Source: Mesodorylaimus sp. YZB2_4 (lineage: Eukaryota > Nematoda > Enoplea > Dorylaimida > Dorylaimidae). Taken from it: a stretch of DNA of 64,000 nucleotides. Positions within the stretch are counted from its first letter, which is position 1. Every line of letters starts with the position of its first letter. The notes under the pieces were generated by a model that searched no databases, had not been told where the DNA came from, and saw only the letters and a list, made by a program, of their open reading frames with translations. Shown here in pieces: positions 1 through 64,000 of this stretch. The position numbers and the translations under genes were made by a program. The DNA lies in the NCBI GenBank assembly GCA_030248295.1, contig JASANH010000542.1:124001-188000 (forward strand), written 5' to 3'.

Positions 1-2234
1 TAGACATAATTTATTCCTTTTCTCTTCAAAGTTCCGCCTTTTTGTCTTCCTTTTACTAGAAAGGTTCACAAGGATGAGAAACCACGTGACAATGCAAGAC
101 TGTATCAGTGAAAAAGATGACTAACATGTGGAAAAATCGACCGACTCTTTCCCGTTAGGGCGCGGGCCGACCGATGGACAAAAACCGATTTTTTATTGAG
201 GCATGAACTCGATGCTCCACCATTTAATACTATTGTGGGTCTTAAAAACCTGAGCAAAGTTGCGACCCTTAACTAATTGCTGCGTCTTCGCCCCCCCCCC
301 CCCCCTAGGGGTGGTCTAAACCTCCCTTCCCTCTGATCGTGAGCCCTCCTCCCTCAGAAGAACCAGAATACTGGCCGGCTGGTTCCTCTTCTTTTTCGCA
401 TCAGCCTGTGCAAAAAGCAATAAAATTCTACGCCTTTTTTCTTTGAATTAAGCGTGGCAAAATAATTTTAACGAGTTAATTGGTTTTCATCGATGCTTAC
501 ATTTGTTTTACAAAATTCGGCACTTTACTTAAACTTTACATATTTTAGCCCAAATGATAAATCTTTTTTATGACTAAGACAAATTTGTCTCGAAGGAGAA
601 AGCACTTTGTCAAGCTTGGGAGAGCAAAAGATGAATTTCATAAAACTGCGTTTGAAGGGGGTGGGTATGGCTGAAGTGGTCGACCGTGGCTGCCTTGATA
701 AGCAGAGAAAACTGGCCTGGTCTTACATTCACTCGTATTGGCAACGTGTCAAATATCCTTCCTGAAATACTCGAAGGAGTTCAAAAAGTTCGTAGCCTGA
801 ATACCTTGCACATGAGCTGCAGCACCGAAATTTTACTTCACGCCGCCCACATTCTACAAGCCTATCACACTCGTACTGCCTGTTGCAACCCAAGTCAGGT
901 CAGCACAACGAAAAAAAAAAAAAAAACGTCAGGGACCGTTTTTGAGTGGATCAGCGAGAAGTGGTCGGCATGCAGTCGAGGAAGGAGGGATGGTCAAAAA
1001 TCGAGATTTTGTGCGTTCGACTTTTATGGATGGCCCCTAACGCTATCAGCAGGCATGGTAGTGCCTGCTTAGACCAGCCAGCCAGACGCCTAATGCTAAA
1101 GGATGATTTCCGCCGGCTAATAACTCGAGAACGGTTCGACGAAAATTTTTTATTTTTTGCACACATAGCAAAATCGGCCGAGTCTAGAATCGTGTGAATT
1201 TTTATCAAAATCCGTCCGGCCATTGTCGAGTTCCAGAATAGGCGATTTCTTGTTCAGGGGGGAGAAGACGAGGAGGAGGAGGAGGAACAACATGTGCCTA
1301 GATCAACAACCAGAGGTCGCACAGTTGTGAATGTTAGTTTTTCTGAAAGCTGAAACTTTCGGACTTTGCCTTTTGACGGTCATTTTTTTGAAGCTTCAAT
1401 TTCCGAAAAGTTAATTCTGAAAATAGTCACTGTTTCAGCTTTTTTATCCGTCGCTCGTCAGGCACTGGACGGATTTCGATAAAAATTGACATGGTTGCAG
1501 ATCTGACTTATCTTGCAAAGCTTGCGAAAAATCAACTGTTTTGGTTCGATCATTCTTGAGTTATCGACTATCCAAAGTAGCTGGCGCTGGTGTTCCTGTT
1601 TTACTTTTCGGCGCGATGTTTAGAAACATCAACTGAACGGGTTGAGGCGCAGCGCCATTGAGTGGCTAGGCTTATCGTTTGCGCGCTCTCACGAAGATGG
1701 GTTTGGTGGACACCAATAAATTTGCCGATAATAAATTGAGAGTATGTGAACGGAAATAAATGATGTGGAAAGAATTTCCATGGTCAGGACATGTTCTATT
1801 AGATGTGGAGGTAATATTGTTAAGAAAAATTAAAGCTAATAATAACTTGTTAAAACTGGCGGATCCTGAGCGTTCTGTTAGCTTCTGATGGAATGCTCTG
1901 GGGATAAAGAAGTTAAGACCACTCGAGCATGAGATAGTTCTCCGTACGAATTACGAATCCTTACGAATGAGTTTTTTTGTTTTTCCTGCCGCCTATATAT
2001 CTGAGTACATATTCGAAAAATCTGTGCATTTCATGAGCGGGCATGGTAGTGCGGGTGGGAGTTTCAAACTATGCAATGGTCGATCTGTAGGCGGTCTTTA
2101 CGAGTAATTTCATGGGCGGGGGTTCACGTTTCGTTTTATGTTTCTCTCTTTAAGAGGTTTGGAAGAAGGTGTTTGGTGGTCACTCAATTCTCTCAGTTGT
2201 ACCAACCAGTGTTTTGGGCCAAATTAGTTTCTGC
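1..2234. other. gene-free stretch with an old inverted repeat
   Basis: I see no exon with homology or convincing splice signals here. A poly-C run lies near 290-305. Bases of about 1100-1225 and 1470-1570 form an imperfect inverted repeat: the sequence around ggacggatttcgataaaaat in the right arm recurs, reverse-complemented, in the left arm. This suggests an eroded foldback transposon. Open frames in the stretch are short and look random. Confidence 0.5.
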
Positions 2235-2860
2235 AAAAAACGAAAAACGGTTTTATTATTTTCAAAAAAGTCAGTTACGACAGACTCGAAACTTTTAGAC
2301 CAGCCAATGAACACAGTGAAGCAGGGCTTGGGATGGCTGGTCTACTCGGCCACAAGGAAAAAGGGAAGTGTCCCAACATGCTAGGCGCTGCGCACAGCGC
2401 GTAATCCCTCGCACATATATACCGTATGTATGCATTGGGATGTCAGCGTCAAATCCAAAAAGCTTGTGTTCTGTGCACTGCTGCTATTCAGACAGACTCC
2501 CAAAAGGCAGCTGTGCTGTTTCACACGAGCAACCTAAATACGCCAAAGCTGTAGCGCTGCGAGTGAAGTGATATGGCTTATCGTTACATGCCTAGCCTCA
2601 AGGTACACTGGAAAATCTCCCCCTCCCCCTTCTTCCTACTCTCTGTTCATGCTCATGGTTTATCATATCAGTAATGAGCCGCTCGAGGATGAAGGGACAC
2701 ATGACACAAAATGATATACCTTTGCCGCGAGTCGAACACTCCTACTAGCAATAAGAGCAAGCACTACTACGCATAGCCCGCGAATTAGACACTCCCAGCC
2801 CACTTTGTGGACCACGAGCACAGGATTACATGATCCTCTGCTCGTTGCCACGATCAGTCG
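2235..2860 (-). repeat. dispersed repeat R1, copy A, with a tRNA-like segment
   Basis: Reverse-complemented, this stretch matches 39457-40000 along most of its length, so it is a repeat with two long copies in opposite orientation. The segment near 2665-2850, read on the minus strand, has a perfect Pol III box B (gttcgactc) and resembles a tRNA-derived SINE. A third partial copy of one end, in the other orientation, follows at 2939-3055, so the end sequence gaccagccaatgaacacagt is present as an inverted pair around the element. Confidence 0.7.
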
Positions 2861-2938
2861 TTCTGTTGATATTCATGCAGAAAAGGCAGCTTCTGCTCAG
2901 ACATACTCGTATTTCCTAAGCCATTGTTGCGCTTAGCA

Positions 2939-3055
2939 GTGGCCGAGTAGACCAGCCATCCTAAGCCCTGGTTCCACTGTGTGCATTGACTGGTCTAAAA
3001 GTTTCGAGTCTGTGATAACAGACTTTTTTGGAAATAATTTTATTGTTTCTGCGGT
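2939..3055 (+). repeat. end fragment of repeat R1
   Basis: The sequence from gtggccgagtagaccagcca through gtttcgagtctgt is the reverse complement of about 2265-2352 and also matches 39890-39970. It looks like a separately inserted or rearranged end of the same element. Confidence 0.65.
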
Positions 3056-3394
3056 AAATCGTGTGCTGCGTCAGTAAATGGGCTAAAATTTTAGTGGATT
3101 TGGAGGGTTTCTTTTTTTAAATTCACGAAAGTCGCAATGAAGCCCTACAGCCTGAGATAGCCATGCAAAATTAATTTTTTTGAACTTATCGCATGTACGG
3201 TGGTCCATCTGGCAGATTAACGAAATCGGCTTTTTTTTGGAAGCATTCAATTTAACCTGAGTTCACGTACAGTAGCGATAATCTACAAATATTTCGAGTT
3301 TGGATGCGCAGTTACAAAGAGGAAAAGGCTACAGAGAAGTGTGTCCGTGAAACCTGAGCCGTATTAGTATCCAAACAATCCTTTAATCAGTTCT
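3056..3394. other. gap downstream of the membrane-protein gene
   Basis: This is the 3' flank of the minus-strand gene that ends at 3395. I see AT-rich sequence and no exon, RNA gene or clear repeat. Confidence 0.4.
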
Positions 3395-4354
3395 TCACTT
3401 CGTTTTCCGTTTCTTCGAATTCCAACTATCGGTTAAAAATTCGTAAATGGCAAGTAATATAGCAGTGAAAAACATGGCCAAGAAAATGTAATAGATTGCC
3501 AAGAAATTGCCAAATGAATCTCCGTACATTTCGTCCCAATATTTCTTACAAACTGGCTCGCGTTTCTTTTTCTTGTTTACTTTATCTTGACAATTTGATA
3601 AAAAAGTTGTATCACTTGTTGGGCATTTTTGGACAAAAAGTGGCGGGCACGGACTGCCAACACAGTTGTATACTTTGATTCCTTCGCTTAGTACGTTCGT
3701 CGATAAATTTCGTAGACACTCGTCACTCTCCGTTAAATAACAGGGGGACTGTTTGTCACTCAATTCCCATTGGCAGTCGGCGTTCTTGACAAGCTTCAAT
3801 ACGACATCACCAAAACCATCGCAAATTGCGCTGCGGATAATTTGGACTTGGGATTCAAATGTATCTAAATATATGGTTTCACCATCGCGCAATGCGAATA
3901 GATCGAAAATATTTAAATCTATTGGCGTGTCAAATTCATCATTCCACATCAGATTTCCATTGGTATTCTAAAAATTGATTAGATTGCAAAGAAGAATTAT
4001 TTATCGGAAAAATCAATAATTTACTTTAGTATCAAAGCAAATATCGTTTTTGTAGTTAATTTTTCTAACAATATCTAAGAAAAACTTGAGCTCCTTTTCC
4101 GAATAAAATATTGGCCCCGTGAAATAAGCTGACGTGCATTTTCCAGTAAGATTTTCCACCCACGTATTCAAATGGATTTTTTTGGGACCTCCAAAGTAAT
4201 AGCAGGATTGGTTCATATAATTGTACCCGTGATCCAAAGGCGGTTCAAATTCATTTCCGTCGCAGAAATTCGAATCAGGTTCAATTTCAGTTGTGTGGGA
4301 GAAAATAAAACTTGATATAATTAAGATAACGACGAGTTGGTTAGAACTTTCCAT
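3395..4354 (-). CDS. type I membrane protein, possible divergent C-type-lectin fold
   Basis: This is a two-exon gene on the minus strand: exon 1 is 4354-4025 and exon 2 is 3967-3395. They are joined across a 57-base intron (donor AAA|gtaaat, acceptor tttttag) in phase 0, giving about 300 residues. The start follows directly on a signal peptide (NQLVVILIISSFIFS). The ectodomain has about 14 cysteines and several N-glycosylation sequons. A single membrane span near the C-terminus (FLAIYYIFLAMFFTAILLAI) is followed by a short basic tail ending KKRKTK. The first half has SCYYF, a tryptophan, a GKC cysteine and FYSEKELKFFLDIV in roughly C-type-lectin spacing, but the calcium-site motifs are not visible, so the fold is a guess. 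No symbol can be assigned. The gene itself is well supported by its splice signals and its complete signal-to-anchor architecture. Confidence 0.75.
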
Positions 4355-4880
4355 GACACATACTTCGCAACAAGCCCGAACGAAGAATGAATTGCTGTGC
4401 TCTTCAGAAAAACGTGACGGAGTGTAAAGCTGCTAGGCTTACGATTAGCATACTGAGACAAGTATATTGCGTTATATTTTTTCTGGTCTTATCACCTTGA
4501 TGTAAAGTGCGGAACACTACTAATTCGAATTGTAACTGGGATTGTATGAGAAGTAAAACAGGCCTAAAATCATACTCGATTGTACTTGGTTGGACTAAAA
4601 ATAAGAACACGTAGATCTTGCTGTCCGCCGACTAGAGATTTATTTTCCATGAAAACATGGCACATGCGACCAATTTTGACGCGTTTTTTGCCAAGTACTG
4701 CCTACGATTTCAGGGCTCCTACCAGCATGATAGGACGAATTCGAATAAGGTTTTAGAGGATTTAGAGAAGATTTCTTCCAGATTAAAAAAAGATTTGCAC
4801 ACACTTTATGCCAATCTGGTCACAAAATGTAAATATGCAGTCCTAAAGTATCTTTCTTCGGCTCTACCCTGCATGCTATA

Positions 4881-5934
4881 CAGTCGACTCCACTTAATTG
4901 CATATCGAGTAATCGCATAAATCGCTTTATTGCATAACATTTTTAAGTCTCAATTCTTTTCCTATACCCGCTATGTTAAAAATCTTCGCATAATTGAATA
5001 TCGGATAAATGCATAGCCTTCAACAGAACGACGCATATGCTACATACGCATTCTGCCATCGAATAATTGCATAGCGCCATTGGATATTCGAATAACGAGC
5101 CTCAGTTTCCCACGGTTCCAGTCTCAGATTAGATAAGATTACAAAATCGACGCCGTCATTTCGTAGTAACATTCATTGTCAATCCCAGTTCTTTTCTGGG
5201 AGGTCAATCATTGCGTTTGCCATGGCGGCATCGCCCAGTCAAATTCATAATTCAAAAAAACGCAAGGATTTAAGTTTGAAAGAAAAAATTGAGGTTATTG
5301 ATAAGTCTGAACAACGATTGAGTCAAGCTGAAATCGCGAAACAGTTTGGAATATATCAATCCCAAGTCAGTCGGATCATTGGCAATAAGCAAACCTTGTT
5401 GGAACAATGGCAGCAAAATGCCAATTCGAATCGAAAAAGGCAAGGAACTGGAAAGCATGATCAAGTTGATGATGCAGTATTTGATTGGTTTACCAGAGAA
5501 CGATCACGAAACACTCCAATTAATGGACCTCTTATCAAAGAAAAAGCGCGGGAAATTGCTGATCATTTGGGAATTACACTCAGTGAATCATTGGAGGGAT
5601 GCTAAGTCGATGGAAGCAACGATACAATATTAGCTGGAAAAAAATCATTCGGTGAAAAAAACGATGCTGACTCGGATGCAGCGCGTCATTGGATTGATGA
5701 AGTTTCCCCAAATTTGATTCAAGATTATTAGTAGTGGTCATTGAGAGTTTTTGCGAAAATACTGAATTAAGCATAATGTGCTTGAGCAAACCAAGGTAGC
5801 TTTCATCGCTTATCGAATAACTCATCCATTTATGCATATTATGCAAGTATCCGATGTTTCGGATAAAGGAATAAACCGGTTAATTGCATATAAAATTTTG
5901 GTCTGGAGGCTATGCAATTAAGCGGAGCTGACTG
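4881..5934 (+). mobile_element. deleted pogo/Tigger-type DNA transposon
   Basis: The terminal inverted repeats are cagtcgactccacttaattg at 4881 and its near-perfect reverse complement ending at 5934. They are flanked by TA on both sides (4879-4880 and 5935-5936), as expected for the Tc1-mariner-pogo superfamily. Long internal runs related to the ends (ttaattgcata, gcataattgaat) extend inward. The only gene content is the DNA-binding N-terminus of a transposase at 5222-5605 plus a frameshifted scrap. At 1054 bp the element lacks the DDE catalytic core and cannot move without help. Confidence 0.9.
5222..5605 (+). pseudogene. Tigger-like transposase N-terminus (CENP-B type DNA-binding)
   Basis: The 127-residue frame starts at ATG 5222. 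Residues about 10-60 form a psq/CENP-B N-terminal helix-turn-helix (KEKIEVIDKSEQRLSQAEIA, then FGIYQSQVSRIIGNK). Residues about 75-120 match the second CENP-B/Tc5 helix-turn-helix (AVFDWFTRERSRNTPINGPL). The frame then runs into non-homologous residues and a stop. Shifted by one frame, 5634-5730 still encodes SDAARHWIDEVSPNLIQDY, which resembles the segment just before the DDE domain. The catalytic domain itself is absent. The product could at most be a DNA-binding fragment; it is more likely a pseudogene of the transposon. Confidence 0.85.
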
Positions 5935-6154
5935 TATATCGTCCTACCACAAAATCCGCGCCTTAAAAATTTATTTACTGGCTGCACACAAGTACTGTAT
6001 ATCTTACTTGTCCCTTTAAGACACTGAACAAGCTTATTTCTTCGCATGCTTCTTAAAGATAGGTCGGGATCAGGATAAGGCCCCTCCTGATCCCAATCCC
6101 GGAGTAGGCATTGGGACTCTGCATGTAACGAGACAAAAGCATGCTAACTAGGCT

Positions 6155-6330
6155 GGAAGGTAGTGGTTATCATAGCCTGTAGCAGCTCTAAGGATTGGAG
6201 GAAAGCTGGGTCGTGGCCGCGGACTGCCTTTCACGCTGGGTGCTCACTTACAAGGGGGTTCGACTCCTGCTTGAGAAAAGACGAAGATGACGCCATGAGC
6301 TGGCATGGCTTACACTATGTTTTAGGTATA
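6155..6330 (+). repeat. tRNA-derived SINE-like fragment
   Basis: The sequence cgtggccgcggactgc followed about 45 bases later by ggttcgactcc has Pol III box A/box B-like spacing. The wording resembles the head at 33005-33178 (gcctcgtggcctggtgg ... ttggactcgcggg). The acceptor stem does not pair, so it is not a working tRNA. Confidence 0.45.
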
Positions 6331-7061
6331 TACTTCGGCCTGTATCGGAAATGCGTATTTTTTGATAAATTTTCAAGTCATACTGTATATAATGACTGAT
6401 AATTGGAAGGAGAAGTCTAAAAAAAGCTGTATGGCTGAAATGTATGCTTCAGTGAGGCTTATACGCATACGCAAAAAAAAGAAAAAATTCCGATCTCAAT
6501 CGAGATCGCCCTGATCCTTTTTTCAAAAAAGGGTCTTGAGCCAACGTTAGTATCCATTTCTTCTGTTTCCCTTCGCAACCGAGTTCTCTCTTAACTCTGG
6601 TGCCCATTTAAAAATTCACTCACATCGTGTCACAGAGACCATGATTATGGGAGAGAAGCCGAATTTCAAATTATATGTGCGATATAATTACTTGACGTGC
6701 CAGTGCTCGCGCCAGGTATTTGAAAGAGTTGGGTTTTTATGCCAAACCTCTGATGTCTGCTGTCGTTCGCCATAATGTTATTATTAGTGTTCTGTGTAAG
6801 CCTGTCACTTACGATTAGATATGCACATAAGGAGAAATAAATTCTGGGCAAAATGACATGTGGTTTTGCCAACTATATTTCCAGCAACGCGGTCTAAAAG
6901 CCTTGGCAGAAAGCAGCTGCGTGAAATCGAACAGCGGTGCAGTCCTTTTGCCACGTAGTGTACGTCGAACTCCTTGTTTATCCGGCGCGGGGCATAGGGT
7001 ACAGTCTTCAGTACTGTGCACTACTGCTCAGTTCAAAGTTTTCAGTGCTGTGTGTCGGACA

Positions 7062-7146
7062 TATGTGGCGGATCAGGAAGCTATCCGTGTCCTACAGTGT
7101 ACTAGAAAAGGTATTCCCGAGATGTCCACTCTAGATCCAAGCTCAC
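7062..7146 (+). repeat. short dispersed repeat, copy 1 of 2
   Basis: Text such as ggatcaggaagctatccgtg and tactagaaaaggtatt is repeated at 43642-43730 with only a few differences and in the same orientation. Its class is unknown. Confidence 0.7.
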
Positions 7147-8262
7147 TCAGCTCAAAGTTTTCAGTCCTGTACAGCTCCATCACAGAGCTGCACGCGAAGT
7201 ATTGCACGCCTTGCTTGATAGTCCTTTGCCAAATTGTTTGTAAAGCTACTGTAGTGCTTGTCAAAAGTGAAATATCTGCCTAGAAGTTGGCTATTGATGC
7301 GGAAAGTGTGTCCACGATGCCCAAGAATACGGCACTTTACAATCTCTGCGTGAAATGTGATTCAGTCTCATGGGTTTTGGTTGTGCGACCAAAATATTCC
7401 GTTCTACTCTCTTCGACTTGTTTTTTGTGTAAAGCACCATACTCTAGCGTGTCGCCCCTTGGCTCTGTAAGGCGTAATGGTGCAAGTTGTCAAGAGAGCA
7501 GGCTGAGAGCAAATGCGGCTTTTGCGAATTCGACAACATAATTTTTCCCATCGAAAGACATTGCACGTACGACATAGTTGGTGGAACGTACTAGAAGCGG
7601 CCCGCTTCTCAAGTCGGAACGAATTATTTCTCGGGACTTTTTCAGGTTAAGCATTTCCATAAATAAAACATAATTGATGGCCTGCTTCACAGGCAACGGC
7701 CGCCATGGCTGCCAGTGAGATAACGATCACGCGAATGACAGACGACAAGCTTAGTTGGAAGCAGCGGGGCGAGAAAATACACAAAGGCTTACTCGCCGCA
7801 CAACACCGTATTCCTCCAGTTTGGAAAGATCCAGCATCTAGTTGACGCAATAAACCTATAACACACGCTCGGATAGATATTCCAAAATCGATGATTTGCT
7901 GGGTCGTCGTGGTCGTCAAGAAGAAACGGATGCTTTCACAGACCATAAGACTCTTAGATACCTTAGCAATATTCCAAGTAGAATATAAGGGCCCTTTTCC
8001 TTTTCACTAGCGCCAAAAGCTCGAAAGGACAAAAATCTCAGGCTTAGGTATTCAAAGCTTCGTTGGCAACAAAAGACGTAGATTTCGATTTTCTGGAACA
8101 AACAAAGAAAGACTTGTTGGAAAAGAAAGAGACCGATTGGCGGAGAAAAATGTTCCTTTTGTCGAACGTATTCATTTTGGCTTGAGTCCCATTTGGATGG
8201 GTAACTCGCTGGGTGCAAACATGTGAATTTAAGCTACGGGTACATTAATTCGGACGGTCAAG

Positions 8263-8825
8263 ATGGCCCATTTGTGGAAATTGTTGATCGTTCTGGTGAT
8301 TATTTGCGAAATGACGATGGCGAATATAAAGCATTCGTTTCGGAGACACAAAGGTGCGTAAGTTTTCAGAGCTCGCAGCATGTGATGAGGTTGAGGTTTA
8401 GGGCTTGTTGCAAAGCGTGTGCTATGTACCTCTCACTCTTTCAAATCCTTCAACTTTAGCTTCCAGTCGACGTTTACGTTGGCATCCATTCGTCGATTCC
8501 TCGATTCAATCATTCGAAGTCCTCACACAGCCTCAACCAGCTCATGATCAACCTTATCTCGAAAAGAAATCCTTCCATACCAATGCCTGGACTGGAGACC
8601 AATCCTTACTCCTCTTACCACGCGCTTCCCAATTCGCTTCTTCACTGTCTTCTCTTCCGGCTAGTCAAGACGGCGACACGTGCCCGAAACGTCCCAGAAA
8701 TTGGCGATCCTTATTCGGCAGGAGTCGATGCCGTAAAAAATGCAAAACAGTAAAAAACTGTGGGCATCACGAAAGTAAATTGTGCATGTGCGATGCGGAA
8801 TGTGGAATGAGCTGTGTTAGAAAAA
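8263..8825 (+). CDS. exons 1-2: signal peptide, linker and WAP-like domain
   Basis: Exon 1 (8263-8353) encodes MAHLWKLLIVLVIICEMTMA, a clear signal peptide, which fixes the start. It overlaps a longer out-of-frame reading that should be ignored. Exon 2 (8460-8825) adds a Ser/Pro-rich linker and, at residues about 104-150, eight cysteines: TCPKRP, SRC, KKC, KNC, KLC, MC, AEC, MSC. The run KNC-GHHESK-LCMCDAECGMSC follows the WAP (whey acidic protein) spacing, with CxC in place of the usual CC. WAP domains of the LEV-9/Hasp type sit at the N-terminus before CCP repeats, which is the arrangement here. Both exons end in phase 1. Confidence 0.8.
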
Positions 8826-11800
8826 GTAAGCACAAAAATTTGCTGGTGGTTGAAGAAAACTGTCATTTGATGGGGAATCCCCTAGCGCTCCTACAGATTG
8901 ACCTGATAGGCCAGTAGGGCACAGATGATGGACGGCATAGGTCCAATGTAATTATTAAAAAATTTTTCGGAGCGGTCAATTAATTTTGGTTTAAAACGTT
9001 TTTGACACTTTGCCTCACAAAACAAAACTCCCAAGTCAAAATAAATGCCCAAATTAGCATATCAGAAAAAGAAAACTGAAAAACCCAAGTGCCAATAGAA
9101 TTATCAGAACAAGAAACTCAAGACACGCCAAAACGAGGTTTGGCGGGAAATTGTAACTTTGAATTTAAATTAGTGCTCCCGCCCTTATCATTTTTAAAAG
9201 AAGGCCAGTAAAAGAAATGCAAAATGCATTTTCTTCCGTTCTGACTCGTTCAATCTGTCTCTTGGCGTACTGTAGACTTGCGCTTTCTATACAATTTTTA
9301 TACTTTGGAATGTAAAGATCTCGACAATGCTTTTTGGATTTTGCAAAGCCGCATTTTAGCCGGTCGATCAGATCAAATCTACATGAAAATATGTCTTGAT
9401 TAAAAAAATTTCCATTTCAGATCTAAACTGTCCTCCTCTTCTGGCCATCAAGCATGGATTCCTGACTTACACAGCAAGTTTTCCATTCGACTCTACTGTG
9501 GCCTACAGTTGCGAGGATAACTTTATTTTACTCGGAAACGCAGAACGACGATGTCAAGGCAATGGACAGTGGTCTGGCACTGAGCCCACTTGCGTCACCT
9601 CAGGTAAGTGGGGCGTGAAAAATTTGAAAAAAGAGTTGGAAGTGGTAGGAGTCGAACTTGTAACTCGATGGGTCGTACTATTGGAATATATCTAGCAGGT
9701 GTACTGCTGAAATGGGTGCCTAGGATTTCTTTAGACGCCCTAAGACAACCTCTGAGACACAATGTAGAAAATTCCTTTTCTCTACCGCCTTGTTTTTGTT
9801 GAAGAGAGGCAATTATTTCTCGACGTGGTCTCGTAGGAGCCTATTTTCGTAGGTAAACACGCTTGATCGATCTTCAATATCACATTCATTGCCAAGAAAC
9901 GCCTTCTCACTGAGCTTCATTTACATAATAGGCGGCCTCTTTGCTTTAATGGGGTGCATTCGCGTCGAAAACACATTTCGGTGCCATTTTCCTGGAGGAA
10001 AAAATGTCGCGCCCTTGCACTTATTGATCATGATAAGCAGTGCCAAATGAAGAAAGCAAATAAACGAAGCAATTTCATCTTTTTTTCTGGCATTCGTACA
10101 AAATTCTTGAAATATTGAACTCGCGCCAGGATGTTCTTAGGAGACAAACCTTAATTACGACTACTTCCCGCCTTTAAAAAATAGCCTCTAGTCGAAAGAA
10201 GAAAATTACGCTTTTGGTGGTGATGAATGTGGGTATACTTTGAAGATTAGCAATCATTCGACTGAGGCTAGCGCATCTTTCTTCCCCCCCCCCCCCCATT
10301 CCAAACGACGACGATTTAGAAAGGATCGAGGAGAATGTTCCAGCTTATGCCCCTGGAAAGCAAATATCCGAGTGACACCCTGGCCATTTCCTCGACTGGC
10401 TAGCACCAACAGCTGACGCCCTCGACTTGAGTATTATAGCTTGCTCAAAGGCGAGAAATTTTGTCGACTTTGAAGGCTAGCCGGTTTTCGTTGAGGAAAA
10501 AGTTTGTGAGTCGAAGACTTATGTTGCCTGTTCACTTTGAGAAATGAGCGTCATTCGAAACGGCTTTGTGTTAGTCAAGTGCTTGGTTTTCATGTAAGGA
10601 CGCAGGTTGTACGTCAAAGCCGAATGATTATAACGACGAGTAGCTGTTGTGCCGTCAACATTAGACGCGCCTACCTTTTTCTGCTTGCTTTTTTCCTTCT
10701 AATATTTAATGCTGGTCACATTCATGGAGCTACCAGGAAGTCACAACATAAGAGTACGTGAGTTATGTTTGATCAGATTTTTTTAACTTAAAAGTGAGTT
10801 GTACAAATAAGCATCTAGGACATAAGATTGTGCAGGTCTAACATTGTATGCGTAACTGGGATATTGACCTAAGAGCTTTCTTATTGCCAAGTGGAATATC
10901 CCAAATAAGCAATGTAGTGCGCAAATGCTAGCAAGACTAATGCGGAGCCCTGTAACTCCCACCTGCGCTTGGTCTAGCTTCGATCTTCTCGCCAAGTGAC
11001 AGAAAAAGCAAGATTCTGGTGCAAATCTGATCACATGTCGCTTGCTTATGACATTAAACCCAGCATATAATGCGAGTTCGCATTCCACTCTGTATCCGTG
11101 GAAGGTGCAGCAGGTACTTTTTAGTTTCCCATCCTAGAACCCATCGAATTCGTTCTCCAGCTTCGAGTAGTTTCCCAGGGGTAGTGTAGCAAGCACTGCG
11201 ACAGTATGCCATGAGTTCCGTTAGTTCATGTTACAATGCTTTGTAGAACTAGTTCCTAGTCAAGTTTCACCTTTTCACTACCTACTCAACAGTCTGTGTA
11301 GACCCATCAGAATGTCACCTGTAAACTGACACTGCGGGTTCTTCCGTGCTGGTGATGTGTCAGTAAGCAGTAAAGAAGGCGCGTGATTTTCTGGTTGATT
11401 CCACTGGCTTCAGGGGTCCCAGTATGCCGCGGGGCAGTACAATGTCCCACCGACTCAAGTCAGTGCAGAAGTTGATCATAATATGTATATCCGTATGTAA
11501 TAAAACCTTTGCCACGGCCCACATCGCTTTTTGAAGGCTAATTAGACAAGATGATATTTCTCACATCTGGTCACATTCATTGAAAGCAATCAAACACGTT
11601 TCCCTAGGCACCCTTTTGAGGTCGAAGTATCTGGGACTACCACTTGCAATGGTGCTGTTTTCTTTAAGACATCCTTTCCATGGTCCTCTCGCGTTAATGG
11701 TATAACTTCAGCAGTTTTAAAAAGCGACATCTGAAACGACTTACTTTGTGCACGAAAGTGTCCCATTTCCAGTCTATGAAAGTGAATGTTCTCTTACTCC

Positions 11801-14800
11801 CTTCGTATTTGGCATTTCAACTTCGCTTTGGCTTCACTGAACTTTTAAATTCCAAACATTTTTGTTCTGTAGTGTAAAATGCAGTTCCAGCAAGAGCTTT
11901 CTTCTGTTGTTTTGCACTGAAATTTCTAAAAACTTTTTTGCCTGGCACTATAAGGACACACTTGTTGTCTCTGGATTTTTTTGGACTGGTGCCAGTTTTG
12001 CATATAGCCTGCCAGCAGCGTAACCTTCTTAGCAGCGTCCGTCTGTGCGTCCCCGCTGGGTGCATCTCCCCACACAAGGACGTCCTGGACAGACACTGAC
12101 TTCCCCAAAAATGGGCGACTGGGCTGTAAAACCCTGTCGGTGTTCGGGCTGAGACTGTCGGATTTCGTCTTTCCACTCGGAGCACCTCTAGGGTACCGGG
12201 TGAGTCACTCACGGCCTGGGGTGCAAGGTCAGCGAGGGTTCATGGCTCGCAAACCGACCTCCATCACCAGGAATCGAACCCGGGACAAATCCAGCCATTC
12301 GCTAGTAAGCCATGCGGATGGCGAACCTCTCGCTGCACCACTGCGGCCGCATTTTTAGCAGCTGGTTGCACCCTGTGAATTCCCGGTAAGCTTAACTCTT
12401 GGGAGTGAACAAAACCCCCAACCAGGCTTCTATGGATAATGCAAGCCTCACTTCCGGCCCCTTTAATAATCATACCTTCACTATGATTGCGATCAGTGTG
12501 CTTTGAATGATGTCAGTACAGTACAGTGCGCAAGACATCTCCATGGCAAGGCCCACTAACCTGCACTTTACATTGAGCTGTAAGCACAACTACATAATTT
12601 TTTGAATGTGATCTCGCAATGATTACCGGCAATGCTTTTATTTTTCCAGCATATAGGTATATCAATAAAGTGGTTAGGGTCTATATATCCTACGAAGTGC
12701 TCTATATATATATGGATATGAATCAATACGAGTGGGCCTCGAGTTCAGACAAGGCCTTTTATTTCTTTAGCCAAATGTGGTCCGCCACCTGAAATACCAT
12801 TCTCCCAGCACGCTTCCTATGGTCAACGTCAATTCGATCAAGGGCAAATGATAAGCTATCATTGTGTTAATGGCTATTATTTATCAAGTGCGCAGGGACT
12901 GACAAAGGCGAAATGTTTGCCCGTAAATGGAACGGCCATTTGGTACGGGCCCGAGATGATATGCTCGCGTAAGTAAAGGTTTTTTAACCACCGATTATGT
13001 TTTGGAAACTTAAGTGCATACTAGTGTAATTTAATTCTGAATGAAAGCCGTTATTTAGTTTTCTTTTTGCTGAGTGACTCCCTCTCAGGAGACATGGCTT
13101 AATACTTTCCTCTCAAATAGAATCGTATCCCGGGAATAGTAAATGAGTGCTATTTTTCTTTGTTGGTTGGGCCCCGCGCGCGTCGCCCCAGTCCCCCACG
13201 GGACTTCCAACCCGTTTTGCCTATAGCCGGCCGGCAGTCATGATATGATAAGCAAGGCAGTGAGGTGACCAGCTCTCACGGCAGCGTCTCTCTGCGTGTC
13301 TCCACTGGGAGCATCTTCACGCGAGGGCATCCTGTAGAGGACACCGACTTCCTCGGACGATGGCGGGTGGACTGCGAACCCTGTCGGAGTTCGACAGCCA
13401 AGACTGTCTACTCGTTTGGCTTCCGTCTCTCCACTCGGAGCACCTCTAGGGTACCGGGTGAGTCACTCACGGCCTGGAGTGCAAGGTCAGCGAGGGTTTA
13501 TGGTTCGCAAGCCGACTTCCATCACCAGGGATCGAACCCGGGGAGGGAGTTCAGCCACTCGCTCCCAAGCAATACGGGGAGACGAACGCCGAACCGCTGC
13601 ACCACCGCGGCCGTCTACATGAGTTCTACCTGGAATTCATTTTATCGGCTACACCAGCTTAGTGTAGCTCAATCTAAAATCTGAAATATTATTGGGAAAA
13701 ACTGTGCCAGCCCCAAATAGACACTTTCACCGCTGTCAAAGTGTTTAAATTTGAAATTCTCGCTTGGGTGGCTTATGCATTAAGAAACAAGCAGACTGGC
13801 GAGCGATCTTACCAGATTTTGCCTAGCATGACAGAGGTCAATATTTATACAGTATCCAAATTTATCGAGGATAAAAACTTGATGAGAAATTGCCGTAGAA
13901 AATTAGCAAAACAAGCTTTAAATTACACCCACCCGCGACGATCTCAATCAATTTGGATCGATTTATTGATCCCAATTAATTTTGATTGCTTACTATTGTA
14001 AGTGGCGCATTTTCATGAGCAGTCAAAGTACCGGAATCGCGGGAATTCAAATTTTTGCTGTCCTGCGAGGTCTATTACAAATATTCCACTGTTTGCGGCA
14101 GAGATAAGAGCCTCATGCTGAATGACTTGCCGTTCGAGGGGTGGGCACATTCTTTTATTGCCATGTTGAGCAGAAGTAAAGCCATTATGTGAAGGTGCAG
14201 TAGATGAAATGTGTAATTACTTCCGTTTTTGCGCATTTAATCAGGCTGAAATGCTTTCACATAGGCGAAATGACTCACTGTACGAATGATTTTCAGCAAT
14301 CAGCTGTGGCCATCCTGGCGACCCACTGAATGGTGATCGGATCGGTGACAGTTTTCAGTACCCGAATACAGTTCGTTACAAATGCCACGAGGGCTTCATC
14401 GCTTATGGATCTTTGTCAAGGCGCTGCTTACCAAACGGGCGTTGGAGTGGAGAAGCACCGACATGCCAGCGTGAGTCCTACTTCACACTGTCAGCACGAG
14501 TATTGCTACTCGTGTATGCCTGTCATGGTCTCATCAGTGTACCTGCCTGAGGAAAGAATGCTGCTGACAAATGAGATTCAGTGCAACTTTTTTGAACACT
14601 CATATTCGCTGGTGTTAATCAGTAAGCCTGATTGAGACGGGGCCTGAACCTAGGATAAAAATGTCCTTTAAGTCATTGACGCCAATTTTCCATAGATCCC
14701 TAATTGCACGCCGATTATTTTAAATAGGGTTGACTTGAGGATCCAGGACTAACAAGCGAGGGCGCCCGTAAACGAAGATTTTTAGTAGCTTATGATGTGA

Positions 14801-17800
14801 GCCTGGCCATTGTAGGCGAGGCTTTTCTAATAAGCATATTTCTAAAAATGATAGTATAACAAGGATTGAGCACGTTTGTAGCTGTGCAGTGCCCGAAACC
14901 AGAAGACCCACTTCATGGTCGAGTGCTCGGCACATCCTTGGATTATCGAGCCTCCGTCACGTACACATGCGAAGAAGGGCACAGATTAGTCGGCCAACAA
15001 AAACGGTATTGTTTGGCCGACAGGACTTGGAGTGGTCTTTCGCCTAGGTGCGAGGAAATCCATTGCGATCCGCCGCCAGCACCTGAAAATGGCTATATCG
15101 AAGGGTCGGACACAGCGTTCGGTGCCGAAATACTGTACAGATGTTTGGACGATATACAGCCCCGGGGCGCAGAGAGAGCGAGGTGTCAGCGGGATGGCAC
15201 ATGGTCACTGCCACCGCCAAAGTGTTTAGGTGAGTGTCGTCGTATGTTCGTTGTCCTGTTTATGCCCAGCGACTCGGGGGTACTTTTTCAGAAATAATGT
15301 TTGATTGATACCCATATGCCAAAAAATCACTAAGTGCAAAAATATCAGTTTTGAGAAAACTACGTTTAAAAATTTTGACTTATATCTATAAGTGTGTGTG
15401 TGTGTTAATCGTAGCCTGCCCCAAACTACTGATAATAGGTTAATAGTAAAGTTAAGTCGGCCATCTTAAATTTGCGTCTTCTGCTGATTTCATGCAGCAT
15501 GGTCGCCCTTTAGCTGCATTTAACACACCTCGCGGATGAAGAAATGATAACAATGCTGTCAACTATGCGGCAAAAAGCGCTTGGCATGACTTTATTATTT
15601 ATTCAAACACATTATGGTGTGAATGAACAAGATCATTCTCATCAGCAAATCTAATATTTTCTCACAAAACAGATTTACGGATCACTATCGATTTAGTCTG
15701 CATCGGGCCCAACAAGTACAACTAATTGTCATCAACTGCACAATGTTTTCTTCCCTTTATTCGAGCATTTTTTTAAGCAGCCAAAACGCATTCTTTTGCA
15801 GAAAAAAGACGCAGTTGGTGCCTTACGCCTGCTATCTTTGGCAGATGGCGCGTTTTGGCAGATAAAAATTAAAATAGTGGGTATTTTGGGGTTCAGTAAA
15901 CTGATGTCATACTGTAGATATGGTTTCGTCGTTTTGGCAGATGAAACTTCTGAGTGCTCGAAATATTTACAGTATATCCTCAGCATTTGGTGCCTTTTTT
16001 CACAATTTGGTTGCCGCCTTCTGGCAAATAGGTATCGTAATTGACTTTTTGCACGCAATTAACTGCCCTTTTTTAAGGGCCCCTTTGAGATATGTTTACC
16101 CGAGACACACCAACTTTCTGACCGCTGTCGGGTATGCATACTACTAAAAATTGAACCACATGGCTTGCAAGAATATAATCAAATACAAGTTCTAAAATTT
16201 CACTCAAACAAGGGAAATGATTAGTCAAGTGCCTGAAAAATTCTGAACTTGAGAGGGCTGTTCAAAACCAGACAATGAGTATTCTGACTGTTTCTGGTTC
16301 AAATGACTAAAAAATCAGTCCTTCCTAAATTCATTTTTAGCCAATTGTAAAATCCCTCATGTCGATCACGGGCAGTCGTTATTGGGGCCAGTGGGTCGAA
16401 CAGTTCACCATGGGCTACAAATGGAAATCGAGTGCGAACGTGGCTACGAGCACGAGAGTCGAATTTATAGCGAGTGCAACAATGGATATTGGGAACCTCC
16501 ACCACCAAGATGTGTTCCTGGTAAGACGATTCTGGCTACTTTTACCCAAATTTCGTTAAACGAGATAAATTTTCATGTTTTAGTGCGATGTTCTGAGTGG
16601 CCGCGGAATTATCCGAATTCGATTGTCCTCTTTGTCAAAACTGATTACAACGCAATCGCCAGATACATGTGCAAGCCAGGCTTCAGGATGGCTGGCGGCG
16701 ATGGAATGTTCAGGTGCTTGAATGGGAACTGGACTGGAAAAGATTTCGTCTGTCAAGAAGGTAGGCGTTTTGAGTGCCTGTTTGGCCAGTTTGTGTGCGC
16801 GCAGGAACAGCTATATGTGTAGCACGCTACCCTTACTTCTATGATGGTGCACCCCTTAGCGTGGGTCAGAGTTGGAAGGTTAGGACTTCCAATTCTGACC
16901 CACGCTTCCAACTCTGATCTGCTGCCTAAAAACAGCGAAACATCTACCTGACTTGAGACGTTCTCTGGGGCCGTCCTCGAGTGATGATCACCAGGAGAAT
17001 CGCTGCCAGCTCTACACGCTGCTTCGCACTAGTTTGCCGAGCTCTGACCACCTGCAGTCAAAGACACGTGAAACATCAAGCTCTGGTCGCATGAGCAGTT
17101 GCGCAGCCCAGTGCCAGCTCAGGGTCGCACTGCATGATGTGCTGACTATCTTTGACTGTCTTATCGCTATTCGTGGGAATGGTCATTGGAATTTTTGCAC
17201 CACGGCACGCAGACCAAGTCTTCCGACCTTCCAGCTGGAACACGATGCCTGATGCTCTCAGCTGCTGGCCCTGTGCAAAGGATTGATTGCCAGACGAGCC
17301 ACCATGCCCACATAAATGAAATAGATTTTCAATGAAATTTGTTGACCTCCATCCTTTCACTTTCTGCAGTGTTTCTAGGATCTCTAAAAACTATCAAAAA
17401 GTATCAACAATGTCATGCAACCTTTTTTAGTCACTTGTGAAAATCCACGCAAAGTTGATGAAATAAAGGACTTCAATGGTTCCATCAAATTAGAAGGCTC
17501 GATGGGCACCTACGAATATCACGATCATTTTCAACAAGTCGGCGAAAATCGTCAAATACAATTCGAATGTCCAAAAGAATTCCAGTTGATAGGTAATACA
17601 ATTTTTGTGCAGTCAAAACAATATTTTGTCAAGATGCGCTGTTTTAGGTGGGCCAAATAAGGCAACTTGTCTGAACGGTACGTGGATGCCCAGATTCAGA
17701 CCCGTTTGCGCACCCCAAGAGCACCCTCCCTTGGAGGAGCGCACAGATTGGAGTAATCTGATAAGATCTAAACGCAATGTGGGCCAGTCTACATTGCATG

Positions 17801-20800
17801 AAAATAAAATACCGGAAAATGAAGTTGGAGATCATTCATTTTGGAATCGTGTGCGTCGTTCGGCCACCGAGACTTCTCAATATGTGGTCTTGTCAGTGAG
17901 ACCACCAAAAAGGAAGCGAAAACATAGTAAGTAATAGCATTTTTGGTGTTCTTGCTAGTTGAGCTCCATGGTTCTGCTTGTTCCAAATGACTAACAAAAA
18001 GTCACAGGGGTCGTCAAGATTCCGATTGTTGTGAAGAAATTCAGGAGCGCGCTTTTCCTTGCACTCTGCAGTAAGCCTCACTGGCTTTAGTTTTTTTGAG
18101 CGCGAAGCAAGCTGCGATCGTCTGATGGTTTTCAGTAACGCTTTTTACACCCCTCCCCAGTATTTTCATTTCTGGAACCTTCAATTGTCTTTTTCCAAGA
18201 ATTTGATCAAGCATTTTTTCTAGACCACAGGAGTAAAAAGAGAGAACAATTGGACACAGACGGCACGTTTTCTTACAGTTCGGGATGTAAGTCATTCAAA
18301 ACACTCTCAACTTCGCTCATTATTAAAAGCTTAATTTTTAGCCTCTTGTCCACCCATTCGAGAAAATGAGCGACAAAAATATGCGGTAATTAAATTCAGT
18401 CCGCTACCGGATGGACGTTTCTTGAGTGGTAGCGAAGTGATGATTCGATGCCAAGCTGGTTACGAATTGCCAAATCCAAATCAGAATATGGTCACGTGCA
18501 AGAATAATTCGTGGGTGCCACTTATGCCCATGTGCGCCCCCAGTAAGTTTTTCTGATAAAGAACCAGTCGGAAAGGCTTTGGGCACCGCATCTTGCATTG
18601 CTTCATGACATACTTTTCCAAATGGTGTGTGTGCCACTTTTCACGGACCTGATTGGACTGCCGGTGAGCAGCAAGCCAGACGAAAACCATGGATGCTAGA
18701 CACAATTTTCTTCTTATTGATCATGCAGATCATGGCTTTCACGATGCAAAAAGTACACTACTTACCTCGAGTTATTAGAATTCATGAGAGTCAGACTCCC
18801 AAGTTGCGCTAAACGAAATGCGTAACAAAGCGTTCCCCGACAATAGAGCAATGAACCATTCTTACCCCCCGAAAAGTTTTCTATCACAAACTCGATCACG
18901 AACTTTCTCCAAAAAAAATGCGTCAGGAGGTTTTTGAACTGTCCGTCACTGATCTTGATCATTCCTACTTTTGACTTACTTATTGGCCGTCACTATGGGT
19001 TATAAAATTTGTCTTCCAGAAAACTGCAAGCTTCCTGTACGACCTAACTCGTTTTTTACTCGGCGTGGAGAAATTGTGAGCAGTGGACACGAAGTAGGGC
19101 ATCGCGAAGGGGCCAAATTATTTTGTCTTCGTGGTTATGAATTGCGAGGCGATGATGCATTGGAGTGCAATTTGGGATCGTGGTTGAAACCAGCTGGTGA
19201 ATGTGTGCCGCGTAAGTGTCGTGGACCTTTTTCATGCGGATGCTAGGAGCCTGCATGATAAATGATTGTGTTTATGAGTTGTATCAAAATGAAAGCCCCA
19301 TTGAGATAAAACTTATGCATTTTTCATCGCTCCATATTTAGTCTTAGATAAGGCGCTCCGAAATTTTTTAAAAGCACCGGAAACCTGGCTTTTCATTCTA
19401 AAAAATGGGCCAATATTGAGGTGCACACTCTAAATTATTGAACGAATACGGAGCGATGAAAACACTGAGCTGCGTTAGGGCGAGTAGCACTGCTCTACTC
19501 AGTGATCCTCAAGACTTGTCAAACGCAGTGATAACTATAGCGATAAGAGCCTGATTGTCAGCCTGACTGAGCGCTGATCGCTCTCAGGTGTGCGCTCTAC
19601 GACGGCCTCAACTGCTTATATCAAAAGTGCGCTACACTCAAATGACCTCACCGATCTGTTAACCGCAGTAATCTGCAATACGCTCATCAAATTGTGTCTT
19701 ACAGAATCGTGCGCTGTTCCAATACTCCGCCACGGCCAGTACAGAAATGAATCCATGCCACGACACTCGATTGAGCACGCGACGAAAATCGATTTTTACT
19801 GTCAACATGGATATTACGCGAATCCGGCCCAGGGCGAGGTGCATTGCAGTTATGGAACTCTGAGACCGCACGACCCAGAATGCAATGAAGGTACAGTTGA
19901 TATTTTTCGGTAGTTTTGACTAAAACTGAGCTAATGCTCAAACATTTAGATGCTAATCTGCAGAAAAGTGTTTACTTATCGATCGGCTGTACCCGCCCTT
20001 ACGACATTGACAATGCGTGGGTGTACATCAGAGAATCTTCTACGGAACGTCGATTACTTATCAGTCCCCAATTATCAGTTTTTCCAAATCGAACAATCGT
20101 CCACTACAAGTGCTCGGAGTCATTGGACGACGGATACGATCTTCGTGTCAGAACGCGTCGATCAGCGCTCAGTTCACTTTACAATGCTGACGAAGCGCAC
20201 GCTATTGAATGCACCGATGGCGAGTGGGTGGCGCTGCTAGTCGAATGTGGTAGGTTGTGCATTTATCACTTCATGAATGGTTTTTCTGGAGGTTTCAATA
20301 ATCTTCATTGCAGCCCCGTCTGGTCGTTTGCCGCCAGGTGTCGAAAGTAATTCAACTCGCTTACTTAATTTACAACTGTTTGGGGCAAATAAATTGCCTT
20401 GTACACGTCCGAATGCGAGTGATATAAGGGGTATCGTATTTGAAATCAACGAGTGGTTATTTCCGCATGGATATCGGTTGCGGGTGCATTGCATGAACGA
20501 CGACACGAGATCATGGTTTGTCAGATGCAAACGAGGAAGCTGGAGGGGATTCGAAGAACATTCGTGCGCACGTAAGCCTATTGTAATCTCTGCTTTTTGG
20601 AACAAAAGGCTCAATAAAACAAAAAAATTAAACGCTGTGCTGGTAATTTGGGAGGCATGGGTCAACTTCCAACACAAGGTCTAAAATTTGTTGATTCATT
20701 GAGGAATATTGACACTGGTTTGACTTTGTTTGGTCTAATGTAGGTGTTCTGGGTAGACCATCCACATAGGTTCCGTGTTTCATCGAAAGTCTCCCAGGGA

Positions 20801-23800
20801 GGCATTAAATTTCAATTCGTCTCCAGACAGGGCACATTTGAGAAGACTCACATTCCCAAGGTCTGCACATTTTAGCTGTTTCTTGTGTTATTTCCGTCCA
20901 AACTACCAAAAGGCAAAATCCTAAATAAACAGAGGTCTCATGATCAGATGGGTCTCAGACCCGCGATCACCTGCTGTAGTTTTTAGAGACAAATTCAGTC
21001 TAGCAAAGCTAAACCAAGGTTAACTTGGGCCGCAAGATTCAACAGGCCTAGGGTAGGGGATATTAGAGGGCGTGACCTTTAATTTTGCAGCCATCGCATT
21101 CGACGCATTTTTTAGCTTTGGAGCTCTCACAGCAAACCACTGAATCACCCGAGCACAGCTGCGAATTCAATCCGATCAATTTCAAATCTATGATCGTGTT
21201 TTATGAGCAGCGAAAAGAGCCAATCGTATTTAAACAACAGTTGCCCGAGGGCGCTATGCTGACTGTTCGCTGTCAGCACGTCGGTCTATATCAGTTCACT
21301 GGCACAAAGAAATTGACTTGTCGAGGCGGAGCATGGCAAGGTGGAACGCCGAGGTGTAGATCGTTGGGCATACCATGGAAAGAAGGTAAAGAACTTCTCT
21401 GGTGGAACCAAAAGTGCCATGCCCTTTGTAGGTCAAGCACCACCAATCGCTTATCGAGCTACGGAAGGCGATTTGGCGCTGACCAATGATGGGGATATCG
21501 TGTTGAGGAAATCATCAACATTGGAACTTGATTGCTTGGTACCAAGACAGAGGAGTCAGCCGTATTGGGTGAGATTTTTTGAAACTTTTGCTGATTGGGT
21601 TTTGTCGCCCAGTAGGTCTACCTTCTTTTTCTGGCCGTCAGAGATCCTGGTGCTGAGTGATAGGTGGGGCCGAGAGGCGGCCAGCTCGCTAGGTATGTTC
21701 CCTTTGGCACCTCCAATAGGAGCATCTCCGCCTAACTGGAGCATCCTGCGCCAGGTCCGAGATCGGGTACAAAACTTGTACCAAACTTGACCCTGTGCCA
21801 GGCCAAACTCCAGGTAGCGTGCAGGTGCAAGGCGAGCGACTGAATTACTAATCGCTGCCAAGGATCGACCCCTTTCTCTGAGACGGGGCAGTGCTCGAAC
21901 GAGCGAACTAAACTACCATTTCTCCGGCTACCTGCTGGGCTGCTGGCTGGGCCAGAATAGCCACCGCGGCCGAACTGACAATGAGTGAATGGTTTGAAAA
22001 ATGAGAAAATTCTCGCCAAACGAATCATGCACATTTAAAATAGGATCAAGGAGACCATAAGCAAATACCTTAATTTCGTAGAGTTGGTCATAGGATCTTT
22101 GGACATACATCGCACCAGAGACCTGAGAATCCTTGCAGGTCACCCAAGACTCTTGCCACTCTCGAACGCTCCCTTTTCCTTCGGCTGTTAGTGCCATAAT
22201 CCCCGTTTCAGGATTACTCCAACTCATATCGGAAGTACCCTCAACAATGGGCCCAATTCGTTCTCGAGCCGTGGGAGACTGGTCGTCCAGAAGAGACAAA
22301 CAATTCTGTTGAATTGGACGCCTTTCGTCTGACCATCTTCATGGCCAGGCCAGAAGATTCGGGTATTTTCCATTGCATAACTCCCAGCGGCTTACGTCAT
22401 TCGGTCCGTGTCCGCGTGGCCGATGTGAATTGTCCAAATTACGAACGCGTATTCAGGACGAATCGAACACGTCCCCGCACCAGTACCCCATCCATGAGGT
22501 CTCCTCACATGGCACCTTCGGCAGTCACTCCGAGTATTCAAGCCAGCGACGGCAATGCTTTCGGTTCAGTTTTGCATTTTTCATGTCCAGTGGGTTACAA
22601 AGTCGTCGGTGCTAGACGCGCATATTGTTTGGAAAACGGCGAATGGTCGCACGCGATGCCCACATGCGAAAGTACCAATGCTAATTGATCATTTTTTAGA
22701 TCAGTGCACCAGAACAACTGTTCTGCCTTTTTTACGGTTTGCTGTTTGCAAATTTTTTGTTCGCTTTGTAGTATATATTTTGCGGAATAAATTTGCGTTG
22801 CACCCGCAACCAATGCTTACCATATTTGTTGCGCTTGTAGATGCGCCCTCGATTTGAGATTTGATAACCTTGCTTTTGAGGGTAGCACACAGTTATATCA
22901 AACGTAGAATGTTTTTAACTCTCAAAAAATAGCTAATGAAACAATGCTTACTAGCTGAGAACTGCAGTAAGCATTACCGCAGTACACCATGCTGTCTGTC
23001 ACACTACGCATTAACTTCGGCCTGGAACAGGAAATTACACGTGTACTGGACGTGGTTTGACTTGAAGAAAGTTTTCGGTCTAGCGTTTCTATGACACCAT
23101 TCTCACTATATTATTCAGCGTGCTCTGCCGCACTTTCGATGAAATGTTTGATGAAAGAATGTTAGACAGCTCCTCACACTACATTGACAGTGCAAGGTGG
23201 GGCGTCAAGAGCTCCTATATTAGCGGGACTCCTTAGCCAGTACAGTAAGCTACACATACAGTACCCACCGTCCTTGCCACCGTACACTCTGCACTGACAT
23301 AAGACTGTCTAAAGCCCAAAGTATAGTTGGATGCGATGCGTCAAATAAGCGTGCGATGCGACACTTTTGGGACAACTGACAATGTGAAAAAGTGCCTAAA
23401 ACGTCGCATCGCATCGGACTATACTTTCAGCTTAAGTCTTTTGTCAAATAAACTTTCGGCGGGAAATACATTTTAAATTGACCGATACTCTTTTTAACGT
23501 TTTTAGTCGTCCGCTGCCCATCCTTGTCACCGACGCACCCAGCCATGAAAATAAATGTCACTTCTAACGTGTACAATAGTGTGGCCATGTTCAGTTGCGC
23601 CGTGGGCTTCCGACTCGAAGGCCCGCGTTATGTGCAATGCAATGAGAGTGGAGGCTGGAGCGATGCAACGCCTAATTGTACAGGTACGTGAAAACTGCAT
23701 GATGAACTCCGTCATCCTGCGAGTCCCTCAATTGCAGTGGCCACCTGCCTGCCGCCTGATCTGCCGTTCGGGGCTCGGACGGTATCAGCCCTGCAGAATT

Positions 23801-24513
23801 ACACTTACGGCCATGTAGCTAGATTTATGTGCGAAGAAGGGTATATGCAAACTGGACCTGATTTTGCTGTCTGCAATCAATATGGTTTGTGGTCAAATCC
23901 ACCACCGGAATGTAAGAGCTTTTTTGCTTTGGTTGATGTCCCTGACCGATGCGCATAAACTTCTAAGAGTGAAGTCAATCTGACAGATTTTTCGTCAAGT
24001 CTTCGTCTTCGTTTTCGTGAAGTAAAATGGGCTTGATCAAGGGTATGCAAGAGGCTTCAAGAATTTGAACAAAAATTTTAAAATTTTAAAATCCACCTGC
24101 AGAAAATGCAAATGTTAAAACCACTGAAAAACAAATGTGCCATCACAAATCAAAAAGGTCTTCTTTCACGGTCAGACTAGGATATGCAGCTGGACTGCTG
24201 ATAATGGTATCAATAGTTTTTCGGGTAATCAGATCACAAAATTGTCCACTCAGGCCAACGCATCTGTTTTTTCCCTGGGATGCCTGACAATGGTGATACA
24301 ACATCGGCAGCCACTCGGACGTATTTTGTGGGCAGAAGCATCGTGTACTATTGTCGCAGTGGATACAGGATGCAAGGAAGACCCGACTTAAAGTGCTTAC
24401 CGACGGGCAAATGGTCGACGGACATTCCGCGATGCCAACCAGTCAGTGTCGAAAGTGATTTGGTAGACTCCCATGTTGATTTCCCAATGAGACCCTACGT
24501 TCTAGGCGGATAA
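8263..24513 (+). CDS. WAP, CCP x18 and Ig domain secreted protein (LEV-9/Hasp- and Hig-like)
   Basis: I read 22 exons: 8263-8353, 8460-8825, 9421-9603, 12771-12968, 14297-14470, 14882-15229, 16341-16520, 16584-16760, 17431-17592, 17648-17926, 18224-18286, 18342-18542, 19020-19211, 19705-19890, 19950-20249, 20314-20571, 21116-21385, 21432-21568, 22212-22671, 23507-23683, 23738-23911 and 24254-24513. Every junction has GT and AG. All introns are phase 1 except the one inside the Ig domain, which is phase 0, so the frame stays open for about 1611 codons to TAA. Domain order is signal peptide, Ser-rich linker, WAP-like, CCP1-8, basic linker, CCP9-14, Ig, CCP15-18. WAP plus CCPs is the layout of LEV-9 and fly Hasp; Ig plus CCPs is that of Hikaru genki. 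All are extracellular scaffolds at cholinergic synapses. It could still be two transcripts split near 17926-18342. AATAAA at 25172 is a possible poly(A) signal. Confidence 0.85.
9421..17647 (+). CDS. exons 3-9: CCP (sushi) domains 1-8
   Basis: The exons are listed in the gene entry; this block runs to the acceptor of exon 10. Most exons encode one CCP of about 58-65 residues with four cysteines and the conserved tryptophan, for example CPPLLAIKHG...WSGTEPTC in exon 3. Exon 6 (14882-15229) carries two CCPs (4 and 5). CCP8 is split by a 55-base intron after ECPKEFQLIG and finishes in exon 10 at NGTWMPRFRPVC. Exon 4 (12771-12968) has no ATG and is easily missed, but reads CGPPPEIPFSQHASYGQ through YGPEMICSR with good splice sites. 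Eight CCPs after a WAP domain is the number I recall for C. elegans LEV-9. Confidence 0.85.
12030..12356 (-). repeat. tRNA-derived SINE, family A, copy A1
   Basis: It lies in intron 3 of the sushi gene. Read on the minus strand, the head is gcggccgcagtggtgcagcg with box B gggttcgattcc. The body shares aggtgctccgagtgg, accctcgctgaccttgca and the tail with the copies at 13157-13616 and 37547-37900. The long segment between the box A and box B regions suggests descent from a class II (Leu/Ser-like) tRNA. Confidence 0.8.
13157..13616 (-). repeat. tRNA-derived SINE, family A, copy A2 (fullest)
   Basis: This is the fullest family A copy, in intron 4 of the sushi gene. On the minus strand it has a tRNA-like head (gcggtggtgcagcggttcgg, box B gggttcgatccc) and a body of about 350 bases. 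It ends with aagtcccgtgggggactggg and a short A-rich tail (aacaaagaaaaata). The 3' half, including caaaacgggttggaagtccc, also occurs in family B. Confidence 0.85.
16859..16905. repeat. near-perfect 20-bp hairpin in intron 8
   Basis: gcgtgggtcagagttggaag is followed by a 7-base loop (gttagga) and its reverse complement with a single G-T pair. The first half of the arm recurs again immediately after it (ttccaactctgatct). The hairpin sits in an intron of the sushi gene; its origin is unknown. Confidence 0.9.
17648..18286 (+). CDS. exons 10-11: end of CCP8 and basic linker with furin-type sites
   Basis: Exon 10 (17648-17926) finishes CCP8 at residue about 647, then encodes a non-CCP linker that continues through exon 11 (18224-18286) to about residue 740. 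The linker contains RSKR (about 666-669) and RVRR (about 694-697), both fitting the furin consensus R-X-K/R-R, and a basic cluster PPKRKRKH at about 712-719. Cleavage here would separate a WAP-CCP1-8 product from the CCP9-14-Ig-CCP product. C-terminal processing of LEV-9 has been reported to be needed for receptor clustering (from memory). Cleavage of this protein is inference. Confidence 0.7.
18342..21385 (+). CDS. exons 12-17: CCP domains 9-14
   Basis: There are six CCP-like exons. Exons 12-14 are typical (SCPPIRENE..., NCKLPVRPN..., SCAVPILRHG...). Exons 15-17 are divergent: 15 (GCTRPYDIDNAWVY...) and 16 (PCTRPNASDIRG...) have enlarged loops and fewer hallmarks, and 15 contains another furin-like RTRR within a loop. 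Exon 17 begins at the second of two candidate acceptors (tttttag at 21115), because only that choice keeps phase 1 and avoids a stop. All six exons are phase 1-1. Relatives of this segment in LEV-9 or Hig are unclear to me. Confidence 0.75.
21432..22671 (+). CDS. exons 18-19: Ig-like domain and CCP15, Hikaru genki-like
   Basis: Exon 18 (21432-21568) begins the Ig domain (APPIAYRATEGDLALTNDGD ... LELDCLVPR ... PYW) and stops in phase 0 at TGG. Exon 19 (22212-22671) resumes in phase 0 with YRKYPQQWAQF and reaches the Ig hallmark RPEDSGIFHCITPSGLRHSV. A Ser/Thr/Pro linker and CCP15 follow (FGSVLHFSCPVGYKVVG ... NGEWSHAMPTC). The order Ig then CCP, and the wording PEDSG-F-C-TP....HSV, resemble fly Hikaru genki. 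The intron between the two Ig exons holds a SINE at about 21625-21976. Confidence 0.8.
21625..21976 (-). repeat. tRNA-derived SINE, family C, inside the Ig-splitting intron
   Basis: Read on the minus strand it starts cggccgcggtggctattctg, a head like those of families A and B. It has a degenerate box B region (ggggtcgatccttgg) and a body containing gcaggatgctcc. It ends in a purine-rich ggccagaaaaagaagg. It lies wholly within the intron between exons 18 and 19. Confidence 0.6.
23312..23435. repeat. small MITE, family M1, copy 1
   Basis: The element is about 124 bp, with ends aagcccaaagtatagttgga and ggactatactttcagctt as terminal inverted repeats of about 30 bp containing gatgcgatgcg. The second copy is at 38926-39088, so it is a mobile family. 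It lies in intron 19 of the sushi gene. Confidence 0.85.
23507..24513 (+). CDS. exons 20-22: CCP domains 16-18 and C-terminus
   Basis: Exon 20 (23507-23683) encodes RCPSLSPTHPAMKINV...NESGGWSDATPNC. Exon 21 (23738-23911) encodes TCLPPDLPFGARTVSA...GLWSNPPPEC. Exon 22 (24254-24513) encodes RICFFPGMPDNGDTTS...TGKWSTDIPRC and then about 24 residues to the TAA stop at 24511-24513. The exon 22 acceptor is tccactcag; it completes the TGC codon begun by exon 21. A GT near 24451 could mark a further intron, so the last residues are less certain. Confidence 0.8.
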
Positions 24514-24942
24514 TTTGGATGCGAGTCGCAAAGCTTTTTTGACAGGGTAAAAATAGGTTCGATTTTCAGCGCTGTAAGGGAAAGAGAACTTACGGTGAGA
24601 TGTTGAAATGCTTATTTATTTTTTGTGTTTGATGAGCATGAAACATGAAATTTTCAACAAATATTTTTCGATTTTATATTTTTCTTGTTATATCTTGGAC
24701 AATATTTTATTTTGTGCTGATATTTGTGCTATGCTGTATTTGTTAAACTCTTATCAGAAAGTACAATGCTATTTTGTCTTCTTCATGTTTATGTCTTATC
24801 ACATCCGCTTGACGTGACGGTACTGCAGTTACTTGAGAACACGTGCCTAGCCGCAGGTCGGACACCAGGCCTACTCTATTTTCCGTTTCCGGACCTGTAT
24901 ACCCTGTGTGCTGGTAATAGCAAGCTGGAAGGGAGCATCGCC

Positions 24943-25115
24943 AAGTCAAGTCGAACTTGACAAAACCAAGCATTTGTTTCTAGGAGCGAACAAGCGATCT
25001 CTGCCAAATATCAGAGGGGTCATTAGTGCTAAGCGCCTACAGTCTGTGAAATTTTCGAATCGTGTTGATTTTTTCAGGTTTTGGAGAAGAGATTAGAAAT
25101 CCAAGTGTTGGAAGC
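24943..25115 (+). repeat. R2-family repeat, copy 1
   Basis: gagcatcgccaagtcaagtcgaacttg through ccaagtgttggaagct matches 45118-45315 and the left arm and neighbouring sequence of the foldback element at 63253-63690. Confidence 0.7.
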
Positions 25116-26834
25116 TAATTCGAAGTTGTGAGTTATAGTATGCACATGCAGTATGTCCAAGCAATGTAACAAATAAATAGCAGAAAGACAAACTGACATT
25201 GGCACAAACTACCCTTCCTTATGCGGGGAGTAGACGGCATTCTCGATCGCGCATGTTGCTCAGGGAGTGTCGCTTGCGAACACTCACCGCCGTGGTGTAC
25301 TCACATGTCGGGGTGTGCAGCTTGTACGCGAGTCTGATTGCGAATAATCAGCGTGATTTCTTTCAGGGTCCCAGCAAGCAAGCAAGCAGCAAAGAAATGT
25401 CGATAGAGAATGCTTATGACTTTTCGTTTTTTTTAAGTTTTCGGTTTCGTTTTCGCTGGTTCTTTTATGCTGTAGATTGTTTAGATGGTTTTCTGCTAAA
25501 TATTCGCCACCATGAATCTTTGACGGAACAGGTTTTTCGATGTTTCTTGAAATTACATAAGCCTGCACATACTGTACTGTGTATTATTCCTGTTATCAGC
25601 CGTGGTCAAAGTGTTGCAGAGTTGCTGTGCGCAGACACTGATCGCCCGTGTTTTTCACTGGTATACTACGTGCTAGCGGAGAATTTAAAAGATTTTCTTT
25701 GAAGTGTTTGCTCCTTTTAACGAAAAAAAAAAAAAATATAGATGGAATCCAACATTGCTCCATGTGATGCTCCCTCCCATCGCTCTTTCATGTAATACCA
25801 ACCTATTTCACGCCTATTTTGTTGGGTATTATCGTCATCAGCAACATTTTAATTCTGATTGTTCTGCTCTGCCCAGAGCGAGAGCAGAACAGGAACATGT
25901 GCTTGCTTTTGATAGCGAGAACTGATGCAGAGCACGGGGTATCGGACTGTGTTCAGCAGCTCTTTACTTGGAATACTTTGAGGGCATTATCGACGATGAT
26001 TCACTCAGCAGAATTTGTAACCTCTCAGTGAAACCAGCTGCAACTGTTTGCATAGACTGGTTCAGCCTGAACTTTGTTTGGTCTAAGTTGTATCAGGAGA
26101 CTGCATAGTCGTCATAATCGCAATTTCGACATCGTGTTTTTGTATCTCCTTTGTGATTTGTCTCGTATGTTTATCACTCGGATGTTTCTTACGATTAGAC
26201 CTTGAGTGCGCGTCAGTGTTTGTCTAATGAATGATATATGATGATGAGCATACTAATGTTCATTGATATCTTTTGGGATATCAATATTTTTCAAAATATC
26301 CCCTTTACTTTTCGCAAAATGGTAAAGGTCAACAAAACATTTGTGAAAGAATCACTTGAGTTTGGAGTGTAGAAATCAGAAATGGGCTCGTCAAGCTGGG
26401 TATGCTTTCATAGAGTGCGCGTGATGCAAAAAACCAAACGATGGTGACTCCTTCATGGACCCGCTGGGCCGCCCTGACGCCAAGGATCGGTATCCCTCTC
26501 AGCTTACCAGGGCCCTGCCATATCCAGTGTTGGTGGTGGGTTCTACGAGCGGCCAGCCGCACGTAGTGGGCATGCCAGGATTCGAGGAGTGCAAGGTTCT
26601 CATCGTCGATCTCGCTCAGGGGAGGATGCGGGAACTTGTACGGCCCAGGGGTCGAGCGGAGTAGCTTTAGTCCATCCCAGACGGAGGTCACTGAAAGTAT
26701 GAGCGTCGCACATGCGCCGTTAGAAACCCGTCTTACCGAGACTCTTGCATTCAGAATAGTCCACAACCAATCAACTCCAAGATTCAGCTTCTGTATTTAT
26801 TCGCATAGTTTTTCTTGATAAGGACTCGGGGCCA

Positions 26835-26905
26835 CCAGGATTCGAACCCGGGGCATCCAATACGCAAGCCGAAAATCATACCGTTCGAGGTGCAGAAATA
26901 TTGCA
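26835..26905 (-). repeat. tRNA-like remnant (Pro-tRNA-like, decayed)
   Basis: On the minus strand ccgggttcgaatcctgg forms a complete five-pair T arm with a perfect box B, and the upstream ggtatgattttcg resembles the D and anticodon region of tRNA-Pro. The anticodon stem and acceptor stem do not pair, so I call it a SINE head or tRNA pseudogene, not a tRNA. Confidence 0.55.
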
Positions 26906-28132
26906 TTTCATGGGGCATCAAACTGGCTTTTTTTACAATAGGTATTCTACTTACTGCTAGAAAAAATGTGTGTGACTGTGAATGATTCCTTTTGTCGTTA
27001 GTGTTGTGGCTAGAGTACTGTGTCTGAGAAATTGAGTGCTGGTTTCACTTTGCGCGAAAACAATATATTTATGATGGAGCTGACGTGAACTTTTTTGATC
27101 CTAGAGTGGTACCGTTGGAGCAAGTAAGCTGGACCTAAACGATATGTATATGTACGAAGCTGGACCGATGCATTATTATCAGATTATGAGATTCTCGATT
27201 ACGCAAATAAAGTATCTGTTCAAAAAAACAGCCATAAATTTCTTGGAAAGAATTCTTTATCACTAATAAATTTGAAAAAACTCTTTTAAAAGTTTGCTGC
27301 GTTTGTTTAACATCAGTATAACAGATAAAACACCGCGTCCTGTATGGCTTATACGCGACGAGAGTAGCATTGATACAGTTTTGGAAAAAAGATTCAGGTT
27401 CAGTTTCAATTATGTTTAGCTCACTTTTGGACTTTCAGAGGCCAATCATCTGCTTATGCATTTTGCAGCCCCAAAACGACAGCAATATTCCGACTCTATA
27501 GCAAAACTAACAAAAAGAAACATATGTGCTTGGAAAGCCATGAATTTCATCCCTCAAAAGCAGTTGCTTGGATGGAAGAGGCAAAAATCGATAATGTAGT
27601 CGAGCCAGCATTTACTCAATGCGTTACCCAGCAGCCAGCCGCACGACGGAATATTCTGAACCCAATGAAGGGGTATAGAGTTTCTGGCCAAAGCACGTCA
27701 TCCCTCGAGGAGCCCCCGTTTCGACTACTCGTCCTTCTGTTGGACCTGCGCACTCTTACTGGTCCCGGGTAAACTGCGCTAGTTGATATTGGAATATTGG
27801 TGATCAGAAAATTAGCAGAAGTTGCTAGGCTGCACACCCGTTTTCCCGTTGCCTTTGTGCTGTGCGCAGTGCTCGCCTGGACTGGACGGACGTTTAAAGG
27901 CGACCATATTTAGTATAGGCCTAGATTATGACCAGTTTTGTTCGACTTCGCCTAGCCTGTTGATATCCAGTTTCTCTACTCCCTGCCAACGGCGAACGAG
28001 GCGTCTTCTCTATTTGGTACGAATTGACCATATTTCGTTTTTCTAGATGATTTTTATCAGTGAATAAAATTAAATCTTCTGCGGGATCTCACTGAATCGA
28101 AATTTTGGAGGGATTACTCAAGCAATAGCAGG

Positions 28133-30847
28133 ATGGCATCGTTAAATACAATAGTCACCTGGGTATTAGTTGCAGTGATGTGCAGTATTGTTATTAAAAT
28201 AATGTGAGTAATTTTATAAATTATTTTTGTGCCCATTTCGTACGCTGTGGATTTCTCACAAATTTTGAGGTTCAAACACTGTAAAAATTTTAACAATCGC
28301 AGTTTTCAATTTTCTGGTTTTTCGTTAACAGCTTCATTTTGCCGAAATGCCAAATTAGATTCTTAAACTGCGAGATAGAATTTATTTTGCAGAAATAAAA
28401 TTTTTTCAAGGCGAATGTAAAATTTAATTATTTTAGGTTGATGCTAGACACGAATAAGAAAGCCTATGGGCATATACCTGGCCCATGTCGGTATGTGGAA
28501 GGCATAAGTAAGGATCTGAGTCGCGGACTTTTCCTTTTTCAAAGTTCCCGCCATTTTTTAGATAGAGGAGCACGAGATATAGAATTGATTTTACCCGATG
28601 GCATCGCCTTGATCACATCTGGCGGTCGGTTAGTCAACAATAGTGAAACAGCAAAGTTCAAGGGTCGCGTGTACGTTTATGAATGGCCAGATGTAAAAGA
28701 AGGTGTGAAGAAGGGACCCAATGTCAAAGAAGATGTGCCAAAAGCTATCAAAGTCAATATTGTGCCTGGCGAAGATGGGGAACTCGATTTGAACACGTTC
28801 AATCCGCAGGGAATATCGGCTTATGTCAGCAAAGGTAAGACAGGTGGTCACACTGGCACTGGCACTATAATGGCACATCGACGCTGCAAGCAGTAGCAGT
28901 GCCATCTAACGATATAGCGCAAACCTGGCATGATTGTGGAGTGACTTGGGTCATCTGGACTGACTTTGCATTGGTTATGATGGCACATACAAATGCACAG
29001 AGGCTGCATTATTTGGCATGCACGATCACTACATCGCAGATCGCCGATAAACCTGTTAAAGATTTTCCTCTATTGAAACAATCCGCGTACTTTTTTGCAG
29101 GTCGTATCAACGTCTACATCGTTAATCATGCCCCGGATGGAGATGCAGTTGAGTCGTTCCTTTACGACAAAAAGAAACGAACCCTTTATCATTCGAAATC
29201 AATAAGAAGTGATGCTATCTATGCAGCCTCCGATCTCGTTGCCGTCGGCCCAGATAAATTTTATGTGACAAACTCGCATTATTTCAAAAGTTGGTGGCTG
29301 CAACTGATGGAAATCTATTTGTTACTAAATTTGGGAAATATTGTTTATTATGATGGCAAAGCGACTGTGGTCGACAAATGGTTGTCCATGCCGACTGGAA
29401 TGGCATCGGATAAATTTAGGAAGTGAGAACTATTTTGCGTGATGCTGAAATTTTTTTAAATTAAGTATTTCAGACATTTATACGTTTCAAATGCATTGCA
29501 AGAATTCGTTCGTCTTTACAACATTAGCGGAGATCAGAGTTTGGTCAAACATGTGGTACAGATAATGATAATGTGGCCCTGAGAGATAAGACCTGATGAA
29601 CATACCTGTTTCAGGACATGAGCATGATGTCAACACCAGAGCACGTATTCGTGGATCCCGAATCCAATGAACTGTGGGTCGGAACACATCCGGTTATGCA
29701 CGAGTATCTGAAACACATTCCGGCACCAAAGACGACCTTCGCGTCATCACAGGTCAGTTGATCTGCAGTGCAGACAGCATTGAGCTTATAAGCTTTTCTC
29801 TGGACCACCTGCAGGTGACCATTCACGTGAGTGCACTCTCTCAGAATGCATTAAAAAATTTTAGCTAGAAAAGCGAAAACCCACAAATTGCAAGGAGAAA
29901 AACCTCACTGGTGTTGAAATCTTGAAATCACATTTTCCCCACAAATTCACAAATCAAATTAAAAATCTAGTACACAAAATTAATGACTATGAAATAGACA
30001 GACACAGATCACGTTTCCGCAAGGAGCGTAAAATATAGTTTCAGCTACAAGCTTTAACTGATTAGTGAGAAAGGCTTAGGCGTTCTGGCACTTCAATTTT
30101 GACTGAAAAATTGGTAACGTACCGCCTGATTATGTACTGACAGTATCTATGTCTTGCATGCCATGTTTACTCTTTTTCCCATTTGAGATGAAATTTTAAT
30201 TGGGGATTAGACGGGGGGGGTCGGAATTTGAAGGGAGTAAGTTTAGGTTGGCCTCAGCATATTTTTCCTACAAGTGCTTGAGAAATTTTAGCCCGGGCAT
30301 TCAATATGACCTGGGCCACGTTTCAATCGGCCGCTGGGGGACCCGTAGTGTATGAAGAGTACTGTATTTTGATCTTCATTGATCTCTTTGCCCTATGGGA
30401 TTTTTGACCTTCTATGCCAGTCGTTACAAGTAGGACTGGCAAGACCAAAAATAGAACATTACTGTTGATAGTCAGCATTTTTGGGCTTTGCCGTGATTTG
30501 CCTAAAAAACAAACAAAACTGTGCATCGCCAGTATTCTGTTTTCCTTTGCCACCTACTAAACGTCTCGTTTGAATTTCCCGCCAAAAGTGCGAGCCTAAT
30601 TCAAATTCAAACAATTTCAGGAGGTAACCGAATCTTTGCATTCGTGTGCAACTATGCGTTTCAGGTTATCCACATCAAATTGCAAGGCGAAATGGATCGG
30701 TGGGTTTTAGCTGAGACATTCGCCGATGATGGTCGCCTTTTAAACGCCAGTAGCGTTGTGATTCGTCACCAAAATCAACTTCTCATTGGCAGCATGTTCA
30801 ACAAGTTACTTTTATGCGATCTTATGCATGAAGATTTCCAAAATTAG
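28133..30847 (+). CDS. paraoxonase-like membrane-anchored protein (PON/MEC-6/POML family)
   Basis: Seven exons: 28133-28203, 28437-28507, 28562-28834, 29101-29422, 29474-29555, 29615-29752 and 30665-30847, giving about 379 residues. The N-terminus (IVTWVLVAVMCSIVIKI) is a signal anchor. PON landmarks appear in order: GPCRYVEGI, ILPDGIALITSG, FNPQGISAY, VNHAPDG, LVAVGPDKFYVTNSHYF, VDPESNELWVGTHP and LLIGSMFNKLLLCDL. Cysteines in CRYVEG and LLLCDL match the PON1 disulfide pair. Positions that bind calcium or act in catalysis in PON1 are changed: E53 to R, H115 to Q, N168 to S, N224 to T, D269-N270 to E-H. D54, D169 and H134 remain. I expect no lactonase activity; a chaperone-like role as in MEC-6/POML-1 (DEG/ENaC channel partners in the ER) is inference. 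The intron at 28508-28561 is 54 bases and stop-free, so its retention would stay in frame. Confidence 0.85.
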
Positions 30848-31370
30848 AAAAAGCATCAAGCCTTACTCAAATTTAAGCATTTTTCTGTCCACAAAACGTG
30901 CCCTGGTCTGTGATTTGTGAGAATTTACTACTTCGCTTATATGCAAACACCAAAATGTTCTCGTCTTAAGGTTGAGTCAGTGTTCGTTTCGCGTCTCATG
31001 TCAGTAGGTATTGGTCCAGTTCGTTTATGTGTTTTTGTATGTTGTGGCAGTCGGTACTTGCTGTGAGGGCATTTTTAGGTCGCTGTTAGTTGAACTTATT
31101 TTAAAAGTTTTCGACTTCTGGCATTGAGTGGAGTCGTTGAGTGGAAAATAAAATTTTTATTTTTTCAACCAGATTTGAGTGGAATTGACTGCCTACGCAA
31201 TTCAGCCACTCAGACTTCCCTCTGGTTACCCTAATGGTGTCAGAGTGAAAAGAGAACTGGATTTTAACAACATTGGCGTGAATAATTGCTAACTTCGGCA
31301 AAGAATAGAATAAAAGTGGGAAGACACATACTCCACTTGTTAGTCGTAGGTCGGAAAGTGGTTTGTAAAC

Positions 31371-32811
31371 ATGCAATTCTGTTTCTTCTTTCTGGCATCA
31401 GCCTCGCTTATGTTCTTCGCGTCATACGCTTACTCGAAGGCGGATTACTGCAAGAACTATCCTGGTGATATTACGTTCAGTTATTCAACCACTCAAGATG
31501 AATACTATTGGTTTCAAAATTACAAAAATGCTTACGCGACCAAAAAAGGTGGCGTGCCGTACACCATTTATAGAAGACGGACCATTATCACCAGACGTCC
31601 GAGACCCCATGGCTCCCATTCCAGTATTTTTAATAATATGAACGCGAATGTCAATGACATTCAAATTCAACAAGTACAGCAGCAACAAGTTCAGGGACCG
31701 TTTCCATTTGTGGATGCCAAGCAGGAGGAAGTTAAAATGAATGAAACTGAAGAAGAGATGGAAAAAGAAGAACCATTGCCCATTTGGAAAATTACTGTAA
31801 GTTAACCATTACATTTTTATTTTTCTTGCTTAAGGTTAGTTGCGTTAGTTTTGTTAAGCTGCTATTCTTTTTTCTGGGGATTCTGATGCTATAACTCCCA
31901 AGTCTGTGCCGCTGGCAGTTCCTGGGCTTCTTACTTGTATCTTTTATGTTTTCAGCTGTGACACTGTGCCAGGTTGATGCCTGGTGCCATTGGCTTGGTC
32001 ACAGTCTTGCAGCTCCCTGAAATCAATGGCTCAACCCATGCCAAACAAGTGGCCATGATTTTTCACGCAATCTTACAGTTGTGTGCTTTAACAAAAATTT
32101 GCCCTTCAGATTCCACGTCAATGCAGTCGCGCAGTCATCGCACGCATTGAGAATGCGCAAGTTGTGGAACATTTCGAGTTGAACAGCACCCATTTTCATA
32201 ACCCGAATCTAACCACAACTGGTGACGGGTCGTCGTCGCATTCAATTTCCTCCTTCAGTAGCACCCCTTCGCAGTACACAAGGGTCGTCGACATAACTGA
32301 CCAATCGATCGTGCCAGAAGCTTGGTACGCGGTGTGCATCGATGTCAATGTGGTGGAGAAGGGGAAACCCCACACATGCAACCATTGCACATTAATCAAG
32401 GCTCGTACTGAAAGTGGACGGCAGACGTTCTTGGATTTCGACTGGGTGCCAGCCTCTTTCCAAAATACAAGTGCAGAATTAAGGTTTACTGCTATCGATA
32501 TGCCTTTCCCGTGGGCAACTATGAAGAGCAAAGTGTGGACCAAATATTCCAGTCCGCGCTGTCAAAATCTTCCAGAAAAAGTTGTGTTTGAGTCAAAAGA
32601 TTTTGCGTATCCTGAACACTTCACTTTTTTGACTGTGCAAAATTTGGTTGGTAAGTTGTCTTATGGTGTGCAAGTGGATTTGGAATTCCCATGGAAAGAA
32701 GAACCCAACGGAATTTTTCCTAAACCCTTCGCTGTCAATGATTATTTGCACAGCGACACTGCGTCGAGCACTTTGGCCAAATGTGATGATTATAATTACA
32801 AAGGCGACTAA
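31371..32811 (+). CDS. secreted protein of unknown function
   Basis: Two exons, 31371-31796 and 32110-32811, join in phase 0 (ATT ACT|gtaagt ... cccttcag|ATT) to give about 375 residues. The start begins a signal peptide (QFCFFFLASASLMFFASYAY). The N-terminal part has aromatic-rich and basic stretches (YRRRTIITRRPRP), a Gln-rich run (QIQQVQQQQVQ) and an acidic segment (EEEMEKEEPL). The C-terminal two thirds contains paired cysteines (WYAVCIDV, TCNHCTLIK, SPRCQNL, LAKCDDY) and N-glycosylation sequons. The WYAVC ... C spacing faintly recalls a fibronectin type III-like domain, but I do not recognise a family. It is 0.5 kb downstream of the paraoxonase-like gene on the same strand. The long open second exon and clean splice sites support a real gene. 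Confidence 0.75.
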
Positions 32812-33004
32812 AGTTGAAATAAGCTTATTCTGGCTTGAATGCTTAGTTTTCTGTAGCTCGAAGCAAAATCTGATTGTGAGAGTTTGATCGTATTTTGGTT
32901 CATGTTGCAAAACATTTGTCCTGACTCTAAGTAAACAAAATTAGAAGATTGACCTTACGATCCGGGCAGGCTAGGCAGAGTACAGACGAGCTGTGCCATC
33001 AAGC

Positions 33005-33178
33005 GAAGGACAACCGTGACCGGCCTCGTGGCCTGGTGGGTTGGGGCGTCCGCCTCTCACGCCAGGTGCGCAGTAACGGGCGAGTGTTGGACTCGCGGGC
33101 TGGTATAAATCATTTCCTGTTAAATGTGTCTCTTCACCCTCGAGTGCGCATAAGCGTTTGGTGATGTGGTAAAACATA
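33005..33178 (+). repeat. tRNA-derived SINE, R1-related body
   Basis: The head ggcctcgtggcctggtgggt is followed by a weak box B (gttggactcgcggg). The body ctggtataaatcatttcctg through ttcaccctcgag matches the R1 copy at about 39590-39640 (ctgggtataaatcatttt ... ttcatccccgag). The head differs from that of R1. Confidence 0.65.
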
Positions 33179-34023
33179 ACATGAACAATTCCTTGGCCTT
33201 CTTAAAGCTATACTGTTCTCCAAACGATTGAACGTGAGATCACACAAGAGATGGCATTCATTCAATTCATGGAATAAATACCAGCGCGGTTCAACAGAGA
33301 CATTGAAAACAAGAAGAGACCAAATTCATCCAAAAGTTCTTTTTGCATTTCAACCAGAAGATCGAGGACATTAGCGGGCATACTTTCATCGCCTGAGGAC
33401 AGAGTCGATATGTTGACTAATAGGCCAAATGATGACTAGCTCTTCTTGCTTGACGGTCTTGATGGCTGAAACCGTCCAAGTAAAGTGGAATCCGTTTTAC
33501 TGCAGTACAGGTGGTATTTTTTTGCAGTCTGCTGCCCTGAAACGCAGACAGACAGTGAATAAGGACTTTCATTCAATTATACAAGTTCCAGGAAAAGTTT
33601 AGAGCGATCGATGAACTCACCATCAGCAATCTGCCCGAATAAGGCGATGAGTCACTAAGGGCTTGCACGGACATACCGACAAAGGCTTATCCACGTTTGT
33701 CCGTCCAACATATACACATGATTCCTTTATGTCCCAGTCATACCCAGATTCCAAAAAAGTGCATTCCCACAGTGGATCCCAAGTGGTTTCCATGTCAAAA
33801 ACTTACAGGCCCGCGCTGATCCAGACCAGCTTCCACATGGAATCCATTATGGGAAGCCCAATAATACATATGGCTCCAGAGTGGGAACTTCTGATTTCCA
33901 CGCGCACCTATAAAAAGGTCGTATCGGCTCCATGCAGTACTCTAACAGCCTGAATGTGGATCCTGTGGAGCATCCCCACTGATCCCACCTCCTGCATTTC
34001 AGTAGGTCCGTGAAACCTGCCTA

Positions 34024-34650
34024 ATTTTTATGGTTCACTCCTAAATCAGAACTAGAAAAGCAATGACAAAAAGAAAAAGCTACAGCGATAAGTAAGGCAT
34101 TATGACACTTCGTAAAGCTCAACGCGTACCATAACAAGATTGAAAAGAAAATTTGAACGGTAGATCTCAATGTCCCTGACTCACATACCGGCTGATTGAC
34201 CCCTGACCGATTTCAGGCAGAAACGTTTCATCGCGGCGCTTATGTTTTTTCGCAGCCAGCAACTTCTTACCCCATTCGTTCTCATCTTGCGAATCGTAAC
34301 AAGGCGGCTTAACTGAGTCTGGCGACAAGACTGAACGGTCAAATAATGATTCAGTCCACCAAAAGTATCTAAAAAATTCTGTTTGGTAGTCTTAGCTGTG
34401 GAGATGAAACAAGAACTTACGGCGGATTACGCCCTCTGCACTCCGTTCCCAATCGTTCATCCACTCTTTCGCCGTGGCGCACCGATTGTCCACCTCGGAT
34501 TGTTTTATGTTAAGTTGAGCGGTAAGAGAAGATCGTTTCTCTGGAGCTTGCGCCGATTTAAGTTCCGCAGAAATTTTAATGTTTCGACGTTCCGAGTCCA
34601 AGCTTCTACTTCCCAGTACTTTTGCAAAACTTCAAAAAATAGCAAGCACG
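34024..34650 (-). CDS. possible minus-strand gene fragment, unconfirmed
   Basis: On the minus strand, a candidate exon of about 34646-34429 (ELKSAQAPEKRSSLTAQL ... KEWMNDWERSAEGVI) ends CGC C|gtaagt. It joins in phase across a 42-base intron (acceptor ccaaacag) to about 34386-34196, which reads QFFRYFWWTESLFDRSV ... ENEWGKKLLAAKKHKRR and ends at donor g|gtatgtgag. A strong acceptor (gcttttctag) near 34047 would add SDLGVNHKN and a stop. No start exon and no homology are visible, and in the first exon a second frame is also open. Frames this long arise often by chance, so treat it as a hypothesis. Confidence 0.25.
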
Positions 34651-36430
34651 CAATGAATACTGCCTAATTAGCGTTTTCACAGGATCAAGGCACTGCACAT
34701 GAATGCGCCTGACTGTACGGAATTCGTGCAAGGGACAGAACAGGATTTTCTCTGATTTCTCCAGGTTCTCCAAGCAAAATTAGACTTCTGTCCAATCATT
34801 TCCGCACTGTCGCAGCGCCTAAGGATATTTCATCTGATTTAGTATGATCAATAGGTCCTCAGAAGGGGTGAGCGATTAAAACTTAAAAAACCCCTAATAC
34901 AACCTTTCACACTTCTTTTATGATTAAGAAAACGTTATTCATCTTCCCAGAGACTTATTCAGCTTGCTGACTTCCCAGAGACGATGTAGCTAAATCGATC
35001 ATGAGCAGTTTATGATAGCGATTCGTAATATGTAACGTACATTGGCTTCAAGTCGCTGTCATAATTTTCGCACCCAGACTCTCGTATCACTGTTCTTAGG
35101 CTATTGGACAGACAACAGAATTTACAAACTCACGACAAGAACTACGACTTCAATCGTAATCGTAACCCTTACCAGTGCACTGACAAAAAGGTTTTTGAGC
35201 TGTGTGACGTTAAATTAATGTCTTCTGCGATTCCTCCTGAGCGTTCACCATTTCAAGCGTGTGTTATATTTCGTAAAGTCGACACAGTACATTGATGTTA
35301 TATATATTTGCTGAACTCACGCGATCGACCATCTGTGAGCCTATTCACAAAACATTCTGCTTTCATCACGTGCGCACAAGTCATTCTGTCCTGTTCTTTA
35401 CACTTCTTAACCCTCTTTATTCCTCGAGTCGTCGCGACATATTCTTGACCAGCTCTTTGAGCTATCTATTTACATAGCTTTGGGTGACCGCCGGATAATT
35501 TTAAAGATGTAGAGAACCTCTGCATTAAAGGCAATTAAAACTCATTCTTGCGATGACATAGCAAATCCTTTTTTACTTTCAAGGAGGAAGCATAAATTCG
35601 ATGCATCGGGTCCAAAGTGCCAGGCATGCAAAACTGTGCATCCCTGCGTTCGGAAACCCGCTGTGCTTCATTGCTGCAAAAAAGTCTAGCGAAGCTGCGA
35701 TTCGTTCTAGCCTAAAGGAGGAGATTGTGACATTGAAAGTGCTGTCCTGAGTAAGAGTAATAGCATTTTGCATTACGTAGTCCATGGAATATCTACCATA
35801 CAAGAAGGGCAGATGTGAGCATCTTCTAGCAGCCACCTTCCCCAAGCTGGTGACATAAATGAGGCTAGCTGTTATGGTCTACTTGTCGACCCTGAAACCG
35901 CGAGTACACGTGACCAGCCAGAGTCAGGCAGGATCTTTCTTGATCACTTTTTGTCAGCCTGGACTGGCCTGCTCTGAAGGCGCATCAAACCACATGTACT
36001 ACCTTTCGCAGTTTCATTTCATAAATTTTTTGCTAATAAAACTTCAATCAAAGAATACAGTAACAATCTAGCGCCATTTTCTTTTGCATTTTCATGATCA
36101 TGAAAACTCTTCATTTTTCACGGACTCAGTTAAAGAAATAATAGAAATAAAGTATTCTGTTGGAGCATTAAAAAAAACATGGAACTTAAAGGCCTTTCCT
36201 AGTTTTCAGGACTTGAGAATATTCCATTTTGTATCCTTTGCAGCACTCTTTTACCGTGAATATTTGCCATTTACACGTGAAAAAGGCGTTTTATATCTGA
36301 AGCCTAGAGAAAAGTTGTACAGCGGCAGTCATCAGCGAAATTTCTTTTCAGAGCTATAGTTTGTTCTCACAAGCATTTTTAAACGGTTCTATCGGAGCTG
36401 AGCAGGTCCATTTGTGAAATTGTGGGGAAA

Positions 36431-36712
36431 ATGAAGTTTATTCTCTTTTTACTTCTTGTCTCGCAGGTATACGTACACTATGACGACACACAGCCAAAAA
36501 TATTGAATGTACGCTTTCAGGTCCTTGCAATGCGAGAATCAACCAAACCATATCGCTGCACTCTTGAAATAGATTCTGGGCGGTGTGAAGCACTATTTCC
36601 CATGTATGGTTATGATGGGAAATCGTGTGTACCGTTTAACTACGGGGGATGCCAAGGAAACGGCAATAGATTCGAAACGAAAGAACAGTGCGAAGAAGTG
36701 TGTGGGAAATAG
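36431..36712 (+). CDS. secreted Kunitz-domain protein, copy 1
   Basis: Exon 1 (36431-36466) encodes MKFILFLLLVSQ. A 54-base intron follows, then exon 2 (36521-36712), giving 75 residues: a signal peptide and one Kunitz/BPTI domain. All six cysteines are present (YRC, GRC, KSC, GGC, EQC, EVC), with the family signature FNYGGCQGNGNRF. The residue after the second cysteine, the P1 position of Kunitz inhibitors, is Glu, which argues against trypsin inhibition. The intron is stop-free and in frame, so an unspliced reading is longer by 18 residues. The related genes at 40674 and 42024 have the same 36-base first exon, which supports splicing. AATAAA lies at 36728-36733. Confidence 0.85.
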   Translation: MKFILFLLLVSQVYVHYDDTQPKILNVRFQVLAMRESTKPYRCTLEIDSGRCEALFPMYGYDGKSCVPFNYGGCQGNGNRFETKEQCEEVCGK

Positions 36713-37107
36713 ACCAGCATACGAGCGAATAAATGTTGTGGGGGGAGGATCAACGAACAGTGCCGCATTCTTCAGTCGATGACAGTGTAACTGTCAATGC
36801 CATTTGTGAGGAAATATCAAGATGCCAACTCTGTGCTTCCATATGGCTGCTTATTAAAATTGGGACCAAATCAAGAATGAATATAGAAGTACACTGACCT
36901 CTAAAGTGCAAGGCATAACTTGAAAATAGAGTTGATGAATAGAAAAAATATAGATTTTGGGCTATCAGGGATAGGCGAGTGTCAGAGATCACATTGGTGG
37001 ACTTCTGACCTCAGGAAAAAATTCTTACCTCAGAAATTTTAGAATTTTTTCCTGGCGGGACATTATATCTTTGGTCAACGACTTTCAGAATTCGCTTTTG
37101 TCCGCTG

Positions 37108-38541
37108 TAACGTACATATCGTTACAGGAAAACGATATCGTTATCGTTATCGTTAACGGTTTCTCAAAAGATATCGTTAACGCGTTAAATATCGTTATTA
37201 TTTCGCGAAAAAGACGCAATGTTGCCGCTTAGTAAGCTGGAAATCTGGCGGGAGTACTGTCTAGCTCCTCTGGGCTCTGAGCACTGGAGAGAAACAGTGG
37301 ATTCGTCGCCTTCAAAGAGGGCTGCCAGACAACTCCATCCATTTGTGGAACCGTATCCGTTTGTGTTACTTGGTCAGCCTACGCCTTGACCAGATGATGC
37401 TCCCCTCTTCAGATTGTAGCCGCACAAGCTGGGTTCCGCTTCCTGAACCAATTCGCAGCCAGGATCCACATTTATAGACTGGCTTTCTGGCTAATTCGCC
37501 CTAATGACCTATTACATTGCATCATTGTCCACCATTGCACCAACCGCGACGCGGCTGCGGGTCTAGGCGGTTCGGCATTCTTCTCTCCGTATTGCTTGGG
37601 AGCTAGTGGCTGGACTCGTCCCGGGTTCGATTCCCGGTGATGGAGGTCGGTTTGCGAACCATACACCCTCGCTGACCTTGAAGCCAGGCCGTGGGTGACT
37701 CACCCGGCACCCAAGAGGTGCTTCGAGTGGAGAGACTGAAGCAAAACGAGTTAGCTGTCGAAATCCGAGGGGGTTCAAAGCCCGCCCTCCATCGTCCGAG
37801 GAAGTAGGTTTCTGGCCCAGGATGCCCTCACGTGCATACTTCTAGTGGAGATACGCAGAGGGACACCGCTGCGTGTGCTGGTCCCCGCACAGCCCTGCAT
37901 ACAAGGTGGCTGGCATTGAGCAAAAACTAAAAATGCACTAGCAACAGCGACGCCAAGGAGAATTACTACAAGAGTCATGGCGCTCTAAGCTTCCTTTAAC
38001 TTTTTTGGAGTATCAATTTATTGAGGATGTGATCTGTTTACGGTCTTTATAATAGGATAGTTTCGTTAATTTTACAATGACGCGCGCAAACTCAGTTTTC
38101 TGCTGTCCAAACACAAGTCTCATTAAAATACTGTCAACATGTCCCTTTTAATTATCGTCAGTTTTTTTCACATTTTGCTTGTCAATTCTTCAATCTTGCT
38201 TGACATTTTTGAGAACACTGCCGACAATTTAGACACCCGAGTAATGCAGGTGCTTTGTGACGCCGAGTCTGATACAATTTTTAGGTTGGGAAAAACGTGA
38301 GTGTTATAGGATACTGATGCAACGTTCATTTACCTAGTTGCAAGTTGCACCCTGCGATAGTGGTCGATACCATCCCTTAAAACGCGTAAAATTGCAACCT
38401 CGAAACTAAGAACTAAGGGTATAATTAACGATATTGTACCGTTTTTTTGGACGGATATCGTTATCGTTTCGTTAAAGACGTTGAAAAAATGTCGTTAACG
38501 ACATAATACAGTTATCGTTATCGTTAAGGCTATATACGCTA
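37108..38541. mobile_element. non-autonomous hAT-like element with a SINE inside
   Basis: The left end taacgtacatatcgttac (37108) and the right end, reverse-complemented tagcgtatatagccttaac (38541), form terminal inverted repeats. They are flanked by gtccgctg and ctccgctg, a 7-of-8 match to an 8-bp target duplication typical of hAT elements. Subterminal regions carry many gttatcgttaacg repeats. There is no transposase. A family A SINE sits inside at 37547-37900. Confidence 0.7.
37547..37900 (+). repeat. tRNA-derived SINE, family A, copy A3
   Basis: The head has gcgggtctaggcggttcgg and a perfect T arm (ccgggttcgattcccgg). The body runs through gaccttgaagccaggccgtg and gaggtgcttcgagtgg to tagtggagatacgcagaggg, matching A1 and A2. 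It is nested within the hAT-like element, so it inserted later. Confidence 0.85.
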
Positions 38542-38925
38542 CTCCGCTGTTTCATGTGATTTTGTGCTAACGCGATTCTTACTTTAACAATTGCATGTTG
38601 CCCAAACTTTTGGGCGCGTGAAAGATTTCGAAAACACGGCAATCCTACCTGTGAAAAACATGACCAGATCTCTTCTCCGTTCCCCTCATCCCCATCTCCT
38701 TTTAATTTTCCATTTCCTGTTTTTTTAACAAAAAAGTATGCTATAAAAAATTACATCCCTGTCATCTGAGGAAGCCTTGTCAAGGGTTAAAAAAAAGGTC
38801 GATGATGGCAATTTGTTCGTAGATGCGAGAGAAAGCTCTAATGCTAAGTGGTTGACCCAAAGACACACCCAGCTGCAAAATTAGCTCGTTTGTTGTCGCT
38901 ATCACTGCAGTCAAATTCTACAGTG

Positions 38926-39088
38926 AAGCCCAAAGTATAGTTCGATGCGATGCGTCAAATAAGCGTGCGATGCGACACTTTTAGGTCAACTGACCATGTA
39001 AAAAGGTGCCTAACCTAAAAACCTAAAAAGGTGGTTAAACCTCGCATCGCATTCGACGCATCGCATCGAACTATACTTCCAGCTTAAG
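38926..39088. repeat. small MITE, family M1, copy 2
   Basis: The ends match copy 1 at 23312-23435 (aagcccaaagtatagttcga ... gaactatacttccagctt). The centre is longer because a motif around aacctaaaaa is duplicated. Confidence 0.85.
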
Positions 39089-39089
39089 A

Positions 39090-39425
39090 AGTTTCCGCCA
39101 TGTTCTTTTGCATTATTGAAGCATGAAAAATCTCCGTTTTTTAAAGGCATAGCACAAAGAGACACAAGTTATTCTGCCGAAGCATAAAAAAAGCTTTTGG
39201 GCATTTTCTAGCTTTTCAGGTTTAGATTTGATACGAGTAGCACATTGCCTAAAGTATGTTAATCAATATGTTGTGCTTGGATTTCACTTTTTAGCATCTG
39301 CGGCACACTTTTACTGTAAAAATTTGTGATTTACCCCTGAAAAAAGCCAATAAATTTAAAAGCTGGAGAGAATTTGAACAAAGCGGAAGTCATTGGTTTT
39401 CTGCAGCACAAGCATTGCTTTTATA
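39090..39425 (+). repeat. orphan copy of the Kunitz-gene upstream region
   Basis: This segment parallels 36060-36360 and 40245-40600, for example ttcttttgcattattgaagc, gcattttctagcttttcagg and ttctgcagcacaagcattgc. In the other two places a Kunitz exon follows. Here repeat R1 copy B begins at 39457 and no Kunitz gene is present. It is the remains of a third duplication unit. Confidence 0.7.
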
Positions 39426-39456
39426 CTGTAGATCCAAACATGAAAATCAACAAGAC

Positions 39457-40000
39457 GACTGATCCTGGCAACGAGCAGATAATCGTGTAATGCTGTGCTC
39501 GTAATCTACAAAGTGGGCTAGGAGTGGCTAACTCTCGGGCTATGCGTGGAAGTGCTTGCTCTTATTGTTAGTAGGGATTGTTCCACTCGCGGCTGGGTAT
39601 AAATCATTTTGTATTATGTGTTACTTCATCCCCGAGAGTGTCATTACTGATATGATAAATCATGGAAGAAGGAAGGAAAGATTGTTCAGTGCACATTCAG
39701 GCTGCTCGTGGGAAACAGCACAGCTGGTATGCCTTAGGGTGCCTGTCTGAACAGCAACAGTACACAGAATACAGGCTTTGTGGTTCTGATGATGACCTCT
39801 CAATGCATACACACAGTACCTATGTGCGAGTGATCCTGCACGATATGCGGTGGGCAGCATGTCGGGCCACCACTCCTTTCCTCGGGGGCGAGTGGACCGG
39901 CCATCATAAGCCCTGGTTCCTTTGTGTGCATTGGCTGGTCTTCATGTTTTGGGTCTGTCATAACATTTTTTTGGAAATGACATTTCTTTTAGCATTGTGC
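39457..40000 (+). repeat. dispersed repeat R1, copy B
   Basis: It is the same element as 2235-2860, in the opposite orientation. It contains a SINE-like head (gggctatgcgtggaagtgcttgctc), a body (ggtataaatcattttgtatta) and the end ccctggttcctttgtgtgcattgg. Confidence 0.75.
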
Positions 40001-40673
40001 ACCTTTGGCTGGTCTGTGACTGGTGATCACCATAATTTTATAGCTTTAAATCAAAACGTTTTTTAATTTGCTTACCTGTTATCATGCTTTTACCTGAGCA
40101 CATCTTTTTTGCAGCGGAAACAAATGCATACGAATCTACATAATCGCTACGTACATACAACCTGCTGCAAGCTCACTTTGTGCAAAGCTATGGCCAGCTG
40201 CTAAGATACTTCGTTAGTTGTCTCTATAAAACTTGCAGTGAATTATACCCTGCAATGACAAGTTGCGCTATATTCTTCTGCATTATTGGCATGAGGAAAA
40301 ATCTCTGTTTTACAGAGTATAATTCAGAGACTTAAGTATTCTGTCGAAGCATGGGAAAAACATGAAGCTTTTAGGCCTATTCTAGCTTCTAGGTTTAAAA
40401 ACAATACGAGCACGGTTTAAAATATTCAGATCAATATAATGTTCTGTGATTTCACTCACAAGCAGCCTCTGCAGCATGATTTCACAGCGAAAATTTGCCT
40501 TTTCACCATGAAAATCCCGTTTTAAATCTAAAAGCTTAAAGAAGTTTCGATTAAAGTGCCAGTCATTATTTTCCTGCAGCACTACAATTGCTTTCCGAAT
40601 ATTTACTTTGTTTTTACTAGCATTTGTGTGCGATTTCGTTGGAGCTAAGCAGGTTTATTTGTAACAGTAAAAA

Positions 40674-40940
40674 ATGAAATTGTTTCTATTCTTATTCCTT
40701 GCCTCGCAGGTACGCACAGTATGTTGATACAATAGCCGAAAATGAACACGCTCTTCAGGTCAGTGCAATGCGAGCATCAACGAAACCAATCTAAAAATAG
40801 AAAGGGGGCTATGTCTTGCTGATTTTTCTGTGTACGCTTATGATGGGAAGTCGTGTGCCGAGTTTAGCTACGGAGGATGTCAAGGAAACGACAATAATTT
40901 CCGAAGGCTAGAAGATTGCGAAAAAGTGTGTGGGAAATAG
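40674..40940 (+). pseudogene. Kunitz-domain gene copy 2, broken
   Basis: The first exon (40674-40709) and the 49-base intron are intact. The second exon (40759-40940) has lost about 10 bases just after the ACGAAACCA codons. That removes the first Kunitz cysteine and shifts the frame into a stop. Past the break the other frame still reads AYDGKSCAEFSYGGCQGNDN and ends with a stop at the family position. It is clearly a decayed paralogue of the genes at 36431 and 42024. Confidence 0.85.
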
Positions 40941-42023
40941 ATGAACGAGTAATTGAATGTTATCAGAGGCAATGAACAAACAGCGACGTTTTCATTTCTT
41001 TCGATAACGGTGTTGTTTTTAATGCCATTTTTGAAAAAGTAATATTACATTTCCAACTCCGCCTCCTGTGAAGATAGCGCTTAATAGCGTGGTATGCTAA
41101 AGCCAAGTCCTCCTGAACTTCTCTGAAGGCTCTTGTACACTGCGTCAAGCGCCAAAGTTTTGACGCTGGCCAAAGAACGTCGGCATTAAATAGAATTATC
41201 ACGTGACCTCGAGTGTGTTGCTCTCTAGGCATACTGTAGATCGAAAAGTTTTTCTATTGCGCCTCGACTGGCGAAACTCTGCAGTACTTCTCACCTTTTA
41301 CAAAAAAATAATTTCAATAGAGCATAGTTGGAAACCCAGAAATTCCAGCATCACAGCCTTTCTAGACGCAGTTTCGGTTTTTGAAGACAATAAAACTTCT
41401 AAGTATTCTCGTTTGACGCCGGCGTCAAGATAAAAAACGGGAATGATCTTTTGACGCTGGGCGATGTAAACTTTTTTTTTTAAGCGTCATTGTTATGCTT
41501 AGGTTCAACGTTTTGCAAAGCGTTCCAGGCTTTGCGATTTTGACGCTCCACGCAGTATACAAGATCCTTAATAGGCGCCGGATGTTCAAGTACAAAATAT
41601 TTGGCGGGAAAAACGATCTTGAGGTATTTGTTACTTCAACTTTTGAAAGCGCGCAAATCGACAGTGATGCAACACCAGGTCCCGGAGTCCGAGTCATGCG
41701 ATACGCCAGCGAATAGCGTCAGGGCGCGTATACTGAGGCAAAGGAGATGGCTTCGGTGAGGATGTCTTTTTTGCAGCAAAAACAGGCAAAATACAAGAAA
41801 CACAATTACACTACACTCATCCCGCCTCCCCGACTACACTCAGGTCTACATTCACTTCGAACTTTAAAAAGCAGTGAACTTTTCAGCAGCTAGTTTTTAA
41901 AACTTCTCGATAAAACCATTAACCTGAAAGCTGGATTAATTTTTTTAGCGAAACACGACATTGTTTAGAGATTTCTGTTCTAGCAAGGTCTGGGCAACTT
42001 GGATTGTGAATCTGGGGAATAAA
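40941..42023. other. gap between Kunitz copies 2 and 3
   Basis: The first about 110 bases resemble the 3' flank of Kunitz copy 1 (aatgccatttttgaaaaagta against aatgccatttgtgaggaaat), so the duplication unit extends past the stop. I see nothing else supported here. Confidence 0.4.
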
Positions 42024-42332
42024 ATGAAATTGTTGGTTCTCTTTTCGCTGGCTTCTCAGGTAGGTATGGTAGGTATACTGAAAAACCGTGAATAGTTTGG
42101 ATCTATTGTACTTTCTTTGTTTTTTGTGCTGCAGGTCGTTTCAAAAGTGGCACCTACTAAGCCGTATCCCTGTACTCTAAAAATAGAGCCCGGACGTTGT
42201 TTAGCGCATATGCCTATGTTTGGTTTTGATGGAAAATCGTGTGTCCAATTCATCTTCGGAGGGTGCCTTGGAAACGATAATAAATTCGACTCCATAGAAA
42301 AATGCGAGAAAGCGTGCGGAAGAAACAAATAA
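42024..42332 (+). CDS. secreted Kunitz-domain protein, copy 3
   Basis: Exon 1 (42024-42059) encodes MKLLVLFSLASQ; exon 2 (42135-42332) follows a 75-base intron with acceptor gtgctgcag. The product is 77 residues: a signal peptide and one complete Kunitz domain (YPC, GRC, KSC, GGC, EKC, KAC) with FIFGGCLGNDNKF. The P1 residue is Leu, where copy 1 has Glu, so the two intact copies probably target different proteases, chymotrypsin- or elastase-like for this one. The gene converges on the metalloprotease gene, whose stop lies about 460 bases away. Confidence 0.85.
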
Positions 42333-42790
42333 TATTCGTGTGTTTTCAGTATCAGTGGTATATTAACTGTATGCTTAAGCCTATACTGGCGTCTTCATTG
42401 ACTTGGTAAGACACAGTTGAGCCAGTCGAACAGTCTCCAGCGAGAAGAATTGGTTAGCTTTAGATGTGACGCACTTGTTGCTTTGCAAAAGCTCTTTCAC
42501 TGCTGGAGCTCTTAATAAGTCAGAATGCGGATGCATAAGCTCAAACTATTTTAGTGTTATATTTTTCCATTAGTCCTTTTGCGAGAGTGGTTACCCGCGA
42601 CGCGAGACCCAGCTTGGTGCAGTGGGCATCCCTGTAATTGGGACAACATCAGAAGGTATAGCACAAAGCTTTGGACGGTCAACGCAAATTCGACTACTGC
42701 GAGAACGCATCGTTTTTCATCTTTGCTAGCAAGCGCAGCGCCGATTTACGTTCATCTCTAATTAAATAAATTGTCCTTCGAATTACGATC

Positions 42791-45700
42791 TCAAGAAACT
42801 TTGGCTAACCACAGGGGCAAACAATACAATGACATAATTAACCACACAGTGGACGCCAAGCTTATCGTTAATTTCAAGAGAAACAGATTAAAAATTGTTT
42901 CAGCTGCATTCGTGGTCTCTTCTGTGGGAGCTAATGCTTGAACCTCCGAGCAGACAGAATCGTAGCTGGGGCAGATAATGCTTCCGTCTATGTGGTCACA
43001 TCGACCGAAATTAGTTGGCCATCTCGTCTTTGACGGGACTAAAAATGGCAAAGATCAAAAACTCATGAAAAAACTAGTTTATGTGAAAATGCATGGCTAC
43101 TCGAGGTTTTAGGGCAAAGTCCAGGCGTCCAGCAGTCGAATTCAATCAGCTGTCCAGTCACCGACGTCCTTTGAATGCGTTTAACTACGAATTTCAATCC
43201 TTTTTCAGAGCAGGCGAATCTGACGCAAGACGGATAGACGGGGCGTTGAGTCAATCCCATTTCTGGGATGGTGAGGTTGTGAAATGTGACACAGATTCTC
43301 CCTTTGCCCACGGAAAATCCAGCATGGTAACTGCTCGGGTTCTGCCATATTCTAGCTTCGCAATCTGCGTCATAATGCTCCATCTGCCTTCTAACGACAA
43401 ACACGGGACAATCTTCGCTAAAATATTGCTTGTTCACGCACGTTAATCGATATCGACTGTCGCTGCTACAATAGCGCTAAAAATAAAAAGATTCACCTTA
43501 AAACATAGACTGTTGCAATCTTTCTGATTTAGCTGGTACTAAGGTTTACAGTTGCAGTCCATGTGGTCTGCATGTCGCCATGGTCTTGATGACCTTAGAA
43601 TTTTTATTGCGTATACAGTAAGAAGAGCACTTATATGTTTGTACATATGTGTCGGATCAGGAAGCTATCCGTGTCCTACAGTGTACTAGAAAAGGTATCC
43701 CCGAGGTGTCCACTCTAGATCCAAGCTCAGTTTCATGTGGCACCTTACAAATTTCAGAGTGGTGGTTCCATGTAGGTTGTATGGCTGCATTTAGAGTCCA
43801 CGTGCATAGCATGGGAATCACAATTCCACATGGTTCATATAGACCCATGCTGGACATGAGTGGGAAAGAAATTTGGGTAGGTAAACGTTCCCAATCTTAG
43901 AAAGACGGCCGCCAATTCTGTGCAGAGCTCCCCTGTTCTGATTGAGATCTAGGTTAATTCTAACTAAGATCTCAGCACGGACTCAGGAAGTCTTAGTGGG
44001 AGAATGGCAAAGATCTTTGTGAGAAAACGCCATTTTGGGAAATACGGGAGGAGACCTGTCTCCCGCGCTCAAGATCAAGTAGAGGCGGCAACATAGCTTT
44101 ACTCAAGAAAAATCTTAAGCTCTAAATTTTTCAAATTCAATTAAGTATAAGGGATTTTCGAGCCTCCAGAAGTCTATATCTTAACTAAATATGTATCTTG
44201 GTGCTCGTTCACAATCTCGATCTTAATCAGCCGGTATTACCCGTCCAGAAAAACAGAACTGATCAAGATAAAGAAGGGTCGAGACTTAACGTTGCGGAGA
44301 TATTTCAGGGGGGGGGGGGGGGGGGGAGGGAATGAAAAAAGGGATGTTTTAGAAGAGGAAGCTCGAAAAAATTTGTTGGGTTAATGATCTGAGAAAGGGA
44401 AATAAAGAAAGTTGTTTGCTAATAATTTGTGACTCCTGTCTTTTTGCTGAGCCGATTGAAGAAGGTTGATTGGCCAGGAATTGCTGGGAAGAGAAAATGT
44501 TCGAGTTTCGAAGATAAATTCGATGCATTACATCATTTTTTTGGTTATTGACAACTTGTAACAATGGCGAAATTTTTAAAACCTACAAAAAATATATCAA
44601 AAACTTGTTTGTAACGGCTTTTGAGTACAAAGAACGCTAGGAAAGCAAGAAAACTATCTTTAAGTTTTTCTTTGCAGAATATGGACTTGATCAACTAACA
44701 GATTCTGACACTTCCCACCCCCCCCCCCCCCCGACTTGGGTTAGCGTAGGCTGATATAAGGCTTAGGCTTAGGCTTACGATTAGGCTTGGGTATGTTTGG
44801 TATAAGGGTCATTCTGGCCAGCCGTATAGCAGCTAAAGTCTAAGGACCAAACGGCAAAGGCGACCAGCGTTTTCACTCAGATTTTAAGCTCATCAATGAT
44901 AGATCTTTCCGAGGGTATGATGCTGCATCCGTTGTAAGTCATCCACCCAAAATTCGTTTTCACTCACATTCCCATTCTAAAAAACCGTGTGGGGTGAAAA
45001 TGCGCGGTTTGGCTCCAGCAGATTTTTGATAAAACAATTTCTAAATCACCCTCAGCTTCTAACATTGAATTTGGTGGACCTTGAGACTGCCAAGCTCTTT
45101 TAAAACTGATCAACTAACAAGGAAACATCGCCAGCCGTCAAATCGAACTTGGAAAAACGAAAAATTGCAATGTGCTCCTAGGTTCAGAAGAAAGCTCTGT
45201 GGGAAATATTTGGCGTCTGTTTACTGGTCAGCGCCGACGGTCACGCAAAATTTCTGGATATTTATGGATTGTTTGAGGAAAACACGCCAAATCCGAGTGT
45301 TGGAAGCTTAAACTCAAAGCCTTAAACCAAAAAGGCGTTCTTAGGCGTCTCCCCCCCCCCCCCCACCGGCCTACGACGTCGTATATGTATGGCCCCTATA
45401 AAAAAGATTTACTAGCTTTCTTGTAGGGAGACGAATTTTACTGGCAGCGCATAAGATTTGCATGAGGTTATTTTGGTGCGAGTGAGAAGATTTTCGAGAT
45501 CTATTCTCCATCGAACTGCACCTACAATAAAGTTCACCCGAACACGCAACCTACAATAGCAGTGCGCCTGCACTATTATTGGCCCGAACCAGCGAAAATT
45601 TCCTGCCGAGCTGGTAAGATGATGACGACTCGAGATCAACAGGATCGTTGCAAGAAGAAGAGAGCTAAAATTTAATGGATGCCAGAGGATTTAAACGCAG

Positions 45701-48700
45701 TCACGATTACACTCACGTGCATTCCTTACCCCACCTATTTTATCCCTGAGACCATCACCGCCATGCTCGATGGCTCTACTGTAATAATGCCATTCCAGGT
45801 CAGGCTGTTCGAACGGTGCGCATAAGGTCCAATAGAGGTTCTAATATAGAGGACACTGGCATTCTGACAATCTGAGTTTTCCGCATTTATCAAATCGACT
45901 CCCTGTCGCTGTTCTTGGCTAGGTTCAAAAGTCGACAAGCAGACTCGACAAGCTCGCCACGAAAGATAAAAAAATTCAGCTTGTTAGAGGAGATTTATGC
46001 GGTTCCAGACTTCTTTTTTGGCTTATCACTACGGAGTTTTTAGTGAAAGGAGGCCTTGTAAGGCGAATTTCGCCGAGGAATGCAAGTGGCAAAGAAACGA
46101 GTGAGAGGCGAGTTAGTAAGTTAATAAAAGTTTGCAGATTTCGTAGCCTCTGCAAATTTCTTGTAAAGAATTCAACGCGCAACTCGGGATTACGAGACGT
46201 TTATCTGAGTAAAATTGTATGAAGTGCTCAACACCGACAGCAATACATACAAGTGCACAGTAAAGACTGCTTTGCGGGGTTACCTGAATGAGCTGTCCTG
46301 ATGGATCGCAATACGTTCCAGTCCATGCATCGCCAATTGTCCAAGAGCCAGTAGTTGCAGTTTTATTTTTTGCGTCCTTAATTATCTCGTGGCAACTCCT
46401 TGTCGCGATGGCGCATCCATTTTTGGCGTGGGGAATGTTGGACATGTTGAACATGAGCGGTTTGGCCTTGGACATGTCCACGTCGTACCATCCAGTGTCC
46501 TTCAAGGCGGCCAATGTCAATGAGGAAGTGCGAAAGACTCCGTTCAAGACTGGAGATAAAATATCGTCAGGGAACAGTCGCAGAGCCCAATGCGCTGGGT
46601 TAGACAAGATATTGCCATCGTCATCGATTAGTTTGGCAGTTTCGGCTCCTTTGAATCCGTGTCGTCTTCCCTCATCGCTTTCTGGATCGCATTTGAAGTA
46701 ATTCTTCACAGCCTCAACGACTGTGGGCGAGGTGACTACTTCAGTCTGATACTGCTTCATTGACCCATCTGAATTCATCCATTCGTAGGTTGTTTGCTTC
46801 CAAGTAGTACCTTCAGCTAGCAAGTAAGATAGTGTTTTTCAAGCTTGAAAAGTGTTCAATAGTATTTAAGCGCACGTAATAAAATTTACAAGAAATTCGA
46901 GGGCAGGTCAGAGGCTACAAGATTAGGGATTAGCACCTGCTGCATGTGCTCAGATATGTTACAGTGACTGTAATGAGCACCAGGAGCTCCTTAAAAATTC
47001 AAGTAAGCGCTGTGAACGGCTGAAAATTATTTTGCACGACGGAACGCACAAACAAAATGCTCAGTTGACAGTGAGCTTCTGCAGATGACTATTAGCGTTG
47101 ACCTAACAATAAGTCCAAATCAATTTTTTTGGCTCAGTATCGGATAGCTTAGTAGGTCGATACCAGACAACCAGATAGTCGATAGGTGTTTTTCTCAATA
47201 AATACCTGACCACTCACAACATACACTTATCCGCTAAAGATCTGGTTATCTAGTCAATATCCAATCACGTGTTAAATATCCCGCACCCTCGCTTGATATC
47301 CGCTCGATCGCTCGCTCGAGATGGGATCACGTGAGCAACAGCGACTGTCCTATCGAAATGCCGTCACTCGCTTGGTGTGTGGTCACAAGGTCAACAAGTG
47401 GTTACACCCACTACATTCCATCACTCGATAAATATCCGATCACCTCATTGGGGTCCAATCACCTTATCGATTTTACTTTTAAATGTGATCCACCACCACG
47501 TTCATTGATAACATCATGGAGTTTCATCACGATACAGTATGCCGCTAATCATGACGTCCTACTTTAACCGCTGGGAGCACTCACTGCATGGATATCCGCT
47601 CAATATCCCTACTCCCATCACAGGCTCGATATCTTACAATCCCTCCCTACTAGTCAACATTAACAGCCTCGTTAAAGCAAACCCAGGTCCGACATTGGGT
47701 CCAAAAACTCAACCCATTTTTGGGGGTTTTTGGGTTGGTTTGGTTCGGGTTTTTAGAGAGGATGGTTTTGGGTTGTGGCGGTTGACCTTTTTTTCGAAAC
47801 CCAACCCAAACAAACCACTTTTCCACTCAATTGTTCAGCCTCACTAGCCAGCGTGAGCAAGTGGACATGCGCATCAGATCGTTCCCGTGATCGAAGACCC
47901 TGGCCTCTCTAGTGTGCAGTGCCCACTCCCCAGGTAGTCTGATTCGACATGTCAGTCTGACTGTGATGGAACTGAGAAGTCATCTGTGATAGACGATATC
48001 GATCCTTTACCTGATCTCTCGTCGACTCGCAGTCACTAGATGCTCTAGAAAACAGGGAATTTTCCTTTTGAAACGCACTCCTTGAATATTTTCCATGTGA
48101 GTATGTATGTCCTTGTTATGTCCCTAGCGTATGACTTCGGGAAATATTCTTAATTAATATTTGGAATAGCTGCGTATCACATTAGGTCAGGTAAGGTTTC
48201 CCCAAGTTATAGGTCCACAAGCGACTAGCCTTTTTTCATTTCTTAAAAAAAATTTCGTGAGTTGGCCCTGTGCCGCCATAGTTCCCCCATAGGACTTCCA
48301 ACCCGTTTTGCCTGTAGCCCGCCAGCAGTCATATAAGCGGGGCTGTGAGGTGACACTCTCTCTCGGCAGCTTCCCTGTGTGTGTCTTCACTGGGAGCACC
48401 TCCACACGAGGGCATCCTGTGCCAGAACTAGCGTCCTCCGATTATGATTGGCGAGACGGGAGGTACCTTCCCGACTGGTGTTCGAGAACCAGCTTCCTGA
48501 TTATCTTTTCGTTGAGCATCCTCCACTTGATGGTGTCTGATTGGTCCCAAAGAGCCAGGTGTGCAAGGCCAGCAATGGACTACTAAATCGCCGTCGAAGA
48601 CCAGTTCCCGTTCTGACAACAGGCATAGCAAATCGCTGTCCTCAGCCAGAACAGAACAACGGCCTCTCAGTCAGGGTTGCTGGCTCGAACAGTGTTGGAC

Positions 48701-51081
48701 TAACACCTCGACCCGCTGAGCCACCGTGGCTCCAGCGCCTCATGCTTCTCCAAAAAACGCCATCTACATTTTCAAATGTTACAAGATTTATTTAACAAAA
48801 CCTATAAGTGATCTTGGTTCATAAACACAACTTTTAAGGAAAAGTATGGGCTTGAAGCCTGTTGGCGATTTTCTATGAGTCAGATGGAAGTAATTGCCTG
48901 TCATAGGCATTGCAGGGTCGTTTTCATTGGCTTAGCTATTTTTCAATGGAACTCCGGCCTTTTGGTCTTTTGGTTGGAGAATATGATGATGGGAGACTAG
49001 CATATCTTTGTTCGAGGAACAGAGCTTGTAAGATTAAAGAACCATGGTGAAAATGGCCCCTCAGCTGGGGACACGTTATTTAAACCTTCCAGATCGAAAA
49101 AAAATGGTCGTCGAGATATGAGCAGGACATTTCTTCAGGTCATAAGTTTATTTTGAAGGAGTCCCAAAACTGAGGTGCAGGTGCAGTCAGATTAGCTTAC
49201 GCCGTTTTATCGCCAGCTTGATAAGTTACTTCTGGTATCTCTAGAGATCTTTTTTAAGGTAGATGAAGATGCGAGTGGCGGCACGACTCTCTCAACTGCT
49301 CGGAAATGAGTTCATGGTGAGGTCAACTCCCAGAGTTATGTGCAGTGTCAAAATGTGGTACTTGGTGCCATTGGGAGGCCACAAAGATAGAAATGCAGTG
49401 AAATTCGACTCCGCGCCAAACCGGTAGCCCACGCCTGGTAGTGTATAAGAAAACATGCTTGGCATTCATAGCCGGAATGGTTCTTCATGTTTCAGTTCTT
49501 TTTGGTTTAGTTCGGTTCAATTTTTCGGTTTGAGAGCACTAGTTATTCCATGCAATTAAGCCTTAAATTCCAGGCTTAAATTTTGACCATTATCTGTGAT
49601 GTTATGCTGCCATCATGAGCAAATCACCATCAAAGAGAATAAAAGCAAGCCACATTTAAAGCTGCATTATGACATCACACAGTTTTTTGTATCAGAAAAG
49701 GACAGAAATTTATATGCATTCTCATGAAAATGCTTAATTTCGTCATCAGCACACTTCTTTCGCAAGTGTTCTGCTGCCTGTGTGCTCCTGCCTGGGACAG
49801 CCTCTGGGCGCTCGCTCTCACATTAGACCCAATCAAAACTTTTATGCCCAGGGCCCTTTTTTCGAAAATTATATCCATTGCTCCGCGATTACGCAACACC
49901 AGCTCATTGATGTGCCATAAACCAAAATAATTTTGGTTAAGTGTACCCAACAGATATTTTTGTTTCACCTCTTTCGACTCGATCCAAAACCGAGAACTGA
50001 ACAGATCGAATTGAACGGATCCGCCCATGACTTGGCATCCTCCTCTTAAGTCTGCGCGCTTCGAACGGTATTAAAGTTACCTACGGCCTGATGCTCAAGG
50101 ACAGCGAGGGTTCATAGTTCGCATACCCACTTCTGATAGTCTACCGTTTAGTCATGTCTCCAGTGGATGGACAAACTCGAAAGCCAAGTGCAACATTGAA
50201 ACTTTGACGAAAAGACATGAGGAAACCTCGAATTCTAACCTCGTACCTCGCAGTCTCATATCGTTATCGTTGTACCGTTCTTCTACTGGTTGGCTTGCGT
50301 TTCCAAGAAACTGCGGCTTAGCGTATCCGAGGAGAGTATTTCGCAGAATAATATGCAAAACTTCATGGAGAAGTGTCCCGAATAGTTGTTCTCTGCTCAT
50401 TAAAGCGGGCTGTGAGCACATAGTTATTCGTCCATGAGTTGGTCGAAGTGTGGCTCGATTAATAGCACATACATGAGCATATGCACTTGCGCTCACGCCG
50501 CACTTAGATGGAATGTTTTCTCCTCGAGGATCAGCTACGCGAACAAATATTACAATTGAGACCCCTTGAAGTCGGGCCTCTTTCATGTACTGATACTCTC
50601 CCAAGGGAACACCGGGCTCAGAAATAATTTCAGGAGCGCCACGTTTCACGCAAGGAAAATGGTAGCGGGTAGGAATAGGAGCTTTTCCGCACAAGTGCGG
50701 ATATATGCACCGCTCCTCGTCTTCGTGGCGGTATCGCAACATTCGCAGATATTCAGCTGGCCAGGTTTTAATTATTCTGCCGAGATGGTCATTAACATCC
50801 TTGAAAGCAATCTTTAATGGAGCCACATTCAGGTGGGATGGGTTGTGATCAATGACGAAGTGTGCGCGAAACGGTAACCATCCGCTACGATCAGGGACTT
50901 TTTGAGCTGGTGGGTCCTCGACATACATGGGCCCCACGGCCCATCGGTATTCATTATATGCACCACCACACTGTGTTCTGTTCGTACCGTTTGAGACAGG
51001 GGGATTTGGTGGAAGTTGCGGCTCGTCATTGGATAATGCAGGGATAGCATGAAGAAAAAGAATGATCAGACCATGTCGCAT
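42791..51081 (-). CDS. leishmanolysin-like zinc metalloprotease (peptidase family M8)
   Basis: Four minus-strand exons: 51081-50247, 46816-46284, 43476-43101 and 43038-42791. Their phases agree (1, 0, 1), giving about 663 residues, near the usual size of animal M8 proteins. The chosen Met begins the signal peptide RHGLIILFLHAIPALS; an in-frame ATG lies 17 codons upstream at 51132. The active site HEVLH is at about 239-243 (LFGTLLHEVLHIIL) and the third zinc histidine is in NPAHWALRLFPDD at about 354. The later M8 landmarks LAALKDTGWYDVD and the cysteine-rich C-terminal domain follow (CSSDSRYRLTC, EDCPVF, CDHIDGSIICPSY). The end is hydrophobic (FLLKLTISLASTVWLIMSLY), suggesting a membrane or GPI anchor. 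The third donor (CGA|gtagcc) is weak. Animal relatives act in cell migration and adhesion; the substrate is unknown. Confidence 0.85.
43642..43730 (+). repeat. short dispersed repeat, copy 2 of 2
   Basis: It matches 7062-7146 in the same orientation. It lies in the second intron of the metalloprotease gene, on the strand opposite the gene. Confidence 0.7.
44738..44870 (+). repeat. partial MITE, family M2, with TTAGGC-like units
   Basis: It contains aaggcttaggcttaggctta and related hexamers. It ends with aaggaccaaacggcaaaggcg, matching the right end of the complete element at 52451-52666. The left end is replaced by a poly-C run. Confidence 0.65.
45118..45315 (+). repeat. R2-family repeat, copy 2
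   Basis: gaaacatcgccagccgtcaaatcgaactt, ggcgtctgtttactggtcag and gagtgttggaagctt match the other R2 copies at 24943-25115 and 63253-63490. Confidence 0.7.
46817..50246. other. first intron of the metalloprotease gene
   Basis: This 3.4-kb stretch lies between exons 1 and 2 of the minus-strand M8 gene. It contains SINE B1 at 48235-48735 and low-complexity stretches (around 47200-47480 and 47690-47820). I found no exon in it. Confidence 0.55.
48235..48735 (-). repeat. tRNA-derived SINE, family B, copy B1
   Basis: On the minus strand the head is gccacggtggctcagcgggt with a box B-like gttcgagcc. The body has caccagtcgggaaggtacct and ggatgccctcgtgtggaggt. The tail caaaacgggttggaagtcct is shared with family A copy A2, and an A-rich end follows. 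Confidence 0.8.
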
Positions 51082-52450
51082 GCTTCCGGTCGTCGAGGTC
51101 AAGGTTTGCACCATTCGCTGAAGTACAGTCAATACTTACAGTTCATCGCGGCCACGCGCAATAGTATCTTTCAGTCTTCATTCCATGCAGGTGTACGACT
51201 CTTAACAGGAGCGCAAGACCTGTAGCGCGAATGTGTGTTAGGTTGATTCTGCTCTGGAGTCGATATACAAGTAGGCTTTATGCGGCTAACACAGCTTTTG
51301 CTACCCGTATATCGGCATTTTTAAAAGTTTGCGTATTCAATCAGTGCGCGCTGTTGTACGCTTCTGAGCTTTATTCCCAAAGTTGTAATTCTTGAAATGG
51401 CCGGGCTGTCTCCGGAAAGTCTCTGATTGAACGCTCGATTAGAGACACGCGTGCGATGAATCACCTTACCCCTTACTATGAGGTTTTGGCTTTTTTCAGC
51501 GCAGCCCTTTCCGGATGCTCCAGGCCTGCCCAAGAAACAATAGGTTCATAATTAGCACTATGTAACTGCTAGAGTGCCAATTTAGTCAATTTCATTTGTT
51601 AGGTCATCATTGAGCTTGGAATCTTTCGTGGAACTTTCAGCCTGTCCCTGTGCTCTTCAAAAGTCCGGGCGACCTGACGTACCCCCAAGGATTACAGATT
51701 TGGTGCTCCGCGTTTCTGTAATTTGAGTGTGTAACGTGCTGTTACAAGGTGCGCAAAATTCGCGTTACTACCAACCAACCTGTCAAAGCCTCAATTCAAT
51801 CTTAGAATATCCAGCCGTGTTGTTCTTGATTCCTCCACCTCTGTGGTACACACCTGTTTTCGGCCACCCTCCCTCTTCCCTAGCGCACGGCGTCGTATTC
51901 GTTATCACAGCTTGCACATATTAGAAAACCATAGCCCTCAGCGCTTCGTCAAGATTCGCCTTACTGATATATAATGTGAGGATTAGCCGACGTTTGACTC
52001 TCCTGTGATCAGCTCAGCTACGGATTTTACTCACGCACATTCGAAAGGACTGAAGACTGTAAAACTTGTAATGAATCATCGAGCTGGACTACATTACTTA
52101 TGGATTCCGATGCATGGCTTGCATCGATTTGGATATTTATTTATAAATAGAAAAGCTCAAGAAGCGAGGGGTCGCAATCTGGAGGAAGATAACTTGGAAG
52201 TCACCTTCAGTCTCCACAAAAAAAAGTTTGTTATTCCATTTTGCTCAGATCCGATTCCCTTTTTCTCAAAAATCGAAATTGCCTGCAAAATATCAGCATT
52301 TATTGCACAGTTTCAGCGGTCTTCACTGGCTAGAAAAGATGTTTCTACTGTTTGAGGCATCTTATACAGTGATCGCTACAGTAACCGGATTTTACTCGAC
52401 AGCATCAGTTGTTCGATTCAGCTTTCATCAAACAACATGCTCGAACGCCC

Positions 52451-52666
52451 GGCCGGCACTTTTGCTGTTTGGTCCCCAGCATGGGTTAGCTTAAACTGGT
52501 ATTAGGCTTAGGCTTTAGGCGTAGGCTGACATATGACTTAGGCTTAGACTGATACTAGGCCTAGGCTTAGTCTGGTATAAAACTTAAGCTTAGGCTAATA
52601 TCAGGCTTTAGCCAGCCTTATACTAGCCTTTGCCTGGGGACCAAACGGCAAAAGCGCCGAGCGGCC
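52451..52666. repeat. MITE, family M2, carrying TTAGGC-like hexamers
   Basis: The ends cacttttgctgtttggtccc and, reverse-complemented, gcgcttttgccgtttggtcc are terminal inverted repeats of about 30 bp. The interior is made of variants of aggctta (ttaggcttaggctttaggcg and similar). No coding content. Confidence 0.8.
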
Positions 52667-54668
52667 AACCAGTAGACAGCTGACTCTTATAAAAGTACTC
52701 GCGTTCTTCAAAGCAAAAGCAGAGAGAATCTGCCAAAGTTGATGAGGCGCAAATATCGTTGATACATATGGAAAAAGATTCAGTTTCAGGTTTAGTCAAG
52801 TTAACTGAGTATCCAAATAGATTCAGTTTTAGTTACACTTAACTTTAAGCTCCAAAGATTCAGTTAAGTGAATTTAATTGAATGACTTACTTTTTCCTGC
52901 AAGGTATCCGTTCATGTGAAAAGCTAGGATTCAAAATTTGTTTAAATTCAAATCATATTTAGCAAATAGGGTCAGAATACTTTCGAAAAAAATAATTTCC
53001 AACGTGGTCACTCCAGTCGCTGACCGCTGGTATTTATTTTATTTGGAGAAGTTCCCTCCCCCATATCAGTTTGGAATGGATATAATCGAAGTGTGCGCGC
53101 AAGGCGGCCGCTGGGTGGTCCTTCCCTGTTGTCAGCACGGCCGTTGGTATAGCCTATGTTTGGGAGCAGCATTGAAACATCAAATGCTTCTTAAGTGTCC
53201 AATAATTTGCATCTTGCATTTTGACGAACATCATAATATAACCCTTGGATTTTGTGTTGGCTGAGAGAAGCTGGTGCACCATGCATTAATGATCTGTCGG
53301 CCGCATGGTATTGATTTTGTTTTGCCTCAGATTTATTGGGGATTATTTATTTCGATACCTGCGACTGTGGTGTTACGTGTGGGTGTGGTGCGTGCGACAG
53401 CTCTTCTTCGCACTCGTACCGGCAGGTTCGGGCTGATCTTACAAGCGAGCGGTCCAAGGTCTTCGATAGCCCAAGCCTGGTAGAAAGGCTTAGTCCTGCA
53501 GAGTATCGATCACTAAGGTCCCGATTCCTCTACAAACCCCTCAGGCGTGTTTGCCGCGCCTCCCAAGGGTGCCTGCAACTGCTCTGTGCAATATTACACT
53601 AGCCTGGCTGCTGGTCGAATACATCCGGTCCTAAGATGCCTACGCTGACGAACAGTTCCGCAGTCGGTGGCGCAGTAAAGACTTCCGTCAACACCAGAGG
53701 ATCCTTTACGAAGCACAACGAAGCACGACGATGTCTCCACGGTCCTAGATCTTACCCACAGACAATCCGCAGACAAACCAAGTGCCTGCCCTAGAGTCAA
53801 CTCCTGGACTCTTCCAGTATGAACCAAAGGAAACGACGACCGCAGAGGCCCTTTGAGAGTATGCTAATCGAAGTCCCTGGCGGGCGCCTGTCCTGCCCCA
53901 CGATTCTGCCAAATGGGTTGGACAAATACGAAGGGTGGCTCCCCAAAAGTTCAGAACAATCAGATGGAACCGAACCGAATCGAGCGAAAGACAAGCAAGG
54001 GAGAGCCCCGATCTCTCCCGGCGGCCCGCTCTTATACCGCCCCGGCTCCTCCTCACCGAGCCAATTGCCCAAGCCACACCCCCAGGAATTTCAGGCGCCC
54101 CCAAGCGGCAATGGTCACAACAGTGGTACGAGTCAGAAAACTCCTTGATCCCTGGATACTCGTTCGTATGTGCTTACATTTGTGCTGTTTGCCACCCATG
54201 ACTCCTGTTTCAGTTTTCGTTTGGATGATGTTCTTAAGTTCGGCAACTTTACGGGTTCTGCAGCAGCTCTACATACCAACTGCTCCTACTGCTAGGCCAG
54301 CTTGTGATAAACATAAAAGAAGTGAGGCGAATTTTTGTTGGCTTTTGTGTTTCTGGTTCCGTGACTCTTGTATTGTGTGAGATATATACGTACTCTTTCA
54401 CTCCTGTACATTTGGAGAAGTCTCTAGCAATGTCGAATGCACAATAAAATGCCAAACATCGCGATCACAATACATAAAAAACCTAAAGAAAAATCATCAT
54501 CGTCGTTCATAAGAACAGTCCTACTGTAGCTCGTTTGAAACGGCGTAACAAGTGAACTCAGTCATAGGAAGCAGTGGCTTCATTTTTCGAAGCGTGTGGT
54601 GCAGTACTCACATTTTATCCCGTGGCCAACTCAAGAGCAGGCATTATTTGGGTTACAAAAATTTTTAA

Positions 54669-55253
54669 ATCTCGCGGATTTTTTCGTCTTTTTGCTGTAA
54701 GCGAACAGGTACAAGAATGTGAAGTCTGCATGAAGCGGGTTTTTCGAGATTCGTTATCACGTCTCAGCACCCGCAAGCATGGTTATTCCATCAAATTGGC
54801 AGGCTCACATCGTTGAAAACTGGTTGGCGGACTGGCTGTCGCAGCACCAGTCTCGCCCACTGGAAAATCAGATAGCCGCTTCTGAAGCGTTGGTGTTTGC
54901 TTGGTTTTAGAGCAATCGCAAAAAGTTATGCGTCGATGAGATCAGCTTCAGAAAAGTCCCCTGAAGTTAAAAATTCACCCTAAATAGCCACTTTTGTGTA
55001 ATGCATTCAAATTTCCCGCTTGCCTGCATGAGCATCACTTGTCCAGGACCCAGAAGGCAAGACCAACAACCTTTAATTAGTGATGCAGGGCGCAGTCTTA
55101 TTTGAAGCTAATTATCATTAATTCACTTCCCTGGACTAGTCAAGGTCACGATATATCAAAAAATGTTGCCTGTCCTACCACTCCATGCAGACTTCAGGTT
55201 CCAGAACTTGTCCGCTTACAGCAAAAAAATGCAAAAAAGCCGCGAGATTCAAT
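54669..55253. repeat. foldback element with 70-bp arms
   Basis: aaatctcgcggattttttcg ... gctgtaagcgaacaggtaca ... gtgaagtctgcatgaagcgg at 54669-54739 is repeated as its reverse complement at 55186-55253 with about 80 percent identity. The spacer is about 450 bases. Confidence 0.7.
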
Positions 55254-55725
55254 AAATTTTTGGAGATGCAAATTTTTAGAAAATTTTCTGAAAATAAAAA
55301 ACCCCAGACTTCGCACTGTACGACGGTCAAGTCTCGCTCAGAAATTTGAAAAACCCGCGAATTATAGCCATTTAACATCCGCGGACATCACTTGCCAACC
55401 CGGTATAATTGGATAGTCGGCCGTTTATGAACGTCTAAATCACTATATTTCTCTGCTTGCAACAGTAACAGTCGTTTCGTATTTGAGTGGGGAGGCGTCT
55501 AATTTTTTATTCAGGCGATGTGCGTTTTTTCTGTTTTCTCGCTTCCTTTTATTCTGGATTCACATTGTGTGAGGGCCGCTCTCGGCGTGTAAAAAATTAC
55601 TAAGCCGCACTGCTTCAAACTAAATTCCACCGGATATGAAATTATCGATCTTCTGGTTGCATTCGGCTTTGCAGTTTGATATATTGCAAAGTTTTCTTAG
55701 CAACCTGCCGATTTAGCAATACCCC

Positions 55726-56367
55726 CACTAAAAAAGGTCCATAAAATGGACCACGGCGAGGGGCTTATGAATAGAGAAACAAACCTGCCACCATAAACAC
55801 ATGAAAAATTTTCCTCCACCACGAGCTTCTCTATTCCTAAGCCCTGACATGTCGTGGCGTTGTGCGTAGCTGCAAGCATGCTACACCTTCCTGCTATGTG
55901 GTCACTACAGTTACCTTCTAAAACGTCAAATACCTATATCAAATAGACATTGCTCTTAGACGCTACAGCTAAAAAACACATTCCTTATAACCGCTGTTAC
56001 CATCGCATTCATTCACCGACAATTTGCAAACCTGAGTTGACTACACGAAAAAAACGGATTAACCATTTACCGAATGCACAGTTTAATTGCACCACCAACC
56101 AAAACCCTGCACCACACTGAAACAAGCCCATAACACTGCAACGTGATTACTGACCGTGCTCGACAAATTCCGCACATGCTTCTATGCATTATGACTCGAC
56201 ACGCAATATATATTGCCCACATTACATCTATAGCGAACGCATGTCAGGGCTTAGGAATAGAGAAGCTCGTGATGGAGGAAAATTTTTCAGGTTTTTTTAT
56301 GGTGGCAGGTTTGTTTCTCTATTCCTAAGCCCCTGGCCGTGGTCCATTTTATGGACCTTTTTTAGTG
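55726..56367. repeat. foldback element with nested inverted repeats
   Basis: The arms at 55726-55851 and 56240-56367 (about 126 bases each) are near-perfect reverse complements around a 388-base spacer. Each arm ends in the hairpin ggtccataaaatggacc and has cttaggaatagagaa at both of its own ends in opposite orientation, so each arm is also a small inverted-repeat unit. Confidence 0.9.
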
Positions 56368-58888
56368 GTTTTTAGCGCTCTTTCCAGCTGTGAAATTCAA
56401 ATTTGAGTATTTTTATCGGCTTGTTTTGTTTAAAAATGTTCTGTCGTGGGTATAGTGACTTTTTTGGCGTCTGCTTGCGTCTAAGAAAGTATGGTCCGTT
56501 TTTAAAAATATTCTGTCCAAATATTTCACAGTTCGAGCTGTCGATAATGGCATGAAGGGCGCCCTCGACTGATTCAGAAAGACTTCGTTCGACAAAATTG
56601 GTGAGGCGAAGAAAAGGACCTCGGATCGCTATAAAAAAATGTAAGTAGTTGGATTCGATCCTCGTTTTTATTTGTAAAGGTCAAAGTAGAGAAAAAACTT
56701 TTCGTATGAATGAGCCACTAATTCTAAAGAACTTCAGAAATTTTCATCTCGAATAGGAAGGGATGACGGGTTTGTCAAATGCTTAAATTGCATCATGCGA
56801 CTATCCGTCTGACGCAGAAATTTTTTTTAAAACTAGAAAGAACGAGAGCCTTGTTTTTTCGCGCTAAAAGTTACGTCGTTACGATAGTAGGCATTCCAGC
56901 ATCTTTTACTTATTCATTGATAATAATCATCCTTTTTCACAGCGGGATTTAAAACTGTTTCACAAGGGAGCCATAAACCATAAATTCCTTTTTTCGTTGC
57001 AGTACATTTCTGGTCTACAAATATTCATCTTGCAAAGCGCTAAAATTTAAAAATTTTTTTAAAATGAAAACTTGCTCCCTCCTGAACTGTATCTTGCAAA
57101 AATGGTGACTTATCGAAATGTGAGCTTCTTTTAGATAACCACTGCAATGAATTCCCGATCCACGACCAAACAAAGTGTGGAGCATTACAAACGTCGTCGA
57201 GTAAATATACTGGCGTCTTGCAGAAAAGATTGATACCTGGATAGCGCCTTCTTGGTATGACTTTTTTATTTCGAAACCGTTCCTACTGGCAGCTTGAACT
57301 CTTTTTTCAGAGGGGCATCTGGTGATTACCCGCGACCAATTTTTAGTACATTAGCAAATGGTTACGGATATTTGAGTATTTTGGGCGAAAACAACCCACT
57401 TATTCAAGCCGTTAACAGTTTTAGTCTGCAATAGATGAACGACGACTCTGGCGAAGGTCTTCCTGCGCTACTGGGTGATTGCGCATATCGCATTTATTCA
57501 TTTTGCTGTTACCTGAACTATAATTTAAACTTTTCTAATAGGCGCCCTAGAGGCCGACGACAGTTTGCAAGCAGCTTTGGCTTCCCATCAGCGGGCAGTG
57601 TCACCGACATTTTCAAGGCTGGACAGTCCGCTTCTAGGCGAACTAAGCATCAAGCAGTCTTTTCCGTCCAGGTGAGACATTTCGCAGATCATTGTTGGTC
57701 AGGGCAGGGAATTTTCAAGAGATGGTTGTGGCGTTCGTTCGGGATCGAGACCGGGACTGGGACCGGGATTTTCTGTGTTTTTTAACTTTTAATTCTCTGT
57801 AGATGACCTAAATACCATCGCAAGTAGCCAGCCAGCAAATAAAGAGCCAAGAAACTTTTTTGCGCAGTATTCATCATTGCACTCCAAATCATGCAAGCAA
57901 AAAGCAGAGAATTAGTCACCAATTAGCAAACTGCTTTCCCCTGCTTTTGAAGGTCTGCTTTGCCTCAGATTGGTCAGTCAGGATTTTGGAAAGTGCAGAA
58001 GACTTTACAGTGTTTTGATGAGGGATGATTGACGAATATGTTTTTGCTAAATCTTTCAGCATTGCGCTTATCTGCACGATGGGGACAAAGAACTTCAGCA
58101 AATGAAAATAAATGCCTCGATTCACCTTTGGTTGGGGCCGCTTATCGAATTGTCATCTCGAGTGTAATCAGTCTACGTTGATTATTCTTTATTTGATAAG
58201 CAATCAGCATTCGTGTCGATCATTTTTATCAGGTACGCTTTTCAGGAATAGTATTTACCTGACTCGTAGTCGCTATGCCGAAACACCTTATTTTAGGCAC
58301 CAAAAGATCTCTGAATAACGTCGCCAACCAAGGTCAAAATCAGCGATGACGCCTTCCACAGTCGTAAGCAGAGCACTCTTACAGCTCGTTAAAAGAAAAC
58401 TAGTAATATGTGCAAAGTCCTTGAATTAAATACTGATAAGCTGGAAAGTGAAAAGGCTGCAAAAACAAATTTTTATGAACTTGCATTGACGAAGTTACGG
58501 TTGAAGGTGCAACCTTTTCACGCAACTGTAGCCGTCATCGTCATCGATGACTAGGGTAATGACGCTTTCTTGAAGTAATTTCTTATCTTTTGTTCACTAA
58601 TCTCCTATGTTCGCGCTGATACGTTTCTCTTTCTTTTTTATTGTTATATTAACTATTACTGATGTTTCTGCCCGCAACTGAAGTAATCGTATGTATAGTG
58701 TTGTGATCATTAAAAGAAAGGAATGGGGACTAGTTTACGGAACGGAGACCATTCTCCATTCTGATCTGCCAGAAAAGTTCCCATTTCGCCGTCACTTGCT
58801 CAATTTCCATTCATATTTCGATTATTTGTGACATAACGCCATCAAAAAGACCGAGAAACGATCTTACTGTATTGTAAGGGCACGCGAA

Positions 58889-58908
58889 AGGGCGGTGCGC
58901 ACCGCCCT
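58889..58908. repeat. 20-bp perfect palindrome
   Basis: agggcggtgcgcaccgccct is its own reverse complement. It lies in a short GC-rich patch (58880-59040) where cgaaaggg recurs about five times. Confidence 0.9.
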
Positions 58909-59157
58909 GCCGCGAAAGGGCGTCCCACAGGGTCCTGTCAGCTGAAGGGAGCGTTGTGGATACCACTACAGACGAAAGGGAGGGCGACAGGACGCACTGC
59001 AGACGAAAGGGCCTTTTCGTCGGAAAGGGACCATTGTGGATACGGCCCCTGATCAGTGGTCAGATCATAAGTCACAATCAGACTATGGCAAGCCCACCCA
59101 TTAAGCAGAGTTGCCAAGAACTTAGAAATGGACCCTTACGCAGAAATTACTCCGAGA

Positions 59158-59820
59158 AAGCCGCGGTGGCTCACTTAGTTAAGGCGTTGGTCACACATTG
59201 CTTGGGCCAACAACCCTGACCGGGAGGCCGCAATTCTGTTGCGGCTGAGGACGGCTGTTTAGTAAGTCCGTCGCTGGCCATGCCCACCTGGCTCTGGGCG
59301 ACTCGGATGCCGAACGAGTGAAGAATTAGGAAACTGGTTCCAAAACACCAGTCGGGAAGGTCCCTCTTCTCGCCCAGTATCATCCTGGGATGCTGGTGTG
59401 GAGGTGCTCCTAGTGAAGACACACGGAGGGAAACTGCTGTGAGAGCTGTTCACCTAATGGCCTTGCTTATCGTATTGTAATAGGTGGAACAGCCCTACAT
59501 TGGAGGAGATACCGCGGGGAGCGGATGGACTCAGATATCTTTAGGCAGGTCACCTAGTTGTAGGTGCCTGAGACATCAACCCGACGGGTTTCAGCCTCGC
59601 CTGGAGGAGCGTATCGAGCGGCCAACAAAGGCAACTGATACGCTGTATGCGGCGGCCAGTCAAGGCAACCAGATACACTACCTTCTCCACAGGCCAAGCA
59701 CGCCTACTACAGTATCAAGACTGCTGACCGGCTATTGACATAATGGCAGGAAAGTCCCGTGGGGAACTGGGGCGGCACAAGGCTTAACCCAAAAAATTAA
59801 AAAAAAAGAAAATTGGGTCA
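59158..59820 (+). repeat. tRNA-derived SINE, family B, copy B2
   Basis: The head gccgcggtggctcacttagt and the body (caccagtcgggaaggtccct, ggaggtgctcctagtgaaga) match B1. About 230 bases not found in B1 follow (59510-59740), and then the shared 3' end gtcccgtggggaactggggc with an A-rich tail near 59800. Confidence 0.8.
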
Positions 59821-60417
59821 GTCGCATTTTGAAATTAATCTGACATTCTTGGAACTTAATTTCCATGTCGAGCAATTCGAAAATCTTGTTTCGCATGAAG
59901 ACACCTCGCCAAGTGAAATCAACCTAAAAAACTTACAGTAAGAAAACGAAATTCGAAACGAACGACTAGTCGTGCATAGAGCTACTAGCTGATCTCAGCA
60001 TCCATGAAGAACATTGCGATTCTAGCGAGTGGTAAAACACAACTCGGCTGATTCCCTCGAAATATTAGCGAAATAGACTCGTTTTCCAAACTCATAGCAG
60101 GTAACTGGAGATTAGGGTCGGACGATAATAAGCGGGTCTTGACTCAATTTACAATACCGATGGTCAAACAAAATCCGTGAAGCTCGTGACAGCAATCCAG
60201 CGTTCCTCCGCCAATACTCTCTCAACATTGGAAATCCAACTTTCGGCCTAGTTGGTTATTTCGGTTGGTCAGGCCACACGTGCGACAGCACGCAGCCTTG
60301 GTCAGCGTGTGAAGCAGTGTGCAGTGAGAGCAAGGGGATGATCTTCCTTCAGGCAAGGAGGGGCTGCACTTTACACTCGACCAAGTTTGAGTGAGCTGCT
60401 AGTTTTTCTCTTTTCGT

Positions 60418-60770
60418 GGCCATGATAGCTCAGTGGTACGACATCAGGATCGCAAGCGGAAGTTTGCGGGATCGAATCCTGGTGGGCGTGGCACATTTGC
60501 ACTGAGCAGCGTCACTAAAGCTGAGCCCTCCGGGGTGGCTGGTTTAGGGTTCCAGCCTCAAAGCGATCCCTAAAGCTTCGTGGGTTATCTTACCACGTGT
60601 AAGTCTTTTGTCAATTTTTGACCAATATGGATCAAAAATATTGGGAAACCGTGGGCATACTGTAACTTGAAAATTAAGGGATTCACTTATTTAAGGATTC
60701 TGTCGCAGCAAGTATCCAAATCCTGATGGCTGTACTTCAATGCGATGCACAAACTTTGCGTACAGTATGC
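60418..60770 (+). repeat. tRNA-derived SINE, family D, copy D1
   Basis: A good box A (tagctcagtggt) and box B (ggatcgaatcc) are spaced about 37 bases apart near 60426-60478. The acceptor stem does not pair. The body from cttcgtgggttatcttacca to tcctgatggctgtact recurs in inverted orientation at 62735-62935. Confidence 0.8.
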
Positions 60771-61279
60771 GTATTTTGTATGCAACCAACCCTACCTATT
60801 TTGCATTTGTGCATCGACTGCTTAAGTGACAGAATTACGGCCATATATGGCCGAGTCCGCTTATAATCACAGTCGCGTGGGAAGCGACAAAGTTGCGAAA
60901 TAATAAAAAGCGAGAAAACACGCACCTGCACCATTATGGCTGGATTTTTACTACAGTAGCAATTTTCTGGCCATTAACATCGAGCAGCGTTTAAGCTAGC
61001 CTGGCCTGTAGCCTAAATTGGGTTATCGGCGGTCGTTATGGGCGATCGTGTTCGAATTCAGGCCATTGTGTGTGCCCCTTCACCCTCGATCGAACTGAAC
61101 CTAATTCTTTTCAGTTACACCACTTTTTTGTGAATTCAGTCCCTAGGTCCGATCAGGTAAGGAGAGTGTTCCCGACCTGACTCGAAACCTAAAATCCAAA
61201 ACCCAAACCTGACCCGACAAGGATTTTCTCTGACTCCTTTTCTCTGATCTTTTCGGGTGAGATTTCATTTCCACTTCTG

Positions 61280-62780
61280 ATGCCACCCATTTACACTTCT
61301 GATCACTCGACATTATCGATTCTTGCCTCAGGGGCTTTAAAGAAACGAGTGCCTGACAGGGGTACCATTCCGCTGATCAAACGAGTGGACTGGGCTAAAG
61401 TTAATGATTACATATCGACCCTGGACCTTGAGCAATTGGTAAACTCGTCGTCAACAGTCGATGATGCCTCCCAACAATTGGCTAGCTCTCCAAATTCAGT
61501 TCTGGACGAGCATGTGCCCAAACGTTTGGTTCGCATGGACAAGCGATGTCCTTGGATGAACAGCTGTCTGCTTCGCCTCATACAAGAGAAAAATGCGGCA
61601 TATAAACGTTGGGAGCGATATGGCAATCTTCCTGATGAGTACATATTCAAAAATTTGCAACGCCAATGTAAGAAAAAAATTTATGAAGCAAAGCGAGATT
61701 TCATTGTCAACACTTTCACTGATGATCAGCCGTTCAACGACTTTTTCCGTTTATCGACTTTTGGCCGCTTTCAGGACACTATCAACACATAATCAATCGA
61801 TTCCTACGGTTTTACGGGATGATATGAACTGCCTCATCTTTGGTTCATTTGCTATTTCAAATGCATTCAATGAGCGGTTTGCGAGAAATTTTAAATCTAC
61901 TGACTATGGTATATTTGAGCCACTTCCGTCGGTCACTATTGATACATCCGACTATTCAGTGTCTAGCAAATTCTTTTTGAACTGTATACGTCTACTGAAG
62001 TCACGTAGCGGACCTGGTGGAGACGGTCTCACTGTGTCGATTCCATCGGGCATTATTCCATCGATGTGGAAATCAGCAAAAGTTGTGCAAATACCAAAGC
62101 CAGGGGACAAATCGTTAATCAGTACTTATAGGCAGATATCGCTTCTGTCGATTTCATTAAAATTATTAGAAAAACATGCGGACAGATTGCTGCACAAATT
62201 TATTCAGATTTCGCCTGACCAGCAGGGGTTCTGGAAGCGTCGAGGAACCAACACTGCGCTCATTCCTACTGCGCAACAGATCTATGATTGGTTGGATAGT
62301 CCTGATTATAAGTTCGTCCTTGCGGTTTATTTCGATTTGGCAAAAGCCTTCGATAAGATTCCCCGTTGCTCTTTATTGTCGACACTCCAAAATCATCATC
62401 GTGTTTCAGTCAAGTTGCTTGCGTGGATCAAGTCCTATTTATCGGATCGAACCCAGCATGTCACAATTTGTGACTGCGCCTCAGCTGACTTGACTTGCCA
62501 TTGGTTAGTGGCGTCCCTCAAGGCAGCGTGCTTGGGCCTGTATTATTTATCGCCTGTATGGATTCTCTGCTTGTGGAGCTCAAATATCGATATCCTGACT
62601 TTTCCTTGGATGATTTCGCGGATGATTGTCGACTTCTCGTTCCTATTAAAAATCTTCACACAATTTTTAAAACTTTGTACGTATCCTGATTTTCGTAGAG
62701 TAAGCCTGGCGCCATCAGAATTTATGACCAAATGCAAAATGGGAGTACAGCCATCAGGAGCTGCATATATTCTGCGATAG
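61280..62780 (+). pseudogene. non-LTR retrotransposon reverse transcriptase, degenerate
   Basis: The 5' part retains only the end of an APE-type endonuclease (PIYTSDHSTLSIL), then a linker rich in basic residues. Reverse transcriptase motifs follow: WKSAKVVQIPKPGD, YRQISLLSISLKLLEK, VYFDLAKAFDKIPR, then GVPQGSVLGPVLF and the catalytic-box variant FADD. The frame changes near 61785 and again near 62490. Residues are missing between GPGGDGLTV and SIPSG, and the 3' end is cut by an inverted SINE at 62735. It is a dead jockey/CR1-type fragment. Confidence 0.85.
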
Positions 62781-62935
62781 AATCCTCAAATAAGTAAATC
62801 CGTCAATTTTCCACTTGTGCTCAAGGTTTCCCATTTGCTCATTTTTGATCCATAATGGTCGAAAATTAACAAAAGACTCACCTGTCGCAAGATAACTCAC
62901 GAAGCTATACAGGCAAAAATTTATAAATGCTAAAA
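62735..62935 (-). repeat. SINE family D, copy D2 (body only)
   Basis: Read on the minus strand it matches the body of D1 (agcttcgtgagttatcttgc ... ttgttaattttcgaccatta ... gatggctgtactccc). It interrupts the 3' end of the reverse transcriptase remnant. Confidence 0.8.
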
Positions 62936-63252
62936 TTTGAATCGGGTATTTTTATTTCCTCGTAAAAGACGTAAAAATGTGTGGATGGCCTGCGGTCAAG
63001 ATCAATTGCTTGCTAATTCGCGATTAAGATGATTCGACCTAGGAGTTCGTCGAGATGTTTTGTTTCCCTCTGAGCTTTGCACAAACATCCCCAAACGGAT
63101 CACTGATTTCTAAAAACGTGGTAATTCGAAAACTGAATTTCACTGATTCTAAAAAGTCCATTCCAGTTGAATTCAGTTTTGGCGAAAAGATTAAGATTCA
63201 TTTTACTGTATCAACGCTAGGCGGGAAGGGATCATTTTGCCTTTGTAACTAA

Positions 63253-63690
63253 CAAGGGAACATCGCCAACCATTAAGTCGAACTTTGAGAATTTGTGACA
63301 TGTTCCTGGGTGCAAAATAAAGCTTTATGCAAAATATTAGATGCGTCTGGCCAACTGGTCAGCAGTGGTCAGCGTCTAAAGTCCCGAATTTTTGTGTGTT
63401 AACGAAGCTGAGCGTTCAGAAAAACACGCAACGTTCTTACAAAACTAGATTTTTTGGTTCGGAGGTTCTAGTTAAAGCTTCCAACTCTCGGGTTTGGGGT
63501 TTTTTGCTGAAAAAACCCAAAAAATCCAGCAGAATTTGAAAACTTCACTGTACTCTACGTACTGACCACGACTGACCAGTTGGCCAGACGCCTCTGATAT
63601 TTTGCATAAAGCTTTCTTTTGCACCCAAGAACATGTCACAATTTTTGGTTTTTTAAAGTTCGACATAATGGTTGGCGATTGTCATAACTT
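63253..63690. repeat. R2-family foldback element
   Basis: The left arm of about 63257-63382 (gaacatcgccaaccattaag ... gcaaaatattagatgcgtct) and the right arm of about 63568-63685 are reverse complements at roughly 85-90 percent. The family has single-arm copies at 24943-25115 and 45118-45315. Confidence 0.85.
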
Positions 63691-64000
63691 GGGAACTTTT
63701 GTCATAACTTCTAGCTTTAGGTCACCGTTGCCGTTCTAATCTATATGAATCCATATTCGTATTGGCCATCGATTGTAGCCTGATGCGCGTTTGCAACTGA
63801 TGATAACGCTCCGTATCTATTTTTCATCAAATATGCAGCCATTTTAGGTTGACGACTCCTTGTGAACACACCTTTTCTGTTGCCCACGACTCGGGTGGTG
63901 GCTGAAAAAAAACAAAAACTAATACTTTCGAACTCAGTTATTTTCTTACAGTACCTTGTGCAGTCATAAAATCAGCAAAATTCCAGAACATTTCGCCAAT

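Follow-up and report, generated by a model that had tools for sequence, protein, structure and literature searches.

In the cholinergic cleft of flies Hig is captured by Hasp, and in C. elegans LEV-9 clusters acetylcholine receptors. The locus described here raises the question of whether a single nematode gene can carry the layouts of all these proteins in one reading frame and, if so, how such a gene is best understood. It lies in a 64,000-nucleotide stretch of Mesodorylaimus sp. YZB2_4 DNA, which we call the window and to which all positions refer. The gene is probably a long member of the LEV-9/Hasp type that has a Hig-like tail and, within that tail, an Ig domain that is not listed for Hasp.

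We rebuilt the gene from the raw sequence and observed that 22 exons (8263-24513, forward strand) join into one stop-free frame of 1611 codons, with the start ATG at 8263 and the terminal TAA at 24511-24513. All 21 introns have GT-AG ends, and 20 of them are of phase 1, the exception being intron 18, within the Ig, which is of phase 0. For exon 17, an acceptor at 21091 broke the frame, and the acceptor is at 21116 instead. The original prediction, that 22 exons splice in phase, was borne out, since this independent rebuild gave the same positions for the start (8263), exon 2, the end of exon 10 (17926), the beginning of exon 12 (18342), exon 19 and the end (24513). The predicted order of leader, WAP-like piece, CCP1-8, linker, CCP9-14, Ig and CCP15-18 was also confirmed from the frame, with the WAP-like piece at 13.0 bits against a Pfam cut-off of 20.8. 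The coordinates are collected in Table 1.

Table 1. Features of the CCP gene, its possible 3' ends and the interspersed repeat (positions in the window)
Feature	Positions	Strand	Basis
Exon 1: ATG and hydrophobic leader (signal peptide by eye)	8263..8353	+	translation; 9 of 10 residues strongly hydrophobic in one window
Exon 2: stretch free of known domains, then WAP-like piece with eight cysteines	8460..8825	+	translation; Pfam WAP 13.0 bits
Exons 3-8: CCP1-CCP7, with CCP4 and CCP5 both in exon 6	9421..16760	+	translation, Sushi scores
CCP8: exon 9 plus the start of exon 10	17431..17712	+	Sushi 24.7 bits
Basic linker: remaining exon 10 (to 17926) and exon 11 (18224-18286)	17713..18286	+	motif scan, codon score
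Exons 12-14: CCP9-CCP11	18342..19890	+	CCP9 and CCP10 above Sushi cut-off; CCP11 below (18.8 bits)
Exons 15-17: CCP12-CCP14, degenerate	19950..21385	+	CCP12 12.8 bits; CCP13 without Sushi match; CCP14 16.5 bits
Ig (signature LTIFMARPEDSGIFHC): exon 18 plus the start of exon 19, roughly aa 1209-1327	21432..22427	+	Pfam, solved-structure search
CCP15: remainder of exon 19	22428..22671	+	Sushi scan
Exons 20-22: CCP16-CCP18, 24-residue tail, TAA 24511-24513	23507..24513	+	translation, Sushi scan
AATAAA behind the stop met on reading through exon 19; may mark an alternative 3' end	22786..22791	+	motif scan
AATAAA, next one past the final stop, putative poly(A) signal for a transcript of full length	25172..25177	+	motif scan
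Interspersed repeat copies	12032-12349, 13281-13613, 37567-37901, 48292-48420, 50075-50133, 59388-59475

Introns 3 and 4 of the CCP gene each hold a copy of an interspersed repeat, whose full and partial copies in the window measure up to about 330 bases and are 76-86% alike. By eye the repeat has a tRNA B-box-like stretch; ARAGORN found no tRNA in 11900-13700.

We compared the whole protein with Pfam at E<=0.001, and Sushi was the only family recovered (E 6.4e-116), with 11 stretches passing individually. At the level of single domains, 14 of the 18 CCPs passed the Sushi cut-off (12 of the 16 that were scanned singly, together with CCP3 and CCP4 from the genome search), and these include every member of CCP1-8, the array directly behind the WAP-like piece. 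Three others (CCP11, CCP12 and CCP14) fell below the cut-off, and CCP13 gave no Sushi match in the single-domain Pfam scan. Four cysteines are present in all 18 CCPs and a tryptophan in 17. A loose CCP cysteine/tryptophan pattern occurred 17 times in the protein, as against a mean of 2.2 and a maximum of 6 in 500 shuffles. The reversed protein, however, contains it 10 times as well; by itself the pattern is therefore unspecific, and it is the Pfam scores that carry the case. Among the CCPs, likeness was 41% for CCP3/4, 40% for CCP15/16 and 36% for CCP16/17; CCP18 was closest to CCP3 (36%), and CCP14 reached at most 26% with any other CCP. These likenesses gave no answer about origin.

The N-terminal leader is hydrophobic by composition and reads by eye as a predicted signal peptide. 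The WAP-like piece has, again by eye, eight cysteines (Pfam WAP, E 0.13); it found no WAP match among solved structures and is missing from the 46 WAP matches that a search at E<=10 returned from its own genome. The Ig was likewise under the Pfam cut-offs (V-set, E 0.029; Ig_3, E 0.044). Against solved structures it matched 316 sequences at E<=10 (best E 0.001), and all 60 listed of these were antibody, nanobody or TCR V domains. The reversed Ig, as a control, gave two matches, both non-Ig and both above E 1. The order of CCP, Ig and four CCPs is present as CCP14, Ig and CCP15-18, with CCP14 and the Ig each below the Pfam cut-off.

A review (PMC9083331) gives LEV-9 a single WAP with eight CCPs and activation through a C-terminal cleavage. 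For Hasp it gives a WAP with as many as 17 CCPs, and for Hig an Ig with five CCPs, the Ig being listed for Hig and not for Hasp; processing is reported there for both Hig and Hasp. A long array is thus nothing unusual in Hasp, and CCP9-18 need not derive from Hig, so that the Ig alone is unexpected. It is quite plausible, if somewhat short of probable, that we are looking at an ordinary full-length Hasp/LEV-9 orthologue, with an Ig that many or all of the long forms possess and that annotation has missed; this overlaps with the explanation we prefer. The likeness to Hig would then reflect old paralogy or an independent assembly from common domains. The CCP number reported for Hasp is close to the 18 seen here (PMC9083331), and since neither the WAP-like piece nor the Ig of this protein is recovered by Pfam at E<=0.001, an Ig of the fly protein could be missed likewise. 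On the other side, no Ig is evidenced in Hasp by the review, which assigns one to Hig only (PMC9083331). In the literature searched, whose coverage ended short of the primary Hasp and Hig papers, we met no WAP-CCP protein described as having an Ig, and we make no claim of novelty.

We also weighed whether the protein has anything to do with synapses. The N half matched 106 solved-structure sequences at E<=0.001, and the best of these were complement receptors and factor H, so that the CCP fold alone is demonstrated by them. CG10186 has itself been wrongly grouped in one family with factor H merely as CCP arrays (PMC3927616), which makes layout alone a weak guide to orthology, and it is from layout that orthology to LEV-9, Hasp and Hig is suggested here. 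A CCP-rich matrix protein with a function unrelated to cholinergic synapses would fit the wide distribution of CCP arrays, these structural matches and a WAP under its cut-off. We consider it unlikely, as LEV-9 and Hasp, the WAP-plus-CCP proteins described in the review, are both synaptic (PMC9083331).

The linker between CCP8 and CCP9 carries the furin-type motifs RSKR (residue 666) and RVRR (694) and the basic runs KRKRK and KKR at 714 and 724, as found by motif scan. The protein contains four R-x-K/R-R motifs, of which two are within the linker; the other two are RTRR inside CCP12 (1001) and RCKR inside CCP13 (1104). The codon log-likelihood of the linker was +5.8 bits across 82 codons, starting at 17744, which favours a single gene. 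For exon 11 alone the score was +1.1, which is not decisive, being reached by 13.4% of 524 open intronic windows.

The linker is also where the locus might divide into two adjacent genes or an operon, with a LEV-9-like gene that stops around exon 10 and a Hig-like one that begins around exon 12. When the exon 10 donor is read through, a TAA is met immediately at 17932-17934, and an unspliced form would thus stop as a LEV-9-sized protein. The original prediction had named a transcript start with a signal peptide, or a poly(A) end, between 17926 and 18342 as the sign of two genes. Between 17600 and 18542 no ATG frame resembled a leader, and AATAAA was absent from 17927-18341, though there is an ATTAAA at 18322, in intron 11. 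A hydrophobic ATG frame does occur at 18693 in intron 12, but 14 such frames were counted in the 17.1 kb scanned (the gene's true start included), which places it within background. Splice donor and acceptor scores are good around exons 10, 11 and 12, and exon 11 is in phase; the agreement of exon phases counts for little, as phase 1 is the usual one in CCP exons. SL1, at up to one mismatch, was not found in the genome, which also speaks against an operon and leads us to guess that the lineage lies outside those with canonical SL1. On the points above, which come from DNA alone, a transcript spanning exons 10-12 is presumed, and we regard two genes as quite improbable.

The 3' end of the gene may not be the same in all transcripts. 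Of the 21 donors that of exon 19 scores lowest (2.14, leave-one-out matrix), and of the acceptors that of exon 22 (-0.49, leave-one-out matrix). Read-through of exon 19 leads to a stop at 22686-22688. With the weak donor, this stop and the AATAAA behind it, CCP16-18 are possibly missing from some or all transcripts, and a shorter form terminating after CCP15 may be expected.

Other features of the window and of the genome were noted alongside. Downstream of the CCP gene, at 28399-31805, there is a paraoxonase/arylesterase-like frame (PF01731, E 9e-16, 28839-29423), and the frames 28399-28893 and 31350-31802 near it had no Pfam match. Nematode MEC-6-type proteins are of this paraoxonase/arylesterase-like kind. 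On the reverse strand, 46113-51135 contains a piece of a leishmanolysin-type peptidase (PF01457, E 1e-10, 46116-46838), and the frame 50155-51135, which had no Pfam match, is leishmanolysin-related by eye. A frame at 5096-5605 with CENP-B N-terminal and Tc5 transposase DNA-binding domains is probably a transposon, and overlapping frames at 61193-62780 resemble, by eye, the reverse transcriptase of a decayed non-LTR retrotransposon. In the genome at large, PF01484, the N-terminal family of cuticle collagens, has 133 matches; we take this family to be nematode-specific, and the matches mark the genome as a nematode's. Four places match the 18S query at 89-98%, the best of them (L048) being a full SSU by Rfam that looks nematode-like, and two contigs (C32 and C295) carry tandem 5S rRNA genes, many of them spaced about 304 bases apart.

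The same genome, of 145 Mb in 1067 contigs, was searched for a separate Hig or Hasp gene. The search with Sushi, run at E<=10, scores best candidates only. Of its 48 matches, 13 belong to this gene and 30 to genes or frames with a different architecture; the other five, weak single matches (E 0.002 to 1.2) on C14, C36, C50 (308 kb), C122 and C994, stood outside the inspection. Among the 43 of 48 places inspected we found no separate Hig-like gene, an absence that is provisional because of the way the search scores. Candidates were judged by reading their translations, and the gene names used for them are tentative. On this basis we rejected as Hig a lectin-CCP gene on C8, presumably furrowed-like; a CUB/CCP/EGF gene on C141 and another on C55, the latter with an Ig that stands among EGF and HYR-like parts; CCPs with a hydrophobic span and a PTYEEA frame downstream (C121); a CCP-EGF-WAP-Ig arrangement (C87); and genes of different architecture on C114 and on C104, of which we take the C104 one to be pappalysin-like. 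The places on C88, C230 and C50 (215 kb), for each of which one frame was seen, were also of other architecture and are presumably SUSD2/Mesh-like. The C80 candidate was rejected as a DEG/ENaC-like channel with CCPs. Its translations (L046, C80:185000-189999) place several CCPs beside DEG/ENaC-like channel exons, an unusual combination.

We also used the Ig together with CCP15 as a query against the genome. Outside this gene the best match was on C141 (E 0.0018); it covers the end of the Ig piece with an internal stop, and the translations there are EGF and CCP with no Ig, so it was rejected. The 46 WAP matches share a contig with a Sushi match just on C55 (110 kb apart) and C87. Since the WAP-like piece of our gene was itself missed by the WAP search, that search could also overlook another gene whose WAP has diverged as far, and the Sushi search is the better test for a second gene.

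The original prediction had offered two possible histories, a natural fusion of the interacting partners Hasp and Hig or the splitting of one ancestral gene. The part of it that describes one frame with a LEV-9-like front and a Hig-order tail stood, and no separate Hig-like locus turned up in the 43 of 48 Sushi places; the fusion itself is a possible reading and not the simplest one. Leafhopper Hig, according to PMC7180231, is a protein of 636 aa with five CCPs, divided into parts CCP1, IG and CCP2 (IG-CCP2 293-631; CCP2 396-631), and as the 236 residues of the CCP2 part fit four CCPs, a Hig order of CCP, Ig and four CCPs is suggested. Homologues of Hig are reported across insects and in no other arthropods or vertebrates (PMC4411065), nematodes not being named in that passage; a fusion of Hasp and Hig within a nematode is on this account the less likely direction. 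A lineage-specific fusion of once-separate genes would explain the complete Hig order of the tail (by the PMC7180231 layout) and the lack of another Hig-like locus among the Sushi places inspected, but with Hig so distributed (PMC4411065) and Hasp long already (PMC9083331) we consider it very improbable.

We therefore return to one long gene of LEV-9/Hasp layout, and on balance we lean towards the following account of it. The gene would encode a large CCP protein of the long-form LEV-9/Hasp layout with an Ig near the C-terminus, and the precursor would be secreted. Furin-like proteases may cut the basic linker between CCP8 and CCP9, which would release a LEV-9-sized N part (the WAP-like piece and CCP1-8) and a Hig-like C part. 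The two parts could jointly hold acetylcholine receptors in the cholinergic cleft. If one precursor supplies both layouts, this would also offer a reason for the processing that LEV-9, Hasp and Hig have in common, as the cut may separate a LEV-9 part from a Hig part. Annotators should in that case check long Hasp and LEV-9 isoforms for overlooked Ig domains.

Whether the long gene is the ancestral ecdysozoan state is a more speculative matter. LEV-9/Hasp and Hig would then once have been halves of one cleaved precursor, which this nematode would have kept whole, with insect Hig as a split or duplicated tail; we think this rather unlikely. In flies Hasp arrives first and then captures Hig (PMC8505678). 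If the ancestral state were true, the present two-protein scaffold would preserve an old within-protein contact. Should one precursor indeed give both layouts, it would become possible to test how the two-part scaffold of insects arose.

Compared with the known systems, and by layout only, the front half has the layout of LEV-9, the whole is near Hasp in CCP count, and the last six domains are in Hig order. LEV-9 of C. elegans is secreted and has a WAP with eight CCPs; here a WAP-like piece under the Pfam cut-off and eight CCPs are followed by the basic linker, and ten more CCPs and an Ig continue in the same frame. With Hasp of Drosophila (CG10186) the protein shares a long CCP array, which in Hasp stands behind a WAP and here behind the WAP-like piece, but by hand count it has 18 CCPs, and CCP14 is separated from CCP15 by an Ig, a domain that the review does not list for Hasp. 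With insect Hig it shares, at the C-terminal end, a CCP, an Ig and four CCPs, the leafhopper layout being deduced from published coordinates. Insect Hig, however, is a separate five-CCP protein with a gene of its own, whereas in this nematode these domains form the end of a longer frame of 18 CCPs that runs upstream to CCP1 and the WAP-like piece.
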